Origin: Kutzneria viridogrisea
GTDB lineage: Bacteria; Actinomycetota; Actinomycetes; Mycobacteriales; Pseudonocardiaceae
Length of the DNA: 64,000 nucleotides
Direction of reading: 5' to 3'
Assembly (NCBI GenBank): GCA_014138725.1
Contig: JACJID010000005.1
Span: forward strand, 124,001 to 188,000
The translations under genes and the position numbers were made by a program. The first letter of the stretch is position 1; each line of letters opens with the position of its first letter. Shown here one piece after another: positions 1 to 64,000 of the stretch. The notes below the pieces were generated by a model. The model was not told the origin of the DNA and ran no database searches. It was given only the letters and a program-made list of their open reading frames with translations.

Positions 1-326
1 TCCACGCGGACCGGCAGCCCCGTCAGCGCACGCAGTTCCCCGGCCACATCCGTGCCCGCCCAGCCCGGCAGCAGGTCGGTGGCCGACAGCACCGTGCCAG
101 TCGCGGCGTCGACCACGCCGCCCGTGCCCACGCCCACCCCCACGACCGGTGTGCCCGCCGCGAGGGCCCGGACCAGCTCGGCCATGGCGGCCAGCACGGC
201 GCGGGCCCCGTCGCGCGCCGGGGTCGGCACCACCGTGCGCCCGCGCACCACCCCGTCCGCGCCCACCAGGGCACCGGCGATCTTCGTGCCGCCCACGTCC
301 ACGCCGACCGCCCAGCGCGCCGTCAC
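1..326 (-). CDS. ROK-family sugar kinase, partial (C-terminus outside window)
   Basis: Only the first 108 codons lie in the window. Residues 10-15 (DVGGTK, continuing IAGALV) are the glycine-rich phosphate loop of the ASKHA fold, and VGVGVGTGGVVD near residues 62-73 fits the second conserved strand-turn of the ROK family. The fold starts at residue ~7, so there is no room for the N-terminal helix-turn-helix of ROK repressors such as NagC/XylR. A cytoplasmic glucokinase-like sugar kinase is therefore more likely than a regulator. The GTG start (326..324) overlaps the TGA stop of the GntR gene (GTGA), so the two are probably translationally coupled. Together with the sugar porter next door, this suggests phosphorylation of the imported sugar. 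The sugar itself cannot be told from the fragment. Confidence 0.85.
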   Translation of the reverse strand, partial: MTARWAVGVDVGGTKIAGALVGADGVVRGRTVVPTPARDGARAVLAAMAELVRALAAGTPVVGVGVGTGGVVDAATGTVLSATDLLPGWAGTDVAGELRALTGLPVRV

Positions 327-1036
327 GGCTGCTCCCTGGTCACCGTGAACCGGATGTCGTAGCGGTCGGCCCGGTAGATGCTGACGGTCCGCTCCACCGG
401 GGTCCCGCGCAGATCACTGGCCAGGCGCAGCACGCGCAGCGCGGCCGTGCCCGGCGGCACGCCCAGCAGCGCGGCGTCGCCCTCACCGAGCACCACGGCC
501 TCCACGACCTGGTCGGCCACCACCGGCCGGCCCTCGGCGCCCAGCATCTCGTACAGCGAGCCGCCCACCTCCTGCTCCAGCAGGTCCGGTACGCGCCCGG
601 CGGGCAGGTAGGCCATCTCCAGGCACATCGGCACCTCGTCGGCCAGCCGCACGCGGACCAGCCGCACCACCTGCTCGTCCGGTCCGAGCTGGAGGTCCTC
701 CCGGATCGGGCCGTCGGCGGGGATGCGGTCCGCGGTGATCACCCGTGAGCTGGGCCGCAGGCCCCGGCCCGCCATGTCCTCGCTGAACGAGGTGAGCGAG
801 ACCGACTTGGAGATCACCTGGTCGGCCACGAAGGTGCCCGCACCCTGCACGCGGTAGAGCGCACCCGCCTTGGCCAGCTCGTCCAGCGCCTGCCGCACGG
901 TGGCCCTGCTGACCCGGTACTGGGCGGCCAGGTCACGCTCCGTGGGCAGCGCCTCGTGCGCGGGCAGCTTCTCCACGTCGGCGAGCAGCCGCCTGCGCAG
1001 CCGCTCGTACTTCGGAACGTTGCTACCAATCGTCAT
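323..1036 (-). CDS. GntR-family (HutC/FarR-type, UTRA domain) transcriptional regulator
   Basis: 237 aa. Residues ~8-72 form a GntR winged helix, with YRVSRATVRQALDEL as recognition region. Residues ~90-230 look like the UTRA ligand-binding domain of the HutC/FarR subfamily, which usually binds sugar phosphates or similar small acids. I chose the ATG at 1036 because the wing-helix begins directly after it (MTIGSNVPKYERLRRRL). The frame stays open upstream to 1213, but that stretch crosses the neighbouring promoter and does not look like protein. The gene is divergent from the sugar porter. Two operator-like palindromes sit in the shared region, one abutting this start codon and one over the porter's transcription start. 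An autoregulated repressor of the locus is the simplest reading (inference). Confidence 0.9.
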   Translation of the reverse strand: MTIGSNVPKYERLRRRLLADVEKLPAHEALPTERDLAAQYRVSRATVRQALDELAKAGALYRVQGAGTFVADQVISKSVSLTSFSEDMAGRGLRPSSRVITADRIPADGPIREDLQLGPDEQVVRLVRVRLADEVPMCLEMAYLPAGRVPDLLEQEVGGSLYEMLGAEGRPVVADQVVEAVVLGEGDAALLGVPPGTAALRVLRLASDLRGTPVERTVSIYRADRYDIRFTVTREQP

Positions 1037-1052
1037 ATAGGTACGTACCAAT
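1037..1052. promoter_or_regulatory. GntR operator candidate 1
   Basis: ATAGGTACGTACCAAT, with the perfect palindrome GGTACGTACC at 1040-1049. It abuts the gntR start codon and matches 13 of 16 bases of a second palindrome at 1100-1115. Two related inverted repeats in one divergent GntR promoter region suggest self-recognition. Binding itself is inferred. Confidence 0.6.
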
Positions 1053-1071
1053 CCAGACACGAACGGCGGCG

Positions 1072-1100
1072 TTGCGCTCTGTACAGGTTCGAAGTATAGA
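1072..1100 (+). promoter_or_regulatory. Promoter of the sugar-porter gene (-35 TTGCGC, -10 TATAGA)
   Basis: TTGCGC (1072-1077) and TATAGA (1095-1100) are separated by 17 nt, the ideal spacing for a housekeeping-sigma promoter. The predicted transcription start (~1107) falls inside operator candidate 2, a typical repressor arrangement. Confidence 0.55.
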
Positions 1101-1115
1101 TTGTTACGGACCAAT
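1100..1115. promoter_or_regulatory. GntR operator candidate 2
   Basis: ATTGTTACGGACCAAT is an imperfect 16-bp palindrome resembling the element at 1037-1052. It begins at the last base of the -10 box and covers the expected transcription start of the porter gene, so a bound repressor would block initiation. Confidence 0.6.
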
Positions 1116-1157
1116 CTGGGGACCTTCTCGAACCATTGAGTGGAAGGGAGGCCCACG

Positions 1158-2516
1158 ATGGCCACAGAGCGAGAGCGCCCCCGCCCTGGCTCGGTCGTGT
1201 ACGGGATCGCCACCGTCGCGGCCGTCGGCGGGCTGCTGTTCGGCTACGACACGGGTGTCATCTCCGGCGCGCTGCTGTTCATCACCGACGAGTTCGGCCT
1301 CACCCCGCTCAGCTCGGGGCTGGTGGTCAGCGCGATCCTGGTCGGCGCCATGCTCGGCGCGCTCGGCTCGGGCCCGCTCGCCGACCGGTACGGCAGACGG
1401 GTCGCGATCATCGGTGCCGCCGTGGTCTTCGCGGTCGGCGCCGTGCTCGCGGGCACCGCCACCTCGGCGGAGATGCTGGTACTGGCCAGGGGCGTGCTCG
1501 GACTGGCGATCGGCTCGGCCTCGGCGCTGGTCCCGGTGTTCATCAGCGAGGTCTCCCCCGCCCACCTGCGCGGGCGCCTGGTCGCGGTGAACCAGCTCAT
1601 GATCACGATCGGCATCGTGGTGGCCTACGCCGTGGACTACGCCTTCGCGGCCAACCGGGACTGGCGGGCCATGTTCCTGGTGGCCGTCGTGCCCTCGGTG
1701 CTGCTCGGCGTCGGCATGTACTTCCTGCCGGAGACCCCGCGCTGGCTGGTCAGCAAGGGCCGCCTCGACCAGGCCCGCGCGGTGCTCGGGCTGGTGGACC
1801 GCACCGCGGACGCGGAGCAGGAGATCGAGCGGATCCGCGCGGTGCGCGCCGAGGGCAGGGTCCGGCTGCGCGAACTGGCGGGCAGGTGGCTGCGGCCCGC
1901 GCTGATCGCGGGCATCGGCCTGCAGATCCTCGGCCAGGCCACCGGGGTCAACACGGTCATCTACTACGCGCCGACGATCTTCTCCAACGTCGGGCTCGGC
2001 ACCTCCGCGGCGATCCTGGCCACCGTGGGCATCGGCCTGGTGAACCTGCTGATGACCGTGGTCGGCATGGCGCTGGTGGACCGGGTCGGGCGGCGCCCGC
2101 TGCTGCTGGTCGGTGTCGCCGTGATGGCGGTGGCGCTGATCGTCATGGCCGGCTCGATCACCCTGCTGGGCAGCTCGGGTGCGGCGACCACGATCTCGCT
2201 GGTCTGCGTGGTGGTCTACATCGCGGCCGTGGCGGCGAGCCTGGACGTGGTCGTGTTCATCATTCCGGCTGAGATCTACCCGTTGCAGGTGCGCGGGACC
2301 GCGATGAGCGCCACTCTCTTCGCGAACTGGGGCATGAACTTCCTCGTCTCGTTGACCTTCCTCACCCTGCTGACCAGCCTCGGCACGGCAGGCACGTTCT
2401 GGCTCTACGCCGGTCTGTGCGTGGTGATGGTGATCTTCACGGCGACGCTCATCCCGGAGACGAGAGGCCGCTCGCTGGAGCAGATCGAACTGGATCTGCG
2501 CGGAAGGGTCGACTAG
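1158..2516 (+). CDS. MFS sugar-porter family transporter
   Basis: 452 aa integral membrane protein with the full set of sugar-porter (2.A.1.1) signatures in order: GGLLFGYDTGVISGALLF in TM1, DRYGRR in the first cytoplasmic loop, PETPRWLVSKGR before the central loop, GQATGVNTVIYYAP in TM7, DRVGRRPLLL in the second half, and PETRGRSLEQIE at the C-terminus. Relatives such as XylE, GlcP and IolT are H+ symporters for hexoses, pentoses or inositol. I chose ATG 1158 because GGAAGGGAGG (1142-1151) is a well-spaced ribosome site; the GTG at 1140 lies before it. It lies 31 nt upstream of, and is probably cotranscribed with, the large secreted protein gene. Together they suggest extracellular glycan hydrolysis followed by import and ROK-type phosphorylation. 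Substrate unknown. Confidence 0.92.
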   Translation: MATERERPRPGSVVYGIATVAAVGGLLFGYDTGVISGALLFITDEFGLTPLSSGLVVSAILVGAMLGALGSGPLADRYGRRVAIIGAAVVFAVGAVLAGTATSAEMLVLARGVLGLAIGSASALVPVFISEVSPAHLRGRLVAVNQLMITIGIVVAYAVDYAFAANRDWRAMFLVAVVPSVLLGVGMYFLPETPRWLVSKGRLDQARAVLGLVDRTADAEQEIERIRAVRAEGRVRLRELAGRWLRPALIAGIGLQILGQATGVNTVIYYAPTIFSNVGLGTSAAILATVGIGLVNLLMTVVGMALVDRVGRRPLLLVGVAVMAVALIVMAGSITLLGSSGAATTISLVCVVVYIAAVAASLDVVVFIIPAEIYPLQVRGTAMSATLFANWGMNFLVSLTFLTLLTSLGTAGTFWLYAGLCVVMVIFTATLIPETRGRSLEQIELDLRGRVD

Positions 2517-2547
2517 ACGGCCCGAGGCCGTGGGAAGGGGATGCGCG

Positions 2548-5500
2548 ATGGCCAACCCGACAGGAACGCTCGCGGCAGCCGTGCTGGTACTGGCAGCAGG
2601 CATCCCACTGGCACCCGCCGCGTCCGCGGCACCCGCCGAGGCGGTGGCCACCGTCGCCGTGTTCGGCGGGGCGCACACCGTGGACATGACCCGGCTGTTC
2701 AACCAGATCAACGTCAACACCGTGGTCAGACCCCTGAGCCAACTCGGCTCGACCTCACTGGACGGGGTGGACGCGGTGCTGGTCACCGCGGACGGCTACC
2801 CGTCCCGGCCCACCCAGCTCGGCGGCGCCGCGGCCACCAACCTCGCCCGCTTCATGGACCAGGGCAAGCGGGTCTACGTGGAGTTCGCCACCGGCGACAC
2901 CGGGGCGATGGTCCAGTCGGCCGTCTCCCCCGTGCTGGCCACCTTCCCCCGGGTCTACGTCAGTGGGGACTCGGCCTTCGGCAACGGCCTGGGCAACAAC
3001 GCGATCCTCGACGAGCACAACTCGTACTACCTGCCGATGAGCGCACCCGAGGGTTCCTCGGTTCCGCTGAGCTACGGCACGGTGGCCGGGGTCGGCACCG
3101 CCGTGTTCGGGCCCTCGGCGGACGCCCGGCCCGCGCTGATCGTGGCCGACCACGGGCCGGGGCAGCTGTTCTACGCCACCAGCGCGATGTCGAACTACCT
3201 GCAGGGCCGCTACGTGCTCAGCGCCCGCTGGCAGCAGCTGTGGGTCAACATCGCGGTCCAGTTGCTGCCGGACTCGGTGCGCGGCAAGGCCTTGCGCGCC
3301 TACGCCCCGATCAAGGCGTACACCACGCCCAGGGTCTGGGCCGAGCCGAACACGCCGGTCACGCTGAACATCGAGTCGCCGAGGGACCAGTCGCTGGTGG
3401 TCACCCTGGACGGCCAGCCGCTGCCCGCCCCGCGCTCGGCGGCCAACGGCGCGCTGGCCGCCCCGCAGGTCAGCCTCGCCCCCGGCACCCACTTGTTCAC
3501 CGTGCGGGCACAGAACTCGATCTCCGCGACCACCGTGCCGATCACGGTGCAGCACCGCGACCAGGCCTACCGCTCCATGCTGGCCAAGGCGGTCGACTGG
3601 TACCAGCGGTCGGGGGTCATGCTGGGCCGCGGCGACGGGTCCGCCGCCGTGGCCGAGGGGTTCAGCTCCGAGATCGGGCCGGACGGGCGCAACCCGTTCA
3701 AGCCCGACATCCGCGGGGACGGGGTCACCGAGACGGCCTACGCGTTCCAGCTCTACGGCCAGCTCACCGGCAACCGCCAGTACACCAACACCGCGTCCAA
3801 CATCATGGACCAGGTGTACGGGCGGATGCAGATCCCGACCCAGGACGCGCTGTACGGGCTGTTCGAGACCCGCGGCTACTGGCCGGGGGCGCACACCCCC
3901 GAGGAGTACGTGTTCCGCGACGACGAGGGCTGGATCAGCCTGCTCACCCAGGTGTACGCCCAGATCGTGCCCAACGACCGGCACATGGTGCAGGCCCTGC
4001 GCTCGGTGGAGAGCCTGAACCGGACCGCCCGCGCGGACGGCATCCAGCCCTACGTCGGGCCCGGGACCGACATGCTCGGGGTGAGCTGGGACTTCATCGC
4101 GCACCTCGCGGTGAGCCCGCAGTTCGGCTCGGACCCGCACTACCAGAGCATGGCCGCCGCCGCCCTGTTCTACGCCTATGCCACGACCGGCGCGGAGAAG
4201 TACCTGAGGACCGCGCTCAACAGCGTGGACTTCTTCCTGTCCCAACTGCCCAACATCGGCATGGAGAAGAGCCGCTCCGAGGAGTACGGCCGGGCACTGC
4301 TCGTGCTGGCCGCCGCCTACCACTACACCGGGAACGGCAAGTACTACCGGGTGCTGTCCGACTTCGCGTCCTTCTACGCCAGGTTGCAGGACCCGGCGAC
4401 CGGGGCGATCCCGGAATGGGACGGGGTCAACCCGCGCAGCAACGAGGATTACGGCACCTACGAGAGCACGGTGATCCAGCAGAACGGGGACAAGGTCACC
4501 GACCAGCTCTACACCACCGGGTTCCTCGCCATGAACCTGTGGATCGCCTACAAGGCAACGGGTATCGGCACGTTCCGCGCACTGGACCTGAACCTGATCG
4601 ACTACCTGAGCAGGATCCAGATCCAGAGCGCGGACCCCACGCTCAACGGCACCTGGATGCGCGCCTTCGACTACGGCAACTGGGAGTACTACGGCAGCGG
4701 GGCCGACGTGGGCTGGGGCCCGTACGCGGTGGAGACCGGCTGGACCAACGCGCCCATCATGATCGGCACCCTGCTGTACCTGCTCGACCAGTCGTTCTGG
4801 CCCTCACCGGTGGCCGCGCGGGACGCCGACGTGCGCCGGGTCACCGGGGAGTTCGACGAGATCGCCAAGACCCTGCCCAGCCCGCAGTACGGCGAGCTGT
4901 TCAACAGCCCCGTGCTCAACCGGCCGGACAAGGCGTTCACCCTGGAGGCGTGGATCCGGCCCGACCAGCGGACCGTGGACAAGCGGTACGTGGGCCTGGT
5001 GTCCAAGACCACCAGCAGTCTGTGGCTGCGCGGCGGCCACCTGTACGGGGAGTTCCTGACCACCTCGGGCAACTGGATCACGGTGCAGTCCCAGGCCACC
5101 GTGCCCGCCAACGCGTGGACGCACACCGCGGTGACCTACGACGGCAACACCCTGGCGTTGTGGATCAACGGCGCGAAGACCGAGGAGGTCCCGGCGGTAG
5201 GCCTGTCCGTGCAGCGCACGGGGGAACCGCTCGCCGTGGGCGCCCACAACCCGCAGTACCTGGGCCAGGGCTACTTCTTCGGCGGTCAGATCGACGAGGT
5301 GCGCAGCTCCGACATCGCCCGCACCTGGGAGGGCGTGCCCACCGGTCCGTACACCCCTGACGGCAACACCTTGGCGCTGCTGCACTTCGACGAGCAGGGC
5401 AACCCGATCATCGACTCCAGCGGCAACGGGCTGGTCGGGGACCTGGTCGGCGGTCCGAGGTGGACCGAGTCCGGCCGGTTCGGCGGCGGACTGTCGCTGA

Positions 5501-5580
5501 GCCCGAACCCGAGCGCGCCGAACCAGCGCGACGCCGGGCACCGGGGCAGCGGCCGGGCGGCGCTCACCGGCGGACGCTAG
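2548..5580 (+). CDS. Secreted multi-domain protein: alpha-toroid glycosidase-like core with C-terminal LamG domain
   Basis: 1010 aa. An N-terminal signal peptide (hydrophobic ~8-30, likely cleavage near ASAAPAEA) marks export. Residues ~35-235 form an alpha/beta region resembling a glutamine-amidotransferase-like domain (VAVFGGAHTVDMTRLF). A beta-rich segment runs to ~345. The central ~380 residues are rich in Trp/Tyr/Asp and repeat helical hairpins (AYAFQLYGQLTGN, AALFYAYATTGAEKYL, AAAYHYTGNGKYY), as in (alpha/alpha) toroid glycoside hydrolases and lyases. Residues ~790-990 are a concanavalin-type LamG module (LEAWIRPDQ, AWTHTAVTYDG, LALWINGAK). I chose ATG 2548 because GGGAAGGGG lies 7 nt before it. 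The toroid and lectin modules fit extracellular polysaccharide breakdown, but I cannot assign a CAZy family or catalytic residues. Confidence 0.75.
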   Translation: MANPTGTLAAAVLVLAAGIPLAPAASAAPAEAVATVAVFGGAHTVDMTRLFNQINVNTVVRPLSQLGSTSLDGVDAVLVTADGYPSRPTQLGGAAATNLARFMDQGKRVYVEFATGDTGAMVQSAVSPVLATFPRVYVSGDSAFGNGLGNNAILDEHNSYYLPMSAPEGSSVPLSYGTVAGVGTAVFGPSADARPALIVADHGPGQLFYATSAMSNYLQGRYVLSARWQQLWVNIAVQLLPDSVRGKALRAYAPIKAYTTPRVWAEPNTPVTLNIESPRDQSLVVTLDGQPLPAPRSAANGALAAPQVSLAPGTHLFTVRAQNSISATTVPITVQHRDQAYRSMLAKAVDWYQRSGVMLGRGDGSAAVAEGFSSEIGPDGRNPFKPDIRGDGVTETAYAFQLYGQLTGNRQYTNTASNIMDQVYGRMQIPTQDALYGLFETRGYWPGAHTPEEYVFRDDEGWISLLTQVYAQIVPNDRHMVQALRSVESLNRTARADGIQPYVGPGTDMLGVSWDFIAHLAVSPQFGSDPHYQSMAAAALFYAYATTGAEKYLRTALNSVDFFLSQLPNIGMEKSRSEEYGRALLVLAAAYHYTGNGKYYRVLSDFASFYARLQDPATGAIPEWDGVNPRSNEDYGTYESTVIQQNGDKVTDQLYTTGFLAMNLWIAYKATGIGTFRALDLNLIDYLSRIQIQSADPTLNGTWMRAFDYGNWEYYGSGADVGWGPYAVETGWTNAPIMIGTLLYLLDQSFWPSPVAARDADVRRVTGEFDEIAKTLPSPQYGELFNSPVLNRPDKAFTLEAWIRPDQRTVDKRYVGLVSKTTSSLWLRGGHLYGEFLTTSGNWITVQSQATVPANAWTHTAVTYDGNTLALWINGAKTEEVPAVGLSVQRTGEPLAVGAHNPQYLGQGYFFGGQIDEVRSSDIARTWEGVPTGPYTPDGNTLALLHFDEQGNPIIDSSGNGLVGDLVGGPRWTESGRFGGGLSLSPNPSAPNQRDAGHRGSGRAALTGGR

Positions 5581-5599
5581 CGACGACGCGGGGACGGGC

Positions 5600-6412
5600 T
5601 CAGAACCAGCGCTCGAGCACGAGCGCGAGCCCGTCCTCGCTGTTGCTGCCGGTGATCTCGTCGGCCGCGGACTTGGCCTGCGGGTGCGCGTTGGACATCG
5701 CCACCCCGTGCCCGGCCCAGGACAGCATCGACACGTCGTTGGGCATGTCGCCGAACGCGATGACGTCCCCGCGCTCGACCCCGAGCAGTTCGGCGACCTC
5801 GGCGAGGCCGGTGGCCTTGGTCACCCCGGCGGCGGCGATCTCGATCAGGCCGTTGTTGCTGGAGTAGGTGACGGCGAACTGGTCCCCGAGCAGCGCGGTG
5901 GCCGCGGTGGCCATCTCCTGGCTGGTCATGCCGGGGTGCCTGGCCAGCAGCTTGATCGCGGTCTTGCCGAGCACCTCGCCCCGGCTGGCCGCGGCCGAGT
6001 CCGGGTTGGGCCACGGGTGCTGGTACTCCGGCTCCGCGAGGAACTGCCGCTCGGCCTCGCCCATCGCGGTCTCGGCCACCCGCTCGGTGGCCAGCAGGGA
6101 GCCGGGGACGGCCGTGGCCAGTGCCGTGGCCAGGTCGCTCAGCTGCACCGGGTCCAGGCCGTGCACCCGGAACACCCGGTCGGCGGCGATGTCGTAGAGC
6201 GCGGCCCCGTTGGCGCACACCGCGTAGCCGCTGACCCCGGCCTCCACCGCGACGCGGGGGACCCAGCGCGGCGGGCGGCCGGTGACCAGCACGAACGGGG
6301 TGCCCGATGCGAGCACCCTGCCGATCACCTCGGCCGTACGCGGGGAGATCCGCTCGTCGGGGGTGAGCAGGGTTCCGTCGACGTCGGAGGCGACCAGAAG
6401 TGGCTTTTGCAC
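5600..6412 (-). CDS. HAD-superfamily (Cof-type) phosphatase
   Basis: 270 aa. Motif I is DVDGTLLTPDERIS (~residues 9-22; the first Asp is the nucleophile, the second the acid). Motif II is VLVTGRPPRW and motif IV lies in GDVIAFGDMPNDVSML near residue 215. The long insertion between motifs II and III is the C2 cap of the Cof/YidA class, which dephosphorylates sugar phosphates, phosphosugar intermediates or flavin-type substrates. The start is GTG 6412, just before the first strand (VQKPLLVASDVDG); the frame is open further upstream but contains no conserved residues and would run into the divergent gene. It is convergent with the secreted protein, 19 nt from its stop. Substrate unknown. Confidence 0.88.
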   Translation of the reverse strand: MQKPLLVASDVDGTLLTPDERISPRTAEVIGRVLASGTPFVLVTGRPPRWVPRVAVEAGVSGYAVCANGAALYDIAADRVFRVHGLDPVQLSDLATALATAVPGSLLATERVAETAMGEAERQFLAEPEYQHPWPNPDSAAASRGEVLGKTAIKLLARHPGMTSQEMATAATALLGDQFAVTYSSNNGLIEIAAAGVTKATGLAEVAELLGVERGDVIAFGDMPNDVSMLSWAGHGVAMSNAHPQAKSAADEITGSNSEDGLALVLERWF

Positions 6413-6453
6413 CAGTCCATGGTGCCTGACCGGCGGCCCCCTCAGCGTCCCGC

Positions 6454-6459
6454 TACTGT
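6454..6459 (+). promoter_or_regulatory. -10 element (TACTGT), leaderless start of the LLM oxidoreductase
   Basis: TACTGT ends 8 nt before the GTG start at 6468 and no Shine-Dalgarno sequence precedes that codon. Actinobacterial leaderless genes typically show TANNNT at this distance, so the transcript probably begins at the start codon. Confidence 0.5.
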
Positions 6460-6467
6460 CCGAAGCT

Positions 6468-7346
6468 GTGCGCGTTGGCATTGTGATCCTCCCTGAACAT
6501 CGTTGGTGGGTGGCCGAGCCGAAGTGGCGGGCAGCCGAGGAGTACGGCTTTCACCACGCCTGGACCTACGACCACCTGGGCTGGCGCTCGCTGGTGGACG
6601 GACCGTGGTTCGGCTCGGTGCCGACGCTGACCGCGGCGGCGGCCGTCACCTCACGGATCAGGCTGGGCACGATGGTCGCCTCGCCGAACTTCCGGCACCC
6701 CGTGCCCTTCGCCCGCGACCTGACCACGCTGGACGACATCTCCGACGGCCGGTTCACGCTCGGCATCGGGGCGGGCGGGCTGGGCTACGACACCGAGGTG
6801 CTCGGCGCGGAGCAGATCTCCGCGGGCACCAGAGCCGGCCGCTTCGAGGAGTTCGTCGAACTGCTGGACTCGCTGCTGACCAAGCCCAGCACCACCTGGC
6901 AGGGCGAGCACTTCGCCGCCGTGGAGGCAAGGTCGGCCCCCGGCTGCGTACAGCTGCCGAGGATCCCGTTCGTGATCGCGGCCAACGGACCGAGGACGAT
7001 GCGGCTGGCGGCCCGGTTCGGTCAGGGCTGGGTGACGACCGGCACCGACCGGGAGAGCCTGGACAGCTGGTGGCGCTCGGTGGGCGAGGCCTGCCGGCGC
7101 ATGGACGAGGCACTGGCCTCGGTCGGCCGTGAGCCCGCCACGCTGGACCGCTACCTGCAGTCCGATGCCTGCCCGCAGTTCTCGCTGTCCAGCAGGGAGT
7201 TCTTCGAGGACGTGCTGGGCAGGGCCGCGGAGCTGGGCTTCACCGACGTGCTCGCCCCCTGGCCCCGCCACGACGGGGTGTACGCGGGCGCCGAGTCGGT
7301 ACTCGAGGAAGTCGCCGCCGAGGTACTACCCAAACTTTTCACCTGA
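6468..7346 (+). CDS. LLM-class (probably F420-dependent) oxidoreductase
   Basis: 292 aa, the usual length for a luciferase-like TIM-barrel oxidoreductase. Recognisable segments are the first strand RVGIVILPEHRWW, the AWTYDHLGWRSL turn (~30-41), TSRIRLGTMVASPNFRHPV (~62-80), and DDISDGRFTLGIGAGG (~88-103), all standard for the F420-dependent subfamily common in actinobacteria (FMN use is the alternative). The protein reduces or oxidises a small soluble substrate in the cytoplasm. The start is GTG 6468, placed by homology of the first beta strand and by the leaderless promoter. It is divergent from the HAD phosphatase gene, with 55 nt between starts. Confidence 0.88.
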   Translation: MRVGIVILPEHRWWVAEPKWRAAEEYGFHHAWTYDHLGWRSLVDGPWFGSVPTLTAAAAVTSRIRLGTMVASPNFRHPVPFARDLTTLDDISDGRFTLGIGAGGLGYDTEVLGAEQISAGTRAGRFEEFVELLDSLLTKPSTTWQGEHFAAVEARSAPGCVQLPRIPFVIAANGPRTMRLAARFGQGWVTTGTDRESLDSWWRSVGEACRRMDEALASVGREPATLDRYLQSDACPQFSLSSREFFEDVLGRAAELGFTDVLAPWPRHDGVYAGAESVLEEVAAEVLPKLFT

Positions 7347-7570
7347 TCGTGTGTACCCCAGGTCACTGCGGAACCGCCTCGCGAGACCGAGCGTCATACC
7401 GCTTGCAGACCGGGGTGAGGGGAACGAGAGGTCCCCGCGTGCGAGGACAGGGGCAGTCCGAGCGCGCGGGGGCCTTTGCGTGTCAGCCGGTGGCACATTG
7501 TGCAGCCGCCGGAAGACCCCGCACGCGCACACGACCTGCGGATGCTGATCGCCGCGCTGGACTCAGGCAG
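7347..7570. other. Intergenic region with decayed coding traces
   Basis: No convincing gene. A short hairpin (GGGGA...TCCCC, 7420-7436) follows the oxidoreductase gene and could end its transcript. Between ~7500 and 7572 another frame reads a peptide ending DLRMLIAALDSGR, which resembles the N-terminal part of excisionase-type antitoxins; see the following gene. Confidence 0.4.
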
Positions 7571-7852
7571 GTGGCGGGCGCCCTGTCGCAGGGTCAGGCG
7601 GTCACTGTCGCGGCGCACGACACGATGCTGACCACCACCCAGGTCGCCAAGGTGCTCGGCGTGTCCCGGCAGCACGTGGCCAGGTTGATCGACTCGGGCG
7701 CGCTCGCGGACACGATGGTCGGAGCCCACCACCGCGTCGCGCTCTCCGAGGTGGCCGAGTACCAGCGTCGCCGCGCCCTGGTACGGCAGTTGACCCAGGA
7801 TGCCGAGGACTACGACCTCGGCCCCGAGGGCGAGACCTTCCCGACTGGCTGA
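7571..7852 (+). CDS. Excisionase-type helix-turn-helix protein (antitoxin-like), probably 5'-truncated
   Basis: 93 aa from GTG 7571. Residues ~19-60 form a MerR/excisionase-type DNA-binding domain (TMLTTTQVAKVLGVSRQHV, then HHRVALSEVAEYQRRR). Such proteins in actinobacteria are usually ~140-160 aa antitoxins paired with a PIN-type toxin. Here no toxin follows. The N-terminal portion normally found upstream appears only as a fragment in another frame before 7571, so a frameshift or internal deletion is likely. The conserved family segment just before the HTH (here ALSQGQAVTVAAHD) is still in this frame. An alternative start is ATG 7625. No good ribosome site is visible at either. The gene may be a non-functional remnant. 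Confidence 0.5.
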   Translation: MAGALSQGQAVTVAAHDTMLTTTQVAKVLGVSRQHVARLIDSGALADTMVGAHHRVALSEVAEYQRRRALVRQLTQDAEDYDLGPEGETFPTG

Positions 7853-7915
7853 CCGCCCGCACCGTGCCCAGGTTCGTCGAAGTCGTGTCCCCGCTGGTGC
7901 TCTAGCGGCTGCGTG

Positions 7916-9391
7916 TCAGTGGGTCGCGGCCCGGTCGCGCAGCAGCGTCCTCGCGGCGATGGCGGCGAGGACCAGCAGCACGGCGGCGGCGAGCCCGGCC
8001 AGTTGCAGCCCGGCGACGAAGGACTCGCGGGCGGTGTCCACCACCTGGGCGCGTACCTCGGCGGGCAGGCCGGAGGCGCTGGCCAGCGAGTCGCGCACCG
8101 CCTCGACGGCGGGGGCGGGCAGCCCGGCGGGCAACCGCAGGTCGGCGCGGTACACGGCGGTCAGCACCGAGCCGAGCACCGCGATGCCCAGGGCCGTGCC
8201 CAGCTCGTAGGAGATCTCCGAGACGGCGGAGGCGGCACCGGCCCGCTCGGGCGCCACGCTGCTCAGCACCAGGTCGGCGGTGATCGTGAACGCCACGCCC
8301 GCCCCGGAGCCGATCACCAGCAGGGCGAGGCCGATCACCGGGTACGGGGTCTGCGGGCCGAGCCAGAACGTGCCGACCAGTGCCGCGCCCATCGCGCCCA
8401 GCCCGGCGGCGGTGACGCGGGCGGCGGACCAGGCCCTGGCCAGCGCACCGGCCACCAGCCCGGCGACCACGGCACCGACCGTGGCGGGCAGTTCGAGCAG
8501 ACCGGCCTCCATCGGGCCGTAGCCCTGCACGAGCTGGAGGAACTGGGAGAAGAAGAACGCCACCCCGGCCAGGCCGAACATGGCCAGCAAGGTGGACAGC
8601 ACGGCCCCGGTGAACCGCCGCTGCGCGAACAGCCGCACGTCCACCAGCGGCACGGGCAGCCGCAGCTGGCGCCGCACGAACAGGGCCAGGGCCAGCACGC
8701 CGACAGCGGCGCCGACCAGGGTGCTCGGCTCGAACCCGTTGGCGGCGAACTCCTTGATCGCGTACACCACGCCGACCACGCCGACCAGGGACAGCACGGC
8801 GCCGACCAGGTCCCACGGCCCCGGCTCGGGGTTGCACGACTCGGGCAGCACGAACGCGCCCACCGTGATCAGCACCAGCATCACCGGGACGTTGATCAGG
8901 AACACCGAGCCCCACCAGAAGTGCTCCAGCAGGAAGCCGCCGACCAGCGGGCCGACCGCGGCGCCCGCCGAGGCCATGGCGCCCCACACGCCGATGGCCA
9001 GGCTGCGCTCCTTGGCGTCGGTGAACAGGTTACGGATGATCGACAGGGTGGAGGGCATGAGCGTGGCCCCGGCGACCCCGAGCAGGCCGCGCGCGAGGAT
9101 CAGCACCCCGGCGCTCGGCGCGAAGGCGGCCAGCACGGAGAGCAGGCCGAACGCCGTGGCACCGATCAGCAGCAAGCGCTTGCGGCCGATCCGGTCGCCC
9201 AGCGTGCCCATGGTGACCAGCAGCCCGGCCAGCACGAACGAGTAGGCGTCACCGATCCAGAGCAGTTCCACTGCCGAGGGGTTGAGGTCCCTGGCCAGGA
9301 AGGGCACGGCCAGGCTCAGCACCGTGGCGTCCACGGCGATCAGCAGCACCGCGAGCACCAGCGTGCTCAGTGCGACCCAACGCGACTTCAT
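7916..9391 (-). CDS. MFS drug exporter, DHA2 (EmrB/QacA) family
   Basis: 491 aa with about 14 predicted membrane segments. TM1 carries LIAVDATVLSLAVPFLARDL, followed by WIGDAYSFVLAGLLVTMGTLGDRIGRK (motif A after TM2), RGLLGVAGATLMPSTLSII and PLVGGFLLEHFWWGSVFLIN (motif C region), as in proton-driven QacA/EmrB exporters. It would export lipophilic drugs or a metabolite across the cytoplasmic membrane. Its ATG (9391..9389) overlaps the TGA stop of the TetR gene (ATGA), so the two form one translationally coupled unit under TetR control. Substrate not determinable. Confidence 0.9.
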   Translation of the reverse strand: MKSRWVALSTLVLAVLLIAVDATVLSLAVPFLARDLNPSAVELLWIGDAYSFVLAGLLVTMGTLGDRIGRKRLLLIGATAFGLLSVLAAFAPSAGVLILARGLLGVAGATLMPSTLSIIRNLFTDAKERSLAIGVWGAMASAGAAVGPLVGGFLLEHFWWGSVFLINVPVMLVLITVGAFVLPESCNPEPGPWDLVGAVLSLVGVVGVVYAIKEFAANGFEPSTLVGAAVGVLALALFVRRQLRLPVPLVDVRLFAQRRFTGAVLSTLLAMFGLAGVAFFFSQFLQLVQGYGPMEAGLLELPATVGAVVAGLVAGALARAWSAARVTAAGLGAMGAALVGTFWLGPQTPYPVIGLALLVIGSGAGVAFTITADLVLSSVAPERAGAASAVSEISYELGTALGIAVLGSVLTAVYRADLRLPAGLPAPAVEAVRDSLASASGLPAEVRAQVVDTARESFVAGLQLAGLAAAVLLVLAAIAARTLLRDRAATH

Positions 9392-9939
9392 GACTGGTTC
9401 CTCCGCACGGCCCCGTTGAGCAGCAGTTCGGTCAACACCCGGTTGGCGTCCTTGGCGGCCAGCCGCCCGTGCTGGACGGCCCAGCCGGTGCCCGCGAGCA
9501 GCGAGCTCAGCGCGTCGGTGAGGAACTCGGCGGGCAGTTCCACGCGGAACGCCCCGCTCTCCTGCCCGCGCCGGAACAGCCCGATCAGCGCCAGGTCCAG
9601 CTCGGCCCAGAGCTGGTCCATCTCGGGGTCGCCGGCGATCTGGTTCTCCCCCATCAGGAAGGCCCACAGGTCGGCGATCGGTACCAGCTCCGCCACCAGC
9701 CTGCGCACGGCCGCCACGGGCTCCCCCTGCTCGGGCCTCGCCCGCTCGATCGCGGCCCGTGCGTCGGCCAGCGCCAGCTCCGCCAACTGCTTGACCAGTG
9801 CGTTGCGGCTGGGCACGAGCCGGTGCAGGGTCGCCCGGCTGATGCCCGCGGCCTTGGCCAGCTCGTCCATGGGCGCGTTCGGCTGGCGCACCAGCACCCG
9901 CACCGTCGCCCGCAGCACCCGCACCCGATCCGTCGCCAT
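9388..9939 (-). CDS. TetR-family repressor of the adjacent exporter
   Basis: 183 aa. An N-terminal TetR helix-turn-helix lies at ~25-50 (MDELAKAAGISRATLHRLV). The remaining all-helical domain is the ligand sensor. ATG 9939 is chosen because a -10 hexamer TATCTT (minus strand, 9951..9946) ends 6 nt before it, a leaderless arrangement; an alternative ATG lies at 9954. An inverted repeat TGAGAC-N6-GTCTCA (9959-9976) lies immediately upstream, with a third TGAGAC half-site at 9939-9944. The repressor probably controls its own operon and the exporter, and an exported compound would relieve repression. Confidence 0.88.
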   Translation of the reverse strand: MATDRVRVLRATVRVLVRQPNAPMDELAKAAGISRATLHRLVPSRNALVKQLAELALADARAAIERARPEQGEPVAAVRRLVAELVPIADLWAFLMGENQIAGDPEMDQLWAELDLALIGLFRRGQESGAFRVELPAEFLTDALSSLLAGTGWAVQHGRLAAKDANRVLTELLLNGAVRRNQS

Positions 9940-9958
9940 GAGACGAAGATACATCAAA

Positions 9959-9976
9959 TGAGACAGCCACGTCTCA
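9959..9976. promoter_or_regulatory. TetR operator candidate
   Basis: TGAGAC-AGCCAC-GTCTCA is a perfect 6+6 inverted repeat with a 6-nt spacer. It overlaps the -35 to -10 region of the tetR-exporter operon. A further TGAGAC lies 20 nt away at 9939-9944, suggesting cooperative binding. This fits TetR autoregulation; binding is not proven. Confidence 0.6.
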
Positions 9977-9993
9977 AACCGCGGGTAAAAGGG

Positions 9994-10021
9994 AGCGGGG
10001 TCACCCGTGGGCGACCCCGCT
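9994..10021 (-). terminator. Rho-independent terminator of serS
   Basis: On the minus strand a 9-bp stem (AGCGGGGTC / GACCCCGCT) with a 10-nt loop is followed by CCCTTTTA. It starts 5 nt after the serS stop codon and separates serS from the TetR promoter region. Confidence 0.75.
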
Positions 10022-10026
10022 GCCGA

Positions 10027-11292
10027 CTACTTGACCGGGGTCAGCACGTCCTGACCGCCGAGGTACGGGCGCAGCGCCCGCGGCACCACCACGGAGCCGT
10101 CGGGCTGCTGGTGGTTCTCCATGATCGCCACGATCCAACGCGTGGTGGCCAGGGTGCCGTTGAGCGTGGCCACGGTCTGCGGCTTGCCGTCGGCGTCCCG
10201 CGAACGGATGTTGAGCCGCCTGGCCTGGAAGGTGGTGCAGTTCGAGGTGGAGGTCAGCTCGCGGTAGGCCGACTGGGAGGGCACCCACGCCTCACAGTCG
10301 AACTTGCGGGCCGCCGAGGCGCCGAGGTCGCCGCTGGCCGTGTCGATGACCCGGTACGGGACCTCGACCTTGGCCAGCATCTCCTCCTCCCAGGCCAGCA
10401 GGCGCTGGTGCTCCTCGCGGGCCTGCTCCGGCGCGCAGAAGGAGAACATCTCGATCTTGTCGAACTGGTGCACCCGGATGATGCCCCGGGTGTCCTTGCC
10501 GTACGACCCGGCCTCGCGGCGGTAGCAGGAGGACCAGCCCGCGTAGCGGCGCGGACCGCCGGACAGGTCGATGATCTCGTCGGCGTGGTACCCGGCCAGC
10601 GGCACCTCGGAGGTGCCGACCAGGAACAGGTCGTCCTCGCGCAGCCGGTACACCTCGGTGGCGTGCGCCCCGAGGAAGCCGGTGCCCTCCATGATCTCGG
10701 GCCGGACCAGCGAGGGCGTGATCATCATGGTGAAGCCAGCGGCCACGGCCTGCTGCATGGCCATGTTCATCAGCGCGAGCTGCAACTGCGCGCCGATGCC
10801 GGTGAGGAAGTAGAACCGCGAGCCGGAGACCTTCGCACCGCGCTCCATGTCGACCGCGCGCAGGCCCTCCATCAGCTCCAGGTGATCGCGCGGGGTGAAC
10901 TCGAACTCGCGCGGCTGGCCGACGGTCTTGAGCACGGTGTAGTCGTCCTCGCCGCCGTGCGGCACCCCGTCCTCGACCAGGTTGGCGATGCGCTTGTGCG
11001 CCTCGGTCAGCGCCTGGTCGGCGGCGGACTGCTCGGCCTCGGCGGCCTTCACCTCGGCGGCCAGCTCCTTGGCCTTGGCCAGCAGCGCGGTGCGCTCCTC
11101 GCCCTGGGCCCTGCCCACCAGCTTGCCCAGCTGCTTCTGCTCGGCGCGCAGGGAGTCCGCCCGGGACACCGCGGAGCGGCGACTCTCGTCGGCGGACAGC
11201 AGGCTGTCCACCAACGACGGGTCCTCACCACGTGCGCGCTGCGAAGCGCGCACCACGTCCGGGTTCTCGCGCAGTGTCCTGAGGTCAATCAC
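10027..11292 (-). CDS. serS: Seryl-tRNA synthetase
   Basis: 421 aa, normal bacterial length. Residues ~1-105 are the antiparallel coiled-coil arm that clamps tRNA-Ser (alanine/glutamate-rich heptads). The class II catalytic core follows, with [15 protein letters not shown], the motif 2 region [20 protein letters not shown], and motif 3 near the C-terminus ([18 protein letters not shown]). It activates serine with ATP and charges tRNA-Ser (and tRNA-Sec if present). The start is GTG 11292. The DUF350 gene ends 14 nt upstream on the same strand, so serS may be read from its own promoter and also by read-through of that operon. Confidence 0.98.
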
Positions 11293-11306
11293 GCCGTGAA
11301 ATCTAC

Positions 11307-11732
11307 TCAGCTGATCGCGACGGCCACCACGAGCCCCAGGGCCAGGTGCGCGGCCGCCACCACGACGCTGACCGGCGAGAACTCCTCCGCGGCGAGTAGG
11401 GCGCCGATGTCGATGCGCATGGCGAACTCGAAGACGCGGATCGCGATCACCTGGACGATGATCCCGATCAGGCCGAAGACCAGCGCGGACACGATGCCCT
11501 CGGACAGCTTCGCGGGCGAGTTGTAGATCGCCACCAGCACGATCAGCGCCACGCTGAGCAGCCCGGAGGCGGTCACCGCCGCCGCGTTCGGACGACCGTC
11601 CCTGACCAGCTTCGACAGCTTGCCTGGGGTGGTCCAGTCGATCACGTAGAAACCGATCAGCATCAGCACGAGACCGATCACCGCGTAGAGCGCGATCGCG
11701 CCGACGCCCTGGCCAAGAGTCGCGAGGGTCAC
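11307..11732 (-). CDS. DUF350 membrane protein (YjfL-like)
   Basis: 141 aa with four hydrophobic segments (~10-30, ~53-72, ~82-104, ~118-140), the two-hairpin layout of DUF350. The charged [12 protein letters not shown] stretch between helices 3 and 4 is typical. The biochemical role is unknown. In many bacteria it sits beside glutathionylspermidine-synthase-like ATP-grasp enzymes (E. coli yjfL-yjfM-yjfC), exactly as here: the ATP-grasp gene ends 13 nt upstream. A role in envelope or membrane stress has been proposed from such neighbourhoods; that is context, not proof. Confidence 0.85.
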
Positions 11733-11745
11733 GGCTGGTCAGTAT

Positions 11746-12912
11746 TCACGACTCGACTATCCGATGTGGAACGAAAGAGGCCCCGTCGTCGGTCACAAGT
11801 CCGACACTTTCCCGGATGCCCAGGCCCGCGGCGGCGTCGTCCACCACCCAGGCACCGAGCACCGGCCGGTAGCCGTCGAACTCCGGCAGCGGGTCGAACA
11901 GCTGGTAGACGTGGCCCTCGCGGCCGTACACCCCGCCGGTCTCGGTCTCGTAGCCCGGGGCCACGATCGTGATGTTGGCGCCCTCCCTGCCCAGCAGCGG
12001 CTTGCGCACGTACTCGGTGAGGAAGCCCGGGTCGCCAAGGAACGCGGGCAGCAGGTTCGGGTGGCCGGGGTGCATCTCCCACAACACGGCCAGCAACGCC
12101 TTGTTGGACAGCAGCATCTTCCACAGCGGCTCGACCCACAGCGTGCCCGGCAGGGTCTCCACGGCGTGGCGGCCGAACTGCTCCTCGACCACCCACTCCC
12201 ACGGGTACAGCTTCACCACGGTGTTCATCGGGGACTCGGCGAGGTCCACGAACCGCTTGAGCAACGTGTCCCAGCCGATGTCCTCGATGGACAGTCCCAC
12301 CGTGTCCATGCCGCCCTCGGCCGCGGTCTCCTGCAGATAGGCCACGGTGAGGTGGTCCTCACCCGTGGTGTCCCCCTCGGACCAGGTGAAGTGCAGCTCG
12401 TTGTTGGGCAGCAGGTTGCCGAGGTCGCGCCACCGCTCCACCAGCTTCTCGTGGATGGAGTTCCACTGGTCGTCCTCGGGGAACACGTCGGTCTTCCAGT
12501 TCCACTGGATCACCGAGGCCTCCAGCAGGGAGGTCGGCGTGTCCGCGTTGTACTCCAGCATCTTCGCCGGGCCCGAACCGTCGTAGCGCAGGTCGAAGCG
12601 CCCGTACACGTGCGGGTCCCTGCGCTTCCAGGACTCGGCGATCGCCGGCCACAGCCACTCCGCGATGCCGAAGTCCCGGTAGCGCTCGGTGGTCACCACC
12701 GTGTCCACCGCCTCCAGGCACATCGAGTGCAGCAGCTCGACGTCGGCCTCCAGCGAGAGGATCTCGTCCATCTCGAACACGTAGTGCGCCGACTCGTCCC
12801 AGTACGGGCGCTGCGTGCCGTTCACGCCGACCGAGGGCGAGCCGAACACCAGCCCCTGGTCGGCGACGATCTGCTGCCACCCAGGCCGTGGCCTGGAGGT
12901 CTCCCGGTGCAC
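11746..12912 (-). CDS. Glutathionylspermidine-synthase-like ATP-grasp ligase (YjfC-like)
   Basis: 388 aa. The sequence matches the pre-ATP-grasp plus ATP-grasp C-terminal module of glutathionylspermidine synthase: RFDLRYDGSGPAKMLEYNAD (~105-124), PTSLLEASVIQWNW, VVKLYPWEWVVEEQFG (~245-260), NKALLAVLWEMHPGHPNLLP, and FLTEYVRKPLLGREGANI (lysine and glycine loop for ATP). The amidase half of E. coli GspS is missing, as in YjfC/YgiC. It probably forms an amide bond between an unknown carboxylate and amine. Glutathionylspermidine is unlikely because actinobacteria normally use mycothiol. The GTG start directly follows the TGA of the preceding gene with no gap, so the two are coupled. Confidence 0.85.
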   Translation of the reverse strand: MHRETSRPRPGWQQIVADQGLVFGSPSVGVNGTQRPYWDESAHYVFEMDEILSLEADVELLHSMCLEAVDTVVTTERYRDFGIAEWLWPAIAESWKRRDPHVYGRFDLRYDGSGPAKMLEYNADTPTSLLEASVIQWNWKTDVFPEDDQWNSIHEKLVERWRDLGNLLPNNELHFTWSEGDTTGEDHLTVAYLQETAAEGGMDTVGLSIEDIGWDTLLKRFVDLAESPMNTVVKLYPWEWVVEEQFGRHAVETLPGTLWVEPLWKMLLSNKALLAVLWEMHPGHPNLLPAFLGDPGFLTEYVRKPLLGREGANITIVAPGYETETGGVYGREGHVYQLFDPLPEFDGYRPVLGAWVVDDAAAGLGIRESVGLVTDDGASFVPHRIVES

Positions 12913-13575
12913 TCAGCTGCCCCCGCTCGTCCCGCTCTTGCCGCCGCTGCTGCCGCCGCTCTTGCCCGCGCTGCTGCCGCTGTCCCCGCTGCCGCCCTTC
13001 ACGCCGAAACCGCCGCGCTGGATGGTCTGGCCGCTGGAGGACTTCACCTCGGTGCCGCTGCTCGGCGCGGTGATGGTGCCGCCGGTGGCGCGCTGCCCGA
13101 TGCTGCCACTGCCGCCGTAGTAGTAGTGGTACTGCCGCCCGCCGGAGAACAGGAACCAGCCGGTGCCCGGGTTGTACGAGCCGCCGTTGGACGAGTAGTA
13201 CGCCGAGTTGACGTTGCAGTACTGGTCGTCGACCACGACCCCGCTGTTGTCGGTGCACCGCGCGGTCACGCTGGTGGACGGACCGGACAGCGCGTAGGAG
13301 GCGGCGATCACGCCGACCAGCCCCACGCCGACCCCGCCACCGATCAGCGCCCGCTTGCGGATCTTCTTCTTGCGGGCGAGCTGCGCCTGCTCGACCTCCT
13401 CGGCCTCCTGGCGCTCGCGCTCCTCGGCGGCGGCCCGCTCGCGGGCGCGCTTCTCGGCCAGTGTCGGCGGCCTGGGCTTGGTCGAGGAGTCCTGGAAGCG
13501 GACGCTGCCCTGCTTGGGCTTGTTCTCCTCGGTCCGCTCGGGCTTGACCTCGTCCTCGGGTGTGTCGTCGGCCAT
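12913..13575 (-). CDS. Membrane-anchored, Ser/Gly-rich extracytoplasmic protein of the ATP-grasp operon
   Basis: 220 aa. The first ~95 residues are highly charged and predicted cytoplasmic, with an Ala/Glu/Arg-rich coiled-coil stretch (~38-75) and a basic KKKIRKR stop. One membrane helix follows (~97-118). Outside lies a cysteine-containing segment (ARCTDNSGVVVDDQYC), a Tyr-rich stretch (QYHYYYGG), an RGGFG motif near residue 183 and a low-complexity Ser/Gly tail. Position and the RGGFG ending resemble DUF1190/YjfM-YgiB proteins of the E. coli yjf operon, but similarity is weak and I leave it unassigned. ATG 13575 has a clear GGAGGAG 5 nt upstream. First gene of the operon. Confidence 0.75.
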   Translation of the reverse strand: MADDTPEDEVKPERTEENKPKQGSVRFQDSSTKPRPPTLAEKRARERAAAEERERQEAEEVEQAQLARKKKIRKRALIGGGVGVGLVGVIAASYALSGPSTSVTARCTDNSGVVVDDQYCNVNSAYYSSNGGSYNPGTGWFLFSGGRQYHYYYGGSGSIGQRATGGTITAPSSGTEVKSSSGQTIQRGGFGVKGGSGDSGSSAGKSGGSSGGKSGTSGGS

Positions 13576-13641
13576 CGGCTCCTCCTGCCAGAGACGGTAC
13601 CCAGTGTCGGTTACTGGCCGGCACAGGCATCATGGGTTCTG

Positions 13642-14610
13642 ATGCCAGAACTCGCTGAGTGGTTTCATCCAAAGCGGCAGACCGGCCAGACCCGTCTGCT
13701 GATGGTCGGCGCCGTCCTCGGGGCGCTGGTCGTACTGACCACGAGCACGCTGTTCTCGTGGCCGATCAAGGGTATGCCCGCGGGCGCCGCGACGGACGCG
13801 AACGCGGCCTTCGACGCACCCGACGGCAGCTGCCTGACCTGGGCGGACAACGGTGAGATCAGCCGTGTCGACTGCTCGGCGAAGCACCTGTTCGAGATCG
13901 CGGGCACGGTGGACCTGACCGCCAGCTACCCGTCCGGGGCCCCCTTCCCCGACGGCACGCTGTGGCAGAAGATCTCCCAGGACAAGTGCACCCCGGTCAC
14001 CGCCAAGTACATGTCGGACAAGCTCGATCCCAACGGCAAGTACAGCACCGGGGCGCTCAAGCCCAAGGAGCAGCAGTGGTCGGCGGGCGCCCGGCAGGTG
14101 CGCTGCGGGCTGCAGGCGGCGGGACCGCGCGGCAAGCTCCAGCCGACCACCGGCTCGGCGACCAAGGCGGACCAGTCCCCGGTGTACCCGGAGGGCACCT
14201 GCCTGGGCATCGAGGGCAAGGACCTGGGCGACCCGGTGGCCTGCACCGAGGCGCACGCCTACGAGATCATCGGCGTGGTGGACCTCAAGCCTCAGTTCCA
14301 GGACGCCTACCCCACCGAGGACAAGCAGAAGGCCGCGCTGTCCCAGGCCTGCGAGAAGATGACCACCGCCTACACCAAGGGCTTCGACCTGACCAAGGTC
14401 GGCCTGGGCGTGACCTGGGACACGATCAAGCAGGAGAGCTGGAACCTGGGCTCCACCAAGGTCAACTGCAAGGTGGGCCAGAAGCTGCCGGACGGCTCCG
14501 GGCTCCAGAAGATCACCAACTCGGTGCGCGGGGTCGGCCCGCAACTGGTGCCCAGCAGCACCCAGAACGCGCCGACCAACACCCCGCAGGACTCGGGCTC
14601 GGGCAACTAG
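13642..14610 (+). CDS. Septum-formation family membrane protein
   Basis: 322 aa. A short cytoplasmic N-terminus is followed by one membrane helix (~20-42, LLMVGAVLGALVVLTTSTLF). The rest is extracytoplasmic with two similar cysteine-containing repeats: GSCLTWADNGEISRVDCSAKHLFEI (~60-85) and GTCLGIEGKDLGDPVACTEAHAYEII (~190-215). Each pairs two cysteines with a following H-x-(F/Y)-E motif, the hallmark of the actinobacterial septum-formation domain. It probably acts at the cell envelope during division; function is inferred from the family. The tail is Pro/Thr/Ser-rich. ATG 13642 is the only sensible start in this frame before the membrane helix. It is divergent from the DUF350/ATP-grasp operon and followed without gap by a zincin. 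Confidence 0.8.
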   Translation: MPELAEWFHPKRQTGQTRLLMVGAVLGALVVLTTSTLFSWPIKGMPAGAATDANAAFDAPDGSCLTWADNGEISRVDCSAKHLFEIAGTVDLTASYPSGAPFPDGTLWQKISQDKCTPVTAKYMSDKLDPNGKYSTGALKPKEQQWSAGARQVRCGLQAAGPRGKLQPTTGSATKADQSPVYPEGTCLGIEGKDLGDPVACTEAHAYEIIGVVDLKPQFQDAYPTEDKQKAALSQACEKMTTAYTKGFDLTKVGLGVTWDTIKQESWNLGSTKVNCKVGQKLPDGSGLQKITNSVRGVGPQLVPSSTQNAPTNTPQDSGSGN

Positions 14611-14960
14611 TGGCCTTCTCGATGAGCCCAGCCCGGTTCGAGGAGCTGGTCGGTGAGTCACTGGACCTGGTGCCGCCGCGCTTCGCGGAGGCCATGGACA
14701 ACGTGGTGATCCTGGTCGAGCCGCGCAACGAGGAGGACCCGACGCTGCTCGGGCTCTACCACGGCGTCGCACTGACCGAGCGGGGCTACGACTACGGCGG
14801 CGCGCTGCCGGACCGGATCTTCCTCTACCGCGAGGCGATCCTGGACATCTGCGAGACCGAGCAGGACGTGGTCGACGAGGTGGCGGTCACCGTCGTGCAC
14901 GAGATCGCGCACCACTTCGGCATCGACGACCACACCCTGCACGAACTCGGCTGGGGCTGA
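14610..14960 (+). CDS. Metallopeptidase-like zincin (DUF1025 family)
   Basis: 116 aa, normal for this small family. Residues ~97-107 contain HEIAHHFGIDD, an HExxH zinc-binding motif with a downstream Asp as likely third ligand. The N-terminus (SPARFEELVGESLDLVPP) matches the family opening. The GTG start shares one base with the TAG of the septum-formation gene; ATG 14622 is an alternative. The coupling suggests joint expression with the septum protein. Whether it cleaves peptides is not established for the family. The gene is convergent with the phosphatase gene, with no base between the two stops. Confidence 0.85.
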   Translation: MAFSMSPARFEELVGESLDLVPPRFAEAMDNVVILVEPRNEEDPTLLGLYHGVALTERGYDYGGALPDRIFLYREAILDICETEQDVVDEVAVTVVHEIAHHFGIDDHTLHELGWG

Positions 14961-15587
14961 TCACCCCAGCGGCACGCCGGCCCACTCCAGGCAGCGCCAG
15001 CCGCCCGCGGCCGTGGGGTCCAGCTCCAGCACGACCCGTCCCGTGTTGGGCAGCAGGTGCGTCTCGGCCAGTTCCGCCGGGATGTTGTCGGCCAGCGCGA
15101 AGGAGGCCAGGCGGATCGCCGCCCCGTGGCTGACCAGCACCACCACCCCGTCGGCGTGCCGCTGGCGGAGCTGCTCGACCACCGGCAGGAAGCGGGCCAG
15201 CGCCTGGTTGGCCGACTCGCCGCCGGGCATCGGCGCGTCCAGGTCCTCCCCGGAGGTCCACTTCGTGAACACCCCGAAGAAGGTCCGCAGCGAGTCCTCG
15301 TCGTTGAGGCACTCCAGGTCGCCGACGAACACCTCGTGCACGCCCTCGACCACCACCACGTCCAGCCCGTGCGGCTCGGCGATCGCGGCGGCGGTCTGCC
15401 GTGCCCGCACCGCCACGCTGGAGTAGACCGCCGACACCGGCTCCCCGGCCAGCACACGGCCGACGGCCACGGCCTGCTGCTGCCCCTGTTCGGTCAGCGG
15501 TGGGCCGGGCGGCTTGGAGTCCAGTGCGTGCACCACGTTCGACGGGGTCTGCCCGTGCCGGACCAGGACGAGTCGCAGCGTGCTCAC
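14961..15587 (-). CDS. Histidine phosphatase family (phosphoglycerate-mutase-like) protein
   Basis: 208 aa. The catalytic RHG motif is in LVLVRHGQTPSN (~5-16), the second arginine in YSSVAVRARQTA (~57-68), the acid in EVFVGDLECLND, and the second histidine in VLVSHGAAIRL (~145-155). These place it in the branch-1 histidine phosphatases that dephosphorylate small metabolites. I chose GTG 15587 because GAGGTGAGG lies 5 nt before it; that ribosome site is the end of a recurring intergenic element. The element fills the 61-nt gap to pheA, so the two genes are probably cotranscribed. Confidence 0.88.
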   Translation of the reverse strand: MSTLRLVLVRHGQTPSNVVHALDSKPPGPPLTEQGQQQAVAVGRVLAGEPVSAVYSSVAVRARQTAAAIAEPHGLDVVVVEGVHEVFVGDLECLNDEDSLRTFFGVFTKWTSGEDLDAPMPGGESANQALARFLPVVEQLRQRHADGVVVLVSHGAAIRLASFALADNIPAELAETHLLPNTGRVVLELDPTAAGGWRCLEWAGVPLG

Positions 15588-15592
15588 GCCCT

Positions 15593-15652
15593 CACCTCGC
15601 CAGCGCTCAGCGAGCGCGTTCGCACCGGCGCTGCGTTGAATGGCTCGCTCAC
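15593..15652 (-). repeat. Intergenic linker element, copy 1 (pheA to phosphatase)
   Basis: Read on the minus strand it starts GTGAGCGAGC (its TGA is the pheA stop) and ends GCGCTGGCGAGGTG, whose GAGGTG is the ribosome site 5 nt before the next GTG start. The same start, end and 5-nt spacing recur at 33601-33749 and 35129-35205. Confidence 0.6.
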
Positions 15653-16569
15653 GCGCGCTCACCCCGCCGCACGGCCGCCACCCAGTCCGTGGCCGCGGCG
15701 AAGTCCTCGTCCCGCGTGGGCGCCGCGACCTGGGTCTGCGTGCCGTCGGTGCGCGGGTACGAGCCCAGGAAGCGCACTTCCAGGCAGCGCCGGTGCAGGG
15801 CCGCCAGCGCGTCGGCGATGCGCTGTTCGGCGAGGTGGCCCTCCACGTCCAGGAAGAACCGGTACTCGCCGAACCGGTCCTTGGTGGGGCGGGCCTCCAG
15901 CCGGGTCAGGTTGATCTCCCGCAGGGCCAGCTCGTGCAGCAGCCCGGAGAGCGCGCCGGTGCGGTTGACCGCGACGGCCACCAGCGAGGTGCGGTCCGCC
16001 CCGGTCGGTGCGGGCAGTGCGCCGGGCCTGGTGACCAGCAGGAACCGGGTCACCGCGTCGGCCACGTCGGCCACGCCCGTGGCGAGCTCGTGCAGCGGGT
16101 AGTGCTCGACGGCAACGGGTGCGCTGACCGCCGCGTCGTACTCCCCCGCGTGCACCGCGCGGGCCGCTCCCGCCGTGGAGTTGACCGCGATCGCCGTGGC
16201 CTTGGGCAGGTTCGCCTCCAGCCAGCCCCTGACCTGGGCGAGCCCGTGCGGGTGGCTGGCCACGGTCTGGATCTGCGCGGCCTCGGTGCCCGGCCGGACC
16301 AGGACGCTGAAGTGCACCGGCAGCACGTGCTCGGCCACCGCGACCACCGGCTCGCCCAGTGCCAGCGCGTCCATGGTGGCCGGGACCGCGCCCTCCACGG
16401 AGTTCTCCACCGGCACGCAGCCCGCGGCGACCTCGCCGGAGCGGACCGCGGCGACCACGGCCGGGATCGTGTCCAGCGGCAGCAGCTCGTGCTCCCGCGG
16501 GTCGGCCAGCGCACGCGCCGCCTGCTCCGTGAAGGTTCCCTGGGGTCCGAAATAGGCGATGCGCGGCAC
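15649..16569 (-). CDS. pheA: Prephenate dehydratase
   Basis: 306 aa. An N-terminal periplasmic-binding-like catalytic domain opens with RIAYFGPQGTFTEQAA and includes GCVPVENSVEGAV (~51-63) and the STAGAARAV region; a TRFLLV segment (TRF catalytic motif) is near residue 175. The C-terminal ACT domain (~195-280: SLVAVAVNRTGALSGLL, LTRLEARPTK, YRFFLDVEGH) binds phenylalanine for feedback control. The enzyme converts prephenate to phenylpyruvate, the committed step of phenylalanine synthesis, in the cytoplasm. No chorismate mutase domain is fused. It lies upstream of the histidine phosphatase gene. Confidence 0.97.
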   Translation of the reverse strand: MPRIAYFGPQGTFTEQAARALADPREHELLPLDTIPAVVAAVRSGEVAAGCVPVENSVEGAVPATMDALALGEPVVAVAEHVLPVHFSVLVRPGTEAAQIQTVASHPHGLAQVRGWLEANLPKATAIAVNSTAGAARAVHAGEYDAAVSAPVAVEHYPLHELATGVADVADAVTRFLLVTRPGALPAPTGADRTSLVAVAVNRTGALSGLLHELALREINLTRLEARPTKDRFGEYRFFLDVEGHLAEQRIADALAALHRRCLEVRFLGSYPRTDGTQTQVAAPTRDEDFAAATDWVAAVRRGERA

Positions 16570-16681
16570 CTCACCACCCTACGGCCACCGTCGACCCGCG
16601 CTTCGTTGAGGCGTAGATCACCCACTCGGACGGTGGCCTCCCCAGTTACGCGCCGTGTCGGTGGCCTGCAATGCTTGAGTC

Positions 16682-17281
16682 GTGACCGCTGACACGGAGG
16701 GCGACACGACCGCTCCGCTGCTCAAGCTCGTGCTGTGTGCCGTCGAAGCGCCGTTGGCGGCGGCCTGGAAGACCGTCGCCGAGAGCCGTGAGGGCATCAG
16801 CGTGCACCCCGGTTCGGTGCTGGACATCGAGGCCGAGGCCGTGGTGAGCCCGGCCAACTCCTTCGGCTGGATGCGCGGCGGCATCGACGCGCTCTACTCC
16901 CGCGCGTTCCCCTACGTAGAACAGCACGTGCGCAGCGGGGTGCTGGCCTACCACGGTGGCGAGCTGCCGGTGGGCGAGGCGCTCATCGTGCCAACGGGTG
17001 AGCCTGCCCCCGAATGGATGATCAGCGCACCCACCATGCGTGAGCCCGGTGAGCAGCTGCCCGCCGACACCGTGCACCCGTACCTGGCGGCGCGCGCCGT
17101 GTTCCGGCTCTGGCTGCACGGTCGCCTGGAAAGCGGTGTCCCCGTGCGGTCCGCCGTGCGCACGGTCGCCATGCCCGGTCTGGGCACCGGCGTGGGCGAG
17201 GTCGATCCGGTGACCTGTGCGCGGCAGGTCGCCGCCGCCTGGGACGAGGTCTTCAGCGAACTGCCGACCGCGAGCGGCTGA
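16682..17281 (+). CDS. Macro-domain protein
   Basis: 199 aa, a single domain. VVSPANSFGWMRGGIDALY (~55-73) is the adenosine/diphosphate loop of macro domains and VAMPGLGTGVGEVDP near the C-terminus is the distal ribose loop. Such domains bind ADP-ribose or remove it from proteins or nucleic acids. No toxin-type ADP-ribosyltransferase is adjacent, so the partner is unknown. GTG 16682 opens the frame with no ribosome site; AATGCT lies 6 nt before it, compatible with a leaderless transcript. It is divergent from pheA and precedes the flavin reductase by 25 nt. Confidence 0.82.
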   Translation: MTADTEGDTTAPLLKLVLCAVEAPLAAAWKTVAESREGISVHPGSVLDIEAEAVVSPANSFGWMRGGIDALYSRAFPYVEQHVRSGVLAYHGGELPVGEALIVPTGEPAPEWMISAPTMREPGEQLPADTVHPYLAARAVFRLWLHGRLESGVPVRSAVRTVAMPGLGTGVGEVDPVTCARQVAAAWDEVFSELPTASG

Positions 17282-17306
17282 GCCGGTCGGCTTGCACACT
17301 GGGGTG

Positions 17307-17900
17307 GTGCGCACTGATTTCGATCCCCAGGCCCTGCCCGCCCGCGAGTTCTACCGGCTGCTGACCGCCGTGGTGGTGCCCCGGCCGATCGCCTGGGTGT
17401 CCTCCACCTCCGGTGCGGGCGTGGACAACCTCGCGCCGCACTCGTTCTTCACGGTGTCCTGCGTGACCCCGCCGGTGGTGCAGTTCACCTCGGTCGGCCG
17501 CAAGGACAGCCTGCGCAACATCGAGGACACCGGCGAGTTCGTGGTGAACCTGGCTCCCGAACCGCTGTTCGAGCAGATCAACGCCAGCGCGACCAACTTT
17601 CCGCCCGGTGTGGACGAGTTCGCCGAGCTGGGGCTGGCCAAGGAGCCCAGCGCGCGGGTCCGGCCGCCCCGGGTGGCGCAGTCCCCGGTGGCGTTGGAGT
17701 GCTCCCTGCACAGCACGCTGCTGCTGGGCGATTCCACGGTGGTGTTCGGCACCGTGCTGCACGCAGCCGTCGACGAGCGGGTGCTCATCGACGGGCACCC
17801 GTCCATCGACCGGCTGCGCCCGCTGGCCAGGTTGGGCGGGGACGAGTGGTCCACCATCGGCGAGGTGCGGGAACTGGCCAGGATCAGGTATTCGGGCTGA
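17307..17900 (+). CDS. Flavin reductase family (FMN-binding split-barrel) protein
   Basis: 197 aa. The conserved flavin-binding segments are present: VVVPRPIAWVSSTSG (~20-34), NLAPHSFFTVSCVTPP (~40-55) and GEFVVNLAPEPL. Proteins of this class bind FMN and reduce it with NAD(P)H or carry it for an oxygenase; no partner monooxygenase is nearby. A second possible GTG lies one codon upstream (17304). Its last 17 nt overlap the 3' end of the convergent GNAT gene. Confidence 0.85.
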   Translation: MRTDFDPQALPAREFYRLLTAVVVPRPIAWVSSTSGAGVDNLAPHSFFTVSCVTPPVVQFTSVGRKDSLRNIEDTGEFVVNLAPEPLFEQINASATNFPPGVDEFAELGLAKEPSARVRPPRVAQSPVALECSLHSTLLLGDSTVVFGTVLHAAVDERVLIDGHPSIDRLRPLARLGGDEWSTIGEVRELARIRYSG

Positions 17901-18387
17901 ACAGCAGGCGTTCCAGGTCGATCTCGTCGTGCAGCGGGATGTCGTAGGGCCCCGTGGCGGGGATCTGCGGTTTGAGTCTGCGCGCCTCGTCAACCGCGCC
18001 CTGGCGCACTGTGAGCAGGCGGAACTGCCTGCGCTGGTAGAACCGCAGCGCGTCCAGGTTGGCGTTGGTGGTGGTCGCCGTGATTCGGGCGAGTCCGCGC
18101 CTGCGCGCCTCGCCGACGACGGCGGCCACCAGTTCGGAGCCGATGCCCATGCCGCGCACCAGCGCGTCCAGGGTGACGATCTCCAGCGTGTCGCCCGCGG
18201 TGTCGAAGGTGACCAGGCCGACCAGCCTGGTCTCGCGCACCGCGAGCAGTCCTTGCAGCGCCGCGGGGCGGAAGACCGTCCCGTGTACCACCACTGTCGC
18301 CCCACCCCACAGCTCTGTCATCAGCCGGCCCAGCGCGGGGCGGTCGGCATTGGCGATGTGCTTGATTCGTAGGGTGTCGTCGGCCAC
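17884..18387 (-). CDS. GNAT-family N-acetyltransferase
   Basis: 167 aa. The acetyl-CoA pyrophosphate loop is RGMGIGSELVAAVVGEARRR (~78-97), preceded by the beta strand EIVTLDALV and followed by TTTNANLDALRFYQRRQFR, the typical motif B. The acceptor (amine, peptide or protein) cannot be predicted. The ATG start 18387 faces the response-regulator gene 47 nt away. The gene end overlaps the flavin reductase on the other strand. Confidence 0.88.
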   Translation of the reverse strand: MADDTLRIKHIANADRPALGRLMTELWGGATVVVHGTVFRPAALQGLLAVRETRLVGLVTFDTAGDTLEIVTLDALVRGMGIGSELVAAVVGEARRRGLARITATTTNANLDALRFYQRRQFRLLTVRQGAVDEARRLKPQIPATGPYDIPLHDEIDLERLLFSPNT

Positions 18388-18434
18388 GGCTCAACAGTGG
18401 CACGTCCGGTCATCGCAACGGATACCGTGGGTGG

Positions 18435-19079
18435 GTGTCCGTCACAGTGTTGCTCGTCGATGACCACGAGGTGGTGCGCCGGGGGCTGCGTGACCTGCTC
18501 GACGGTGAGGACGGGGTGGAGGTCGTCGCCGAGGCCGGTGGTGTCCAGGAAGCGCTGGTGCTGGCCCGTTCGCTGCGGCCCGCCGTGGCCGTGGTGGACA
18601 TGCGGCTGCCCGACGGGGACGGGGTCAGCCTGTGCCGCGAACTGCGCGGCCTCGCCGAGGGCGACTGGCAGGGCCCGCACTGCCTGGTGCTGACCGCCTT
18701 CGACGACGAGGAGGCGCTGTTCGGCGCCATCATGGCCGGTGCCTCGGGCTACCTGCTCAAGCAGGTGCGCGGCCAGGACCTGGTGAAGGCCGTGCGCGAG
18801 GTGGCCCAGGGCCGTTCCCTGCTGGACCCGGTGACCACCGCCCGCGTGCTGGAGCGGATGCGCCGCCCCGCCGCCACCGACGAGCTGGACGCGCTCACCG
18901 AGCAGGAACGCAAGGTGCTGAACCTGATCGGCGACGGGCTGACCAACCGGCAGATCGCCGAACGCCTGTTCCTGGCCGAGAAGACCGTCAAGAACTACGT
19001 GACCTCGGTGCTGGCCAAGCTGGGCATGGAACGCCGCACCCAGGCCGCCGCCTGGGTCGCCAAACGCTCCCAGCGGTGA
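18435..19079 (+). CDS. NarL/DevR-type response regulator (REC + LuxR HTH)
   Basis: 214 aa. The REC domain has VDDHE acidic residues (~8-12), phosphoacceptor Asp in VAVVDMRLPDGDG (~55) and TAFDDEEALF with the signalling threonine. The C-terminal LuxR helix-turn-helix (~150-205) reads LTEQERKVLNLIGDGLTNRQ and then AEKTVKNYVTSVLAKLGM. A TACCGT hexamer ends 6 nt before GTG 18435, suggesting a leaderless transcript. It is convergent with a DevS-like histidine kinase gene, making that its likely partner, although the genes are not in one operon: the kinase is the last gene of the cyd cluster. Confidence 0.92.
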   Translation: MSVTVLLVDDHEVVRRGLRDLLDGEDGVEVVAEAGGVQEALVLARSLRPAVAVVDMRLPDGDGVSLCRELRGLAEGDWQGPHCLVLTAFDDEEALFGAIMAGASGYLLKQVRGQDLVKAVREVAQGRSLLDPVTTARVLERMRRPAATDELDALTEQERKVLNLIGDGLTNRQIAERLFLAEKTVKNYVTSVLAKLGMERRTQAAAWVAKRSQR

Positions 19080-19092
19080 GGGTTGGCTAGTC

Positions 19093-19202
19093 GTAACGAC
19101 TACTGCATCCCCCGCCACTCCCAGGGGGGCGACCCCGCTTCCAGCCTACCGCCCGCCCCACCCCGTTGATCTTGCTGAAGATCCACATGTGGACAACTCG
19201 CC
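19093..19202 (-). repeat. 110-bp dispersed element, copy A
   Basis: Identical in all 110 positions, in inverse orientation, to 27093-27202; a diverged third copy is at 49004-49104. Read on the minus strand it contains TTGTCCACA (DnaA-box consensus), a GATCTT-CAGC-AAGATC hairpin, a TAGGCT hexamer, GGGGTCGCCCC and a G-rich tail. It fills most of the 141-bp gap between the convergent response-regulator and kinase genes. Confidence 0.85.
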
Positions 19203-19220
19203 AGCTGTCCACAACCAGCC

Positions 19221-20357
19221 TCAACCGACTGGTACCTCCCAGACGACCGTGGTACCGCTGCGGGCCGAGGAGTCGACCACGCACCGGCCGCCCACCGAGG
19301 TGGCCCGCTCCTCCAGGTGACGCAGGCCGCGCCGGGTCACGTCCGGCGGGATGCCGCAGCCGTCGTCCACCACGCGCAGTCGCAGGCCGTGCTCCCCGCG
19401 CTGCAACTCCACCGTCACGGCACTGGCCCCGGAGTGCCGCACCACGTTGGACAGGGCCTCCCGCAGCGCCGCACGCGCGTTGTCCGCCACGGCCACCGGG
19501 ACGTCCACCATGTCGCCCTCGATGAGCAGCTCGGGTTGGAAGCCCAGCAGCTCCCCCGCGGTGTTGACCTCCGACCGCGCGGACTCCAGCAGGTCGGTGG
19601 CGGTGCTCGTGTCGGAGGGGTCGCCGCTGCGCAGGGCGCGCACGTGCCCGCGCACCTCGGCGATGGTCTGGTCGAGCTGGTCCACGGCGTCGGCCAGGCG
19701 CTGCGCCTCCTGGTCGGTGAGCTTGCCCGCGAGCCTGCGGTCGAGCAGGTCGAGCTGCACCCCGGCGGCGTAGAGCCGCTGGATGATCACGTCGTGCAGG
19801 TCGCGGGCGATGCGTTCGCGCTCCTCGTACACGGCCAGCCGCTGGCGGGCGGTCCAGCCCTCGGCCAGCACCAGCGCCAGCCCGGCCTGTGCGGCGAAGG
19901 CCGTGAGCATCTCGATGTCGGTGGCGGTGAACGGGACGTGCCCGCGCCTGCGGTACACCGCGAGCGCGCCCAGCCTGCGCTCCCTCGTGCCGAAGGGCAC
20001 CACGGCGAACGGCCCGTAGATGCGCAGTTGCGGGGGCACGAACGGGGCGGTCACCGGGTTGGAGGTCAGGTCGTCCACCACGACCGGGATGCCGCTGCGG
20101 GCGACCCTGGCAGCCGCGGACCGCGCGGAGAGCACGATGCCGACCGGATTGGTGCCGCCGTGCGCGGCCTCCACGGTGAGCCGGTCGTCCTCCCCGCGCA
20201 CCGACACCAGGCACAGATGGGCAGCGGCCAGCTCGGCCGCGCCCCGGACGACCAACGGCAGCACGGCGTCCGGGTCGTCACCGGACAGCGCTGCCGTGGT
20301 GATCTCGGTGGCGACCTGGAGGGTTCGGCCGGCAAGCGTGGGGTCCATGATGCGCAT
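19221..20357 (-). CDS. GAF-domain sensor histidine kinase (DevS-like, HisKA_3)
   Basis: 378 aa, soluble. A single GAF domain occupies ~15-165. The phosphoacceptor histidine is in IARDLHDVIIQRLY (~190), the HisKA_3 signature of NarL-type partners. The ATPase domain follows with EALSNVVRHSGA (N box), VVDDGCGIP (G1) and GLRHLEERA (G2). The GAF domain resembles those of DevS/DosT, but I cannot see whether it binds heme. It starts 6 nt after the cydDC stop, so it is probably cotranscribed with cytochrome bd genes, which points to sensing oxygen or redox state. The likely partner is the convergent response regulator. ATG 20348 is an alternative start. Confidence 0.88.
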   Translation of the reverse strand: MRIMDPTLAGRTLQVATEITTAALSGDDPDAVLPLVVRGAAELAAAHLCLVSVRGEDDRLTVEAAHGGTNPVGIVLSARSAAARVARSGIPVVVDDLTSNPVTAPFVPPQLRIYGPFAVVPFGTRERRLGALAVYRRRGHVPFTATDIEMLTAFAAQAGLALVLAEGWTARQRLAVYEERERIARDLHDVIIQRLYAAGVQLDLLDRRLAGKLTDQEAQRLADAVDQLDQTIAEVRGHVRALRSGDPSDTSTATDLLESARSEVNTAGELLGFQPELLIEGDMVDVPVAVADNARAALREALSNVVRHSGASAVTVELQRGEHGLRLRVVDDGCGIPPDVTRRGLRHLEERATSVGGRCVVDSSARSGTTVVWEVPVG

Positions 20358-20363
20358 ACGAGG

Positions 20364-23300
20364 TTAGGCCGCCTCTCGCTCGCGCACCCGGATCGTGCCA
20401 AGGCTCACCTCGATCACCAGATCGGCCAGCTCCGCCTCCTCGGGTCGGTGTGTGACGTGTACGACGGTACGGCCCGCGAGTCGATCACGCAGGCGGTCCA
20501 GCAGGACACGCGCTGTCGGCTCGTCCAGGTGCGCGGTGGGCTCGTCCAGCAGCACCAGGTCCGCGTGCTCGGCCCGCAGCAGCGCCCTGGCCAGCGCGAG
20601 CCGCTGGGCCTCACCGCCGGAGACGGTCGCTCCCCCGGCGCCGAGCACCACGTCCAGCCGGTGCGCCCAGCCCGGTAGCTCGGCGGCCACCAGCGCCTCG
20701 CGCAGGGCTTGGTCGCTGGCCGCCGGGTCGCCCAGGCGCAGGTTCTCGCGGATCGTGGTGGACACCAGCTGGGGCTCCTGCGGGCACCAGGACACCCGAC
20801 CAGGCAGTCGCAGCTCGCCCTGTTCGGCAGGCAGGAAACCCAGCAGCAGAGCCAGCAGCGTGGACTTGCCCGCGCCGGACGGCCCGACCACGGCCACGTG
20901 CGTGCCGGGTCTGATCGGCCCCAGGGTGACCCCGGTCAGCGCGGGGGCCCCGGCACCGGGCCAGCGCGCGGTCACCTCGTGCAGGTGCAGGTGTTCGCCC
21001 GGAACGGGAGCGTCCCGAAGTCCCATGTCGGGACGGTCCCGTTCCGGGCGGTCCCCGAGCAGCTCAGTGACCCGCTGATGGGCGGACCTGAGTGCACCCC
21101 ACTGCTGGGCTGCCACGGGGAGTCCGGCAACCGCCTCGGCGGCCGCCAACGGCACCAGCACCACCAGGGGCGCCAGCACCGGGTCGAGTTGCCCTGCGGC
21201 GACGGCACTCGCCGCGAGCCATGCGCAGGCCACGGTGGCCGCACCGATGGCGGCCGTCACCACCGCACCGGCCGCGCCCGCGCCGAACGCCTGACGGCGT
21301 GCGGTGGCCGCGAGCGCGCTGTCGGCGGCGGCGAGTTCGCTGCGGCGCAGGCGGTGCGTGCCGTAGGCGATCAGGTCGGCTGCGGCGTCGAACAGCACGA
21401 GCACCTTGGCGGCCACGTCACGGCGCCCAGCGGCCAAGGCGGTGCTGGCCCTGCGCTCGACGAGCAGCGCCACCGCCGGACCGGCCACGCCCGCCACCAG
21501 CAGGCCGATGCCCAGCGCCAGCCCCGCGGCGGGCAGCACCGCCGACTCCAGTACGACCGCACCGATCGCCACCAGGCCGCCGACCAGCGGTGGGATCAGC
21601 ACGCGTGGCACCAGGTCGCGCACGGCGTCGGTGTCGTCCACCAGCCGCTGCACCCCGTCGGTGCGGCGCAGCGCTGTGGTGCGCGCGGGCCCGAGCCGGA
21701 CCACCGCCTGCCAGAGCCGCACCCGCAGCTCGCCGCCCAGCCGGAACGCGGCGTCGTGCGTCACGAGCCGTTCCACGTAGCGCAGCACACCCTTGCCGAG
21801 CCCGAAGGTCCGCACGGCGACGATGGCCACCGACAGGGTCAGGATCGGCGGCTGCTGGGCGGCCCTCGCGATCAGCCAGGCCGCCGTGGCGGTGAGCGCG
21901 ATGCCGCAGCCCACGGCGGCGACACCGAGTGCGGCCCCGGCCAGCAGGCGCCAGCTGACCAGGTCACGCACGCGGGCGCGGACCTGGCCGGTGCTCGGCC
22001 TGCTCGCGGCGAGCACCGGCGCGGTGGGCGGCGCGGGCTGGTCCTGGTCGGCGATCCGGTGCGTGGCCAGCAGCACGCCCACCCCGCTCGCGGCGACCTC
22101 GGTGATCACCGACATGACCCGTGCCGCGGTGGCCGGATCGAGGTGGGCCGTCGGCTCGTCCAGCAGCAGCCAACGCGCGCCCTGCTCGATCCTGAGCAGT
22201 GCTCGCACGAGGGCGACTCGTTGCCGCTCGCCCGTGGACAGCTCTGCCAGTGGCCGGTCCACCAGGGGTTCGGCGCTGACTCTGCTTGCGGCGCCGAGGA
22301 TGTCGCCGCCGATGAGGTCGAGTTCGGCGCGCACCGTGTCGGCGCTGAAGACGGGCCGCTGCGGCATCCAGGCGAGCTGTCGGCGCCATGTCGACAAATC
22401 CACTGTGGACAGGTCGACCCCGTCCACGGTCACCTGGCCCGCGTCCGGGCGCACGAAACCGAGTAGCACCGCCAGTGTCGTGGACTTGCCCGCACCACTC
22501 GGCGAGTCGAGCCGGTGGATCTGGCCTGGCCGCAGCGTGAACGACAGGTCCTCGGGCGCGAGCCGGTCCCTGCGCCGGACGCCGAGCCCGCGCACGACGA
22601 TCGCGCCGGTACCGGCCTCCGCGGTGCCCTCGTGGTCCCGCGTGCCGATCTCGGCCACCCTGCGGACCGCCTCGACCCCGTCCTCGCTGGCGTGGAACGC
22701 GGCGCCCGCGGCACGCAGCGGCAGGTAGCACTCCGGCGCGAGGATCAGCACCAGCAGGCCGGTGGCCAGGCCGAGGCTGCCCGCGACCAGCCGCAGGCCG
22801 ATGTCCACGGCCACCAGCGCCACGGACAGGGTGGCCACGGTCTCCAGCGCGAAGGCGGACAGGAAGGCCACCCGCAGGGTCGCGCCGGTGGCCTTGCGGT
22901 GTTGCTCGCCGACCTTGCGCACCGCCTCGGCCTGTGCGGGGGCACGGCGGAACGCGGTGAGCACTGGCAGGGCGCGGACCAGTTCCAGCAGGTAGCCGGA
23001 GAGCCGGGCGGTGGCGTCGGCGGCCCGTGCGGCGCGGTGCTCGGTGAACTTGCCGATCAGCGCGGCGAACAGCGGGATCAGCGGTACGGTGAGGGCGATC
23101 AGCAGGGCCGAGGTCGGGTCGGCGACCAGGATGCAGGCGCCGACCAGCGCGGGCACCACGGCGGCGGTGACCAGCGCGGGCAGGTACTTGGTGAAGTAGG
23201 CGTCCAGGGCGTCCAAGCCCTTGGTGGACAACACGGTGAGCTCGGCCGACCCGCGCTCGGCGATCCACTCCGGGCCGAGGTCCAACGCGCGGTCGAGCGC

Positions 23301-23627
23301 CCTCGCGCGCAGTTCCTCCTTGGCCCCGGCCGCGGCGCGGGCGGCGGCGGTCTCGGTGGCCCAGCTCAGCACCGCCCTGGCGAGCACCGCGGCAGCGGCG
23401 AGGGCCAGCGGTCCGCCCACCTGGTCGGTGTGCCCTGCGGCGACCGAGGCGAGCAGCGTGGCCAGGGCCCAAGCCTGGGCGACGAGGGCGGCGGCGGTGA
23501 GCACCGCGAGCACGGCGCAGGTGACCAATGCTCGGCGCGCTGACCGGGACAGACCCGGTAGCGCGCCGAGCGGGCCTCTCCTCGAGCGGTCAGCTTGGCG
23601 GGAAGGCCGCCCGGGAGAAGTCGTCAC
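20364..23627 (-). CDS. cydDC: Fused CydDC thiol-reductant ABC exporter
   Basis: 1087 aa: two full ABC half-transporters in one chain. The first (CydD-like) has ~6 membrane helices (~35-300) and an ATPase with Walker A SPSGAGKSTT, signature LSTGERQRVALVRALL and Walker B WLLLDEPTAHLDP. The second (CydC-like) has its membrane domain from ~565 and an ATPase with GPSGAGKSTLL, VSGGEAQRLALARALL and LVLLDEPTAHLDE. CydDC exports cysteine and/or reduced thiols and is needed to assemble cytochrome bd. Fusion of the two is common in streptomycetes and relatives. The GTG start overlaps the cydB stop (GTGA). Confidence 0.95.
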   Translation of the reverse strand: MTTSPGRPSRQADRSRRGPLGALPGLSRSARRALVTCAVLAVLTAAALVAQAWALATLLASVAAGHTDQVGGPLALAAAAVLARAVLSWATETAAARAAAGAKEELRARALDRALDLGPEWIAERGSAELTVLSTKGLDALDAYFTKYLPALVTAAVVPALVGACILVADPTSALLIALTVPLIPLFAALIGKFTEHRAARAADATARLSGYLLELVRALPVLTAFRRAPAQAEAVRKVGEQHRKATGATLRVAFLSAFALETVATLSVALVAVDIGLRLVAGSLGLATGLLVLILAPECYLPLRAAGAAFHASEDGVEAVRRVAEIGTRDHEGTAEAGTGAIVVRGLGVRRRDRLAPEDLSFTLRPGQIHRLDSPSGAGKSTTLAVLLGFVRPDAGQVTVDGVDLSTVDLSTWRRQLAWMPQRPVFSADTVRAELDLIGGDILGAASRVSAEPLVDRPLAELSTGERQRVALVRALLRIEQGARWLLLDEPTAHLDPATAARVMSVITEVAASGVGVLLATHRIADQDQPAPPTAPVLAASRPSTGQVRARVRDLVSWRLLAGAALGVAAVGCGIALTATAAWLIARAAQQPPILTLSVAIVAVRTFGLGKGVLRYVERLVTHDAAFRLGGELRVRLWQAVVRLGPARTTALRRTDGVQRLVDDTDAVRDLVPRVLIPPLVGGLVAIGAVVLESAVLPAAGLALGIGLLVAGVAGPAVALLVERRASTALAAGRRDVAAKVLVLFDAAADLIAYGTHRLRRSELAAADSALAATARRQAFGAGAAGAVVTAAIGAATVACAWLAASAVAAGQLDPVLAPLVVLVPLAAAEAVAGLPVAAQQWGALRSAHQRVTELLGDRPERDRPDMGLRDAPVPGEHLHLHEVTARWPGAGAPALTGVTLGPIRPGTHVAVVGPSGAGKSTLLALLLGFLPAEQGELRLPGRVSWCPQEPQLVSTTIRENLRLGDPAASDQALREALVAAELPGWAHRLDVVLGAGGATVSGGEAQRLALARALLRAEHADLVLLDEPTAHLDEPTARVLLDRLRDRLAGRTVVHVTHRPEEAELADLVIEVSLGTIRVREREAA

Positions 23628-24631
23628 GGAACGTGCACCTCGGGGATGTGCTTGGTGCCGATGCGGCGCCGGAACACCCAGTAGGTCCAGCTCTGGTAGA
23701 GCAGCACGGCCGGGGTGCCGAAGGCGGCGACCCAGGTCATCACCCCCAGGGTGTACGGGCTGGAGGCCGAGTTGGCCACGGTCAGCGAGTACGCCGGGTC
23801 CAGTGTGGACGGGATGACCGCGGGGAAGGCGGAGCCGAACAGCACCACGACCACGCCCACGAGCAACACGCCGAGCAGGGCGAAGGACTGGCCTTCACGC
23901 CCGGCGCGCAGGCGCACCAGCGCCAGCACCCCGGCCAGCAACGCGACCGCGGCGAGGACCAGGGTCCAGGCGCTGCCCTGCCGGACCTGGAGCAGCACCA
24001 GCAGCACGGCAATGGGGACCAGGCACAGCGGGCCGATGCGCAGCGCGAAACCGCCTGCCCGCTGGCGGATCTCGCCCTCCGTCTTGAGCGCCAGGAACAC
24101 CGAGCCGTGCAGGATGCTGAACCCGGCCACCGCGAGCGCGCCGAGCAGGGCGAGCGGGGTGAACAGCGCGAGCGGGCCACCGGACAGCGCGCCGTCCTTG
24201 GTGAGCGGCAGGCCGGTGGCCATCGCGGTGAGCACCAGGCCCCAGCCCAGCGGCGGGATCCAGGAACCGAGCTGGATCACCACGTCCCAGCGGCGACGCC
24301 AGCGCGCACTGTCCACCTTGCCGCGGTACTCGAAGGCGACCCCGCGCCCGATCAGCGCCAGCAGGATGAGCAGCACCGGCAGGTAGGCGGTGGACAGCAT
24401 CGTGGCGTACCAGGGCGGGAATGCCGCGAAGGTGGCGCCGACGGCCACGAGCACCCACACCTCGTTGCCGTCCCACACCGGGCCGATGGTGTTGACCATG
24501 ACTCGTCGCTCGGTGTTGTCGCGGGCGAGCAGGCCGAGCAGGATGCCGACCCCGAAGTCGAAGCCCTCCAGGAAGAGGTAACCCAACCACAGGACGACGA
24601 TCAGGCAGAACCAGATGGTCGACAGATCCAC
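23624..24631 (-). CDS. cydB: Cytochrome bd ubiquinol/menaquinol oxidase subunit II
   Basis: 335 aa with eight to nine membrane helices. The N-terminus is typical for CydB (STIWFCLIVVLWLGYLFLEG then FDFGVGIL), as are NTIGPVWDGNEVWVLVA and the TPYTLGVMTW-like SSPYTLGVMTWVAAF near the end. With CydA it forms the high-affinity terminal oxidase that reduces O2 to water from menaquinol. I chose the second of two GTG codons (24631) because GGAGGGG sits 5 nt before it; the first GTG (24637) would overlap the ribosome site. It lies 13 nt after cydA. Confidence 0.96.
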   Translation of the reverse strand: MDLSTIWFCLIVVLWLGYLFLEGFDFGVGILLGLLARDNTERRVMVNTIGPVWDGNEVWVLVAVGATFAAFPPWYATMLSTAYLPVLLILLALIGRGVAFEYRGKVDSARWRRRWDVVIQLGSWIPPLGWGLVLTAMATGLPLTKDGALSGGPLALFTPLALLGALAVAGFSILHGSVFLALKTEGEIRQRAGGFALRIGPLCLVPIAVLLVLLQVRQGSAWTLVLAAVALLAGVLALVRLRAGREGQSFALLGVLLVGVVVVLFGSAFPAVIPSTLDPAYSLTVANSASSPYTLGVMTWVAAFGTPAVLLYQSWTYWVFRRRIGTKHIPEVHVP

Positions 24632-24644
24632 GTGCACCCCTCCC

Positions 24645-26135
24645 TCAGTAGGCGAAAGCCAGGACGTCTTCGGACTTCTCGGTGTCGGTCGGCGGCGGCA
24701 TCACACCGGCGACCCCGGCCCTGGCGTACCGCACGAGCAGGTACACCTCCACGACCGCGAGCACCCCGTACACGGTGGTCAGCGCGATCAGCGAGGTGAG
24801 CATCTCCCCCACCGACACCCCCGAGGACACGGCCTGCGCGGTGTACATCCAGACACCGTCCACTCCGGACGGGTTGGGCACCACCACGAAGGGCTGGCGG
24901 CCCATCTCGGTGAAGATCCAGCCGAAGCTGTTGGCCAGGAAGGGGGTCGCGATGGAGAGCAGTGCCAAGCGTGGGAACCACTTGGTCCGTGGGATGCGTC
25001 CCCGGCGGGTCAGCCAGAGCGCGAGCAGGGCGGCGGCCGCGGCGATGCCGCCGAACCCGATCATGAACCGGAATCCCCAGTAGGTGACCGGCAGCACCGG
25101 CACGTAGTCGATGGGCTTGCCGGACAGCTCGCCCAGCTTCGGGTCGACCGGGTAGTTGCTGCCGTACTTGGCCTGGTACTGGTGGATGAGGTCGCCGACG
25201 CCCTTGACCTCGGTGGAGAAGTCGTTGTGCGCCAGGAAGGACAGCAGCGCGGGCACGGTGATGCTCTTGACGTTCTCGCAGTCCTGCCTGGACACGTCCC
25301 CGTAGGCGAAGACGGAGAAGCTCGCCGGGGCCTCGGTGTGGCACAGGGCTTCCGCCGCGGCCATCTTCATCGGCTGCTGCTCGAACATGAGCTTGCCCTG
25401 CGCGTCCCCGGTCAGCGCGACGGCGGCGAAGGAGATCATGCCGATCCAGGCGCCGAGCTTGAGCGAGCTGGACCAGACGCGGCGGTCCGGGTCCTCGGCG
25501 CTGGAGTCGCGGTGCTTGCGCCACAGATGCCAGGCCGAGATGCCGACCAGGAAGGTGCCCGCGACGGCGAAGCCGCCCGCGACGGTGTGCGGGAACGCGG
25601 CCAGCGCGGTGTTGTTGGTGAGCAGTGCCCAGATCGAGTTCAGCCTCGGCTTGCCGTCCACGAACTCGATGCCGACCGGGTGCTGCATCCAGGAATTCGC
25701 CGAGAGGATGAAGTAGGCCGAGACGGTCGAGGCCAACGAGGCGGCCCAGATGCAGGCCAGGTGCACGCGTTTCGGCAGCCGTTCCCAGCCGAAGATCCAC
25801 AATCCGAGGAACGTGGACTCGACCATGAAGGCGACGAGGCCCTCCATCGCCAGCGGTGCGCCGAAAACGTCACCGACGAACTTCGAGTAGGAGCTCCAGG
25901 CCATGCCGAACTGGAACTCCTGGACGATTCCGGTCACCACGCCCATGGCGAAGTTGACCAGCATGAGCTTGCCCCAGAACTTGGTCATCGCCAGGTAGTG
26001 CCGCTTGCCGGTGACCACCCAGGCGGTCTGCATGATCGCGACCACAATGGACAACCCAATGGTCAACGGCACCATCAGGAAGTGATAGACGGTGGTGATT
26101 CCGAACTGCCACCTGGCGACATCAAGAACGTCCAC
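24645..26135 (-). CDS. cydA: Cytochrome bd oxidase subunit I
   Basis: 496 aa, about nine membrane helices. RWQFGITTVYHFLMVPLTIG contains the His that ligates heme b595 (residue ~19). Other hallmarks are WSSYSKFVGDVFGAPLAMEG, FMVESTFLGLWIFGWERLP, the Q-loop region, and GWIFTEMGRQPFVV (GRQP motif). The Q loop appears short, as in actinobacterial and Bacillus enzymes. It carries hemes b558, b595 and d and oxidises menaquinol. The start is GTG 26135. First gene of a cydA-cydB-cydDC-kinase operon, which in related bacteria is induced by low oxygen or blocked respiration. Two palindromes upstream may bind its regulator. Confidence 0.96.
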   Translation of the reverse strand: MDVLDVARWQFGITTVYHFLMVPLTIGLSIVVAIMQTAWVVTGKRHYLAMTKFWGKLMLVNFAMGVVTGIVQEFQFGMAWSSYSKFVGDVFGAPLAMEGLVAFMVESTFLGLWIFGWERLPKRVHLACIWAASLASTVSAYFILSANSWMQHPVGIEFVDGKPRLNSIWALLTNNTALAAFPHTVAGGFAVAGTFLVGISAWHLWRKHRDSSAEDPDRRVWSSSLKLGAWIGMISFAAVALTGDAQGKLMFEQQPMKMAAAEALCHTEAPASFSVFAYGDVSRQDCENVKSITVPALLSFLAHNDFSTEVKGVGDLIHQYQAKYGSNYPVDPKLGELSGKPIDYVPVLPVTYWGFRFMIGFGGIAAAAALLALWLTRRGRIPRTKWFPRLALLSIATPFLANSFGWIFTEMGRQPFVVVPNPSGVDGVWMYTAQAVSSGVSVGEMLTSLIALTTVYGVLAVVEVYLLVRYARAGVAGVMPPPTDTEKSEDVLAFAY

Positions 26136-26153
26136 GACATCACTGTGCCAGCG

Positions 26154-26206
26154 GGAACCGGGTTCCGCTCAGGTGCGAGCGTCCCGTTCGCGGAGGACCT
26201 AGGTCC
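26154..26206. promoter_or_regulatory. Two palindromes upstream of cydA
   Basis: GGAACC-G-GGTTCC (26154-26166) lies 18 nt before the cydA start and GGACCTAGGTCC (26195-26206) is a perfect 12-bp palindrome further upstream. Neither matches the Rex consensus I know. They could be binding sites for the regulator of cydA or of the divergent Mn-riboswitch transcript. Function is unknown. Confidence 0.4.
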
Positions 26207-26248
26207 CGGTGGCCGAGGTCACGGTGGGCGGCGAACCCATGAGCCGGT

Positions 26249-26254
26249 TACAAT
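26249..26254 (+). promoter_or_regulatory. -10 element TACAAT of the riboswitch transcript
   Basis: TACAAT is close to the TATAAT consensus and ends 10 nt upstream of the riboswitch core, which begins near 26264. No strong -35 is visible 17 nt upstream. The transcription start would be around 26261. Confidence 0.55.
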
Positions 26255-26263
26255 GATTGCGCC

Positions 26264-26401
26264 TGAGGGGAGTAGTTCCCACGATCGCTGGAAACAGCGG
26301 TCTGGCGAGAGCATCGACATACTGATCCTCACGGGGATCCGGTGCCTCACCCGCGTCAGCGCGGGCGAACGAGACCTCCGGCCGGGTAGACGCATACCCG
26401 G
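26264..26401 (+). ncRNA. yybP-ykoY manganese riboswitch
   Basis: The leader of the GDT1 gene carries the conserved pieces of the yybP-ykoY element: GAGGGGAGTAG (26265-26275) at the 5' side, CGACATACTGATC (26315-26327), and GCGAACGAGACCTCCGGC (26366-26383) at the 3' side, with paired arms such as ACCCGCG/CGCGGG between. An adjacent perfect hairpin CCGGGTA-N6-TACCCGG (26382-26401) overlaps the last conserved bases and may be the expression platform. A second stem (CCGTCC/GGACGG, ~26429-26445) lies just before the start codon. Members of this class bind Mn2+ and switch on Mn efflux or handling genes, which fits the downstream gene. Confidence 0.8.
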
Positions 26402-26462
26402 TCGGGGTCGTGCGTTCCGCCACTCCCCCCGTCCGGGCCGGACGGGAAGGACTCGGGACCTC

Positions 26463-27065
26463 ATGGCTTCACCCTTGCTCATGCTGCTGACGGCGTTCGC
26501 CGTCGTGCTGGCCGTGGAGCTGCCGGACAAGACGCTGGTGGCCACGCTCGTGCTCACCACGCGCTACCGCGCCGCGCCGGTGTTCCTGGGTGTGTGCGTG
26601 GCGTTCCTGGTGCAGTGCGTCGTCGCGGTCGCCTTTGGCAGCCTGCTGACCCTGCTGCCGACGAACCTGGTCACCGGCGTGGTCGCCCTGCTGTTCGGCA
26701 TCGGCGCGGTGATGCTGCTGCGCGAGGGCTTCGCCCGCGTCGAGGACGGCGAACAGGACGCCGCCCGCTCCGGCAACGGACCGGTGCCGTTCTGGCGTTC
26801 CGCGCTGACCTCGTTCGGCGTGCTGTTCGCCGCCGAGTGGGGCGACGCGTCCCAGCTGGCCACCGCGGGTCTGACGGCGCACTACGGGGACCCGCTGATG
26901 ATCGGCATCGGTTCCTGGCTGGCGCTGGTCGTGGTGGCCGGTGCCGCCGTGCTGATCGGCCGCAAGATTCGCGACCGGGTGAAACCGCACCTTGTGCAAC
27001 GGGTCGCCGGTGTGCTGTTCAGCGTGTTCGCGCTGATCGCGGCCTGGGAGACGATCTTCGGCTGA
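26463..27065 (+). CDS. TMEM165/GDT1 (UPF0016) family cation transporter, probable Mn2+ exporter
   Basis: 200 aa with about six membrane helices arranged as two homologous halves. Each half carries the family signature: VELPDKTLVATLVL (~18-31) and AEWGDASQLAT (~125-135), where acidic residues bind the cation. Bacterial members such as MneA export Mn2+; others handle Ca2+/Mn2+. The start ATG 26463 lies ~60 nt after the yybP-ykoY element, so expression is probably induced by excess manganese. It is convergent with the IclR gene across repeat copy B. Confidence 0.88.
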   Translation: MASPLLMLLTAFAVVLAVELPDKTLVATLVLTTRYRAAPVFLGVCVAFLVQCVVAVAFGSLLTLLPTNLVTGVVALLFGIGAVMLLREGFARVEDGEQDAARSGNGPVPFWRSALTSFGVLFAAEWGDASQLATAGLTAHYGDPLMIGIGSWLALVVVAGAAVLIGRKIRDRVKPHLVQRVAGVLFSVFALIAAWETIFG

Positions 27066-27092
27066 GGTCTGGCCGCCGGGTTGTGCACAGGC

Positions 27093-27202
27093 GGCGAGTT
27101 GTCCACATGTGGATCTTCAGCAAGATCAACGGGGTGGGGCGGGCGGTAGGCTGGAAGCGGGGTCGCCCCCCTGGGAGTGGCGGGGGATGCAGTAGTCGTT
27201 AC
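27093..27202 (+). repeat. 110-bp dispersed element, copy B
   Basis: Exact inverted copy of 19093-19202 over 110 bp; identity stops abruptly on both sides. Its right end includes the TAA stop of the convergent IclR gene (27201..27199). Contents are as in copy A: DnaA-box 9-mer TTGTCCACA at 27099-27107, a GATC hairpin, TAGGCT, and GC hairpins. Confidence 0.85.
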
Positions 27203-27840
27203 CGCAAGGCCGCGGTCACCAGGCCCGCGGCGTGCACCACCAGCGGGCCGACGATCTCCAGGTCGAGCGGTTCCATCGACACCACACCGACACTGGCGCG
27301 CAGCGAGGGCACACCGCGCACCGGGGCGGCCGCGCCGTAGGCCCCTGGCTGCAACTCACCGGTGCTGTCGACCCAGCCGGGACTGCCGGGCGGCAGGGCG
27401 AGCGCCTTGCCCGCGGCGCCGCGGTGCACGGGGTGCCGGGTGCCCACCCGGTAGGCCACGTGGTAGATCGTCCAGGAGGGCTCGACCACGGCGACGGCCT
27501 GCGCCTCGTTGCCCTCGGCCACGGTCAGGTGCGCGGTGGCGCCGACCCTCTCGGCGAGTTCGCGCAGTGCGGGCGAGGCAGCGATGCGCAGCTGCGGCAG
27601 CACCTTCTCAGCCAGCCGCAGTACACCAAGACCGAGCCGCACCTTGGAGCCGTCCCGGCGCACGAGCCCGCGCGCCTGTAGGGGCACCAGCAGCCGGTAG
27701 ACGGCCGCTCTGGAGGCCCCGATGGCCATGGCGAGGTCGCTGATGCTCGGCGCCTCGGTGTCCGCGTCGGCGACGGCCTGCAGCAGCGCCAGACCCCGTT
27801 CCAGGGTCAGCGAGCTCTCGCGCGTCGCCGACGCGGCCAC
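27199..27840 (-). CDS. IclR-family regulator of homogentisate catabolism
   Basis: 213 aa. The N-terminal winged helix reads TLERGLALLQAVAD and SISDLAMAIGASRAAVYRLL (~32-51); the C-terminal IclR effector domain (~80-210) contains RHPVHRGAAGKALAL. IclR proteins commonly control aromatic-acid catabolism. It is encoded 2 nt after fahA on the same strand, with hmgA divergent, so homogentisate or a related intermediate is a sensible effector (inference). The palindrome at 29927-29943 is a candidate operator. GTG 27840 is the first usable start after the fahA stop. Confidence 0.88.
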   Translation of the reverse strand: MAASATRESSLTLERGLALLQAVADADTEAPSISDLAMAIGASRAAVYRLLVPLQARGLVRRDGSKVRLGLGVLRLAEKVLPQLRIAASPALRELAERVGATAHLTVAEGNEAQAVAVVEPSWTIYHVAYRVGTRHPVHRGAAGKALALPPGSPGWVDSTGELQPGAYGAAAPVRGVPSLRASVGVVSMEPLDLEIVGPLVVHAAGLVTAALR

Positions 27841-27842
27841 GG

Positions 27843-29024
27843 CTAGTCGGCTGCCAGGACGGTGCCGGCCACCTCGGCGAAGCCGACCACGGAGCCGTCC
27901 TCGCCCGGCGCCGTCGCGGTGATCACCACGGTGTCCCCGTCCTCCAGGAAGGAACGCTGCGAGCCGTCCTTGAGCGTCACCGGCTCCTTGCCGGACCAGG
28001 TCAGCTCCAGGAACGAGCCGCGGTGCCACTTCTCCGGGCCGGACACGGTGCCGGAGGCGAAGAAGTCCCCGGGGCGCACGGTGGCCCCGTTGACCGTCAT
28101 GTGCGCCAGCTGCTGGGCGAAGGTCCAGGACATCTGCGCGAACGGCGGCTCGGACACCACGGTGTCGTTCCAGCTCACCTCGATCGACAGGTCCAGGCCC
28201 CACGGCTGGTCCTCGACCAGGTAAGGCAGCACCTCGTTGGGCAGCGCGGGCGGCTCGACGCGGGCCAGGGCCAGCGCCTCCAGCGGGGTGATCCACGCGC
28301 CGACCGAGGTCGCGAAGGACTTGCCCAGGAACGGCCCGAGCGGCTGGTACTCCCACGCCTGGATGTCGCGGGCGGACCAGTCGTTGACCAGCACCACGCC
28401 GAACACGTGCTCGGCGGCGGCGGAGGTGGGCACCTGGCTGGCGACCGGCCCACCGCAGACGAAGCCCACCTCGGCCTCGATGTCCAGGCGCACGCTCGGT
28501 CCGAAGACCGGCCCGTGCTCACCCTTGCGCTGGCCCTTGGGGCGCACCACGTCGGTGCCCGACACCACGACCGTGCCCGCCCTGCCGTGGTAGCCGACCG
28601 GCAGGTGCGTCCAGTTCGGCAGCAGCGGCGCGTCATTGGGCCGGAAGATCCGCCCCACGTTCTCCGCGTGGTGCCGCGAGCAGTAGAAGTCCACGTAGTC
28701 GGCGACCGTGAACGGCAGCCGGTTGCTCACCTCGGCCAGCGGGACCAGCGTGCCGCCGCGCGGGGCGACCGTGTCGTTGACCAGCTCGGTCAACCGGGCC
28801 CGCAGCTCGCTCCACGCCGGGCGGCCCGCGGCCAGCAGCGGGTCGAGCGTGTCGGCGGAGACCAGGTCGGTGAGCCGCTCGCTGAACGAGTTCGCGATCG
28901 GCCGCAGCGGCAGCGCGTGGTCGCCCACCCGCACCGCGACGCCGTCACCGGTGACGCCGTAGGGCAGCGTCTGCGGACCGAAGGGCCGGTCCGAGGCGAA
29001 CGCGGGGTCCTCGATCCACGTCAT
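27843..29024 (-). CDS. fahA: Fumarylacetoacetase
   Basis: 393 aa, close to known enzymes. An SH3-like N-terminal domain is followed by the catalytic FAH domain with metal and catalytic residues in DYVDFYCSRHHAENVG (~113-128), LPVGYHGRAGTVV, DIEAEVGFVCGG and VLVNDWSARDIQAWEYQPLG. It splits fumarylacetoacetate into fumarate and acetoacetate, the last step of tyrosine/homogentisate breakdown. ATG 29024 overlaps the stop of the preceding unknown gene (ATGA). Confidence 0.95.
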   Translation of the reverse strand: MTWIEDPAFASDRPFGPQTLPYGVTGDGVAVRVGDHALPLRPIANSFSERLTDLVSADTLDPLLAAGRPAWSELRARLTELVNDTVAPRGGTLVPLAEVSNRLPFTVADYVDFYCSRHHAENVGRIFRPNDAPLLPNWTHLPVGYHGRAGTVVVSGTDVVRPKGQRKGEHGPVFGPSVRLDIEAEVGFVCGGPVASQVPTSAAAEHVFGVVLVNDWSARDIQAWEYQPLGPFLGKSFATSVGAWITPLEALALARVEPPALPNEVLPYLVEDQPWGLDLSIEVSWNDTVVSEPPFAQMSWTFAQQLAHMTVNGATVRPGDFFASGTVSGPEKWHRGSFLELTWSGKEPVTLKDGSQRSFLEDGDTVVITATAPGEDGSVVGFAEVAGTVLAAD

Positions 29025-29887
29025 AGCAGCCCCAGCTTCTCCAGGTCGGCGACCGGTTCGCCGAGCGAGCAGGACCCGTAGGAGGCGAACACGCCCCGCA
29101 CCGCGTGCGCGGCGGGATCGGACAGCGCCTTGGCCTCTTCGGCCAGCGCCTCACCGTCGGTCTCGGACAGCGCGGCGCGCACGTCCTTGCCCGACAGCGC
29201 GCGGGCCGTGGCCACCAGCAGGTTGAGGAAGCCGTGGTGGGTGAACCCGGTCTCCTCGTCGGTGTGGCGGACCGCGTTGTGCAGCCCGGCCGTGGCCTTG
29301 AAGGACACCCCGCCGCTGGCGACCACGGACAGGAAGTCGGCCACCTGGTCGACGCTCGGGAAGGCCTCCTGGCTGAGCCCACCGCAGCGGATCTTGGGCC
29401 AGCTGCCGTGCTCGATGACCCGGCCGACCCCGTCCAGCCACTCGGCGCCACCCCTGCGCGGCTCGACCACGCGGATGACGTCCTCCGGCACGAACTCCGA
29501 GACGCGCTCGAGCCACACCTCGTCGACGTCGGAGGGAGCGGGCATCTCGACCATGCGCAGCGACAGCAGCTCGGCGCGGGACTCGACGATGGACACCGCC
29601 TTGGGCACCCCGCCGAGACCGGTGTCGATGACCAGTGAGAGGGCCACCGGCTTGACCGGTTTGGCCTTGATCAGCTCGGTGATGAGCTCGGGTAGCCGGG
29701 AGGCCGGGCACAGGAACAGGCCCAGCACGCCGGCGTATTCGCCGGTGCGCGCGTCCAGGTGCCCCCGGACGGCGTCGACCATCGTCGCGTTGCCCGGGGG
29801 GAACAGCGCCGCGTCGTCTACGAGCCTCGCTAGCAGGGGCGGAGTGCCGCGTGGACCGGGCGCACGGAGTTCTACAGCGCTTGACAC
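29021..29887 (-). CDS. Conserved unknown protein of the homogentisate operon
   Basis: 288 aa from GTG 29887 (GTG 29896 would give 291). I do not recognise the family by name. It looks like a soluble alpha/beta barrel: repeated strand-helix units, LVDDAALFPPGNATM near the start, IRVVEPRRGG, PKIRCGGLSQEAFPSVDQVA, and a late conserved block GVSFKATAGLHNAVRHTD followed by HHGFLNLLVATA. It is translationally coupled to fahA and divergent from hmgA. No maleylacetoacetate isomerase gene is seen in the locus, so this protein is a candidate for that missing step or for an accessory role. That is a positional inference only. Confidence 0.75.
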   Translation of the reverse strand: MSSAVELRAPGPRGTPPLLARLVDDAALFPPGNATMVDAVRGHLDARTGEYAGVLGLFLCPASRLPELITELIKAKPVKPVALSLVIDTGLGGVPKAVSIVESRAELLSLRMVEMPAPSDVDEVWLERVSEFVPEDVIRVVEPRRGGAEWLDGVGRVIEHGSWPKIRCGGLSQEAFPSVDQVADFLSVVASGGVSFKATAGLHNAVRHTDEETGFTHHGFLNLLVATARALSGKDVRAALSETDGEALAEEAKALSDPAAHAVRGVFASYGSCSLGEPVADLEKLGLL

Positions 29888-29926
29888 GGGTGACACGCTA
29901 GCGGTGTACCGGCAACTGAACAAAGA

Positions 29927-29943
29927 TGTCCGATAGTCGGACA
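29927..29943. promoter_or_regulatory. IclR operator candidate between hmgA and the fahA operon
   Basis: TGTCCGA-TAG-TCGGACA is a perfect 7+7 inverted repeat with a 3-nt spacer. It lies 23 nt upstream of the hmgA start and within the divergent control region, the expected place for the local IclR regulator to bind. Confidence 0.6.
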
Positions 29944-29966
29944 CCTCGCGGGAGTTTGTGAGAGCG

Positions 29967-31154
29967 ATGGCCCATTACCGCCAGGTGGGTGAGATCCCAC
30001 CGAAGAGGCACACCCAGTTCCGCACCCCCGAGGGCGGTCTGTACGCCGAGGAACTGATGGGAGTCGAGGGCTTCTCCTCCGACTCGGCCCTGCTCTACCA
30101 CCGGCACCTACCCACCGCGATCGTGGACGCGCAAACGCTTGCCGACCACCGCGGGGCAACCACACCGAACCTGCCGCTGAAGCCCCGCCACTACCGGTCC
30201 CAGGAGCTGACCTGGGCCGATGCCGGCGCGGTCGACGCGGTGACCGGTCGGCGCACCCTGTTCGGCAACGCGGACGTCACGATCTGCTTCGTGGCCGCGA
30301 ACACGCCGAGCCCGCTGTACCGCAACGCCGCGGGCGACGAGCTGCTGTACGTGCAGACCGGCGCCGGGACGATCGAGACGATCTACGGCGCGCTCACCGT
30401 GGGCGACGGGGACTACGTCGTCATCCCGACCTCTTGCACCTACCGGGTGGTCCCCGAAGGCGCCGAGCCGATGCGCCTGCTTGTGTTGGAGGCCACAGGC
30501 CACGTCGGTCCGCCGCGCCGGTACCTGTCAGCCAAGGGCCAGTTCCTGGAGCACTCGCCCTACTGTGAGCGCGACATCCGCGGCCCCGTCTCCCCGCTGC
30601 TGGTGGACGGCGAGGACGTGGACGTGGTGGTGCGCCACCGCGCCGGGCTGACCCGGTTCACCTACGCCAACCACCCGTTCGACGTGGTGGGCTGGGACGG
30701 CTGCCTGTACCCGTGGGTGTTCAACATCCGCGACTTCGAGCCGATCACCGGCCGGGTGCACCAGCCGCCGCCCGTGCACCAGACCTTCGAGGGCCCGAAC
30801 TTCGTGGTCTGCTCCTTCGTGCCGCGCAAGGTGGACTACCACCCGCTGTCCGTGCCGGTGCCCTACAACCACGCCAACGTGGACTCCGACGAGCTGCTGT
30901 TCTACGTGGGCGGCAACTACGAGGCGCGCAAGGGCTCGGGCATCGGCCTCGGCTCACTGTCCCTGCACCCCTCGGGCTGCACGCACGGCCCGCAGCCGGG
31001 TGCGGTCGAGGCCTCGCTCGGCGTGGACTACTTCGACGAGACGGCGGTCATGGTCGACACCTTCCGGCCGCTGGAGCTCGGTGAGGCGGCTCAGGCGTGC
31101 GAGGACCCGAGGTACGCCTGGTCCTGGGCTCGGCGCGGGCCGGACTGGTCCTGA
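29967..31154 (+). CDS. hmgA: Homogentisate 1,2-dioxygenase
   Basis: 395 aa cupin-fold iron enzyme. Conserved blocks include GDELLYVQTGAGTIET and GDYVVIPTSCTYRVVP (N-terminal cupin), and the iron-ligand region VPYNHANVDSDELLFYVGGN (His and Glu) with HPSGCTHGPQPG (His). It opens the ring of homogentisate to maleylacetoacetate. ATG 29967 is chosen; GTG 29958 is an alternative nearer to GGGAG. It is divergent from the fahA-IclR operon, with a palindromic operator candidate between them, and ends 1 nt before the convergent membrane-protein gene. Confidence 0.94.
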   Translation: MAHYRQVGEIPPKRHTQFRTPEGGLYAEELMGVEGFSSDSALLYHRHLPTAIVDAQTLADHRGATTPNLPLKPRHYRSQELTWADAGAVDAVTGRRTLFGNADVTICFVAANTPSPLYRNAAGDELLYVQTGAGTIETIYGALTVGDGDYVVIPTSCTYRVVPEGAEPMRLLVLEATGHVGPPRRYLSAKGQFLEHSPYCERDIRGPVSPLLVDGEDVDVVVRHRAGLTRFTYANHPFDVVGWDGCLYPWVFNIRDFEPITGRVHQPPPVHQTFEGPNFVVCSFVPRKVDYHPLSVPVPYNHANVDSDELLFYVGGNYEARKGSGIGLGSLSLHPSGCTHGPQPGAVEASLGVDYFDETAVMVDTFRPLELGEAAQACEDPRYAWSWARRGPDWS

Positions 31155-31155
31155 C

Positions 31156-32232
31156 TCAGACCCGGGCCACCGCGATGATCGGGTAACCGGGCACGCCGAC
31201 GGCGCAGAACCTGCCGCGCTGCGGCGTGCCCGCGACCCACAGGGTGCCCGTCGCACTGATGTTGGCGACCACGTCCACGGTCGCACGGGGCAGCAGCACG
31301 GGCACCTGTGTGCCGTCCGGCAGGTACGCCACCAGGCGGCACGGCCCGCCGGCCTGCCTGGGCAGCCAGGACTGCACGACGACCGGGAACGAGGTCCACT
31401 GGTCTGCGGCGCGCAGCAGGGTGGGCAGGCGCAGCACCTGGCGACTGCCCGCCAGCATCATGAGGCTGACGACCACCACGCCGACCACGGCGCCGACAGC
31501 AGCGCCTGGCGGCAGCAGGTCGCCGACCAACCCGTAGGCCGCGAACACGACCAGTACGACCACGAGCGCGCTCAGCAGCGAGTTGCGCACCCGCGCGCGC
31601 ACGCGAAGCGCTCCCCACACCGCGAGCTTGTCCTCGGCGGGATGCATCGAGGTGCCCGCGTCCAGCGGGTCCACCGTGGCCCCGGTCGGTGCGGGTACGA
31701 CCCTCGCGGGCAGCGGCACCGGGAAGGCGTCCGCGAAGACCACGGCGTCACCGTTGGCGTCCGGCCCGATCAGCCACACCTCGTTGGCCCGCTGGATCAC
31801 CTGGCGCAGACCCGAGGTCACCAGGCCGACGCGCAGGTGCACGGCGCCGTCCTGCACGGCGAGCACGGTCTGGTTGCCCTGGTGCGCGACGACCCGCACG
31901 CGGACCCGCTCCGGCACACCGCCGAGCAGCCGCCGCATCGCGGGCAGCCACTGGCCGACCCGCGCCTGGAAGGTCGCGTACGAGACGAGCGTGAGCGCGG
32001 CCATCGCCAGCACCAGGCCGGAGAACAGGTTGATGCCGCGCGAGGCCAGCACCAGCACCAGCGCCGACCCGGCGAGCAGCAGGATCGAGCGGACCATGCG
32101 CGCCGGGGCCTTGGCCAGCGCGGTCATCGTCACCGCCACGGCGTTGTCCTGACCGGCCGGGCGGTCGGCGGGCGGGCGCCACACCGGCACCGGGCCTGCC
32201 GCCAGCACGGGTTGTTCGGTCGTCTCGGACAT
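31156..32232 (-). CDS. Unknown membrane protein with four hydrophobic segments
   Basis: 358 aa. Membrane segments occur as two close pairs, ~46-90 and ~205-255, separated by a ~110-residue soluble part with beta character (RVRVRVVAHQGNQTVLAVQD). A second soluble part follows to the C-terminus (VVQSWLPRQAG, GTLWVAGTPQRGRFCAVGV), which reads like an SH3-type or OB-like small barrel. I recognise no family. ATG 32232 is preceded by GGGGGAG. It is convergent with hmgA, and divergent from the SWIM gene. Confidence 0.7.
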   Translation of the reverse strand: MSETTEQPVLAAGPVPVWRPPADRPAGQDNAVAVTMTALAKAPARMVRSILLLAGSALVLVLASRGINLFSGLVLAMAALTLVSYATFQARVGQWLPAMRRLLGGVPERVRVRVVAHQGNQTVLAVQDGAVHLRVGLVTSGLRQVIQRANEVWLIGPDANGDAVVFADAFPVPLPARVVPAPTGATVDPLDAGTSMHPAEDKLAVWGALRVRARVRNSLLSALVVVLVVFAAYGLVGDLLPPGAAVGAVVGVVVVSLMMLAGSRQVLRLPTLLRAADQWTSFPVVVQSWLPRQAGGPCRLVAYLPDGTQVPVLLPRATVDVVANISATGTLWVAGTPQRGRFCAVGVPGYPIIAVARV

Positions 32233-32343
32233 GCCGCTCCCCCTCGGGTCCACCCGCGGATTCCTACCAGGGCGACCGGGTCGGCGCACCTCGCGAGGCC
32301 AGACCGTGACCAGCGGGAACACCGGACTGTCAGACCAGACCCG

Positions 32344-32349
32344 TACCGT
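32344..32349 (+). promoter_or_regulatory. -10 element (TACCGT) of the SWIM/MoxR operon
   Basis: TACCGT ends 7 nt before ATG 32357 and there is no Shine-Dalgarno sequence, indicating a leaderless first gene of the operon running to 39646. Confidence 0.5.
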
Positions 32350-32356
32350 CCGTGCC

Positions 32357-33604
32357 ATGGACGTGGAGGCGGTGCTGGCGCTGGCGCCGGACCGGCAGGT
32401 GGCCACCGGTGCCACCAAGCTCGCCGTGCCTGCCAGCTGGCACGGGGCGGGCCGGGCCGAGGGCGCGCTGTGGGGCGAGTGCTCGGGCAGCGGTAAGAAC
32501 CCGTACCTGGTGTGCGTGGACCTGCTGGACCGGGCCACGCGTTGTTCCTGCCCGTCAAGGAAGTTCCCGTGCAAGCACGCGGTCGCGCTGCAACTGCTGC
32601 ACGCCCGGGAGGTGCTGCCCGAGGCGGCGCGGCCGGAGTGGGTGGAGCAGTGGCTGACCGGTCGACGGGCCAGGCAGACCGAGGCTGCGCGGCGCCCGGC
32701 CAAGCCCACCAAACGCAGGGAACAGGCCGTGCGGGCGGGCATCTCCGGGCTGCACGACTGGCTGGCCGACCTCGCCGATGGCGGGCTCGCCGCCCTGCCG
32801 GGCAAGGAAACCCAGTGGTGGCAGGGCATCTTCGCCCGGATGATCGACGCGCAGGCGCCCGGCGTGGCGGCGGCCACCGCCGAGTTGCGCTCGGTGGTCG
32901 CGGCGAAGCGCCCCCGCTGGTACGAGGAGGCCGCCGACCACATCGGACGGTTGCACCTGCTGGCCGTGCTGGCCACCGGGGAGGACGAGGTGGTGCGCAC
33001 GCGGATCGGCTTCACCACCACCGAGGAGGAGGTGCGCGCGGGCGAGTCCTGGTCGGACGACTGGGTGGTGCTGCTGCGCGCCGACAGCGACGACGGACGG
33101 GTGCGCACGGTGCGCCAGTGGGCGTGGGGGCGGGCACGGGCCGAGTGGGTGGTCGTGGCGAAGCACGCGGCCGGGGGTGCGGTGCCAGCGCCCGCGCTGA
33201 CCCCCGGTGCGGAACTGGCCGCCGTGTTGCACCCGTACCCCGGCGGGCGGCCGAGACGGGTGGCCGTCGGCGAGGTGAGCGGTACCGGCCCGGCGGGCCC
33301 GATCCCGTTGCCCCGCACGTGGTCCGCGGCGCTGGCCGAGGTGGAGCCGCTGCTGGTCGAGGACCCGTGGCAGCGGCTCGTGCCGCTGTGCTGCGGCCCG
33401 GTGCGGGCCGCCAGGGCCGGTGATCAGCTGGTGCTGGTCGACGAGTCGGCGTACCCGCTGCCCGTGGCCTGGGGGCAGCCGCTGGCCCGCGCGCTGGCCG
33501 CGGGCGGCGGCGCCCCGTTCGACGCGCTGGGCCTGTGGGACGGAGTGGCGTTGCAGCTCTGTGCCGTGGCCGAGCCGGGCGGAGCACCGGAGGTGTTGCT
33601 GTGA
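32357..33604 (+). CDS. SWIM zinc-finger protein of the MoxR/VWA operon (YehQ-like)
   Basis: 415 aa. The SWIM finger is CSCPSRKFPCKHAVALQLL (~60-78): Cys-x-Cys, then Cys-x-His. The rest is helical and beta mixed, with no recognisable catalytic motif. SWIM fingers bind DNA or protein. The gene opens a same-strand cluster followed by DUF5691, MoxR-type AAA, DUF5682 and VWA genes, the set found with E. coli yehL-yehM-yehP-yehQ. The 145-nt gap to the next gene contains two copies of a repeat core. Confidence 0.82.
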   Translation: MDVEAVLALAPDRQVATGATKLAVPASWHGAGRAEGALWGECSGSGKNPYLVCVDLLDRATRCSCPSRKFPCKHAVALQLLHAREVLPEAARPEWVEQWLTGRRARQTEAARRPAKPTKRREQAVRAGISGLHDWLADLADGGLAALPGKETQWWQGIFARMIDAQAPGVAAATAELRSVVAAKRPRWYEEAADHIGRLHLLAVLATGEDEVVRTRIGFTTTEEEVRAGESWSDDWVVLLRADSDDGRVRTVRQWAWGRARAEWVVVAKHAAGGAVPAPALTPGAELAAVLHPYPGGRPRRVAVGEVSGTGPAGPIPLPRTWSAALAEVEPLLVEDPWQRLVPLCCGPVRAARAGDQLVLVDESAYPLPVAWGQPLARALAAGGGAPFDALGLWDGVALQLCAVAEPGGAPEVLL

Positions 33605-33749
33605 GCGAGCTTGCGAGCTCACCAATAAACACAGGGAGCCTGCTCTCAGGCCGACGAGCACAGCGAGGAGCGCCCGAGAGCGAGCTTGCGAGCTCACCAT
33701 TGGGCACAGGAGCGGTCGCGAGAGCGCAGGGCGCTAGCGAGGTGGGCTC
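33601..33749 (+). repeat. Intergenic linker element, copies 2a/2b (SWIM to DUF5691)
   Basis: GTGAGCGAGCTTGCGAGCTC (33601-33620; contains the SWIM gene stop) and a second near-identical core at 33678-33698, each followed by ACC(A/T) and an ACAGG, form a tandem pair. The 3' end GCGCTAGCGAGGTG (33731-33744) supplies the ribosome site exactly 5 nt before GTG 33750. The core can fold: GTGAGC pairs with GCTCAC. Confidence 0.65.
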
Positions 33750-35132
33750 GTGAGTGCGATCGAAACCCAGTGGCAGCAAGCAGTTCAGCAACTGCTGGTC
33801 GGCGCGCGGCGCAGTGGGGTCAGCCGGGACGAGTTGCTCGCCGAGGTCGCCGCGCTCGGGCTCGCCCGGTTCGGCGCCCGCCTGCCCGTACCCGGTGAGC
33901 CGATCACGGAGATCCCGAGCGCGCCCGCGGAGGTCAAGCCCTCGACCGGTCCCGCGGCCCGATCGGTGCTGGCGCAGATCCTCAGCTGGGACGACGACGC
34001 GCTGCTCACCGAGTGGTGCGCCACCGCGAACAGGCACGGAGTGGTCGCCGCGCCCGCGCACCTGCCCCAGTTGCTGGCGCTGGGCGCGGCGCGGGCCACC
34101 CTGCGGCCCGCGATCAACCTGGTGCTCGGCGTGCGTGGCCGCTGGCTCGCCGAGGTGGCCGCCGACTGGGGTTGGGCGCGGGGCCGCACCGAGCACGAGC
34201 CGGTGGACCTGGACGCGCCGCCGGGCCGCCGGCTGACCGCGCTGCGGGCCGCCCGCAGGCAGGATCCGGCAGCGGTGCGCGAGCTCGTCGCCGAGCAGTT
34301 GCCCGAGCAGCGCAGGGCCTCGGACCGCCAACTGCTCGTCAACGCGCTGGAGGTCGGCCTCGGCGCGGCGGACGAGCCGCTGCTGGAGGCCGCGCTGGAC
34401 GACCGCGCGGCCGGGGTGCACGACGTGGCGGTGCGGCTGCTGCGCCGACTGCCCGGCTCGGCCCTGTCCCAGCGGGCCGCCGACCGGCTGCGCGAGGGGC
34501 TGCCCTGCGCCGAGGTGCTGCCGGGTGGCCGGTACGACACCGAGCCGGACGAGGCCGAGCTGCGGGACCTGATCCGGGACGGCAGCACGGAGAGCGGCCT
34601 CGCGGGCAGGCTGCGCGGCGCGGCGGCCAGTGTGTCGCCGGAGTTCTGGGACGTGGAGCAGGTGCTGACCGGACACTGGGCCAAGGCCTTGCTGCAAGGA
34701 ATCGCCGAGGCGCTGCCGCTGGCGGCGGACCCGGTGCCCTGGGCGGTGGCGGCCAGCCAGGTGCTGACCGGCATGGCCATGCTGGACGCCATCGACGCGC
34801 TGCCGGGGCGGACCGCGGCGGAGGTGCTGGTGGCGGTCTCGGGCGGCTGGAAGTACGACATGCTCGACCACGGCTGCTCGCAGCTGCCGGGGCCCTGGCC
34901 GCCGGACATCACCGCCGTGCTGCTGGACCGGTTCGGCAACGCCGTGACCCCGGGCTGGCGCACCGGCCGCCCACCCCCGGTGCTGCTCACCAGGGGCGAT
35001 GTCGGGGTGCTCGACGAGCACTGGCCGCGCATCGCCCAGCGGTGGCCGGAACACACCAACGAACAAGCAGTGCTGCGGCTGCGCGTGGAACTGCGCGACG
35101 CGTTCGAGAACGACCGGAAGGAACTCCCGTGA
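33750..35132 (+). CDS. DUF5691 protein of the MoxR/VWA operon
   Basis: 460 aa, soluble, almost entirely helical, with short repeats resembling HEAT/ARM units in the middle (EPLLEAALDDRAAGVHDVAVRLL). This matches DUF5691 proteins, which are known only from clusters with SWIM, MoxR-AAA, DUF5682 and VWA proteins. A scaffold or adaptor role is inferred. GTG 33750 is fixed by GAGGTG 5 nt upstream. The stop codon lies inside the next copy of the linker element. Confidence 0.75.
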   Translation: MSAIETQWQQAVQQLLVGARRSGVSRDELLAEVAALGLARFGARLPVPGEPITEIPSAPAEVKPSTGPAARSVLAQILSWDDDALLTEWCATANRHGVVAAPAHLPQLLALGAARATLRPAINLVLGVRGRWLAEVAADWGWARGRTEHEPVDLDAPPGRRLTALRAARRQDPAAVRELVAEQLPEQRRASDRQLLVNALEVGLGAADEPLLEAALDDRAAGVHDVAVRLLRRLPGSALSQRAADRLREGLPCAEVLPGGRYDTEPDEAELRDLIRDGSTESGLAGRLRGAAASVSPEFWDVEQVLTGHWAKALLQGIAEALPLAADPVPWAVAASQVLTGMAMLDAIDALPGRTAAEVLVAVSGGWKYDMLDHGCSQLPGPWPPDITAVLLDRFGNAVTPGWRTGRPPPVLLTRGDVGVLDEHWPRIAQRWPEHTNEQAVLRLRVELRDAFENDRKELP

Positions 35133-35205
35133 GTGAGCTTGCGAACGAACCATCGAGCACAGGCCGCGGGGGCGGCGCTGCGCCGAGCGCAAGCGAGGTG
35201 CGGCG
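35129..35205 (+). repeat. Intergenic linker element, copy 3 (DUF5691 to AAA)
   Basis: Begins GTGAGTGAGCTTGCGAACGA (contains the TGA stop at 35130-35132) and ends GCGCAAGCGAGGTG (35187-35200), giving a ribosome site 5 nt before GTG 35206. Same plan as copies at 15593-15652 and 33601-33749. Confidence 0.65.
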
Positions 35206-36306
35206 GTGACCTCGGAACCCGTGCTGCGCCCCTCGGCGGAGCAGCAGTACGCAGGCGAGCTGGCCGCGCTCGCCGCGGTCGACGACCGGCCGAGGCCGCC
35301 GAGCTGGCGGCTGTCCCCGCAGGCGGTCGTGCGCTACGTGCTGGGCGGCACGCTGTCCGACGGCACCGAGATCGTGCCCAAGTACGTGGGCGACCGGCGC
35401 ATCGTGGAGGTGGCGGTGGCGACGCTGGCCACCGACCGGGCGCTGCTGCTGGTGGGTGTGCCGGGCACCGCCAAGTCCTGGCTTTCCGAGCACCTTGCGG
35501 CCGCGATCAGCGGGGACTCCACGCTGATCGTGCAGGGCACGGCGGGCACCAGCGAGGAGTCCGTGCGCTACGGCTGGAACTACGCGCGGCTGATCGCCGA
35601 GGGGCCGAGCGAGGCGGCGCTGGTGCCGGGGCCGGTGCTGCGCGCGATGCGGACCGGGGCGGTGGCCAGGGTCGAGGAGCTGACCCGGATGCCCGCCGAG
35701 GTGCAGGACTCGCTGATCACCGTGCTGTCCGAGAAGGCGCTGCCGGTGCCGGAGCTGAACCTGCACGTGCAGGCGGTGCCGGGCTTCACGGTCATCGGCA
35801 CCGCGAACGACCGGGACCGCGGGGTCAACCAGATGTCCTCGGCGCTGGCCCGCCGGTTCAACACCGTGGTGCTGCCGCCACCGGCCAGCGAGGACGACGA
35901 GGTGGAGATCGTCAGCACCCGTGCCGCGCAACTGGGCCGCGCGCTGGAACTGCCCGCCGCCCCGCCCGCCCTGGACGAGGTGCGCCGCGTGGTGCGGGTG
36001 TTCCGCGAGCTGCGCAACGGGTCCACTGTGGACGGTCGCACTCAGCTGAAGAAGCCCAGCGGCAGCCTGTCCACCGCGGAGGCCATCTCGGTGGTGACCA
36101 GCGGCATGTCCCTGGCCGCGCACTTCGGGGACGGCAACATCGGTGCCGACGAGCTGGCCGCCGGGCTGCTCGGCGCCGTGGTCAAGGACCGGGTCTCGGA
36201 CACCGCGGCCTGGCAGGAGTACCTGGAGGCCGTGGTCAAGGAGCGGCCGGAGTGGCGTGACCTGTACCGGGCCTGCCACGACCTGGACACCAGCGGGTAC
36301 GCCTGA
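35206..36306 (+). CDS. MoxR-type AAA+ ATPase (YehL-like)
   Basis: 366 aa. Walker A is VGVPGTAKSWLSEHL (~83-97). The Walker B region reads ARVEELTRMPAEVQDSL (~153-169), where the usual Asp-Glu is replaced by Glu-Glu, as in this AAA subgroup. Sensor 1 is TVIGTANDRDRGVNQMSS and the arginine finger area ALARRFNTVVLPPP. MoxR ATPases remodel protein complexes together with VWA partners that sense Mg2+; the partner is encoded two genes downstream. The stop overlaps the start of DUF5682 by one base (TGATG). Confidence 0.9.
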   Translation: MTSEPVLRPSAEQQYAGELAALAAVDDRPRPPSWRLSPQAVVRYVLGGTLSDGTEIVPKYVGDRRIVEVAVATLATDRALLLVGVPGTAKSWLSEHLAAAISGDSTLIVQGTAGTSEESVRYGWNYARLIAEGPSEAALVPGPVLRAMRTGAVARVEELTRMPAEVQDSLITVLSEKALPVPELNLHVQAVPGFTVIGTANDRDRGVNQMSSALARRFNTVVLPPPASEDDEVEIVSTRAAQLGRALELPAAPPALDEVRRVVRVFRELRNGSTVDGRTQLKKPSGSLSTAEAISVVTSGMSLAAHFGDGNIGADELAAGLLGAVVKDRVSDTAAWQEYLEAVVKERPEWRDLYRACHDLDTSGYA

Positions 36307-38489
36307 TGCCCGCACTGCCCGAGCGGGTCAGCCTGCTCGGAATCCGCCACCACGGGCCGGGTTCCGCGCGGATGGTGCTCGCCGCGCTGGAGACGCTGCG
36401 GCCCGAGCTCGTGCTGGTGGAGGGGCCGCCCGAGGCTGACGGGCTGGTCGAGCACGTGGGCGAGCTCGTGCCCCCGGTCGCGCTGCTGATGCACGACGAG
36501 GCTGAGCCGTCCACGGCCGCGTTCTGGCCCTTCGCCCGCTTCTCCCCCGAGTGGCAGGCGATGTGCTGGGCGCACCACAACGGCGTGCCGCTGCGCTTCG
36601 CCGACCTGCCCGCCGCGGCCACACTGGGCGCCGAGGACGAGCCGGACCCGGTGAGTGTGGACCCGCTCGGCGTGCTGGCCGAGGCGGCCGGGTTCGACGA
36701 CCCGGAGCGCTGGTGGGAGGACGTGGTCGAGCACAGCGGGGCCGGTGACCCGCTGGCACTGGCCACGGCCGTCACCGAGGCGATGACCGCGCTGCGCGAG
36801 GAGTTCGAGGACCACGTGGGGCCGCGCACCCTGCGCAGGGAAGCCCAGATGCGGCAGGTGATCCGCCAGGGGCTCAAGGAGGTCACCGGGCCGATCGCGG
36901 TGGTCTGCGGGGCCTGGCACGCGCCCGCGCTGCGCGAGCTGCCCACGGTGTCCGCGGACAACGCGCTGCTGCGCGGGCTACCCCGCAAGAAGGTGTCGGG
37001 CACGTGGGTGCCCTGGAGCCACGGCAGGCTGGCCGCTGCCGGTGGCTACGGGGCGGGCATCGCCGCACCGGGCTGGTACGCGCACCTGTGGGAGCGCGCC
37101 GAGGCCGGTGACGCCGTGCCGCGCTGGTTCGCCCGCGCCTGCCAGGTGCTGCGCGCGGAGGACCTGCCCGCGTCCACGGCGAGCGCGGTCGAGGCGGTCC
37201 GGCTGGCCGACGCGCTGGCGGCACTGCGCGGGCGGCCGTCCCCGGGGCTGGCCGAGGTGAGCGAGGCGGCGCTCGCGGTGCTGTGCGGCGGCGAGGACAC
37301 CCCGCTGCGCCTGGTGCACCAACAACTCGTGATCGGTGAGGAACTGGGCGAGGTCGGTGCGGGCGTGCCGCGCTCCCCGCTGGCCGCCGACCTGGAGCGG
37401 TTGCAGCGGCGGCTCCGGCTGCCCGCCAGCGCCACCGAACGGCAGCTGCGGCTGGACCTGCGCAAGGACACCGACCGCGAGCGGTCCAAGCTGCTGCGCA
37501 GGCTGCGGGTGCTGGACGTGCAGTGGGGCGAGCCGGACAGCACACGTGGGCTGGGCACCTTCGCCGAGGCGTGGCGGGTCAGGTGGGACCCGAGCATGGC
37601 GGTCGCGGTGGCCGCCGCGGCACGGCACGGCACGACGGTGGCGGCGGCCACCGAGTTGGTGCTGCACCAGCGAGCCGGGTCGGTGGAGAAGGTGGCGAAG
37701 GCCGCCGACGTGCTCTGGTACGCCGTGGGCTGCGAGCTGCCCGCGGCCGTGACCGCCGCCCGCCGGGCGCTGGACCGCTGCGCCGCGGCGGCCACCGACG
37801 CCGTGGAACTGCTCTCGGCACTGCCCTCGCTGGCGGGCACGGTCCGCTACGGCTCGGTGCGGGGTACCGATCCCGAGCTGCTCCGGCTCGCCCTGCACGG
37901 CCTGCTGGCCCGCGGCGCCGTGGGCCTGCCGCTGGCCTGTCGGGGCGTGGACGACGAGACGGCCGAACACCTCGTCACGGCGCTGGACGCGGCGCAGGAG
38001 GCGGCCGGGCTGGCCGCCGACGAGGAGCACAAGTCCTTGTGGCGCAACGCCTTGCTGAAGCTGGTCGGCCTGGACGAGGCGCACGGCCTGCCAGCGGGGC
38101 GGGCCACCCGCCTGCTGTGGGAGGCGGGCGATCTGGACACCGACCGGGTGGCGGCACGTCTGCACCGCGCGGTGTCCACCGCCGGCGGGGCGACCATGTT
38201 CGTCACGGGGTTCCTGCGCGGGTCCGCGGCGCTGCTGGCCGCCGACCCGAGGCTGTTCGACCTGATCGACGGCTGGCTGACCGGACTGTCGGCGGAGGCG
38301 TTCGCGGACGCGGTCCCGTTGCTGCGCAAGGCGGTCAGCGATTTCAGCGCGGCCGAGCGGCGCACGCTGGGCGAGCGGGTGGCCACCGGGGGCGGCGGCA
38401 TCTCGGCCGGGGACGGCGCGTGGGACGAGCCGAGGGCGCAGCGGCTGAGCGCGCACGTGCGGGGACTGCTGGAGGGGGCTGGCCGATGA
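36306..38489 (+). CDS. DUF5682 protein (YehM-like) of the MoxR/VWA operon
   Basis: 727 aa, soluble. The N-terminus has VSLLGIRHHGPGSARMVLAA (~8-27) and a later GPIAVVCGAWHAPAL (~197-211), which together resemble the conserved His motifs of TraB/ChaN-type hydrolase folds. The C-terminal ~400 residues are helical and Leu/Ala-rich without known motifs. The biochemical role is unknown. The size and operon partners match E. coli YehM. The start overlaps the AAA stop and its stop overlaps the VWA start (ATGA), so the three are tightly coupled and likely form one complex. Confidence 0.78.
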   Translation: MPALPERVSLLGIRHHGPGSARMVLAALETLRPELVLVEGPPEADGLVEHVGELVPPVALLMHDEAEPSTAAFWPFARFSPEWQAMCWAHHNGVPLRFADLPAAATLGAEDEPDPVSVDPLGVLAEAAGFDDPERWWEDVVEHSGAGDPLALATAVTEAMTALREEFEDHVGPRTLRREAQMRQVIRQGLKEVTGPIAVVCGAWHAPALRELPTVSADNALLRGLPRKKVSGTWVPWSHGRLAAAGGYGAGIAAPGWYAHLWERAEAGDAVPRWFARACQVLRAEDLPASTASAVEAVRLADALAALRGRPSPGLAEVSEAALAVLCGGEDTPLRLVHQQLVIGEELGEVGAGVPRSPLAADLERLQRRLRLPASATERQLRLDLRKDTDRERSKLLRRLRVLDVQWGEPDSTRGLGTFAEAWRVRWDPSMAVAVAAAARHGTTVAAATELVLHQRAGSVEKVAKAADVLWYAVGCELPAAVTAARRALDRCAAAATDAVELLSALPSLAGTVRYGSVRGTDPELLRLALHGLLARGAVGLPLACRGVDDETAEHLVTALDAAQEAAGLAADEEHKSLWRNALLKLVGLDEAHGLPAGRATRLLWEAGDLDTDRVAARLHRAVSTAGGATMFVTGFLRGSAALLAADPRLFDLIDGWLTGLSAEAFADAVPLLRKAVSDFSAAERRTLGERVATGGGGISAGDGAWDEPRAQRLSAHVRGLLEGAGR

Positions 38490-39646
38490 CGGACGAGCAG
38501 GAGCGGTTGCGGCGCTGGCGGTTGCTGCTCGGCGGGGCGGCCGGGCAGCTGGGCGGGCTGGGTGCGGACGACCAGCGCAGGGACTCGGCACTGACCGCGC
38601 TCTACGGCGGCGGCGAGGGCGGGGACGGCAAGCGGGGCGCCAACCTGGCGGGCAGCGCCCCGGTGCTGCACCGCTGGCTCGGGGACGTGCGCGACTACTT
38701 CCCGACCTCCGTGGTGCAGGTGATGCAGCGCGACGCCGTCGACCGGCTCGGGCTGAACAAGTTGTTGCTGGAGCCCGAGTTGCTGGCCTCGGTGGAACCG
38801 GACGTGCACCTGGTGAGCACCCTGGTCTCGCTCTCGCGGGCGATCCCGGCGCGCACCAGGGAGACCGCCCGCGCGGTGGTGCGCAAGGTGGTGGCGGAGA
38901 TCGAGCGCAGGCTGGCCGACCGGGTGCTGGCCGCGGTGCACGGCTCGATCGACCGGTCCCGGCGCACCCGCAGGCCACGACTGTCCGATGTGGACTGGTC
39001 GGCCACGATCCGGGCGAACCTGAAGAACTACCAGCCCGCACAGCGCACGCTGGTGGTCGACGGGCTGCGCGGTCAGCAGCGGCGCAGCCGCACGGCCTCG
39101 CTGCGCGACGTGGTGCTGCTGGTGGACCAGTCGGGTTCGATGGCCGAGTCGGTGGTCTACTCGGCGGTGTTCGGCGCGGTGCTGGCCTCGATGCGCGCGG
39201 TGGAGACCCGGCTGGTGGTGTTCGACACCGAGGTGGTCGACCTGACCGAGAGCCTGGACGACCCGGTGGACGTGCTGTTCGCGACCCAACTCGGCGGCGG
39301 CACCGACATCAACCGCGCGGTGGCCTATGGGCAGTCGCTGGTCCGCCGTCCCGCCGACACCGTCGTGGTGCTGATCAGCGACCTGTTCGAGGGCGGGGTG
39401 GCCGGTGAACTGCTGCGCCGGGTGCGCGAACTGGTCGCCAGCGGGGTGACCGTGGTGGTGCTGCTGGCGCTGTCCGACAGCGGGACCCCGGCCTACGACC
39501 ACGAGCTCGCGGCGAAACTGTCCGCGCTGGGTGCCCCGGCTTTCGCGTGCACCCCGGACCGGTTCCCCGAGCTGCTGGCCACCGCGCTGCGCCGGGAGGA
39601 CGTGGGGGCCTGGGCCGAGCAGGCCGGGATGGGGGTGGGCCGCTAG
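38486..39646 (+). CDS. VWA-domain protein (YehP-like)
   Basis: 386 aa. The helical N-terminal half (~1-200) precedes a von Willebrand A domain with an intact MIDAS: DQSGSMAES (~213-221), the threonine in LGGGTDINRAV and the Asp in VVVLISDLFEGG. These residues chelate Mg2+ and bind a ligand. In MoxR systems the VWA protein links the ATPase to its target. Last gene of the operon; a hairpin follows at 39701-39723. Confidence 0.88.
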   Translation: MTDEQERLRRWRLLLGGAAGQLGGLGADDQRRDSALTALYGGGEGGDGKRGANLAGSAPVLHRWLGDVRDYFPTSVVQVMQRDAVDRLGLNKLLLEPELLASVEPDVHLVSTLVSLSRAIPARTRETARAVVRKVVAEIERRLADRVLAAVHGSIDRSRRTRRPRLSDVDWSATIRANLKNYQPAQRTLVVDGLRGQQRRSRTASLRDVVLLVDQSGSMAESVVYSAVFGAVLASMRAVETRLVVFDTEVVDLTESLDDPVDVLFATQLGGGTDINRAVAYGQSLVRRPADTVVVLISDLFEGGVAGELLRRVRELVASGVTVVVLLALSDSGTPAYDHELAAKLSALGAPAFACTPDRFPELLATALRREDVGAWAEQAGMGVGR

Positions 39647-39700
39647 CAGGTGCGAAGAACTCGGCCGCGGTCCATCCTCCTGGTGGGGGACCTGACGAAG

Positions 39701-39723
39701 GTGGGGTTTCCAGCAGACCCCAC
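39701..39723 (+). terminator. Hairpin after the MoxR/VWA operon
   Basis: GTGGGGT-N9-ACCCCAC is a perfect 7-bp stem 55 nt after the VWA stop. There is no U tract, so it is a weak terminator candidate. It ends immediately before the iron box of the next gene. Confidence 0.4.
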
Positions 39724-39742
39724 TCAGGTTAGGCTCGCCTAA
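39724..39742 (+). promoter_or_regulatory. IdeR/DtxR iron-box candidate (DUF2470 gene)
   Basis: TCAGGTTAGGCTCGCCTAA matches the IdeR consensus TTAGGTTAGGCTAACCTAA at 15 of 19 positions. It is 16 nt upstream of the start codon, so iron-loaded IdeR would repress the gene. Confidence 0.7.
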
Positions 39743-39758
39743 GTTCAGGAGGTGAGTG

Positions 39759-40568
39759 ATGACCCAGGCCACCCGTCGGCCCCAGGCACCGAACTCGGCC
39801 GAGCGCGCGCGGACGATCGCCGCCCGCGGCGGCAAGGCCGCCCTGGTGCCCTCGCCCGGCCCCGAGCTGGGGCACTGCTCCAGCGCAGAGGCCGAGGCGG
39901 AGCGGGTCAGCCCGCTGCTGCACCACGTGCACACGGACGGCTCGGCGACCCTCCTGCTGGACGACGACCACCCCCTGGTCTCGGCCACCTGGCAGGCGCC
40001 GCGCGGGGAGCTGACCGCGATGCTGGAGCTGACCGACGCGGCCCCGGTGCCGCTGCGGGAGCCGGTGCGCGGACTGCTCTGGATCACGGGCTGGCTGCGC
40101 GCACTGACCGGGGAGGAGGCCAGGGCCGCCGTGCTGGAGGTGGTGGAGCGCCGCCCCGACCCGAGGCTGCTGGACGCGGGCCACGGGGCGACCGTGTTGC
40201 GGCTGACCCCGGCCTCGATGGTGGTGGCCGACGCCGAGGGCACCAGCTCGATCCGGCCCAGCGAGTTCAGCGAGGCCGAGCCGGACCCGTTCGCGCACTA
40301 CGAGGACGGCTGGCTGCGGCACCTTGAACTGTCCCACCGGGATGTGGTGGAACTGCTGTGCCGGCACCTGCCGGACCACCTGCGCGGCGGGCACGTCCGG
40401 CCGCTGGGACTGGACCGCTTCGGGCTGCGCCTGCGGGTGGAGGCCGTGGAGGGCGACCACGACGTGCGGATCGCCTTCGCGCACCCGGTGACCACGCCCA
40501 AGGAACTGGCCGCCGAGCTGCGCAGGCTGCTGGGCTGCCCGTTCATGGCCCAGGTCCACTACGGCTGA
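39759..40568 (+). CDS. DUF2470 protein, HugZ-like split-barrel (heme/iron-related)
   Basis: 269 aa. Residues ~1-165 are a degenerate FMN/heme-binding split barrel (pyridoxamine-oxidase-like; LLLDDDHPLVSATW, GLLWITGWLRAL). The C-terminal DUF2470 domain (~190-265) has DVVELLCRHLPDHL and FAHPVTTPKELAAELRRLL. Similar two-domain proteins (HugZ and relatives) act in heme use. The iron box just upstream supports a role in iron or heme acquisition. ATG 39759 is placed by a perfect AGGAGGTGA at 39747-39755; GTG 39756 is too close to it. Confidence 0.82.
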   Translation: MTQATRRPQAPNSAERARTIAARGGKAALVPSPGPELGHCSSAEAEAERVSPLLHHVHTDGSATLLLDDDHPLVSATWQAPRGELTAMLELTDAAPVPLREPVRGLLWITGWLRALTGEEARAAVLEVVERRPDPRLLDAGHGATVLRLTPASMVVADAEGTSSIRPSEFSEAEPDPFAHYEDGWLRHLELSHRDVVELLCRHLPDHLRGGHVRPLGLDRFGLRLRVEAVEGDHDVRIAFAHPVTTPKELAAELRRLLGCPFMAQVHYG

Positions 40569-40597
40569 CACACGGGAACCGGGGTAGCGTCCGCCGC

Positions 40598-41404
40598 GTG
40601 GCGAGCACCCTCCGCAGCTGGCTGGCCCCCGCGCGGGTCAGCGACGACCTGGTCACCGACCCGGTTCAGCGCCGTGGCTACACCCTGGAACTGCTGATCG
40701 TCTTCAGCATGACGCTCGGCCTTTCCGGGTTGCGCAGCCTGCTCTCGCTGCTGAACTCGCTGTTGCAGCCCAAGCCGCTGAACCAGCAGAGCGTGGCGCT
40801 GAACGTGCAGCAGTCCACGATCAGCCTGCTGGACCTGCTCGCCCAACTGGCCAGCGTGCTGCAACTGCTGGCCTGGGGCGCGCTCGGTGCGTACCTGCTG
40901 TGGCGGGCGGGCATCGGGCTGGCCAAGATCGGGCTGGACCGCACGCGCCCCGGCCGCGACCTGCTCGGCGGGCTGGGACTGGCCGCGCTGATCGGCATCC
41001 CCGGCCTGGCCTTCTACTTCCTGACCAGGGCGCTGGGCGTGAACCTCACCGTGGTGCCCTCGGCCCTGGGCGACACCTGGTGGCGCGTCCCGGTGCTCGT
41101 GCTCTCCGCCTTCGGCAACGCCTGGGCCGAGGAGGTGCTGGTCGTCGGCTACCTGATCACCCGGCTGCGCCGCTTCGGCTGGGGCGAGAACCGCTCGCTG
41201 CTGGCCGCGGCCGTGCTGCGCGGCTCGTACCACCTGTACCAGGGCTTCGGCGGGTTCCTCGGCAACATCGTCATGGGGCTGGTGTTCGGCCGGGTGTGGC
41301 AGCGCACGAACCGGCTGTGGGCGCTGGTCCTCGCACACACCCTGCTCGACGTGGTCTCCTTCGTCGGATACGCGCTGCTCCGAGGGGTTGTACCCGGCCT
41401 GTAG
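40598..41404 (+). CDS. CPBP-family intramembrane metalloprotease
   Basis: 268 aa with about eight membrane helices. The catalytic signature AEEVLVVGYLITRL (~188-201, Glu-Glu...Arg) is followed by RGSYHLYQGFGGFLGN (His) and LVLAHTLLDVV (His), the three blocks of CPBP (CAAX-protease-like) enzymes. They may process membrane peptides or prenylated proteins, or protect against bacteriocins; the substrate here is unknown. GTG 40598 follows a TAGCGT hexamer by 7 nt, so it is probably leaderless. The N-terminal part contains a Gln-rich loop. Confidence 0.85.
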   Translation: MASTLRSWLAPARVSDDLVTDPVQRRGYTLELLIVFSMTLGLSGLRSLLSLLNSLLQPKPLNQQSVALNVQQSTISLLDLLAQLASVLQLLAWGALGAYLLWRAGIGLAKIGLDRTRPGRDLLGGLGLAALIGIPGLAFYFLTRALGVNLTVVPSALGDTWWRVPVLVLSAFGNAWAEEVLVVGYLITRLRRFGWGENRSLLAAAVLRGSYHLYQGFGGFLGNIVMGLVFGRVWQRTNRLWALVLAHTLLDVVSFVGYALLRGVVPGL

Positions 41405-41554
41405 TGAACCCGAACGGCGCATGCAACGATTCGTTGCTCAGAAGCGTGAACTTATTAACGAATCGCTTGTCACAAGTGCATTCTGTTTCTGAAATCACCG
41501 TCACACCCACTTGAGGGGCGACAATTCAACCGTCGCGTGGTTACCCTCAACCCC
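41405..41554. promoter_or_regulatory. Control region upstream of arcA with inverted repeats
   Basis: More AT-rich than the surroundings. It holds a GCAACG-ATT-CGTTGC hairpin (41420-41434) just after the protease gene, a related AACGAATCG at 41457-41465, and CTTGT-C-ACAAG (41466-41476). TACCCT (41542-41547) ends 7 nt before the arcA start and may be a -10. The repeats are candidate regulator sites; none matches a consensus I know. Confidence 0.45.
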
Positions 41555-42790
41555 GTGACCTCCCACATCAGCTCCGCCACGGACGAGCACCCCACGCCGA
41601 GGGTCGACAGCGAGGTCGGTCCGCTGCGGACGGTGCTGCTGCACCGCCCCGGCCTGGAACTCAAGCGGCTCACCCCGCGCAACAACGACCAGTTGCTGTT
41701 CGACGGCATCCCGTGGGTCGGCAGGGCCCAGGAGGAGCACGACGCCTTCGCCGCGGTGCTGCGCTCGCGCGGGGTCGAGGTCCTGCTGCTGGCGGACCTG
41801 CTGATGACCGCGCTGGACGACCAGCGGGCGCGGTCGGCGGGCATCTACGCCTCGGTGGACGAGCGCAGGCTGGGCATCGACCTGGCCGACTCGCTGCGCT
41901 CGCACCTGTCCACGGTGGGGCAGGAGGAACTGGCCAACGTGCTGATGGCGGGCATGACCTTCGAGGAGCTGCCCGCCGCCGAGGGCGCCTCGCTGGTGCG
42001 GCACATGCACCGCCCGCACGACTTCGTCATCGACCCGCTGCCCAACCTGCTGTTCACCCGCGACTCCTCGGCCTGGGTCGCGGACCGCGTCGCGGTGTCC
42101 TCGCTGGTGATGCCCGCACGGCGGCGCGAGTCCTCGATCACCGACCTGATCTACGCCTACCACCCGCGCTTCGCGAAGACCTCCCGCGCCTACGGTGCGC
42201 ACTCGGCCCCGTTGGAGGGCGGGGACGTGCTGCTGCTTGCCCCCGGCGTGATGGCCATCGGCGTCGGTGAGCGCACCACCCCGGCGGGCGCGGAGTCCTT
42301 CGCCCGCTCGGTGTTCATGGACGGCCTGGCACACACCGTGCTCGCGGTGCCGATCGCCCAGGAACGCGCGACCATGCACCTGGACACCGTCTGCACCATG
42401 GTCGACGTGGACGCCGTGGTGATGTACCCGGCGATCCGCGACACGCTGTCGGCCTACTCGCTGCGCCCCGACGGCAGCGGCGGGGTGCTGGTGGACGGCC
42501 CCGCGCCGTTCCTGTCGGCGGCGGCCGAGGCGATGGGCATCGAGCGGCTGCGCGTGATCGACACCGGGCTGGACTCGGTGACCGCCGAGCGCGAGCAGTG
42601 GGACGACGGCAACAACACCCTGGCGGTCGCGCCGGGTGTGGTGATCGCCTACGAGCGCAACGTGGAGACCAACGCACGCCTGGAGGAGGCCGGGGTCGAG
42701 GTGCTGCGGATCAGCGGCTCCGAGCTGGGTTCGGGGCGCGGCGGCCCGCGCTGCATGTCCTGCCCGGTGCTGCGGGACCCGCTGAATTAG
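41555..42790 (+). CDS. arcA: Arginine deiminase
   Basis: 411 aa, the standard length. All catalytic regions of the guanidino-modifying fold are present: [11 protein letters not shown] near the N-terminus, [11 protein letters not shown] (Asp), [10 protein letters not shown] (catalytic His near 270), [12 protein letters not shown] and the C-terminal cysteine in [15 protein letters not shown]. It hydrolyses arginine to citrulline and ammonia. Start GTG 41555 is chosen by length and by the TACCCT hexamer 7 nt upstream; GTG 41537 in the same frame is an alternative. No arcB, arcC or arcD is adjacent, so this is a stand-alone arginine degrader rather than the full ATP-yielding pathway. Confidence 0.95.
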
Positions 42791-42805
42791 GGCCGCTGTG
42801 GAGTA

Positions 42806-42855
42806 ACTCCAGGGCCATGATGGAAGGGAGACAACCGAATCATGGCCCTGGGAGT
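42806..42855 (+). promoter_or_regulatory. Long inverted repeat between arcA and the aldo-keto reductase gene
   Basis: ACTCCAGGGCCATGAT (42806-42821) pairs with ATCATGGCCCTGGGAGT (42839-42855), 16 bp with one bulged base, around a 17-nt loop. The right arm includes GGGAG, the only ribosome-site-like sequence before GTG 42861. The hairpin could end arcA transcripts or mask that site. Confidence 0.55.
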
Positions 42856-42860
42856 CCATT

Positions 42861-43925
42861 GTGGAGTATCGCAATCTGGGTGGTAGTGGCTGCTCGGTCT
42901 CGGCGTTCGCGCTGGGCACCATGACCTTCGGCAACACCACCAGCGAGGCGGATTCGTTCACGCAGCTCGACAGGTTCGTCGAGGTGGGCGGCACCCTCGT
43001 GGACACCGCGGACGTCTACGTCGGCGGGGAGTCCGAGAAGATCATCGGCCGGTGGCTCGCCGACCGGCCGGACGAGATCACCGACCGCGTCGTGCTCGCC
43101 ACCAAGGGCCGCTTTCCCACCAGCGAGGAGCCCAACGGGGCGGGTCTGTCCCGGCGGCACCTCGACCGCGCGCTGACCGCCTCCCTGCGCAGGCTCGCGG
43201 TGGACGCCATCGACCTGTACCAGGTGCACGCCTGGGACCCGGTGACCCCGATCGAGGAAACCCTGTCCTTCCTGGACAGTGCGGTGCGCGCGGGCAAGAT
43301 CCGCTATGTCGGACTGTCCAACTTCACCGGCTGGCAGGTGCAGAAGACGGTGGACGTAGCCGAGTTCGGCGGGTTCGCCCGGCCGGTGACCCTGCAACCC
43401 CAGTACAGCCTGCTGTGCCGGGAGATCGAGTGGGAGATCGTGCCCTCCTGCGAGGAGAACGGGCTCGGCCTGCTGCCCTGGTCCCCGCTGGCGGGCGGGG
43501 TGCTCACCGGCAAGTACGAGCAGGGGGCCAAGCCCGCCGAGGACACCCGGCTGGCCGAGGAGCGCATGGCGCTGTTCTTCGCCGGGCGCACCCAGGAGCA
43601 GCGGACCTGGGACGTGGTCGACACGCTGCGGCAGATCGCGCAGGAGCGCGACTCCACCCCGTCCCGCATCGCGCTGGCGTGGGTCGCGGGCCGTCCCGCG
43701 GTCAGCTCGGTGATCCTCGGGGCGCGCACCGTCGAGCAGTTGGCGGACAACCTCGGCGCGGTGGACCTGGTGCTCACCGAGAAGGAGGAGCAGCGGCTGA
43801 CCGCGGCCAGCGAGGTGTCCGTGGACTACCCGTACGGCGGTATGGCCCTGCAACAGCGGACCCGTCCGCTGGCCGGCGGCTGGCCCGCCCGGATGGGGGC
43901 CGGTACCACGGCGCCCCCGAGGTGA
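42861..43925 (+). CDS. Aldo/keto reductase (YajO/Tas-like)
   Basis: 354 aa TIM-barrel NADPH oxidoreductase. YRNLGGSGCSVSAFALGTMTFG opens the barrel. The catalytic tetrad residues are in LVDTADVY (Asp, Tyr, ~47-54), VLATKG (Lys) and LYQVHAWDP (His). IRYVGLSNFTGWQVQ and SSVILGARTVEQLADNL (NADP site) follow. It reduces an aldehyde, ketone or sugar; the natural substrate is unknown. Start GTG 42861 lies 6 nt after GGGAG, which is part of a strong hairpin. Confidence 0.92.
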   Translation: MEYRNLGGSGCSVSAFALGTMTFGNTTSEADSFTQLDRFVEVGGTLVDTADVYVGGESEKIIGRWLADRPDEITDRVVLATKGRFPTSEEPNGAGLSRRHLDRALTASLRRLAVDAIDLYQVHAWDPVTPIEETLSFLDSAVRAGKIRYVGLSNFTGWQVQKTVDVAEFGGFARPVTLQPQYSLLCREIEWEIVPSCEENGLGLLPWSPLAGGVLTGKYEQGAKPAEDTRLAEERMALFFAGRTQEQRTWDVVDTLRQIAQERDSTPSRIALAWVAGRPAVSSVILGARTVEQLADNLGAVDLVLTEKEEQRLTAASEVSVDYPYGGMALQQRTRPLAGGWPARMGAGTTAPPR

Positions 43926-43990
43926 ACCCCTGATCGGGTGACGGGGTAGACATGGCGGCACAGCAGGCGAGACAAAGAGGAGCCACCAGG

Positions 43991-44530
43991 GTGAGCGGTT
44001 TCATCCACTGGTACGAGAACGGCTGGTCCGCCGACCGCGCCGCGAGAACTGTCGCCAGGATCGAGTCACTGGGTCTGTCCCTGTCCGAGGACACCGACCG
44101 GAACGCGCTGCTGGGCCGACTCTCGCTGACCGAGATCACCCGGCTGGACGTGGAGTTCTGGCTGGACGCGGACACGGCGCTGTACGGCCGGTTCCGCAGG
44201 GTCGGCGGCGACGTGGTCGCGCAGGAGTTCGACCTGGACGGCCTGTCCTCGGTCGAGCAGAACCAACTGGTGCAGGGCATCGCCGAGTTGTTCGGCGAGG
44301 ACGCGGACAACACGGTCGGCTTCGTGGTCGACCGCTCGGGCTGTTCCGAGGACGTCGAGTGGGACGAGGTCGTGCTCGGCCACCCGAAGATCGTCACGGT
44401 ACGACCGGACGTGCTCGCACTGCCCTGCACCGTGATCGAGGACCTGCACCCGGAGTTGCAGAAGCTGAATGGTCGGGCAATGGGTGCGTTGACCGTCTAC
44501 GACCGGACCAACGTGCTCGCCGGAGCCTGA
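43991..44530 (+). CDS. Unknown conserved-looking soluble protein
   Basis: 179 aa. I do not recognise a family. It is acidic, with mixed helices and strands: FIHWYENGWSADRAARTVAR at the start, LDVEFWLDADTALYG (~48-62) and WDEVVLGHPKIVTVRPDVL later. No signal peptide, membrane helix or Cys motif is apparent. GTG 43991 is preferred over ATG 43952 because AAAGAGGAG (43974-43982) precedes it by 8 nt. It lies downstream of the aldo-keto reductase and could be cotranscribed. Confidence 0.7.
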   Translation: MSGFIHWYENGWSADRAARTVARIESLGLSLSEDTDRNALLGRLSLTEITRLDVEFWLDADTALYGRFRRVGGDVVAQEFDLDGLSSVEQNQLVQGIAELFGEDADNTVGFVVDRSGCSEDVEWDEVVLGHPKIVTVRPDVLALPCTVIEDLHPELQKLNGRAMGALTVYDRTNVLAGA

Positions 44531-44540
44531 TCCGGCGGAG

Positions 44541-44692
44541 TTGTCCACAACCAGTGCACAGGTTCGGTGCACAGCCTGCCCCGGTGCGGCTCGCGGAGTT
44601 CCCGCAGCTCACCGGGGCTTTCGCGTTCTGCGACCGGAAGTTGCACAACTCCTGTCACCAGGTTGCGCACAGTTGTCCCCAGGTTGTCCACA
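44541..44692. repeat. DnaA-box-like sites upstream of the ferritin gene
   Basis: TTGTCCACA, the actinobacterial DnaA-box consensus, occurs at 44541-44549 and 44684-44692, with a one-mismatch TTGTCCCCA at 44673-44681. No gene is visible in 44531-44778; the 3' part holds the ferritin control signals. Confidence 0.5.
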
Positions 44693-44699
44693 GCCGGAA

Positions 44700-44718
44700 T
44701 TAGGTGAGGATAACCAGG
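44700..44718 (+). promoter_or_regulatory. IdeR/DtxR iron-box candidate (ferritin gene)
   Basis: TTAGGTGAGGATAACCAGG shares 14 of 19 bases with TTAGGTTAGGCTAACCTAA. It lies ~50 nt upstream of the -10 box. For mycobacterial bfrB, IdeR bound upstream of the promoter activates storage when iron is plentiful; the position here fits the same mode. Confidence 0.65.
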
Positions 44719-44766
44719 GCGGGTCAATAGCACATCCTTACTTGCGAATACCAGACCCATTCGGAG

Positions 44767-44772
44767 TACGGT
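44767..44772 (+). promoter_or_regulatory. -10 element (TACGGT) of the ferritin gene
   Basis: TACGGT ends 6 nt before ATG 44779; no ribosome site is present, so the ferritin mRNA is probably leaderless. Confidence 0.5.
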
Positions 44773-44778
44773 TGTGGC

Positions 44779-45324
44779 ATGTCCCCCCACAACGGCACCA
44801 CGAAGTTCCACGAATTGCTGCGGGCGCAGATCCGCAACGAGTTCACCGCCGCCCAGCAGTACACGGCGATCGCGGTCTGGTTCGACGGCCAGGACCTGCC
44901 CCGGCTGGCGGCGCACTTCTACCGCCAGTCCCTCGAGGAGCGCAACCACGCCATGATGATCGTCCAGTACCTGCTGGACAACGACATCACCGTGGCCATT
45001 CCCGGCGTCGGCGAGGTGCGCAACGAGTTCGACTCCGTGCGCGAGCCGGTCGAGCTGGCGCTGCAGCAGGAGCGCACCGTCACCGACGAGATCACCACGC
45101 TGGCCAGGGCCGCCCGCGACGAGGGCGACTACCTCGGCGAGCAGTTCATGCAGTGGTTCCTCAAGGAGCAGGTCGAGGAGGTCTCCTCGATGTCCACGCT
45201 GCTGCACACCGTGGACCGTGCGGGGGACAACGTCTTCCACATCGAGGACTTCCTGGCCAGGGAGTCCGTGGGCGAGGAGGGCAACGACCCGACCGCGCCG
45301 AAGGTCGCGGGCGGCAAGGTCTGA
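44779..45324 (+). CDS. Ferritin (BfrB-like iron store)
   Basis: 181 aa, the same length as mycobacterial BfrB. A four-helix bundle carries ferroxidase ligands: Glu in QIRNEFTAAQQYTAIAVWF (~17-35), Glu-x-x-His in LEERNHAMMIVQYLL (~53-67), and the later Glu residues in ELALQQERTVTDEI and EQVEEVSS. No Met heme ligand typical of bacterioferritin is evident, so it is a non-heme ferritin. The last ~15 residues form a flexible tail. It oxidises Fe2+ and stores Fe3+ in a 24-mer shell. An iron box upstream suggests IdeR control. Confidence 0.93.
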   Translation: MSPHNGTTKFHELLRAQIRNEFTAAQQYTAIAVWFDGQDLPRLAAHFYRQSLEERNHAMMIVQYLLDNDITVAIPGVGEVRNEFDSVREPVELALQQERTVTDEITTLARAARDEGDYLGEQFMQWFLKEQVEEVSSMSTLLHTVDRAGDNVFHIEDFLARESVGEEGNDPTAPKVAGGKV

Positions 45325-45378
45325 CCCGGCGGTGGTCCGGCGGCGTCGCGGGGACCGCCACCGGACCACTGTGCTCGG

Positions 45379-45732
45379 TTACTGCTCGGCCAGTTCCCTG
45401 GGCAGCGCGAAGACCCCCGACTCGTCCGGCGGGAAGTCCACGACGGCCAGCACCGCGGAGGTGTTGATCGGCCCGTAGACGTGCGGGAACAGGATGCCCG
45501 CCGGGTGCTCGGGCACGCCCTGCTCCCAGCGCACGGTGGCGTCCAGGCTGACCGGGTCGATCACCAGTAGCACCAGGTCGGTGCGACCGGCGAACACCGC
45601 GTTGGCGGGGATGTGCGCCGTGCCGGGGTCGGAGCAGTGCACGAAGCCGACCTCGTCCAGGGAGGCGGGGGCGTGCACGCCCTCCTCCTCGGCGACCGCC
45701 CACTCCGCCTGTGAGCAGATGTGCAGGATCAT
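45379..45732 (-). CDS. DUF952 family protein
   Basis: 117 aa. The short conserved pattern is ILHICSQAEWAVAEEEG at the start, DEVGFVHCSDPGTAHIPANAVF (His-Cys motif, ~25-46), DLVLLVIDP and the end block GILFPHVYGPINTSAVLAV. The family is widespread, cytosolic and uncharacterised. ATG 45732 starts 3 nt from a TTATCCACA DnaA-box sequence, which begins the cluster at 45736-45849. It is convergent with ferritin. Confidence 0.85.
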   Translation of the reverse strand: MILHICSQAEWAVAEEEGVHAPASLDEVGFVHCSDPGTAHIPANAVFAGRTDLVLLVIDPVSLDATVRWEQGVPEHPAGILFPHVYGPINTSAVLAVVDFPPDESGVFALPRELAEQ

Positions 45733-45735
45733 GAG

Positions 45736-45849
45736 TTATCCACATCCTCCTGTGGACAGCCTGGGGACAACTGTGGACAACCAGACTGCTCTTGTGGGCA
45801 ACTGCGCTTGTGGGCAACTGGCGGGCTTGTGGGCAACTCTTGTGGGCAA
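45736..45849. repeat. Cluster of DnaA-box-like 9-mers
   Basis: One perfect TTATCCACA (45736-45744), TGTGGACAG (45751-45759), TGTGGACAA (45772-45780; exact TTGTCCACA on the minus strand), and four TGTGGGCAA (45793, 45809, 45828, 45841; TTGCCCACA on the minus strand, one mismatch to consensus). TGGGGACAA at 45762 is a further degenerate site. All but the first are on the minus strand. There is no dnaA/dnaN or AT-rich unwinding region, so this is not oriC. It may titrate DnaA or regulate genes. Confidence 0.6.
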
Positions 45850-45851
45850 CT
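45791..45851 (+). repeat. Four copies of CTTGTGGGCAACT
   Basis: Exact 13-mers at 45791-45803, 45807-45819, 45826-45838 and 45839-45851, with 3, 6 and 0 nt between them. They form the right half of the DnaA-box-like cluster. Unequal spacers and the short unit exclude a CRISPR array. Confidence 0.85.
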
Positions 45852-45913
45852 AGCGGAGCGTCACCTGGCGGCCCCGCAGTGCCCTATCGCAGCGTGACCT
45901 GGCGGCCCCGCAG
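45850..45913 (-). repeat. Tandem duplication of the last ten codons of the SEC-C gene
   Basis: Minus-strand 45913..45884 encodes LRGRQVTLR and stop. After a 4-nt gap, 45879..45850 encodes LRGRQVTLR and TAG again, with only synonymous differences (GTC/GTG, CTG/CTC, CGA/CGC). The second copy is downstream of the stop and is not read with the gene. Confidence 0.75.
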
Positions 45914-46837
45914 GCCGTCGTGGGCGCGGCGCTCGCTGTCGGTCAGCTGCTCGTCCGCCGTGGCCAGTGCCCCGGTCAGCCGGGCGCTGAGCGCCTCGGC
46001 GCCCGCGGCCCACTCGCTGGAGTGCAGCTCGGGGTCCAGGTCCCAGACCGGCACGGACAGGCCGTGCGCGCGGAAGGACCCGGCGTAGCGGGAACCCTCG
46101 CCCAGGTTCAGCTCGTTGCGGGCCGCCAGCTTGGCCATGGCGTTGAGCAGCTGCTCCTCCGGCTCGGGGCGGACCCAGCGCAGGTGTGCCTTGTCGCCCG
46201 CGTCCACCCAGTAGGCGGCGTGCACCCCGGGGGCCGACAGCCGCGCGCTGGGCATGATCGCGGCGTTGGCCCGCTCCAGTGACAGGGCCACGTCCCCGGT
46301 GGCCTGCGTGTCCTCGGGCAGCCACCAGGCGAAGTCCTCGTGCAGCACCGGCTCCAGCGGCTGGTCGGCGACCAGCAGGTCCTGAAGGCGGCCCGGCTCG
46401 TCCCCGTTGTCCACACCCACGATCGGCAGCGCGTCCCCGGGCTCGGCGGTCAGCGCCCACCGGATGGCCCGCGCCACGTCCCGGCTCAGGTCCCCGGAGC
46501 GGGTCTGCACCTGGAGCCCGACGAAGGCGACGCCGTCGCTGCGGACCAGCGCGGCCGCGGCCATGGGCAGGACGGTGGCCAGGGTGACCTGGCGGGGCAC
46601 GTCCCCGGCGAGCGGCAGGGCGGCGGTGGCGGAGGGCACGAACTCGCGCAGCGCGATCAGCTCCGGCTCGGCGGCCAGCCCCTCGAACGGGCGGGAGATG
46701 ATCACGTCGGCGGGGCCGCCCGCGGAGCCGTGACACGCCTTGTAGCGCTTGCCCGATCCACAGGGGCACGGCTGCCTGGGGTTGACGCCGTCAGTGCTGT
46801 TGACCGCCGGGCGCTTGACAGCCGTCCGCTTGGCCAC
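45884..46837 (-). CDS. SEC-C zinc-motif protein (DUF5926-type)
   Basis: 317 aa. The N-terminal basic stretch is followed by a SEC-C motif PCPCGSGKRYKACHG (~23-37), a Cys-x-Cys...Cys-His zinc knuckle also found at the end of SecA. The remaining ~270 residues are a soluble alpha/beta domain without known catalytic residues (FVGLQVQTRSGDLSRDVARA, DEDFAWWLP-like LHEDFAWWLPEDT). The family is common in actinobacteria and uncharacterised. The end of the gene is duplicated downstream. Confidence 0.82.
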   Translation of the reverse strand: MAKRTAVKRPAVNSTDGVNPRQPCPCGSGKRYKACHGSAGGPADVIISRPFEGLAAEPELIALREFVPSATAALPLAGDVPRQVTLATVLPMAAAALVRSDGVAFVGLQVQTRSGDLSRDVARAIRWALTAEPGDALPIVGVDNGDEPGRLQDLLVADQPLEPVLHEDFAWWLPEDTQATGDVALSLERANAAIMPSARLSAPGVHAAYWVDAGDKAHLRWVRPEPEEQLLNAMAKLAARNELNLGEGSRYAGSFRAHGLSVPVWDLDPELHSSEWAAGAEALSARLTGALATADEQLTDSERRAHDGLRGRQVTLR

Positions 46838-46858
46838 GGTTCCTCCAGGTGCTGGTGC

Positions 46859-47701
46859 TCAGGACTGGGCGACGGTAGCCGACGGTCCCTGGCCCAGCAG
46901 TCGCCGGGTGTTGGCGGGTGCGTTGGTGGCCAGGTAGCGCACGCCGAGCCGCTGGCACAGCTCGATGTCGGCCTGCTCGTCCACGGTCCAGCAGTACGTG
47001 TCGTGGCCGCGCTCCGCGCTGCGCGCGACGTAGTCGGGGTCGTTGCGCAGCATGTGGATGCCCGGCCCGGTGATGTCCGCCCAGGGCGGCAGCTCCCCCG
47101 AGCCCCTGCCGGGCGTGAACCGGGCCAGCAGCAGCACGGTCGGCAGCTTCGGGGCGTGTTCGCGGACCCTGCGGACCGCGCGGGTGGAGAAGGACATCAC
47201 CACGATGGGCGACTCCTCCTTGGCCGCGGGCGTGGCCAGCCCGTGCCGGTGCAGTTGCGCGACGAGCTTGGCCTCCACCAGCCCGGCGTAGCGGACCGGG
47301 TGCTTGGTCTCCACGAACAGCTTGACGCTCGGCCTGGTGTCGGCGATGAGCCCGAGCAGCGCTTCCAGGGTCAGCAGCCCGCGTTCGGCCGGGTCGGCGG
47401 AGGGCACCGCGAACGGCTCGTGCACCAGTTCGTCCGCGGAGTCCGGCAACTCGTGGTGCCACTGCCCGTAGTCGAGCTCGCTGAGCCGGTCCAGGGTCAG
47501 CTCGCTGACCACCCCGCGCCCGTTGGAGGTGCGGTTGACGGTGCGGTCGTGCAGGCACACCAGGTGGCCGTCCCTGGTCAGGCGCACGTCACACTCCAGC
47601 CCCTCCGCGCCCTGCTCCAGGGCCAGGGCGTAGGCGGCGAGCGTGTGTTCGGCACGGTGCTGGGAGGCACCCCTGTGCGCGACGATCTCGGGGCGGTGCA
47701 C
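46859..47701 (-). CDS. Glycerophosphodiester phosphodiesterase
   Basis: 280 aa, single GDPD domain. The TIM-barrel start IVAHRGASQHRAEHTLAAY (His-Arg-Gly and Glu) and GLECDVRLTRDGHLVCLHD (metal-binding Glu-Asp and catalytic His) are intact, as are LFVETKHP and the final WTVDEQADIELC strand. It splits glycerophosphodiesters into glycerol 3-phosphate and alcohol. No signal peptide is evident, so it acts in the cytoplasm. GTG 47701 is chosen; TTG 47719 is possible. It lies 21 nt upstream of the SEC-C gene on the same strand and is divergent from the P450. Confidence 0.92.
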   Translation of the reverse strand: MHRPEIVAHRGASQHRAEHTLAAYALALEQGAEGLECDVRLTRDGHLVCLHDRTVNRTSNGRGVVSELTLDRLSELDYGQWHHELPDSADELVHEPFAVPSADPAERGLLTLEALLGLIADTRPSVKLFVETKHPVRYAGLVEAKLVAQLHRHGLATPAAKEESPIVVMSFSTRAVRRVREHAPKLPTVLLLARFTPGRGSGELPPWADITGPGIHMLRNDPDYVARSAERGHDTYCWTVDEQADIELCQRLGVRYLATNAPANTRRLLGQGPSATVAQS

Positions 47702-47784
47702 AGCCGCATCATGCGGCAAGCGGGTGAACCGCAGGTGACGGGGTGCGGACCATTCCGCCCTGGACCTCGGCTCGGTGTGCGACT

Positions 47785-47790
47785 TAGCGT
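47785..47790 (+). promoter_or_regulatory. -10 element (TAGCGT) of the P450 gene
   Basis: TAGCGT ends 7 nt before ATG 47798 with no ribosome site between, suggesting a leaderless mRNA. Confidence 0.45.
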
Positions 47791-47797
47791 GCAGTGC

Positions 47798-48988
47798 ATG
47801 ACAATGTTCGAACCGCAGGACCCCGAGTTCCTCGCCGACCCTTACCCCGCGTTCGACGCGTTGCGCGCCGTCGGCGAGGTGCACGACCACCCCGGGCTCG
47901 GCATGGCCGTCGCGGTGTCGCACTCGGCGTGTTCGGCGGTGCTGCGCCACCGCGGCCTGGGCCGGGTCTGGTCGGACGTCAAGCCGGTGGAGCAGTTCGC
48001 CGCGGTCAACCTGCTGCACCGCAACTCGCTGCTGGAGAGCGAGCCGCCCAAGCACACCCGGCTGCGGAGACTGATCGCGGGCGCCTTCGCGCGCGGGCAC
48101 GTGGAGCGGCTGCGCCCGTGGGTCGCCGAGCTGGCCGGCAGGCTGGTGGACGGGCTCGCCGAGAAGATCGAGGCCGGGGACAGCGCCGACCTGCTCGTCG
48201 AGGTGGCCGGCCCGCTGCCCGTCGAGGTGATCGCCGAACTGCTCGGCGTACCCGGCCCCGACCGGGCGCTGTTGCAGCCGTGGTCGAACGCGATCGTGAA
48301 GCTCTACGAGTACGGCCTGCCGCCGCAGACCCGGGAGGCCGCCGAGCGCGCCGCCGCCGAGTTCGTGGCCTACCTGCGGGAGCTGATCGCGCTGCGCCGC
48401 AGGCAGCCCGGGTCGGACCTGGTCAGCGACCTGGTCGCGGAGACCGACACCGATGGCGCCCGGCTGACCGAGGACGAGCTGGTGGCCACGGCGGTACTGC
48501 TGCTGATGGCCGGGCACGAGGCTTCGGTGAACGTGGTCGGCAACGGGGTGCTCGCCCTGATGCGGCACCGCGACCAGTGGCAGCGCCTGGTCGAGGACCC
48601 GGCTCTGCTGCCGACCGCCGTCGAGGAGCTGATCCGCTTCGACTCCCCGCTGCAACTGTTCGAGCGCACCGCCGCCACCGAGGTCGAGATCGCCGGCCAC
48701 GTGGTGAAACCCGGGGAGAAGATCGCCGCCCTGCTCGGTGCCGCCGCCCGCGACCCGCTCGTCTTCGACTCCCCCGGCACCCTGGACGTGGGCCGCTCCC
48801 CTAACGCCCACCTCGGTTTCGGCGCGGGTATCCACTACTGCGTCGGCGCCCCGCTCGCCCGCCTGGAGATCGGCGCCACACTCTCGGCCTTGACACGCCG
48901 CCTGCCCACCGCCCAGCTCGCCGAAACCCCAGCTCGACGCGCTGAGTTCGTCATCCGCGGCCTGCGCTCGCTGCACCTGACGAGCTGA
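47798..48988 (+). CDS. Cytochrome P450 (CYP107-like)
   Basis: 396 aa, typical of bacterial class I P450s. I-helix AGHEASVNVVGNG (~239-251; Glu-Ala in place of the common Glu-Thr), ExxR in AVEELIRFDSP, and the heme loop FGAGIHYCVGAPLARLE (~343-359) with the Cys thiolate. The EPPKHTRLRRLI C-helix stretch is also canonical. It inserts oxygen into an unknown substrate. No ferredoxin or ferredoxin reductase is adjacent and no secondary-metabolite genes surround it. Convergent with the DUF4328 gene across repeat copy C. Confidence 0.95.
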   Translation: MTMFEPQDPEFLADPYPAFDALRAVGEVHDHPGLGMAVAVSHSACSAVLRHRGLGRVWSDVKPVEQFAAVNLLHRNSLLESEPPKHTRLRRLIAGAFARGHVERLRPWVAELAGRLVDGLAEKIEAGDSADLLVEVAGPLPVEVIAELLGVPGPDRALLQPWSNAIVKLYEYGLPPQTREAAERAAAEFVAYLRELIALRRRQPGSDLVSDLVAETDTDGARLTEDELVATAVLLLMAGHEASVNVVGNGVLALMRHRDQWQRLVEDPALLPTAVEELIRFDSPLQLFERTAATEVEIAGHVVKPGEKIAALLGAAARDPLVFDSPGTLDVGRSPNAHLGFGAGIHYCVGAPLARLEIGATLSALTRRLPTAQLAETPARRAEFVIRGLRSLHLTS

Positions 48989-49003
48989 GTTGTCCACAGC
49001 CGC

Positions 49004-49104
49004 CGAGTTGTCCACATGTTGATCTCCGCCAAGATCAACTGCGGGCGGCGGGCGGTAGACTGGACTTGGGGTCGCCCCCCAGGGAGTGGCGGGGGATGGA
49101 GTAG
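49004..49104 (+). repeat. Dispersed element, diverged copy C
   Basis: Same order of blocks as the 110-bp element at 27093-27202 with substitutions and at least one gap: CGAGTTGTCCACATGT, a GTTGATCT...AGATCAAC hairpin (loop CCGCCA), GGCGGGCGGTAGACTGGA, GGGGTCGCCCCCC and GGGAGTGGCGGGGGATG. It again lies between convergent genes (P450 and DUF4328) and abuts the stop of the minus-strand gene. A second TTGTCCACA lies just before it at 48990-48998. Confidence 0.8.
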
Positions 49105-49105
49105 G

Positions 49106-50020
49106 TCAGCGGACCGACCCGGGCGCCCGGACGGCGCGCAGTGGGGGCGCGGGGCTGTCGGTGACGCGCAGGACGCGCAGCCGGTGCACGGTGGTCAGGT
49201 CGACCGGTTCGAGCAACGTGGTGATCCGGGCGATGAACTGGGCGCTGGCCACGGCGAGGAACGCGGCCACGAGGTCGGCGAGCAGGTGCAGCTCTACGCC
49301 GTTGGCCATGCCCTGCACGCTGCCGTCCAGGAACAGCACGAGCATCGTCACGAGGAACAGCACCTGGCTGAGGGCCCAGGCTCCCCACCACCACAGCAGC
49401 TGCCGGGAGGGCTTGGGGCGCTCGGAGGCGGGCTGGCGGGCCGCGGTGTGCTCCAGCTCGGCGAGGATCGACCCGGCGAGCACCAGGTTCAGTCCGGGAA
49501 CCAGCAGGCCGAACAGCACCTGGCGACGGGAGCGGGCGGGCACCTGGTCGGCGGCGGTGGCGGCGACCTGCCTGGCCCGCAGCAGCCAGCCGAGTGCGAG
49601 CAGCGCGGAGGCCACGGCGCTGACGGCCGACACGACACCGGCGGTGACGACCAGCGCGTCGGAGTAGGCCAGGACCTCACGGGAGAGCGCACCGTCCCGG
49701 CTGAGCAGCAGCAGCACGAACCGCCAGCCCTCACCGACGGCGGCAAGCCCGAGCGTGGCGGCGGTCAGCCACAGGGTCAGCGCCGCGTTGCGGGCCAGCA
49801 TGCGCAACTGGTCCACCGGCTTGGCCGTGGAGCCGCCCGTGGGCACGGACACCGGCCAGCGCCAGGACAGCCGGGGGAAGCCCCAGCGCGGCGGAGCCGG
49901 GTACGAGGGCGGGCCGGTGTACGGCGAGGGCCGCCGGAACCGGCCCGTCCGCGAACCTGACTGCGGCAGCGCACGGGGCGGCGGGGTGGCCACCCACTCC
50001 CACTGCCGCTGGGGGTGCAC
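49106..50020 (-). CDS. DUF4328 membrane protein
   Basis: 304 aa. A Pro/Trp/Arg-rich N-terminus (~1-60) is followed by about five to six membrane helices (for example LWLTAATLGLAAVGEGWRFV, VVSAVSAVASALLALGWLL, LLVPGLNLVLAGSILAELEH, LLWWWGAWALSQVLFLVTML). This is the DUF4328 layout, seen in many actinobacterial membrane proteins of unknown role. GTG 50020 lies 2 nt after the rhodanese stop, so the two are cotranscribed. Confidence 0.8.
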   Translation of the reverse strand: MHPQRQWEWVATPPPRALPQSGSRTGRFRRPSPYTGPPSYPAPPRWGFPRLSWRWPVSVPTGGSTAKPVDQLRMLARNAALTLWLTAATLGLAAVGEGWRFVLLLLSRDGALSREVLAYSDALVVTAGVVSAVSAVASALLALGWLLRARQVAATAADQVPARSRRQVLFGLLVPGLNLVLAGSILAELEHTAARQPASERPKPSRQLLWWWGAWALSQVLFLVTMLVLFLDGSVQGMANGVELHLLADLVAAFLAVASAQFIARITTLLEPVDLTTVHRLRVLRVTDSPAPPLRAVRAPGSVR

Positions 50021-50022
50021 GG

Positions 50023-50358
50023 TCAGATCACCTCGGGCTCGACGCCGTCGTGCTCGCCGACCATCGTGCGGCCCGTCGCGGCCCAGGCCCCCATGCCCCC
50101 GGCCACGTTGGTGGCGTCCCAGCCGTTCTGGTTCAGGTACGCCGTGGCACGGGCGGAGCGGCCGCCGCTGCGGCAGATCACGTACACCTCGTTGTCCTGC
50201 GGTACCTCGGCCAGCCGGGCGGTCAGGTCCCCGAGCGGGATGTGCAGCGCTTCGGGGGCGTGCCCGGCCTGCCACTCGTCGTCCTCGCGCACGTCGAGCA
50301 GCACGGCGTCCTCGGGCAGTTCCTCGACCGCGACGGTCGGCACCTGCAGCGGCATCAT
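50023..50358 (-). CDS. Rhodanese-like domain protein
   Basis: 111 aa, one rhodanese domain. VLLDVREDDEWQAGHAPEA (~20-38) and the active-site loop VICRSGGRSARA (~60-71) with the catalytic Cys are intact. It can carry a persulfide sulfur for transfer in the cytoplasm; the acceptor is unknown. ATG 50358 and ATG 50355 are both possible starts. It precedes the DUF4328 gene in an operon. Confidence 0.92.
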   Translation of the reverse strand: MMPLQVPTVAVEELPEDAVLLDVREDDEWQAGHAPEALHIPLGDLTARLAEVPQDNEVYVICRSGGRSARATAYLNQNGWDATNVAGGMGAWAATGRTMVGEHDGVEPEVI

Positions 50359-50403
50359 GCGGCAAATGCTGCCACGCCGCCCCGTTGGTCGGCTGTGAGG
50401 GCG

Positions 50404-51306
50404 TCAGCCGAGCGTGGCCAGGTAGTCCCCGACCTGCGTCAACTGCTGTTGGGTCAGCGGCACCGAGCGCCGCCCCACCCCCTTGGGCACCGCCAGCTGA
50501 CCGGTGTCCTTGGTCCAGTTGACGCTGCCGAACCCCTCGGCGACCAGCACGTACAGGTGCCGGTTGGCGGTGTAGACCCGCAGCGCCTGCGAGGGGTGGC
50601 CGGGGTCGTCGCTGTTCACGCCGTAGAGCTGAAGCACCGTGCCGTTGGACAGGGTCTTGCGCAGCGGCGTGGTGCAGCCGCCGTAGACGAACGCCTCGGC
50701 GTCGGCGGCCTCGGCTGGCGCCCCGGCGTAGGCCCTGACCTCGGTCAACAGGCTGCCGGGGCCGCCCGAGTCGGTGATGTCGATCCAGACCGTGCCGAGC
50801 AGGCCGTCCGACCGCTTCAGCGAGGAGGACCAGTCGGTGTTGGTCAGCGCGACCTTGGCCGAGGGGGCCACCCGCTGCACGGTCTCGGTCAGCACCTTGG
50901 CCAGCAGGGCGCCGTCCAGCTCCGGGGCCCTCGAGTTGTCCGGCATCGTCACCCAGTGACCGCAGGTCACCTTGGCCCCCGGTTCCGGGGACGCCGGACT
51001 GGCGGTCACCGGAGCGGGTCCCCAGCCGGACGGCAGGTTGCCCGTCGAGGCGACCACGGTGGTCGGTGGGCTGGCCACCGGGGCCTCACCGGGCCCCTGC
51101 CAGCCGCGCAGCACGGCGGAGCCGAGCCCGACCCCGGCCACCACCGTCACCACCCCGGCGGCGGCGACCAGCCTGCGTGCCCGCACCCGGCGCCTGCCCC
51201 GTCGCAGGACCTCGTCCAACTGGGTGCGCACGGGCGGGGCCGGGGCGTCCAGCTCGGCGCGCAGGGCGGCGAGCAGTTCCTCGTCGTGCCTGTCCACCAG
51301 CCTCAC
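50404..51306 (-). CDS. Membrane-anchored partner of the SigE-type sigma factor (anti-sigma candidate)
   Basis: 300 aa. A ~45-residue cytoplasmic segment (VDRHDEELLAALRAELDAP, then an Arg-rich patch), one membrane helix (~46-67), and a ~230-residue outer domain with two cysteines (VTCGHWVTMP, VYGGCTTPL). The start overlaps the sigma stop by 4 nt (GTGA), so the two are coupled. A one-helix protein encoded after an ECF-like sigma factor is usually its anti-sigma factor, but no zinc anti-sigma (HxxxCxxC) motif is present here. The sensing domain does not match a family I recognise. Confidence 0.7.
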   Translation of the reverse strand: MRLVDRHDEELLAALRAELDAPAPPVRTQLDEVLRRGRRRVRARRLVAAAGVVTVVAGVGLGSAVLRGWQGPGEAPVASPPTTVVASTGNLPSGWGPAPVTASPASPEPGAKVTCGHWVTMPDNSRAPELDGALLAKVLTETVQRVAPSAKVALTNTDWSSSLKRSDGLLGTVWIDITDSGGPGSLLTEVRAYAGAPAEAADAEAFVYGGCTTPLRKTLSNGTVLQLYGVNSDDPGHPSQALRVYTANRHLYVLVAEGFGSVNWTKDTGQLAVPKGVGRRSVPLTQQQLTQVGDYLATLG

Positions 51307-51818
51307 CCCGCCACCTGCAACAACAGGACGTCCCCGGTGACAGCCCCGTACGCCTTACGCAGGGTAGCCAGGCCACGCGCGGTCTGGCTCTTGACGGTCC
51401 CGGTGGTGCAGCCCAGGGTCTCGGCCACCTCCTCGACGGACAGGTCCCGCACGAATCTCAGCACCAGCACGGCGCGCTGCCTCGGCGGCACCTCCTGCAA
51501 CGCCGCGAGCAGGGAGGGCCGGTCCTCGGAGGCCGACAGGTCCGGCTGCACCGCCTGGTCGGGCGGGTCGGCGACCACCTGCTCGCGCCGCCTGCCGCGC
51601 CGCTTGGTGTCCAGGAAGGTCCTGGTCAGCACGGTGTGCAGGTAGGCGTCCGCGCTGTCGATGCGGACCTTGTTCCACCGGCCGTACATGCTCACGAAGG
51701 CGCTCTGCGCGATCTCCTCGGCCTCCAGCCAGTTGCCGCACAGGGCGTGTGCGGTGCGGCGGGCGGAGTCGAACCTGCTGGTGAAGAACTCGGCGAAACT
51801 CTCGTCACGCTGTGCCAC
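51303..51818 (-). CDS. SigE-family RNA polymerase sigma factor
   Basis: 171 aa, two-domain ECF type. Sigma2 (~8-75: SFAEFFTSRFDSARRTAHAL, EAEEIAQSAFVSMYGRWN) and sigma4 (~110-165: LLAALQEVPPRQRAVLVLRF, LSVEEVAETLGCTTGTVKSQ) are clear. It directs polymerase to stress-type promoters. GTG 51818 is set by GGAAGGA 7 nt upstream. The downstream coupled gene probably encodes its regulator. Confidence 0.93.
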   Translation of the reverse strand: MAQRDESFAEFFTSRFDSARRTAHALCGNWLEAEEIAQSAFVSMYGRWNKVRIDSADAYLHTVLTRTFLDTKRRGRRREQVVADPPDQAVQPDLSASEDRPSLLAALQEVPPRQRAVLVLRFVRDLSVEEVAETLGCTTGTVKSQTARGLATLRKAYGAVTGDVLLLQVAG

Positions 51819-51895
51819 GCCAACGTCCTTCCGCTGCCACACAGACTCATCCCAAGGGGTGACGTCGAACGGGTGTAAAGGGTTGCTCCCCGTTG

Positions 51896-53704
51896 TCAGG
51901 AACGTCGTGCCCGGAGCCTGGAGCGGATGGCCAGCCTGCGGTGCCGCCCATCGGACTGGCCCTCGCCGAACCGCAGCACATCCCGGTCCTTGATGAAGCC
52001 GAGCGGGTCGGGGGCGTGCAGCCGCAGCATGATCCGGTTGACCTCCTCGGGGCGGCGCCGGTGGGTCGCCTTGCTGACGATGATCATCGTGCCGAAGGCG
52101 AGCGGCACCGTGACCAGCGCGGGCTGCTGCAACAGGGCGGGCGCCCAGTCCCCGGTGTAGCCGCTGACGATGTCGGTGATCATCGCGCAGGCCACGCACA
52201 CCCCGCCGACCACCATGCCCGCGCCCGCGCCGATCCAGGTCAGCCCGCGCCACCAGATGCCCAGGATCAGCAGCGGGCAGAAGGTGGAGGCGGCCATGGC
52301 CAGCGCCATGCCGACACCGAGGGACACGTCATGCGAGCGCAGGCCCAGGGCAGCGGCCACCGGCACGACCATCACCAGCAGGGTGGACCAGCGGAAGTCG
52401 CGGACCCGGCCGCGGGACACGTCGGTGGACACCACCCCGGCCAGGCTCACCAGTAGCCCGGAGGAGGTGGACATGAACGCGGCGAACGCGCCCGCGGCGG
52501 CCAGCGCGCCGATCATCTGGCCGAACACGTTGGGCAGCATCGCCTGCGGCAGCAGCAGCAGCGCCGTGTCGGTGCGGCCGGTGACCAGCAGCCCCGGCTC
52601 GTACAGCCTGGCCAGCGCCCCCAGCAGGGCCGGGAACAGGTAGAACGCGCCGAGCAGCAGCAGCACGTGCAGGGTGGTGCGGCGGGCCGACCGGCCGTCC
52701 GGGTTGGTGTAGAAGCGGGCCAGGATGTGCGGCAGGCCCAGGATGCCCAGGAAGGTCGCGAAGATCAGCGAGTAGGTGTTGAACAGGGCCGACCGGCCAC
52801 CGGACTGCGGGCGCAGCCAGTCGGAGTTGTGCACGGTGGCGCCCTCGACCATGGGCACCGTGGCGCCCGCCGGGAAGCTCAGCCTGGTGTGCGCGGAGAC
52901 GTCCTTGACCCCACTGAGCCAGATCGCCTTGCCGTTGGCGGGCATGCCGTCGACGACCCCGTTGACCTCGAGCCGGATCGGCTCCACCACCCTGATCCGC
53001 ACCGAGTCGTCCAGGGTGACCGTGGTGTCCGCGGTGAAGACCGGGATCTTGGTGGAGGTCAGGTCGTGCTGGCCCTCCGGGGGGCCGCCCACCACGAACA
53101 CCGTGAACAGCACGAAGGCGGGCGCGGTGATCGCGAAGACCTTCACCCAGTACTGGAAGGCCTGCACCAGGGTGATCGCACGCATGCCGCCGGAGAGCAC
53201 GTTGACGATCACCACCACGGTGACCAGCACGATCCCGGCCCACTCCGGGGTCCCGGGCACCACGGTGGCCAGCGTGAGCCCCGCGCCCTGCAACTGCGGG
53301 ATCAGGTAGATGTAGCCGATCGCCACGGTGACGATGGCCGCCACACCGCGCAGGCCCTTGGAGCCGAGCCGGGCCTCCACGAAGTCCGGCAGGGTGTACG
53401 CCCCGGAGCGGCGCAGCGGGGCGGCCACGAACAGCAGCAGCGCGAAGTAGCCCGCGGTGAAGCCGATGGCGTACCAGAGCTGGTCCGGCCCCTCCTTGAG
53501 GACCAGCCCGGCGATGCCGAGGAAGGAGGCGGCGGACAGGAACTCACCGGAGATCGCCGCCGCGTTCTGGTTGGCGGAGACCCTACGCCTGGCGACGAGG
53601 AAGTCCCTGGTGGTGTTGGCCGTGCGGGAGCCGTAGTACCCCAGGTAGAAGGTCAGCACGACGACCACGACGATGCACGCGCACGCCCACAGGTTGAAGG
53701 TCAC
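51896..53704 (-). CDS. Sodium/solute symporter (SSS family, ActP/MctC-like monocarboxylate uptake)
   Basis: 602 aa with about 13 membrane helices. ISGEFLSAASFLGIAGLV (~51-68), LIPQLQGAGLTLATVV and the AAAGAFAAFMSTSSGLLVSL segment (~390-409; Na+ site in TM8) are diagnostic of the acetate/lactate/pyruvate subgroup (ActP, MctC). An unusual ~90-residue outer-loop insertion (about 205-300, between TM helices; PVFTADTTVTLDD, MVEGATVHNSD) is soluble in character. It starts 10 nt after the DUF485 gene, as in the yjcH-actP pair of E. coli. Near lutABC and the LytS/LytTR pair, so lactate, pyruvate or acetate is the likely solute. Confidence 0.9.
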   Translation of the reverse strand: MTFNLWACACIVVVVVLTFYLGYYGSRTANTTRDFLVARRRVSANQNAAAISGEFLSAASFLGIAGLVLKEGPDQLWYAIGFTAGYFALLLFVAAPLRRSGAYTLPDFVEARLGSKGLRGVAAIVTVAIGYIYLIPQLQGAGLTLATVVPGTPEWAGIVLVTVVVIVNVLSGGMRAITLVQAFQYWVKVFAITAPAFVLFTVFVVGGPPEGQHDLTSTKIPVFTADTTVTLDDSVRIRVVEPIRLEVNGVVDGMPANGKAIWLSGVKDVSAHTRLSFPAGATVPMVEGATVHNSDWLRPQSGGRSALFNTYSLIFATFLGILGLPHILARFYTNPDGRSARRTTLHVLLLLGAFYLFPALLGALARLYEPGLLVTGRTDTALLLLPQAMLPNVFGQMIGALAAAGAFAAFMSTSSGLLVSLAGVVSTDVSRGRVRDFRWSTLLVMVVPVAAALGLRSHDVSLGVGMALAMAASTFCPLLILGIWWRGLTWIGAGAGMVVGGVCVACAMITDIVSGYTGDWAPALLQQPALVTVPLAFGTMIIVSKATHRRRPEEVNRIMLRLHAPDPLGFIKDRDVLRFGEGQSDGRHRRLAIRSRLRARRS

Positions 53705-53714
53705 GTGGCCCCGC

Positions 53715-54122
53715 TCAGCGATCGACCATGCTGACGAAGTCCCGCTCGTGCCGTTCCGCCCTGCGCACGAACCAGACCCCCATGCCGTAGATCAGCGGGT
53801 ACGGGGCGGCCCCGAGCAACACCCAGGACAGCCGGATACCGAACACCGTCAGGTCGGCGAAATCAGGGAACAGGTAGAACAGCAGGGGCAGGCTCGCCAG
53901 GGTCACCATGGTCAGCAGTGCCATGGTCAGCGCGGTGCGGAACTGGGCGCGGACCAGGCTGCGCACCAGGTGCTCGCCGACGCTGGTCTGCTCCTCCAGC
54001 TCAACGATGGTGCGGGCGACGCCGCGGGTGGCCTTGCTCTCGGCCAGGACGACCTTCTTGCGGCGCTGCGGCCTGCGCGTCACGCCCTCCTGCTGCCCCC
54101 CGTCCTCGCCCTCACCGGTCAC
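53715..54122 (-). CDS. DUF485 membrane protein (YjcH-like symporter partner)
   Basis: 135 aa. A charged N-terminal ~60 residues (longer than in YjcH) precedes two membrane helices (~66-88, LTMALLTMVTLASLPLLFYL, and ~95-115). DUF485 proteins almost always accompany SSS acetate-type symporters and may help assemble them. The GTG start overlaps the LytTR stop (GTGA). Confidence 0.88.
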   Translation of the reverse strand: MTGEGEDGGQQEGVTRRPQRRKKVVLAESKATRGVARTIVELEEQTSVGEHLVRSLVRAQFRTALTMALLTMVTLASLPLLFYLFPDFADLTVFGIRLSWVLLGAAPYPLIYGMGVWFVRRAERHERDFVSMVDR

Positions 54123-54961
54123 GTCCCGTTGCCCCAGCCGTGCTTGGGCTGGCGCACCAGGCGGTCCTTGAGCTCACGGGTGTGCCTGCGGCTGACCGGC
54201 AGTTCCTTCTCGTCGGTGCCGGTGCCCACCACCACGGTGTAGCCCGACGAGCCCATGCGCAGCTCGGTGACCAGCGGCAGGGACACCAGGAAGGACCGGT
54301 GGATGCGGATGAAGCCCGCGTCGGCCCAGCGCTCCTCCAGCTGTGCCAGCGGGATGCGCACCAGGTGGCTGCCCTCCACGGTGTGCAGCCGGGCGTAGTC
54401 GCCCTGGGCCTCCACGTAGCGCACGCTGGAGCGGGGCACCAGCTTGGTGGTGCCCGCCAGTTCGACCGGGATGACCTCGTCGTCCTCGCGCTGCTCCGGC
54501 AGGCCGCCCGCCGGGGTCTGCGGGGCTGCGGTCAGTGCGCGGAACTTCGCCACCCTGTCCACCGCCATGTCCACCCTGGCCTGTTGCGGCGGCTTCACGA
54601 TGTAGTCCAGCGCGCCCAGCTCGAAGGCGGTGACCGCTTCCTCGGACAGACCGGTGACGAACACCAGCTGCGGCTTCTCCCGGAACGCGTTGATGACCTG
54701 GGCCAGCTCCAGACCGGACAGTCCGGGCATGGAGATGTCGGCGAACACGGCGTCCACGGGGCACAGCCCGCGGTCCAGCCGCTGCTTGGTCTCCGGGTCC
54801 GAGCCGCGGATGACGCGCAGCGCCTCCGCGGCGTCGTACGCGCCGATAACCCGCCTGACCTGCGGGTTCTGGTCCAGCAGGTAGGTCAGTTCGTCCAGCC
54901 CGTGTGCCTCGTCGTCCACGGCCAACACGAGGAGACCCGGCGTGGTGTCCTGAATGCTCAC
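54119..54961 (-). CDS. LytTR-type response regulator
   Basis: 280 aa. The REC domain has VDDEAHGLDEL (~15-25), phosphoacceptor Asp in VFADISMPGLSGLELA (~72) and LDYIVKPPQQARV (Lys). A ~45-residue linker leads to the LytTR DNA-binding domain (~160-260: VRYVEAQGDYARLHT, FIRIHRSFLVSL, ELPVSRRHTRELKDRL). Partner of the LytS-type kinase at 55965-57254, by analogy with YpdAB/BtsSR pyruvate sensors. GTG 54961 is chosen; GTG 55012 in frame is an alternative. A peptidase gene lies between regulator and kinase. Confidence 0.9.
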   Translation of the reverse strand: MSIQDTTPGLLVLAVDDEAHGLDELTYLLDQNPQVRRVIGAYDAAEALRVIRGSDPETKQRLDRGLCPVDAVFADISMPGLSGLELAQVINAFREKPQLVFVTGLSEEAVTAFELGALDYIVKPPQQARVDMAVDRVAKFRALTAAPQTPAGGLPEQREDDEVIPVELAGTTKLVPRSSVRYVEAQGDYARLHTVEGSHLVRIPLAQLEERWADAGFIRIHRSFLVSLPLVTELRMGSSGYTVVVGTGTDEKELPVSRRHTRELKDRLVRQPKHGWGNGT

Positions 54962-55053
54962 TGTGCCGCGCAATCTTGCCGATCGACCGGTGTTGTGTCC
55001 ATCTTCGACCACCCGCCAATTCGGGTGAAGCTGGCCCCCGTGCAGCAGGCCAG

Positions 55054-55935
55054 CTACAGACCGAAACGCGACCAGGCCACGCGTTGTTCAACCGCGTCCA
55101 CCGCCGCCAGCAGGCGATCCGCGGGCGAGGCCAGCGCGGCCGAGGCGAGGCCCAGCCTGGCCAACAGCGGCCTGCGCGGCTCGGCGAGGGCCAGTTCGGC
55201 CTCCGGGAAGCGCTGCTTGACCACCTGGCGCGCCGAGCCCAGGCCGTCCACCAGCCCCAGCCCCAGCGCCTTGACCCCGGTCCACACCTCACCGGAGAAC
55301 AGCTCCTCGGCGGAGCCGGTCAGCTTGTCCCCACGCCGCTCGCGCACCCAGTCGGTGAACTGCTCGTGCAGCTGCGCCTGCATGGCCTTGAGCCAGCGGA
55401 CGTCCTCCTCCTTCTCCGGGCTGAACGGGTCGAGCCGGTGCTTGTTCTCCCCCGCCGTGTGCACCCTGCGCTCCACGCCGAACCGCTCCAGCAGCCCGTT
55501 GAGGCCGAAGCTCGCGCTGATCACGCCGATCGAGCCCACCATGGAGGTGCGGTGCGCGTAGATCTCGTCCGCGGCGCAGGCCAGCCAGTAGCCGCCGGAG
55601 GCCGTCACGTCCTCGCAGAAGGCCAGCACCGGCACGCGCTTCTCGTCGGCCAGCTCGCGGATCCGCTCGGCGACCAGCGCGGACTGGGTCGGCGCCCCGC
55701 CCGGCGAGTTGATCGTCAGCGCCACGGCTACCAGCCGCTCGTGCCCGAACGCCTTGGTCAGCGCCGAGTCCACCGCGTTCAGGCTGATGCTGCCCCGGTT
55801 CACCGGCGAGGGGGTCGGGGTGATCACGCCGTGCAGCCGCACGACGGAGACCACGGGCGACTTGTCGACCCGGTCCCCGATCAGGGGCAACCTCGACACC
55901 AACTTCTCGGTCAGCTTGTCCGCGGCACCAGTCAT
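55054..55935 (-). CDS. S49-family (SppA-like) serine peptidase
   Basis: 293 aa. VVRLHGVITPTPSP and LTINSPGGAP are the ClpP-fold opening strands. The nucleophile Ser is in VTASGGYWLACAADEIYA (~118) and the general-base Lys is likely in TAGENKHRLDPFSP (~175). It has no signal peptide or membrane helix, unlike E. coli SppA, so it is probably cytosolic or membrane-associated. It would cut signal peptides or other membrane-released peptides. Located between the LytS and LytTR genes, an unusual place; it could be a third component of that system, but direct evidence is lacking. Confidence 0.88.
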   Translation of the reverse strand: MTGAADKLTEKLVSRLPLIGDRVDKSPVVSVVRLHGVITPTPSPVNRGSISLNAVDSALTKAFGHERLVAVALTINSPGGAPTQSALVAERIRELADEKRVPVLAFCEDVTASGGYWLACAADEIYAHRTSMVGSIGVISASFGLNGLLERFGVERRVHTAGENKHRLDPFSPEKEEDVRWLKAMQAQLHEQFTDWVRERRGDKLTGSAEELFSGEVWTGVKALGLGLVDGLGSARQVVKQRFPEAELALAEPRRPLLARLGLASAALASPADRLLAAVDAVEQRVAWSRFGL

Positions 55936-55964
55936 GACAAGCGACCCTACGCGTGCGGGCCCCC

Positions 55965-57254
55965 TCAGCGGACCGGGCTGAGCCGTCCCCGTCGCCCGTC
56001 CGGCTCGGGGCGGTTGCCCTCGCCCTCGCCGTCGGCGGCCGGGTCGTCCTGCACCACGGCCAGCACCGGTCGCACGCCGGGGCTGAACTTCGGCACCCGC
56101 ATGGTGACCTTCATGCCCGCGTCGGGCGCGGTCTCCACCATGAGCGCGTAGTCGTCCCCGAACACCGTGCGCATCCGGTTGTTGATGTTGCCGATGCCCA
56201 CGTGGGCCCCGGTCTTGTGCGCGTCCTTGAGGTCGTCCAGCAGCAGGTCGGCGTCCATGCCGATGCCGTCGTCCTCCACGCTGATCAGCGCCTCGCCGCC
56301 GTTGTCCTGCGCGACCACGGTGACCGTGCCGCCGCCCGGCTTGTTGGCCAGCCCGTGCCGCACCGCGTTCTCCACCAGCGGCTGCACCACCAGGAACGGC
56401 ACGACCACGTTGAGCACCTCCGGGGAGATGCGCAGGCGCACGTTGAGCCGCTCGTTGTAGCGAGCGCGCTCGATGGTCAGGTAGCGGTCGACGTTGCGCA
56501 GCTCCTCGGCCAGCGTGGTGAACAGGCCGTTGGTGCGGAAGGAGTACCTGGTGAACTCGGCGAAGTCCTGCAACAGCTCGCGGGCGTGCTCGGGGTCGGT
56601 GCGTACCAGTGAGCCGATCGTGTTCAGCGCGTTGTAGACGAAGTGCGGGGAGATCTGCGCCCGCAGCGCCTTGACCTCGGCCTGCATCAGCCGCTGCCGG
56701 TGCTCCTGCAACTCGCCCAGCTCCAGCTCGGTGCACACGAAGCGGGCGACTTCCAGGGACATCCGGTACAGCCGCTTGCTGCCGACCCCGCCGACGATGA
56801 TCAGCGCGCCCCTGGTCTTGTTCTCCACGGTCAGCGGCACGATCACCGCCTGGCGCATCTTGCACTGGCCCTTGTCGTTGCACTCCAGCGTGTCGTGCTC
56901 GACGAACTCGCGCTTCTCCCCGCTGATCGCCTTGGCGATGGCGTCCTGCAGGTCCACGTAGTGCTCGTTGGCGTCACCGTCCCAGGACAGCAGCGCACCG
57001 CGCTCGTCGGTCATGCCGACCGCCACGCACTTGAGCAGCTCGACCAGGTTCTTGCACGCCTTGTCGGCTGCGTCGGGCGTGAGACCTTCCCGCAGGTCCG
57101 GTGCGGCCTTGGACATGCGGTGCAGCGCATCGGCGACGGCCTCGTCCACGGACGTGCTCACCCGCCGTGCGCGGCACAGGAGCACGAAGAGCCCGAGCAC
57201 GGCGAGCGTCGCGATGATGCCGAGCACTGTCTGCTCGGTCAGGAGCTCGACCAC
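55965..57254 (-). CDS. LytS/YehU-type sensor histidine kinase
   Basis: 429 aa. One membrane helix (~9-27) is followed by a GAF-like sensor region (~55-190; it contains LKCVAVGMTDERGALL and a CNDKGQCK pair of Cys), then the PF06580 kinase domain with phosphoacceptor His in AQISPHFVYNALNTIGSLV (~205-223) and ATPase motifs LVENAVRHGLANKPGGG and VEDDGIGMD. The ~45-residue tail is Pro/Gly/Asp-rich. LytS-type kinases without many membrane helices can sense a cytoplasmic or membrane-near metabolite. It likely controls the SSS transporter with the LytTR regulator. GTG 57254 is divergent from lutA. Confidence 0.92.
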   Translation of the reverse strand: MVELLTEQTVLGIIATLAVLGLFVLLCRARRVSTSVDEAVADALHRMSKAAPDLREGLTPDAADKACKNLVELLKCVAVGMTDERGALLSWDGDANEHYVDLQDAIAKAISGEKREFVEHDTLECNDKGQCKMRQAVIVPLTVENKTRGALIIVGGVGSKRLYRMSLEVARFVCTELELGELQEHRQRLMQAEVKALRAQISPHFVYNALNTIGSLVRTDPEHARELLQDFAEFTRYSFRTNGLFTTLAEELRNVDRYLTIERARYNERLNVRLRISPEVLNVVVPFLVVQPLVENAVRHGLANKPGGGTVTVVAQDNGGEALISVEDDGIGMDADLLLDDLKDAHKTGAHVGIGNINNRMRTVFGDDYALMVETAPDAGMKVTMRVPKFSPGVRPVLAVVQDDPAADGEGEGNRPEPDGRRGRLSPVR

Positions 57255-57398
57255 CAGGCAATGCTGCGCTGAACCGGGCCGGTCGGCAAGCTCCCTTCAG
57301 GCTGACGGCACCCGCTGATCGGTGAACGGTCGACTACTTTGCGTCCGGACCGATCGCTCCGGTAGACATCCGATGATTTGGCAGGCAGGGTGGTCGGC
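57255..57398. promoter_or_regulatory. Divergent promoter region between LytS and lutA
   Basis: TTGCGT (57337-57342) and TAGACA (57361-57368 region) with ~18 nt between are a possible lutA promoter. No perfect regulator palindrome is evident; ACCGATCG and TCGGTGAACGGTCGA repeats are present. LytTR direct repeats could not be identified by eye. Confidence 0.3.
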
Positions 57399-58133
57399 GT
57401 GCCAGGAGCCCCACGGGTCGGGTTGTTCGCCACCTGCCTGACCGACACCTTCTTCCCCGCGACGGCCCGTGCCGTGGTGCGGCTGCTGGAGCGGCTGGGC
57501 TGCACGGTCGAGTTCCCCATGGAGCAGACCTGTTGCGGGCAGATGCACTACAACACCGGTTACCGGGACGCGGCCAGGCCGCTGGCAGCCGACTACGCGC
57601 GCACCTTCGCGGGCTACGACGCGGTGGTCGCGCCCTCGGGCTCCTGCGGGGGCATGATCCGCGAGGTGCACCCCGAACTGCACGGCAGCGCCCCTGCGTT
57701 CACCCACACGTACGAACTGTCCGAGTTCCTGGTGGACGTGCTCGGCGTGACCGATGTCGGCGCCTACTTCCCGCACCGGGTCACCTACCACCCGACCTGC
57801 CACTCGCTGCGCATGCTCGGCGTCGGCGACAAGCCGCTGGAGCTGCTGCGCGCGGTGCGCGGCATCGACCTCGTCGCGTTGCCGGAGGCCGAGTCCTGCT
57901 GCGGTTTCGGCGGCACCTTCGCGGTGAAGAACGCCGACACCTCCACGGCGATGCTCGGCGACAAGATGCGCTGCGTGCTGGACACCGGCGCCGAGGTGCT
58001 CAGTGCGGGCGACAACTCCTGCCTGATGCACATCGGCGGCGGCCTGTCCCGGCTGCGCACCGGCGTGACCACCCTGCACCTCGCGGAGATCCTTGCCAGC
58101 ACTGAGGAGGAGCCTTGGGCACCAACCCGGTGA
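57399..58133 (+). CDS. lutA: L-lactate utilisation protein LutA
   Basis: 244 aa, the standard LutA length. The two CCG domains are visible: EQTCCGQMHYNTGYRDAARP (~44-63) and AESCCGFGGTFAVKN (~165-179), each with CCG and conserved Cys that probably carry iron-sulfur centres. With LutB and LutC it oxidises L-lactate to pyruvate. GTG 57399 fits family length; GTG 57390 is an alternative. First of a tightly overlapping lutABC operon. Confidence 0.94.
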   Translation: MPGAPRVGLFATCLTDTFFPATARAVVRLLERLGCTVEFPMEQTCCGQMHYNTGYRDAARPLAADYARTFAGYDAVVAPSGSCGGMIREVHPELHGSAPAFTHTYELSEFLVDVLGVTDVGAYFPHRVTYHPTCHSLRMLGVGDKPLELLRAVRGIDLVALPEAESCCGFGGTFAVKNADTSTAMLGDKMRCVLDTGAEVLSAGDNSCLMHIGGGLSRLRTGVTTLHLAEILASTEEEPWAPTR

Positions 58134-59539
58134 CCTGGCTGGGCACCCCGGCCTTCCCGGTGGCGGCACGTGCCGCGCTGGGCGACACGCAGCTGCGGCG
58201 CAACCTGCGCAAGGCCACGCACACGATCCGCGACAAGCGGGCCAAGGCCGTCGAGGAACTGCCCGACTGGCAACAGCTCCGGCTCGCGGGTGAGGCGGTC
58301 AAGGACGAGGTCCTGTCCAACCTGGACACCTACCTCGAGCGCTTCGAGGCCGCCGTCACGGCGCGCGGTGGGGTGGTGCACTGGGCCCGGGATGCCGCGG
58401 AGGCCAACGAGATCGTGCTCCGGCTCACCCGTGCCGCGGGGGCCGAGGAGGTGGTGAAGGTCAAGTCCATGGCCACCGCCGAGATCGGGCTGAACGAGGC
58501 GCTCGAGGCAGGCGGGGTGCGCGCCGTGGAGACCGACCTCGCCGAGTTGATCGTCCAGTTGGGACACGACAGGCCCTCGCACATCCTGGTGCCCGCGATC
58601 CACCGCAACCGCTCGGAGATCAGGGAGATCTTCCAGCGGGAGATGGCCGAGGCGCCGGCCTCCGACGAGCCGCGCGCACTGGCCGAGGCGGCGCGCCGGC
58701 ACCTGCGGGCGAAGTTCCTGTCCGCCAGGGTCGCCGTGTCCGGGGCCAACTTCGGTGTCGCCGACACGGGTTCGGTGGTCGTGGTCGAGTCCGAGGGCAA
58801 CGGCCGCATGTGCCTGACCCTGCCGGAAGTGCTGATCACCGTGATGGGCATCGAGAAGCTGGTGCCCAGCTGGCGCGATCTCGAGGTGTTCCTGCAACTG
58901 CTGCCGCGCTCGTCCACCGCGGAGCGGATGAACCCGTACACCTCGGTGTGGACCGGGGTCACGCCCGGCGACGGACCTCAGCAGTTCCACCTCATCCTGC
59001 TGGACAACGGGCGCACCGACGCGCTGGCCGACCGCGCCGGCAGGCAGGCCCTGCGCTGCATCCGGTGCTCCGCCTGCCTGAACGTGTGCCCGGTGTACGA
59101 GCGGACCGGCGGCCAGGCGTACGGCTCGGTGTACCCGGGACCGATCGGCGCCATCCTCACCCCGCAGCTGGTCAACGACATGCACGACAAGCAGGCCGCC
59201 TCGCTGCCCTACGCATCCTCCCTGTGCGGGGCCTGCTTCGAGGTCTGCCCGGTGCGCATCAACATCCCCGAGGTGCTCGTGCACCTGCGGGCGAAAGCCG
59301 TGCAGGCCAAGGGGAAACGCACGCCCGAGGCGATGGCCATGGCCGCGCTCGGCTGGGTGCTCGCCGACCCGAAGCGCTACGAGGCCGCGCAGAAGGCCGG
59401 TTCGCTGGCCCGGTACCTGGCCCGCGGCGGCCGGATCAGCGCACTGCCCTGGCCCGGCTCGAAGTGGACCGCCGCCCGCGACGTGCCCGCGCCGCCCGCG
59501 GAGTCGTTCCGGAGTTGGTGGAGGCGAACCCGTGGCTGA
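58115..59539 (+). CDS. lutB: L-lactate utilisation iron-sulfur protein LutB
   Basis: 474 aa. The N-terminal ~290 residues form a LUD domain (EEVVKVKSMATAEIGLNEAL, GVADTGSVVVVESEGNGRM). Two 4Fe-4S ferredoxin-type motifs follow: CIRCSACLNVCPVYE (~313-327) and CGACFEVCPVRINIPE (~370-385). It starts at TTG 58115, fixed by GAGGAGGAG just upstream, overlapping lutA by 19 nt. Part of the lactate-oxidising complex. Confidence 0.95.
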   Translation: MGTNPVTWLGTPAFPVAARAALGDTQLRRNLRKATHTIRDKRAKAVEELPDWQQLRLAGEAVKDEVLSNLDTYLERFEAAVTARGGVVHWARDAAEANEIVLRLTRAAGAEEVVKVKSMATAEIGLNEALEAGGVRAVETDLAELIVQLGHDRPSHILVPAIHRNRSEIREIFQREMAEAPASDEPRALAEAARRHLRAKFLSARVAVSGANFGVADTGSVVVVESEGNGRMCLTLPEVLITVMGIEKLVPSWRDLEVFLQLLPRSSTAERMNPYTSVWTGVTPGDGPQQFHLILLDNGRTDALADRAGRQALRCIRCSACLNVCPVYERTGGQAYGSVYPGPIGAILTPQLVNDMHDKQAASLPYASSLCGACFEVCPVRINIPEVLVHLRAKAVQAKGKRTPEAMAMAALGWVLADPKRYEAAQKAGSLARYLARGGRISALPWPGSKWTAARDVPAPPAESFRSWWRRTRG

Positions 59540-60152
59540 TGCCCGCAGCACCGTGCTCGGCAGGATCCGGTCCGCGCTGGCCGACCGGCCCGCACCCGTG
59601 ACGATCCCTCGCGACTACCACGCGAGCCGCCCGCTCGGCGACCTGCTCGCACTGGCCGCCGAACGGATCGCCGACTACCGCGCCGAGGTGCACGCCGTCA
59701 CCGCCGACGCGCTGACCAGCACCATCGCCGCCCGGCTCGCCGCCCGCGGGGCCCGGCGAGTCATCGGACCTGTGGACCTGCCGCCCGCCTGGCAGGTACC
59801 CGGGGTCGACTGGCTGCTCGACTCCCCGACGCTGTCGATCGGTGAGCTGGACGGGTCCGACGGCGTGCTGACCGGGTCCGCCGTGACCATCGCCGAGACC
59901 GGCACCATCGTGCTGGACGCCGGGTTCGCCCAGGGCCGCCGTGCGCTGACCCTGTTGCCCGACTACCACCTGTGCGTCGTGCTCGCCTCGCAGGTCGTCG
60001 GCACCGTGCCCGAGGCACTGGCCCGGCTCGACCCGCTGCGCCCGCTCACCTTCATCAGCGGGCCCTCGGCCACCAGCGACATCGAACTGGACCGGGTCGA
60101 GGGCGTGCACGGCCCACGCACCCTGGAGGTCGTGCTGGTCACCGACGCCTGA
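59532..60152 (+). CDS. lutC: L-lactate utilisation protein LutC
   Basis: 206 aa, single LUD domain. VTIAETGTIVLDAGFAQGRR (~117-136), DYHLCVVLASQVVGTVPEAL, and the end block TFISGPSATSDIELDRVEGVHGPRTL are diagnostic of LutC/YkgG. It completes the LutABC set. GTG 59532 overlaps the end of lutB by 8 nt. The gene is convergent with the Fpg/Nei gene, 16 nt away. Confidence 0.95.
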   Translation: MADARSTVLGRIRSALADRPAPVTIPRDYHASRPLGDLLALAAERIADYRAEVHAVTADALTSTIAARLAARGARRVIGPVDLPPAWQVPGVDWLLDSPTLSIGELDGSDGVLTGSAVTIAETGTIVLDAGFAQGRRALTLLPDYHLCVVLASQVVGTVPEALARLDPLRPLTFISGPSATSDIELDRVEGVHGPRTLEVVLVTDA

Positions 60153-60168
60153 TCACGGGGCTGGCGCC

Positions 60169-61035
60169 TCACTTCAGCAGGCGGGAGAGCCTGCGGTCGG
60201 CGAGGGGCTTGCCGCCGGTCTGGCAGGTGGGGCAGTACTGGAAGGACTTGTCGGCGAAGGACACCTCCCGCACGGTGTCCCCGCACACGGGGCAGGGCAG
60301 GCCGGTGCGGGCGTGCACGCGCAGGCCGGAGCGCTTCTCCCCCTTGAGCCGGGCGGCGCCCTGGCCGACGGAGCGCTGTACGGCGTCACCGAGCACGGAG
60401 GTCATGGCCTCGTGCAGGCGGTCGACGGCCTCCTCGGACAGCTTGCCCGCGGTGGCGTACGGGGAGAGCCGTGCGGTGTGCATGATCTCGTCGGAGTAGG
60501 CGTTGCCGATCCCGGCGAGCAGGGACTGGTCGGTCAGCGCGGTCTTGAGGCGCTCGGTGCGACCGGCCAGCAGGGCGGCGAGCGCCTCGCGGTCCAGCGA
60601 GAGCGCGTCGGGGCCGAGCCGGGCGATGCTGGGGACTTCCTGCGGGTCGGCGACGACCCACACGGCGAGGCCCTTCTTGGTACCGGCCTCGGTCAGGTCG
60701 AACCCGGGGCCGGTGCCGGGCGGCCCGAGGTGCACGCGCAGCGCGAGCGGACCCTTGCCGCCGGGTCGGGGCGGGGCCGCGGCGAGCGTGTCCGCCCAGC
60801 GCAGCCAGCCCGCCCTGGCCAGGTGCACGACCAGGTGCAGGCCGTCGCAGTCCAGGTCGAGGTGCTTGCCGTGCCGTCCGGCACCGGTGACCGCCCTGCC
60901 GTGCAGCGCGGTCCACGGCGGGCTCGCGGTCTTGAGCACGGACAGGGACGCGACGTCGAGCCGGGCGACGGTGCGCCCGACGGCGTGCTCGCGCAGGTGG
61001 TGGGCGAGTGCTTCTACCTCGGGAAGCTCAGGCAC
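60169..61035 (-). CDS. Fpg/Nei-family DNA glycosylase
   Basis: 288 aa. Directly after the start lies PELPEVEALAHHL, giving the catalytic N-terminal Pro and Glu. GAGRHGKHLDLDCDG holds the beta-elimination Lys (~57), the H2TH region has LLAGIGNAYSDEIMH (~175-189) and a C-terminal zinc finger is complete: CPVCGDTV...CPTC (~250-272). It excises oxidised bases and nicks the strand. The subgroup resembles actinobacterial Nei rather than MutM, but I cannot assign it firmly. GTG 61035 is fixed by the requirement for Pro at position 2. Confidence 0.92.
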   Translation of the reverse strand: MPELPEVEALAHHLREHAVGRTVARLDVASLSVLKTASPPWTALHGRAVTGAGRHGKHLDLDCDGLHLVVHLARAGWLRWADTLAAAPPRPGGKGPLALRVHLGPPGTGPGFDLTEAGTKKGLAVWVVADPQEVPSIARLGPDALSLDREALAALLAGRTERLKTALTDQSLLAGIGNAYSDEIMHTARLSPYATAGKLSEEAVDRLHEAMTSVLGDAVQRSVGQGAARLKGEKRSGLRVHARTGLPCPVCGDTVREVSFADKSFQYCPTCQTGGKPLADRRLSRLLK

Positions 61036-61049
61036 CTGCCCAGTATCAC

Positions 61050-61487
61050 CTAGTCGACCGGTTGCAGCGGCCCGTCCACGTTGGGCAGCGAGTAGACCTC
61101 GATGTTGCGGGCCACCTTGGCTGCCTCGTTGCGCACGTTGAGCACGCCGCGCACCGTGCCGACCCAGCGCTCCGGCGGGTGCTCGTCGAGGTCGCCGGGG
61201 GTCTCCGCGACGATGGTCCACGGCCTGCGCAGGGCCCAGCGGGCCGGGAAGAACAGGAAGACCAGGGCCAGGGCCAGCAGCAGCCACGCGGGCACGACCA
61301 CACCGGCCGGTGTCCAGACGATCAGCACGATGGCCAGGATCGCCAAGATCATGATCATGCCGATGCCGGGGCCGTGCCCACCGGCGACATCGTGCTCGAA
61401 GTCGTCAGCGGTGTCGGTGTTCGCCCACGACATCCGCGCGCGAACGGTCCACATCCGCCCGTCCGCACCCCGTACCAGGCGCGTCAT
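61050..61487 (-). CDS. Small two-helix membrane protein, unknown family
   Basis: 145 aa. A cytoplasmic N-terminus is followed by two adjacent membrane helices (~42-60, IGMIMILAILAIVLIVWTP, and ~65-84, VVVPAWLLLALALVFLFFPA), then a soluble C-terminal part (RWALRRPWTIVAETPGDL, RWVGTVRGVLNVRNEAAK). I do not recognise a family. ATG 61487 is placed by GAGGAGG 5 nt upstream; GTG 61490 is an alternative. It ends 14 nt before the Fpg/Nei gene on the same strand, so cotranscription is likely. Confidence 0.75.
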   Translation of the reverse strand: MTRLVRGADGRMWTVRARMSWANTDTADDFEHDVAGGHGPGIGMIMILAILAIVLIVWTPAGVVVPAWLLLALALVFLFFPARWALRRPWTIVAETPGDLDEHPPERWVGTVRGVLNVRNEAAKVARNIEVYSLPNVDGPLQPVD

Positions 61488-61650
61488 CACCGCCTCCTCG
61501 CGATCGCTGCCTCGACACTGGAGCGTGCCTCAACGGTAGCGCGAGACGGTTGGGCCCGAAGGGTGAAACTGCCTTGCACCAGGACTCCGTCCGGGTCGAC
61601 TTCACTGCACAGCGTCACGGCGCATTCTGTCGGTATTGCGCCGATCGCGC

Positions 61651-63180
61651 TCAGTGACCCCGGTCACCTTCCCCGTTCGGGCTGGTCGGCGGCGGTGTGG
61701 TGGTCACCGTCGGCGTCGTGGTCGTGGTCGTCGGGACCGCCGTCTTGGTCGGCGCGGGTTTGCCGGTGCCCTTGGTCGGCTTCGGCTTGCCCGTCGTGGT
61801 CGGCTTGGTCGTCGGCGTCGGCTTCGTGGTGGTCGTCACCGGGATCACCATGATGGTCGGCCCGGTGATCACCGTTTCCTCGGTGGGATCGCCGGGGTCG
61901 ACCGGCCGCTCCAGCACCGTCACCCCCGGGTCGGTGCTCACGGTGGTGTGCTGAAGGCCGTCGTCCCCGGTCCCGCTGCGCCAGGTCGGCTGGTCCACCG
62001 AGGACTGCTGCTGATTGTTGGACGCGATCTGCTGGATGCCGCCAGTCGAGGGCCGCCGCTGGGCCTGACCACCGCCGGTGCCCCCCGGCGCCGAGGGCAC
62101 CTGGGTGGCCGCGATCGCGGTGCCGGGGCCGTTGGCGCCGGTCGGCTGGCCGGGCGAGTCCTGCACGGTGGTCGGCAGGCAGACCTGCGCCTCGTTCTGG
62201 TCGCTACTCGGCTTGGGGATGGACAGGTTCGTGCTGGACAGCCAGGGCCCGATCGTGAGCCCGAAGACGCCAACGGCGGCCACGGCACCAGCGGTCAGCA
62301 CCAGCTTGAGCCGGGCGGCGAACACGGCGCTTTTCGCGAACAGGCCCGAGGTCACCGCGCCGACACCGGCGCCTCCGGCGGCGACGTGCGTGACGGTCGC
62401 GGCCAGGCCGACCCCGACCGCGGGCAGCAGCAGTCCGGCGTGTGCCCGCAGGCTGGAGCAGACCTCGCTCAACTCGCCCTGTAGCGACTGGCAGGACTCG
62501 CAGCCGCGCAGGTGGGCTCGGATCCGCCTGCCCTCGACGCCCTTGATCGTGCCCGCGGTGTAGGCCCCGAGCTTGTCCCGGACCGAGCGGCAGCCCGTGG
62601 CGCCGTGCTCCTCGGACAGGTGGGCCTGCAGGTACGCGGCGCGCAGGCCTTCCCGCGCCCGGCGGGCCAGCGCGGCGGTCGCGTTCGCGCTCAGCCCGAA
62701 GTGCGGGGCGACCACGGCCGGCCGCTCGCCCTCCACCTCGACCTGCCACAGCACGCTGCGCCAGCGCTCGGGCAGGCTGGTGAACGCCCTGGTGATCAGC
62801 GTGCTCTCGGCCAGCCGGGTCGAGGTGTCCGCGCACGGCTCCGCACGGCGGTTGAGCTCCTCGTCCTCGACCGGGACGTCCCTGCGCCGCGCGCTCCACT
62901 CCCAGGAGACGCGGCGGGCAACTGTTAAAAGGTAAGTGCGGACGTGGTCGGTGGGCCCGGATCCCCTGCGCAACGCCTGGAGCACCCGGAAGAAGGCCTC
63001 GGCGGTCAGGTCCTCGGCCTCGGCGGCATCCCTGACCTGCTGCATCGCGAATCTGCGCACGGCGTCGGCGTGCCGCGAGAACAGCTGACCGAAGGCGCTG
63101 TCATCGCCTGCTCGCAGCCGGTCCAGCAGCGCGCGGTCGTCCTCGGACCTCCCCGCAGACGGGCGGCTGAACTCTGCCAT
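61651..63180 (-). CDS. ECF sigma factor fused to a zinc-finger anti-sigma-like membrane tail
   Basis: 509 aa, far longer than ordinary ECF factors. Residues ~15-185 are a sigma factor: sigma2 (FGQLFSRHADAVRRFAMQQV, AEDLTAEAFFRVLQAL) and sigma4 (LPERWRSVLWQVEVEG, HFGLSANATAALARRAREGL). A zinc-finger anti-sigma-like motif follows in RRIRAHLRGCESCQSLQGEL (~225-244; HxxxCxxC). Hydrophobic stretches lie at ~256-285 and a likely membrane helix at ~292-312. The ~190-residue tail beyond is Ser/Thr/Pro/Gln-rich, predicted outside the cell. It resembles ECF subgroups with C-terminal fused regulators that hold sigma at the membrane until released. ATG 63180 follows GGGGCGGAG. Confidence 0.85.
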   Translation of the reverse strand: MAEFSRPSAGRSEDDRALLDRLRAGDDSAFGQLFSRHADAVRRFAMQQVRDAAEAEDLTAEAFFRVLQALRRGSGPTDHVRTYLLTVARRVSWEWSARRRDVPVEDEELNRRAEPCADTSTRLAESTLITRAFTSLPERWRSVLWQVEVEGERPAVVAPHFGLSANATAALARRAREGLRAAYLQAHLSEEHGATGCRSVRDKLGAYTAGTIKGVEGRRIRAHLRGCESCQSLQGELSEVCSSLRAHAGLLLPAVGVGLAATVTHVAAGGAGVGAVTSGLFAKSAVFAARLKLVLTAGAVAAVGVFGLTIGPWLSSTNLSIPKPSSDQNEAQVCLPTTVQDSPGQPTGANGPGTAIAATQVPSAPGGTGGGQAQRRPSTGGIQQIASNNQQQSSVDQPTWRSGTGDDGLQHTTVSTDPGVTVLERPVDPGDPTEETVITGPTIMVIPVTTTTKPTPTTKPTTTGKPKPTKGTGKPAPTKTAVPTTTTTTPTVTTTPPPTSPNGEGDRGH

Positions 63181-63442
63181 CTCCGCCCCTCTCGCCCAGG
63201 TCGGCGCCGTCCCTCACTGGGAAAGGCCACCGAAAGTGTGAGGTACGACCCCACTATCAGGTGTAACCAAACGTAACAGGGGTAGGCAACCCCAGTTGTT
63301 CATACTGGGAGGACAAGTCGGCCTCATACCGCCGATCGGCCTCACACGGTCGTGCTGACCACGGGTGTCGGACCGGTCACGGCTCGACGTCAGCTTCGCG
63401 CCCCCGGCCGGAGAAGGCCCTCCCCGTGAGTAGCCTTCTCTC
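63181..63442. promoter_or_regulatory. Divergent control region of the fused sigma factor
   Basis: 262 bp without a gene. It holds a CCCAGT-N7-ACTGGG inverted repeat (63291-63309) and a direct repeat TCGGCCTCA (63318-63326 and 63336-63344). On the minus strand GGTTAC followed 14 nt later by TCGTAC might be an autoregulated ECF promoter (weak). TAGCCT (63431-63436) precedes the next start by 6 nt. Confidence 0.4.
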
Positions 63443-63829
63443 GTGGTGGAGTGGCGTGGTGAGGCGTCGGCGCGGTTCCCCGAACTGCGCGACTACCTCG
63501 AACGCGACTCGTGGTCCTGCCACGTCTTCCTGTTCGAGGTGCTGCAACTCGCGGTGGACGCGCACCGGGCGGCCGACGAGGACCTGTTGAACCGGTCCTA
63601 CGGCTTCGCCCAGTGGTGCTTCGACCAGCCGGGCGGCTTCCTGTCCAACGCCGCGGTGGTCAGCTTCTACGAGCACGTCTTCGACGCGTGGGAACTGCGA
63701 CACGAGGTCGCCGACCGGCTGTCCCCCGCCGTCACGGCGAAGGTCCGCCCGCTGTGGGAGTGGCGGCTGCCCGCGGACCGGTTGGCCGAGGTGGACCGGC
63801 TGTTGGGGGTCGCGGGACACCCCGCGTGA
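63443..63829 (+). CDS. Small unknown soluble protein (DUF7674-like)
   Basis: 128 aa, acidic, helical and rich in aromatic residues (YGFAQWCFDQPGGFLSNAAV, YEHVFDAWELRHEVADRL). It may belong to a DUF family of small immunity-like proteins, but I cannot name it with certainty. GTG 63443 has a TAGCCT hexamer 6 nt upstream and no ribosome site, so it is probably leaderless. It is divergent from the sigma factor and 43 nt before tRNA-Gly. Confidence 0.65.
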   Translation: MVEWRGEASARFPELRDYLERDSWSCHVFLFEVLQLAVDAHRAADEDLLNRSYGFAQWCFDQPGGFLSNAAVVSFYEHVFDAWELRHEVADRLSPAVTAKVRPLWEWRLPADRLAEVDRLLGVAGHPA

Positions 63830-63849
63830 AGGCACCCCTCGGCATGGGA

Positions 63850-63855
63850 TATGCT
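63850..63855 (+). promoter_or_regulatory. -10 element (TATGCT) of tRNA-Gly
   Basis: TATGCT ends 17 nt upstream of the tRNA 5' end. A convincing -35 hexamer is not visible. Confidence 0.4.
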
Positions 63856-63872
63856 GTGCACAGCACGGCGTT

Positions 63873-63945
63873 GCGGACGTAGCGCAGTTGGTAGCGCATC
63901 ACCTTGCCAAGGTGAGGGTCGCGAGTTCGAGTCTCGTCGTCCGCT
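63873..63945 (+). tRNA. tRNA-Gly (anticodon GCC)
   Basis: 73 nt. The acceptor stem GCGGACG/CGTCCGC pairs perfectly with discriminator T. The D arm has GCGC...GCGC around AGTTGGTA. The anticodon stem TCACC/GGTGA holds the loop TTGCCAA with anticodon GCC (Gly, reading GGC/GGT, the dominant glycine codons in such GC-rich genomes). The T arm GCGAG-TTCGAGT-CTCGT is intact. CCA is not encoded. Confidence 0.95.
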
Positions 63946-63951
63946 CGTGTC

Positions 63952-63999
63952 CGAGGGGCCTGTCTTCGTGGAGAGCACGAAGACAGGCCCCTCGCTTTT
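63952..63999 (+). terminator. Rho-independent terminator of tRNA-Gly
   Basis: A perfect 19-bp stem (63952-63970 with 63976-63994) with a 5-nt loop GAGAG is followed by CTTTT. It starts 6 nt after the tRNA end; unusually long and strong. Confidence 0.9.
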
Positions 64000-64000
64000 G

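Follow-up and report, generated by a model that had tools for sequence, protein, structure and literature searches.

Why should two intergenic stretches of a chromosome, 8 kb apart and in opposite orientation, be identical at every position? The question is raised by a window of 64,000 nt from a Kutzneria genome (the whole stretch of DNA analysed, C5:124001-188000, 90-154 kb from dnaA), in which positions 19093-19202 of the forward strand and 27093-27202 of the reverse strand agree at 110 of 110 positions, the first base beyond differing on both sides. The preliminary description had reported this identity, and had placed TTGTCCACA, GATCTTCAGCAAGATC and TAGGCT in the shared stretch; all are found there. 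Without gaps, the inverted repeat of copies 1 and 2 can be followed over 142 nt at 92% identity. The hairpin pattern gave no match in 100 shuffles of the window, which excludes chance. A third copy had been overlooked; it is 84% identical to copy 2 (ungapped) and 80% identical to copy 1 when gaps are allowed. Each of the three copies in the window fills the gap between two convergent genes (Table 1), and the TAA stop codon of the IclR gene is supplied by the shared 110-nt stretch of copy 2. At the place of GATCTTGCTGAAGATC, the heptamer GATCTTG is common to several other Kutzneria copies and mostly absent from those of Goodfellowiella.

Table 1. Coordinates of the three copies, their parts and their neighbouring genes in the window
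Feature	Position	Strand	Remarks
Copy 1	19080..19220	+	141-bp convergent gap; conserved core about 19109-19213
Copy 1, left neighbour: LuxR-type response regulator	18435-19079	+	
Copy 1, right neighbour: GAF/HisKA_3 kinase	19221-20357	-	
Copy 1, GC-rich block CCCCCGCCACTCCCAGGGGGGCGACCCC with hairpin GGGG-CGA-CCCC	19109..19136	+	51 own-genome matches; reversed control 0
Copy 1, -10-like hexamer TAGGCT, then GG-NNNN-hairpin	19143..19148	-	
Copy 1, hairpin GATCTTGCTGAAGATC	19168..19183	+	as in this genome's copies
Copy 1, DnaA box 1 TTGTCCACA	19188..19196	-	hexamer offset 39
Copy 1, DnaA box 2 CTGTCCACA	19205..19213	+	1 mismatch; offset 56; inverted here
Copy 2	27066..27198	-	133-bp convergent gap
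Copy 2, left neighbour: GDT1 antiporter	26481-27065	+	
Copy 2, right neighbour: IclR regulator	27199-27840	-	
Copy 2, -10-like hexamer TAGGCT	27147..27152	+	placed via 110-nt identity to copy 1
Copy 2, DnaA box 1	27099..27107	+	
Copy 2, DnaA box 2 TTGTGCACA	27081..27089	+	1 mismatch
Copy 3	48984..49104	-	convergent gap
Copy 3, left neighbour: P450	47804-48988	+	
Copy 3, right neighbour: DUF4328 gene	49106-50020	-	
Copy 3, two exact DnaA boxes	48990-48998 and 49008-49016	+	18 bp apart

Identical copies that stand inverted could allow the 8-kb segment between them to flip, as had been proposed. The regulator, kinase, GDT1 and IclR genes occur in the order and orientation of the window in five Kutzneria relatives (G221, G222, G223, G225 and G226); in another, G224, the regulator, GDT1 and IclR agree, the kinase being absent among the matches listed. 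No inverted arrangement was seen in these genomes, and the two copies are 2 of about 61. Conserved gene order speaks against an inversion switch, which was rejected and to which we attach a negligible probability. The concern that the pair might be an assembly artefact can also be dropped: the two copies differ in their flanks, their outer ends and their neighbouring genes.

Nor do the two copies stand alone. The union of the blastn, 5'-motif, 3'-half and relaxed-pattern searches yields at least 61 places in the genome. Blastn gave 41 matches, including one 27-base fragment (40 of 79 candidates were scored), and the 5' motif gave 51, with none for the reversed-pattern control; the 3' half located 48 places, among them three with neither a blastn nor a 5'-motif match (C2:734655, C3:838960 and C8:387044), and the relaxed pattern added two diverged copies. 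In the 5' flank of the core, the genome's copies show at least two end types, palindrome-like AGTCGTAACGACTA and CACCCATGAACAT, possibly subfamilies or recombined ends. Compared pairwise, 53 copies have a median identity of 82%. In the 108-base frame used for this comparison, copies 1 and 2 are 97% identical, a value equalled by three other pairs; a single pair so much alike is unexceptional in this family. Copies less than 50 kb apart (33 pairs) are hardly more alike than the others (mean identity 83% vs 82%, p 0.12), which argues against gene conversion between neighbours as a rule. The two other origins suggested for the identity, recent copying and constraint, both find support, the former from several Kutzneria relatives in which the sites of copies 1 and 2 are closed or nearly so, and the latter from DnaA boxes that stay invariant among orthologues while the spacers drift.

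Within the family Pseudonocardiaceae, 93 of 390 genomes and 16 of 46 genera have a match, the present genome counted. Copy number within Kutzneria ranges from 0 to 51 by one pattern, and G202, taken as Goodfellowiella coeruleoviolacea, has 55 copies. Outside the family, none of the 391 sampled genomes of the class matched a pattern allowing two mismatches (the class sample has 3 matching genomes in 394, all 3 in Pseudonocardiaceae). A scan of genome contigs lists at least 90 loci, of which 45 were read by eye. The element also occurs in a contig labelled Rhodococcus rhodnii (L188, JOAA01000019.1) and in one labelled Melainabacteria (L186, CAJCJE010000095.1), either of which may be misnamed or contaminated. 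No paper on the element was found among the literature matches listed, subscription papers lying mostly outside their scope.

Conserved in the element are a GC-rich hairpin, a TAnnnT hexamer that occupies the position of a -10 box when the reverse strand is read, and DnaA boxes TTGTCCACA, of which there are usually two. Their distances from the hexamer are about 37 or 47 bp and 57 or 68 bp, a helical turn apart. Counted from the end of CCAGYCTA, box 1 lies at 37-39 or, if it is reversed, at 36-37 or 47-48; the offsets of box 2 are 56-58 or 67-69. Copies were deduplicated by removing rows more than 80% alike, which left 112 rows, 74 of them without Goodfellowiella. In these 74 copies, 122 of 130 boxes stand at 36-39, 47-48, 56-58 or 67-69; 20 copies have a single box and 1 has none (up to one mismatch). 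The best period of the 130 boxes is 10.25 bp (R 0.81), a test without a valid p value because deduplicated rows remain related. Pairs of a reversed and a forward box, 29 in number, occupy two registers one turn apart, 36/57 and 47/68, and keep a constant spacing of 21 bp in both. The distance from box to hexamer is equal in copies of this genome (48), of Goodfellowiella (44) and of other genomes (43), and the sequence of the spacer is free in Goodfellowiella and the other genera, varying from copy to copy. Since the sequence between the blocks differs between copies, the shared geometry does not merely reflect recent copying.

Much of the conservation of the core arises by construction, because the copies were found by their core. 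The hexamer takes the forms TAGACT, TAGGCT, TACGCT, TAGAAT, GATAAT, GATACT, TAGAGT and GACACT. Its position 2 is A in all 30 loci fetched by the GC-rich block alone; these are the fair test, because many copies were fetched with a pattern holding most of the hexamer, and they are the only loci in which this A was free, the T at position 6 being a search anchor throughout. The hairpin loop varies among the matches listed, and by eye the G and C runs are mostly kept. A 5' hairpin was tallied for 60 of 74 putative transcripts; this figure was set aside because it includes every case in which the first bases pair at all. In copies 1 and 2, no -35 element stands 16-18 bp from the hexamer, and the consensus scan yields no promoter there; nor do they contain an intrinsic terminator (stem plus U tract), the one match lying inside the regulator gene. 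A classical promoter or terminator by consensus was rejected for these two copies. A known RNA family was likewise rejected: no Rfam match in the window exceeded its gathering score other than tRNA, copy 1 giving three chance-like matches below the cut-off (E 1.8 to 9.3).

Some copies contain a further motif at a fixed distance from the hexamer. The consensus of PafBC promoters is TTGTCRGTG-N8-TAnnnT. At the offset required by this spacing, a PafBC-like motif (at least 7 of the 9 letters) occurs in 29 of the 48 copies of this genome and 13 of 74 others; three other offsets in the 74 copies have 6, 1 and 1 occurrences. It is absent from copies 1 and 2, and from all 44 Goodfellowiella copies at the required offset. 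According to PMC8223512, the RecA-NDp motif also occurs in other Actinobacteria.

The boxes of the element match the DnaA box of the lineage. In both S. coelicolor and M. tuberculosis, the DnaA box of high affinity reads TTGTCCACA (PMC4285127). The dnaA domain of the present genome lies at C5:278053 and its oriC between dnaA and dnaN (276912-277969), with two exact TTGTCCACA and six boxes within one mismatch, the exact two included. In K. albida, oriC is reported to lack a classic DnaA box (PMC4210621), so the use of DnaA boxes in Kutzneria may differ. Two further stretches of the window, 44541-44692 and 45745-45850, which frame a gene (44779-45324), contain clusters of DnaA-box-like TTGTCCACA and repeated TTGTGGGCAACT and lack the element's GC-rich block. 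At 33590-35163, a 46-nt sequence with a GAGCGAGCTTGCGAGCTCACCA-like core stands in three direct copies (70-100%).

The places are concentrated towards the origin of replication. C5, the 0.8-Mb contig with dnaA, makes up 8% of the genome and contains 19 of the 61 places (binomial p 1.4e-7); C1, C7 and C11 have no place among the 61 listed. The same tendency was measured in 13 genomes hand-picked from carriers with few contigs, 12 of genus g11 (Amycolatopsis) and G225, taken as Kutzneria sp. CA-103260 (NZ_CP073318.1). Their 163 sites, called by pattern at up to three mismatches rather than box by box, and not independent in that orthologous sites recur across species, lie at a median of 0.16 of the half-chromosome from dnaA; the nearest quarter contains 116 of them and the nearest half 149, and the median of every genome is below 0.25. 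The origin bias holds for these 13 genomes. It may partly follow the core genome, because the latter is centred on oriC in K. albida, as PMC4210621 states. Sites antiparallel to the replication fork slightly outnumber parallel ones (95 vs 68, p 0.04, from rows that are not independent), a weak lean to which no weight was given.

One orthologous Amycolatopsis site is shared by seven genomes whose flanks are 87-94% alike, and lies 107-111 kb from dnaA in the three closed ones. All seven copies have the same two DnaA boxes, adjoining bases included, and spacers that have diverged in sequence and hardly in length. These boxes lie outside the search pattern; the core block is also nearly invariant, and it served to find the loci. 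The seven copies (L255, L259, L277, L211, L165, L184 and L202) also show a conserved CCGTGAAGGCCTCC-like block after the second box.

The convergent setting of the three window copies is the usual one. With a home-made gene caller based on codon usage, 42 of 50 copies in the genome are convergent, 5 and 2 fall in the two same-direction classes and 1 is divergent (50 of the 51 motif copies, C2:1891864 being left out); the convergent copies often span the gap from stop codon to stop codon. In the 400 kb around oriC, 10 of 11 elements are convergent and one is in a same-direction gap, against 75 convergent pairs among 382 gene pairs (p about 8e-7; the binomial used 381 pairs and the four classes sum to 382, which leaves the result unaffected). 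In Goodfellowiella, 14 of 30 are convergent, 16 same-direction and none divergent, the gene caller placing two of the 30 (L094 and L106) inside a predicted reading frame.

Several of these sites are empty in relatives. For 8 of the 11 elements of the 400-kb region the neighbour pair is adjacent in G225. Five of these eight testable sites are short gaps (60, 2, 17, -8 and 0 bp), of which the 60-bp one has its own hairpin; another is a gap of 556 bp in which the pattern is missing, one carries the element by the same pattern, and the copy 3 site carries, on reading, a diverged element. Near C5:17908 (L309), a convergent gap contains a strong GC-rich hairpin in addition to the element; its G225 orthologue has a different hairpin and no element. 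At the copy 1 site, the distance between aligned gene parts is 9-53 bp in five Kutzneria relatives, compared with 156-169 bp in the window; it is 15 bp in two genomes of genus g23, 47 bp in G011, 93 bp in G111 and 440 bp in G092. At the copy 2 site, three Kutzneria relatives have 19, 30 and 42 bp, and G226 has 86 bp; the orthologous gene models overlap by 8 bp in G225, the site spans about 1 kb in G224 and G222, apparently with another gene in between, and 416-1354 bp in G011 and four Amycolatopsis genomes. By eye, the element was not evident at this site in the relatives compared.

Because these sites are closed or nearly closed in several relatives, the most plausible reading is that copies 1 and 2 were inserted in this lineage, insertion being the probable direction of change. 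Copy 3, which is 65% identical to its G225 orthologue and 80% to its paralogue copy 1, is older than both. No terminal inverted repeats or target duplications were seen by eye at 11 sites of this genome, 8 of them beside their G225 sites, the relatives being too distant to fix exact ends. A search for one transposase family, Y1 (PF01797), gave no match in this genome at E values up to 0.01 and matches in 6 of 14 control genomes; Y1/REP transposition was rejected on this ground.

Taken together, these observations are best explained, in a reading that we hold tentatively, by a small dispersing promoter-like element with a core of about 110 bp, putatively bound and controlled by DnaA and transcribed. 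A regulated promoter fits because of the order box-box-spacer-TAnnnT-hairpin, the helical phase and, in part of the copies, the PafBC-like motif at its exact distance. Against it count the missing -35 box and PafBC-like motif of copies 1 and 2, the Goodfellowiella copies that lack this motif at the required offset, and the copies with a single DnaA box or none. The promoter would be read on the reverse strand of the element, away from the boxes, with TAnnnT serving as its -10 box and a start region beginning with the GC-rich hairpin. Copies of this genome would have the centres of their DnaA boxes, usually two, some 55 and 74 bp upstream of this predicted start. DnaA, which is both an activator and a repressor according to PMC8203912, may bind on one face of the DNA helix and thereby activate or silence a short transcript, which most copies of this genome would aim antisense into the 3' end of the convergent neighbour. 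Given their number and place, the copies may also provide the origin half of the chromosome with a pool of DnaA sites. New copies, by whatever means they spread, would enter short convergent gaps, where they are presumably least harmful, and some older ones would be inherited at fixed places and kept by selection.

The main rival is a DnaA reservoir near the origin, which is compatible with the promoter reading. On its own terms it makes the element a titration or structural site, comparable to extra-origin DnaA-box clusters or datA/DARS, whose boxes buffer initiation, the -10-like hexamer belonging to the site of another protein. Paired boxes in origin-proximal places, 61 of these compared with the two exact boxes of oriC, and boxes invariant in one orthologous set all speak for it. 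It leaves unexplained why the hexamer variants keep A at position 2, why the boxes keep a fixed phase to the hexamer and why a PafBC-like motif stands at exact spacing, and a copy number that varies so widely within one genus is odd for a core control; we regard it as rather unlikely. A purely selfish, MITE-like element, for which position is only tolerated insertion and the motifs serve its own spread, would account for the closed or nearly closed sites of relatives, for the many copies in two separate genera whose core variants differ and for the few or no copies in most other genomes. Orthologous copies kept with invariant boxes, the unexpected clustering around the origin, the failure to see terminal repeats or target duplications by eye and a genome without a Y1 match make this unlikely.

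The preference for convergent gaps, in this genome, around oriC and in Goodfellowiella (where no copy is divergent), could also point to a bidirectional terminator or roadblock, at which hairpins and bound DnaA would halt polymerases from both sides. Copies 1 and 2 lack a U-tract terminator, one element site has a separate strong hairpin as well, and 65 of the 75 convergent pairs in the 400 kb around oriC, with a median gap of 29 bp, do without the element. Such a role seems quite improbable.

If the promoter reading is true, a repeated and spreading element has kept an initiator-binding geometry across a bacterial family and is concentrated around the origin. In its widest form, which we consider doubtful, the family as a whole would carry dispersing promoters clocked by DnaA: each copy would give a short structured RNA when DnaA, and in some copies PafBC, is active, tens of synchronised starts in the origin half would link initiator level or replication stress to local transcription, and DnaA would be buffered as well. 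The role of extra-origin DnaA sites would then be directly testable, because related species carry 0 to about 60 copies.

Each known system resembles only part of the element. In PafBC (RecA-NDp) promoters of Actinobacteria, as in a subset of copies, the motif is rightly distanced from TAnnnT; unlike such promoters, many copies, including 1 and 2, have no motif, and what lies downstream of most copies of this genome is the 3' end of a convergent gene. REP/BIME and ERIC are likewise short extragenic repeats in many copies, according to PMC2817692 and PMC2229807; the present element differs in its structure, in its conserved geometry and in a genome without a Y1 transposase match. Correia elements (CREE/NEMIS) of Neisseria are also short and dispersed and, as PMC2649163 describes, can carry promoters and a host-factor site. 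The element differs from them in having DnaA boxes instead of IHF, an origin bias and, by eye, no terminal inverted repeats. In Streptomyces, the known extra-origin DnaA-box clusters occupy one locus or a few, as do datA/DARS in E. coli. Both are, as here, non-coding groups of DnaA boxes outside oriC (the former after a title cited in PMC4210621, the latter after PMC4585315). Unlike either, the present element recurs at some 60 places, and it has a core resembling a promoter and boxes in fixed phase.
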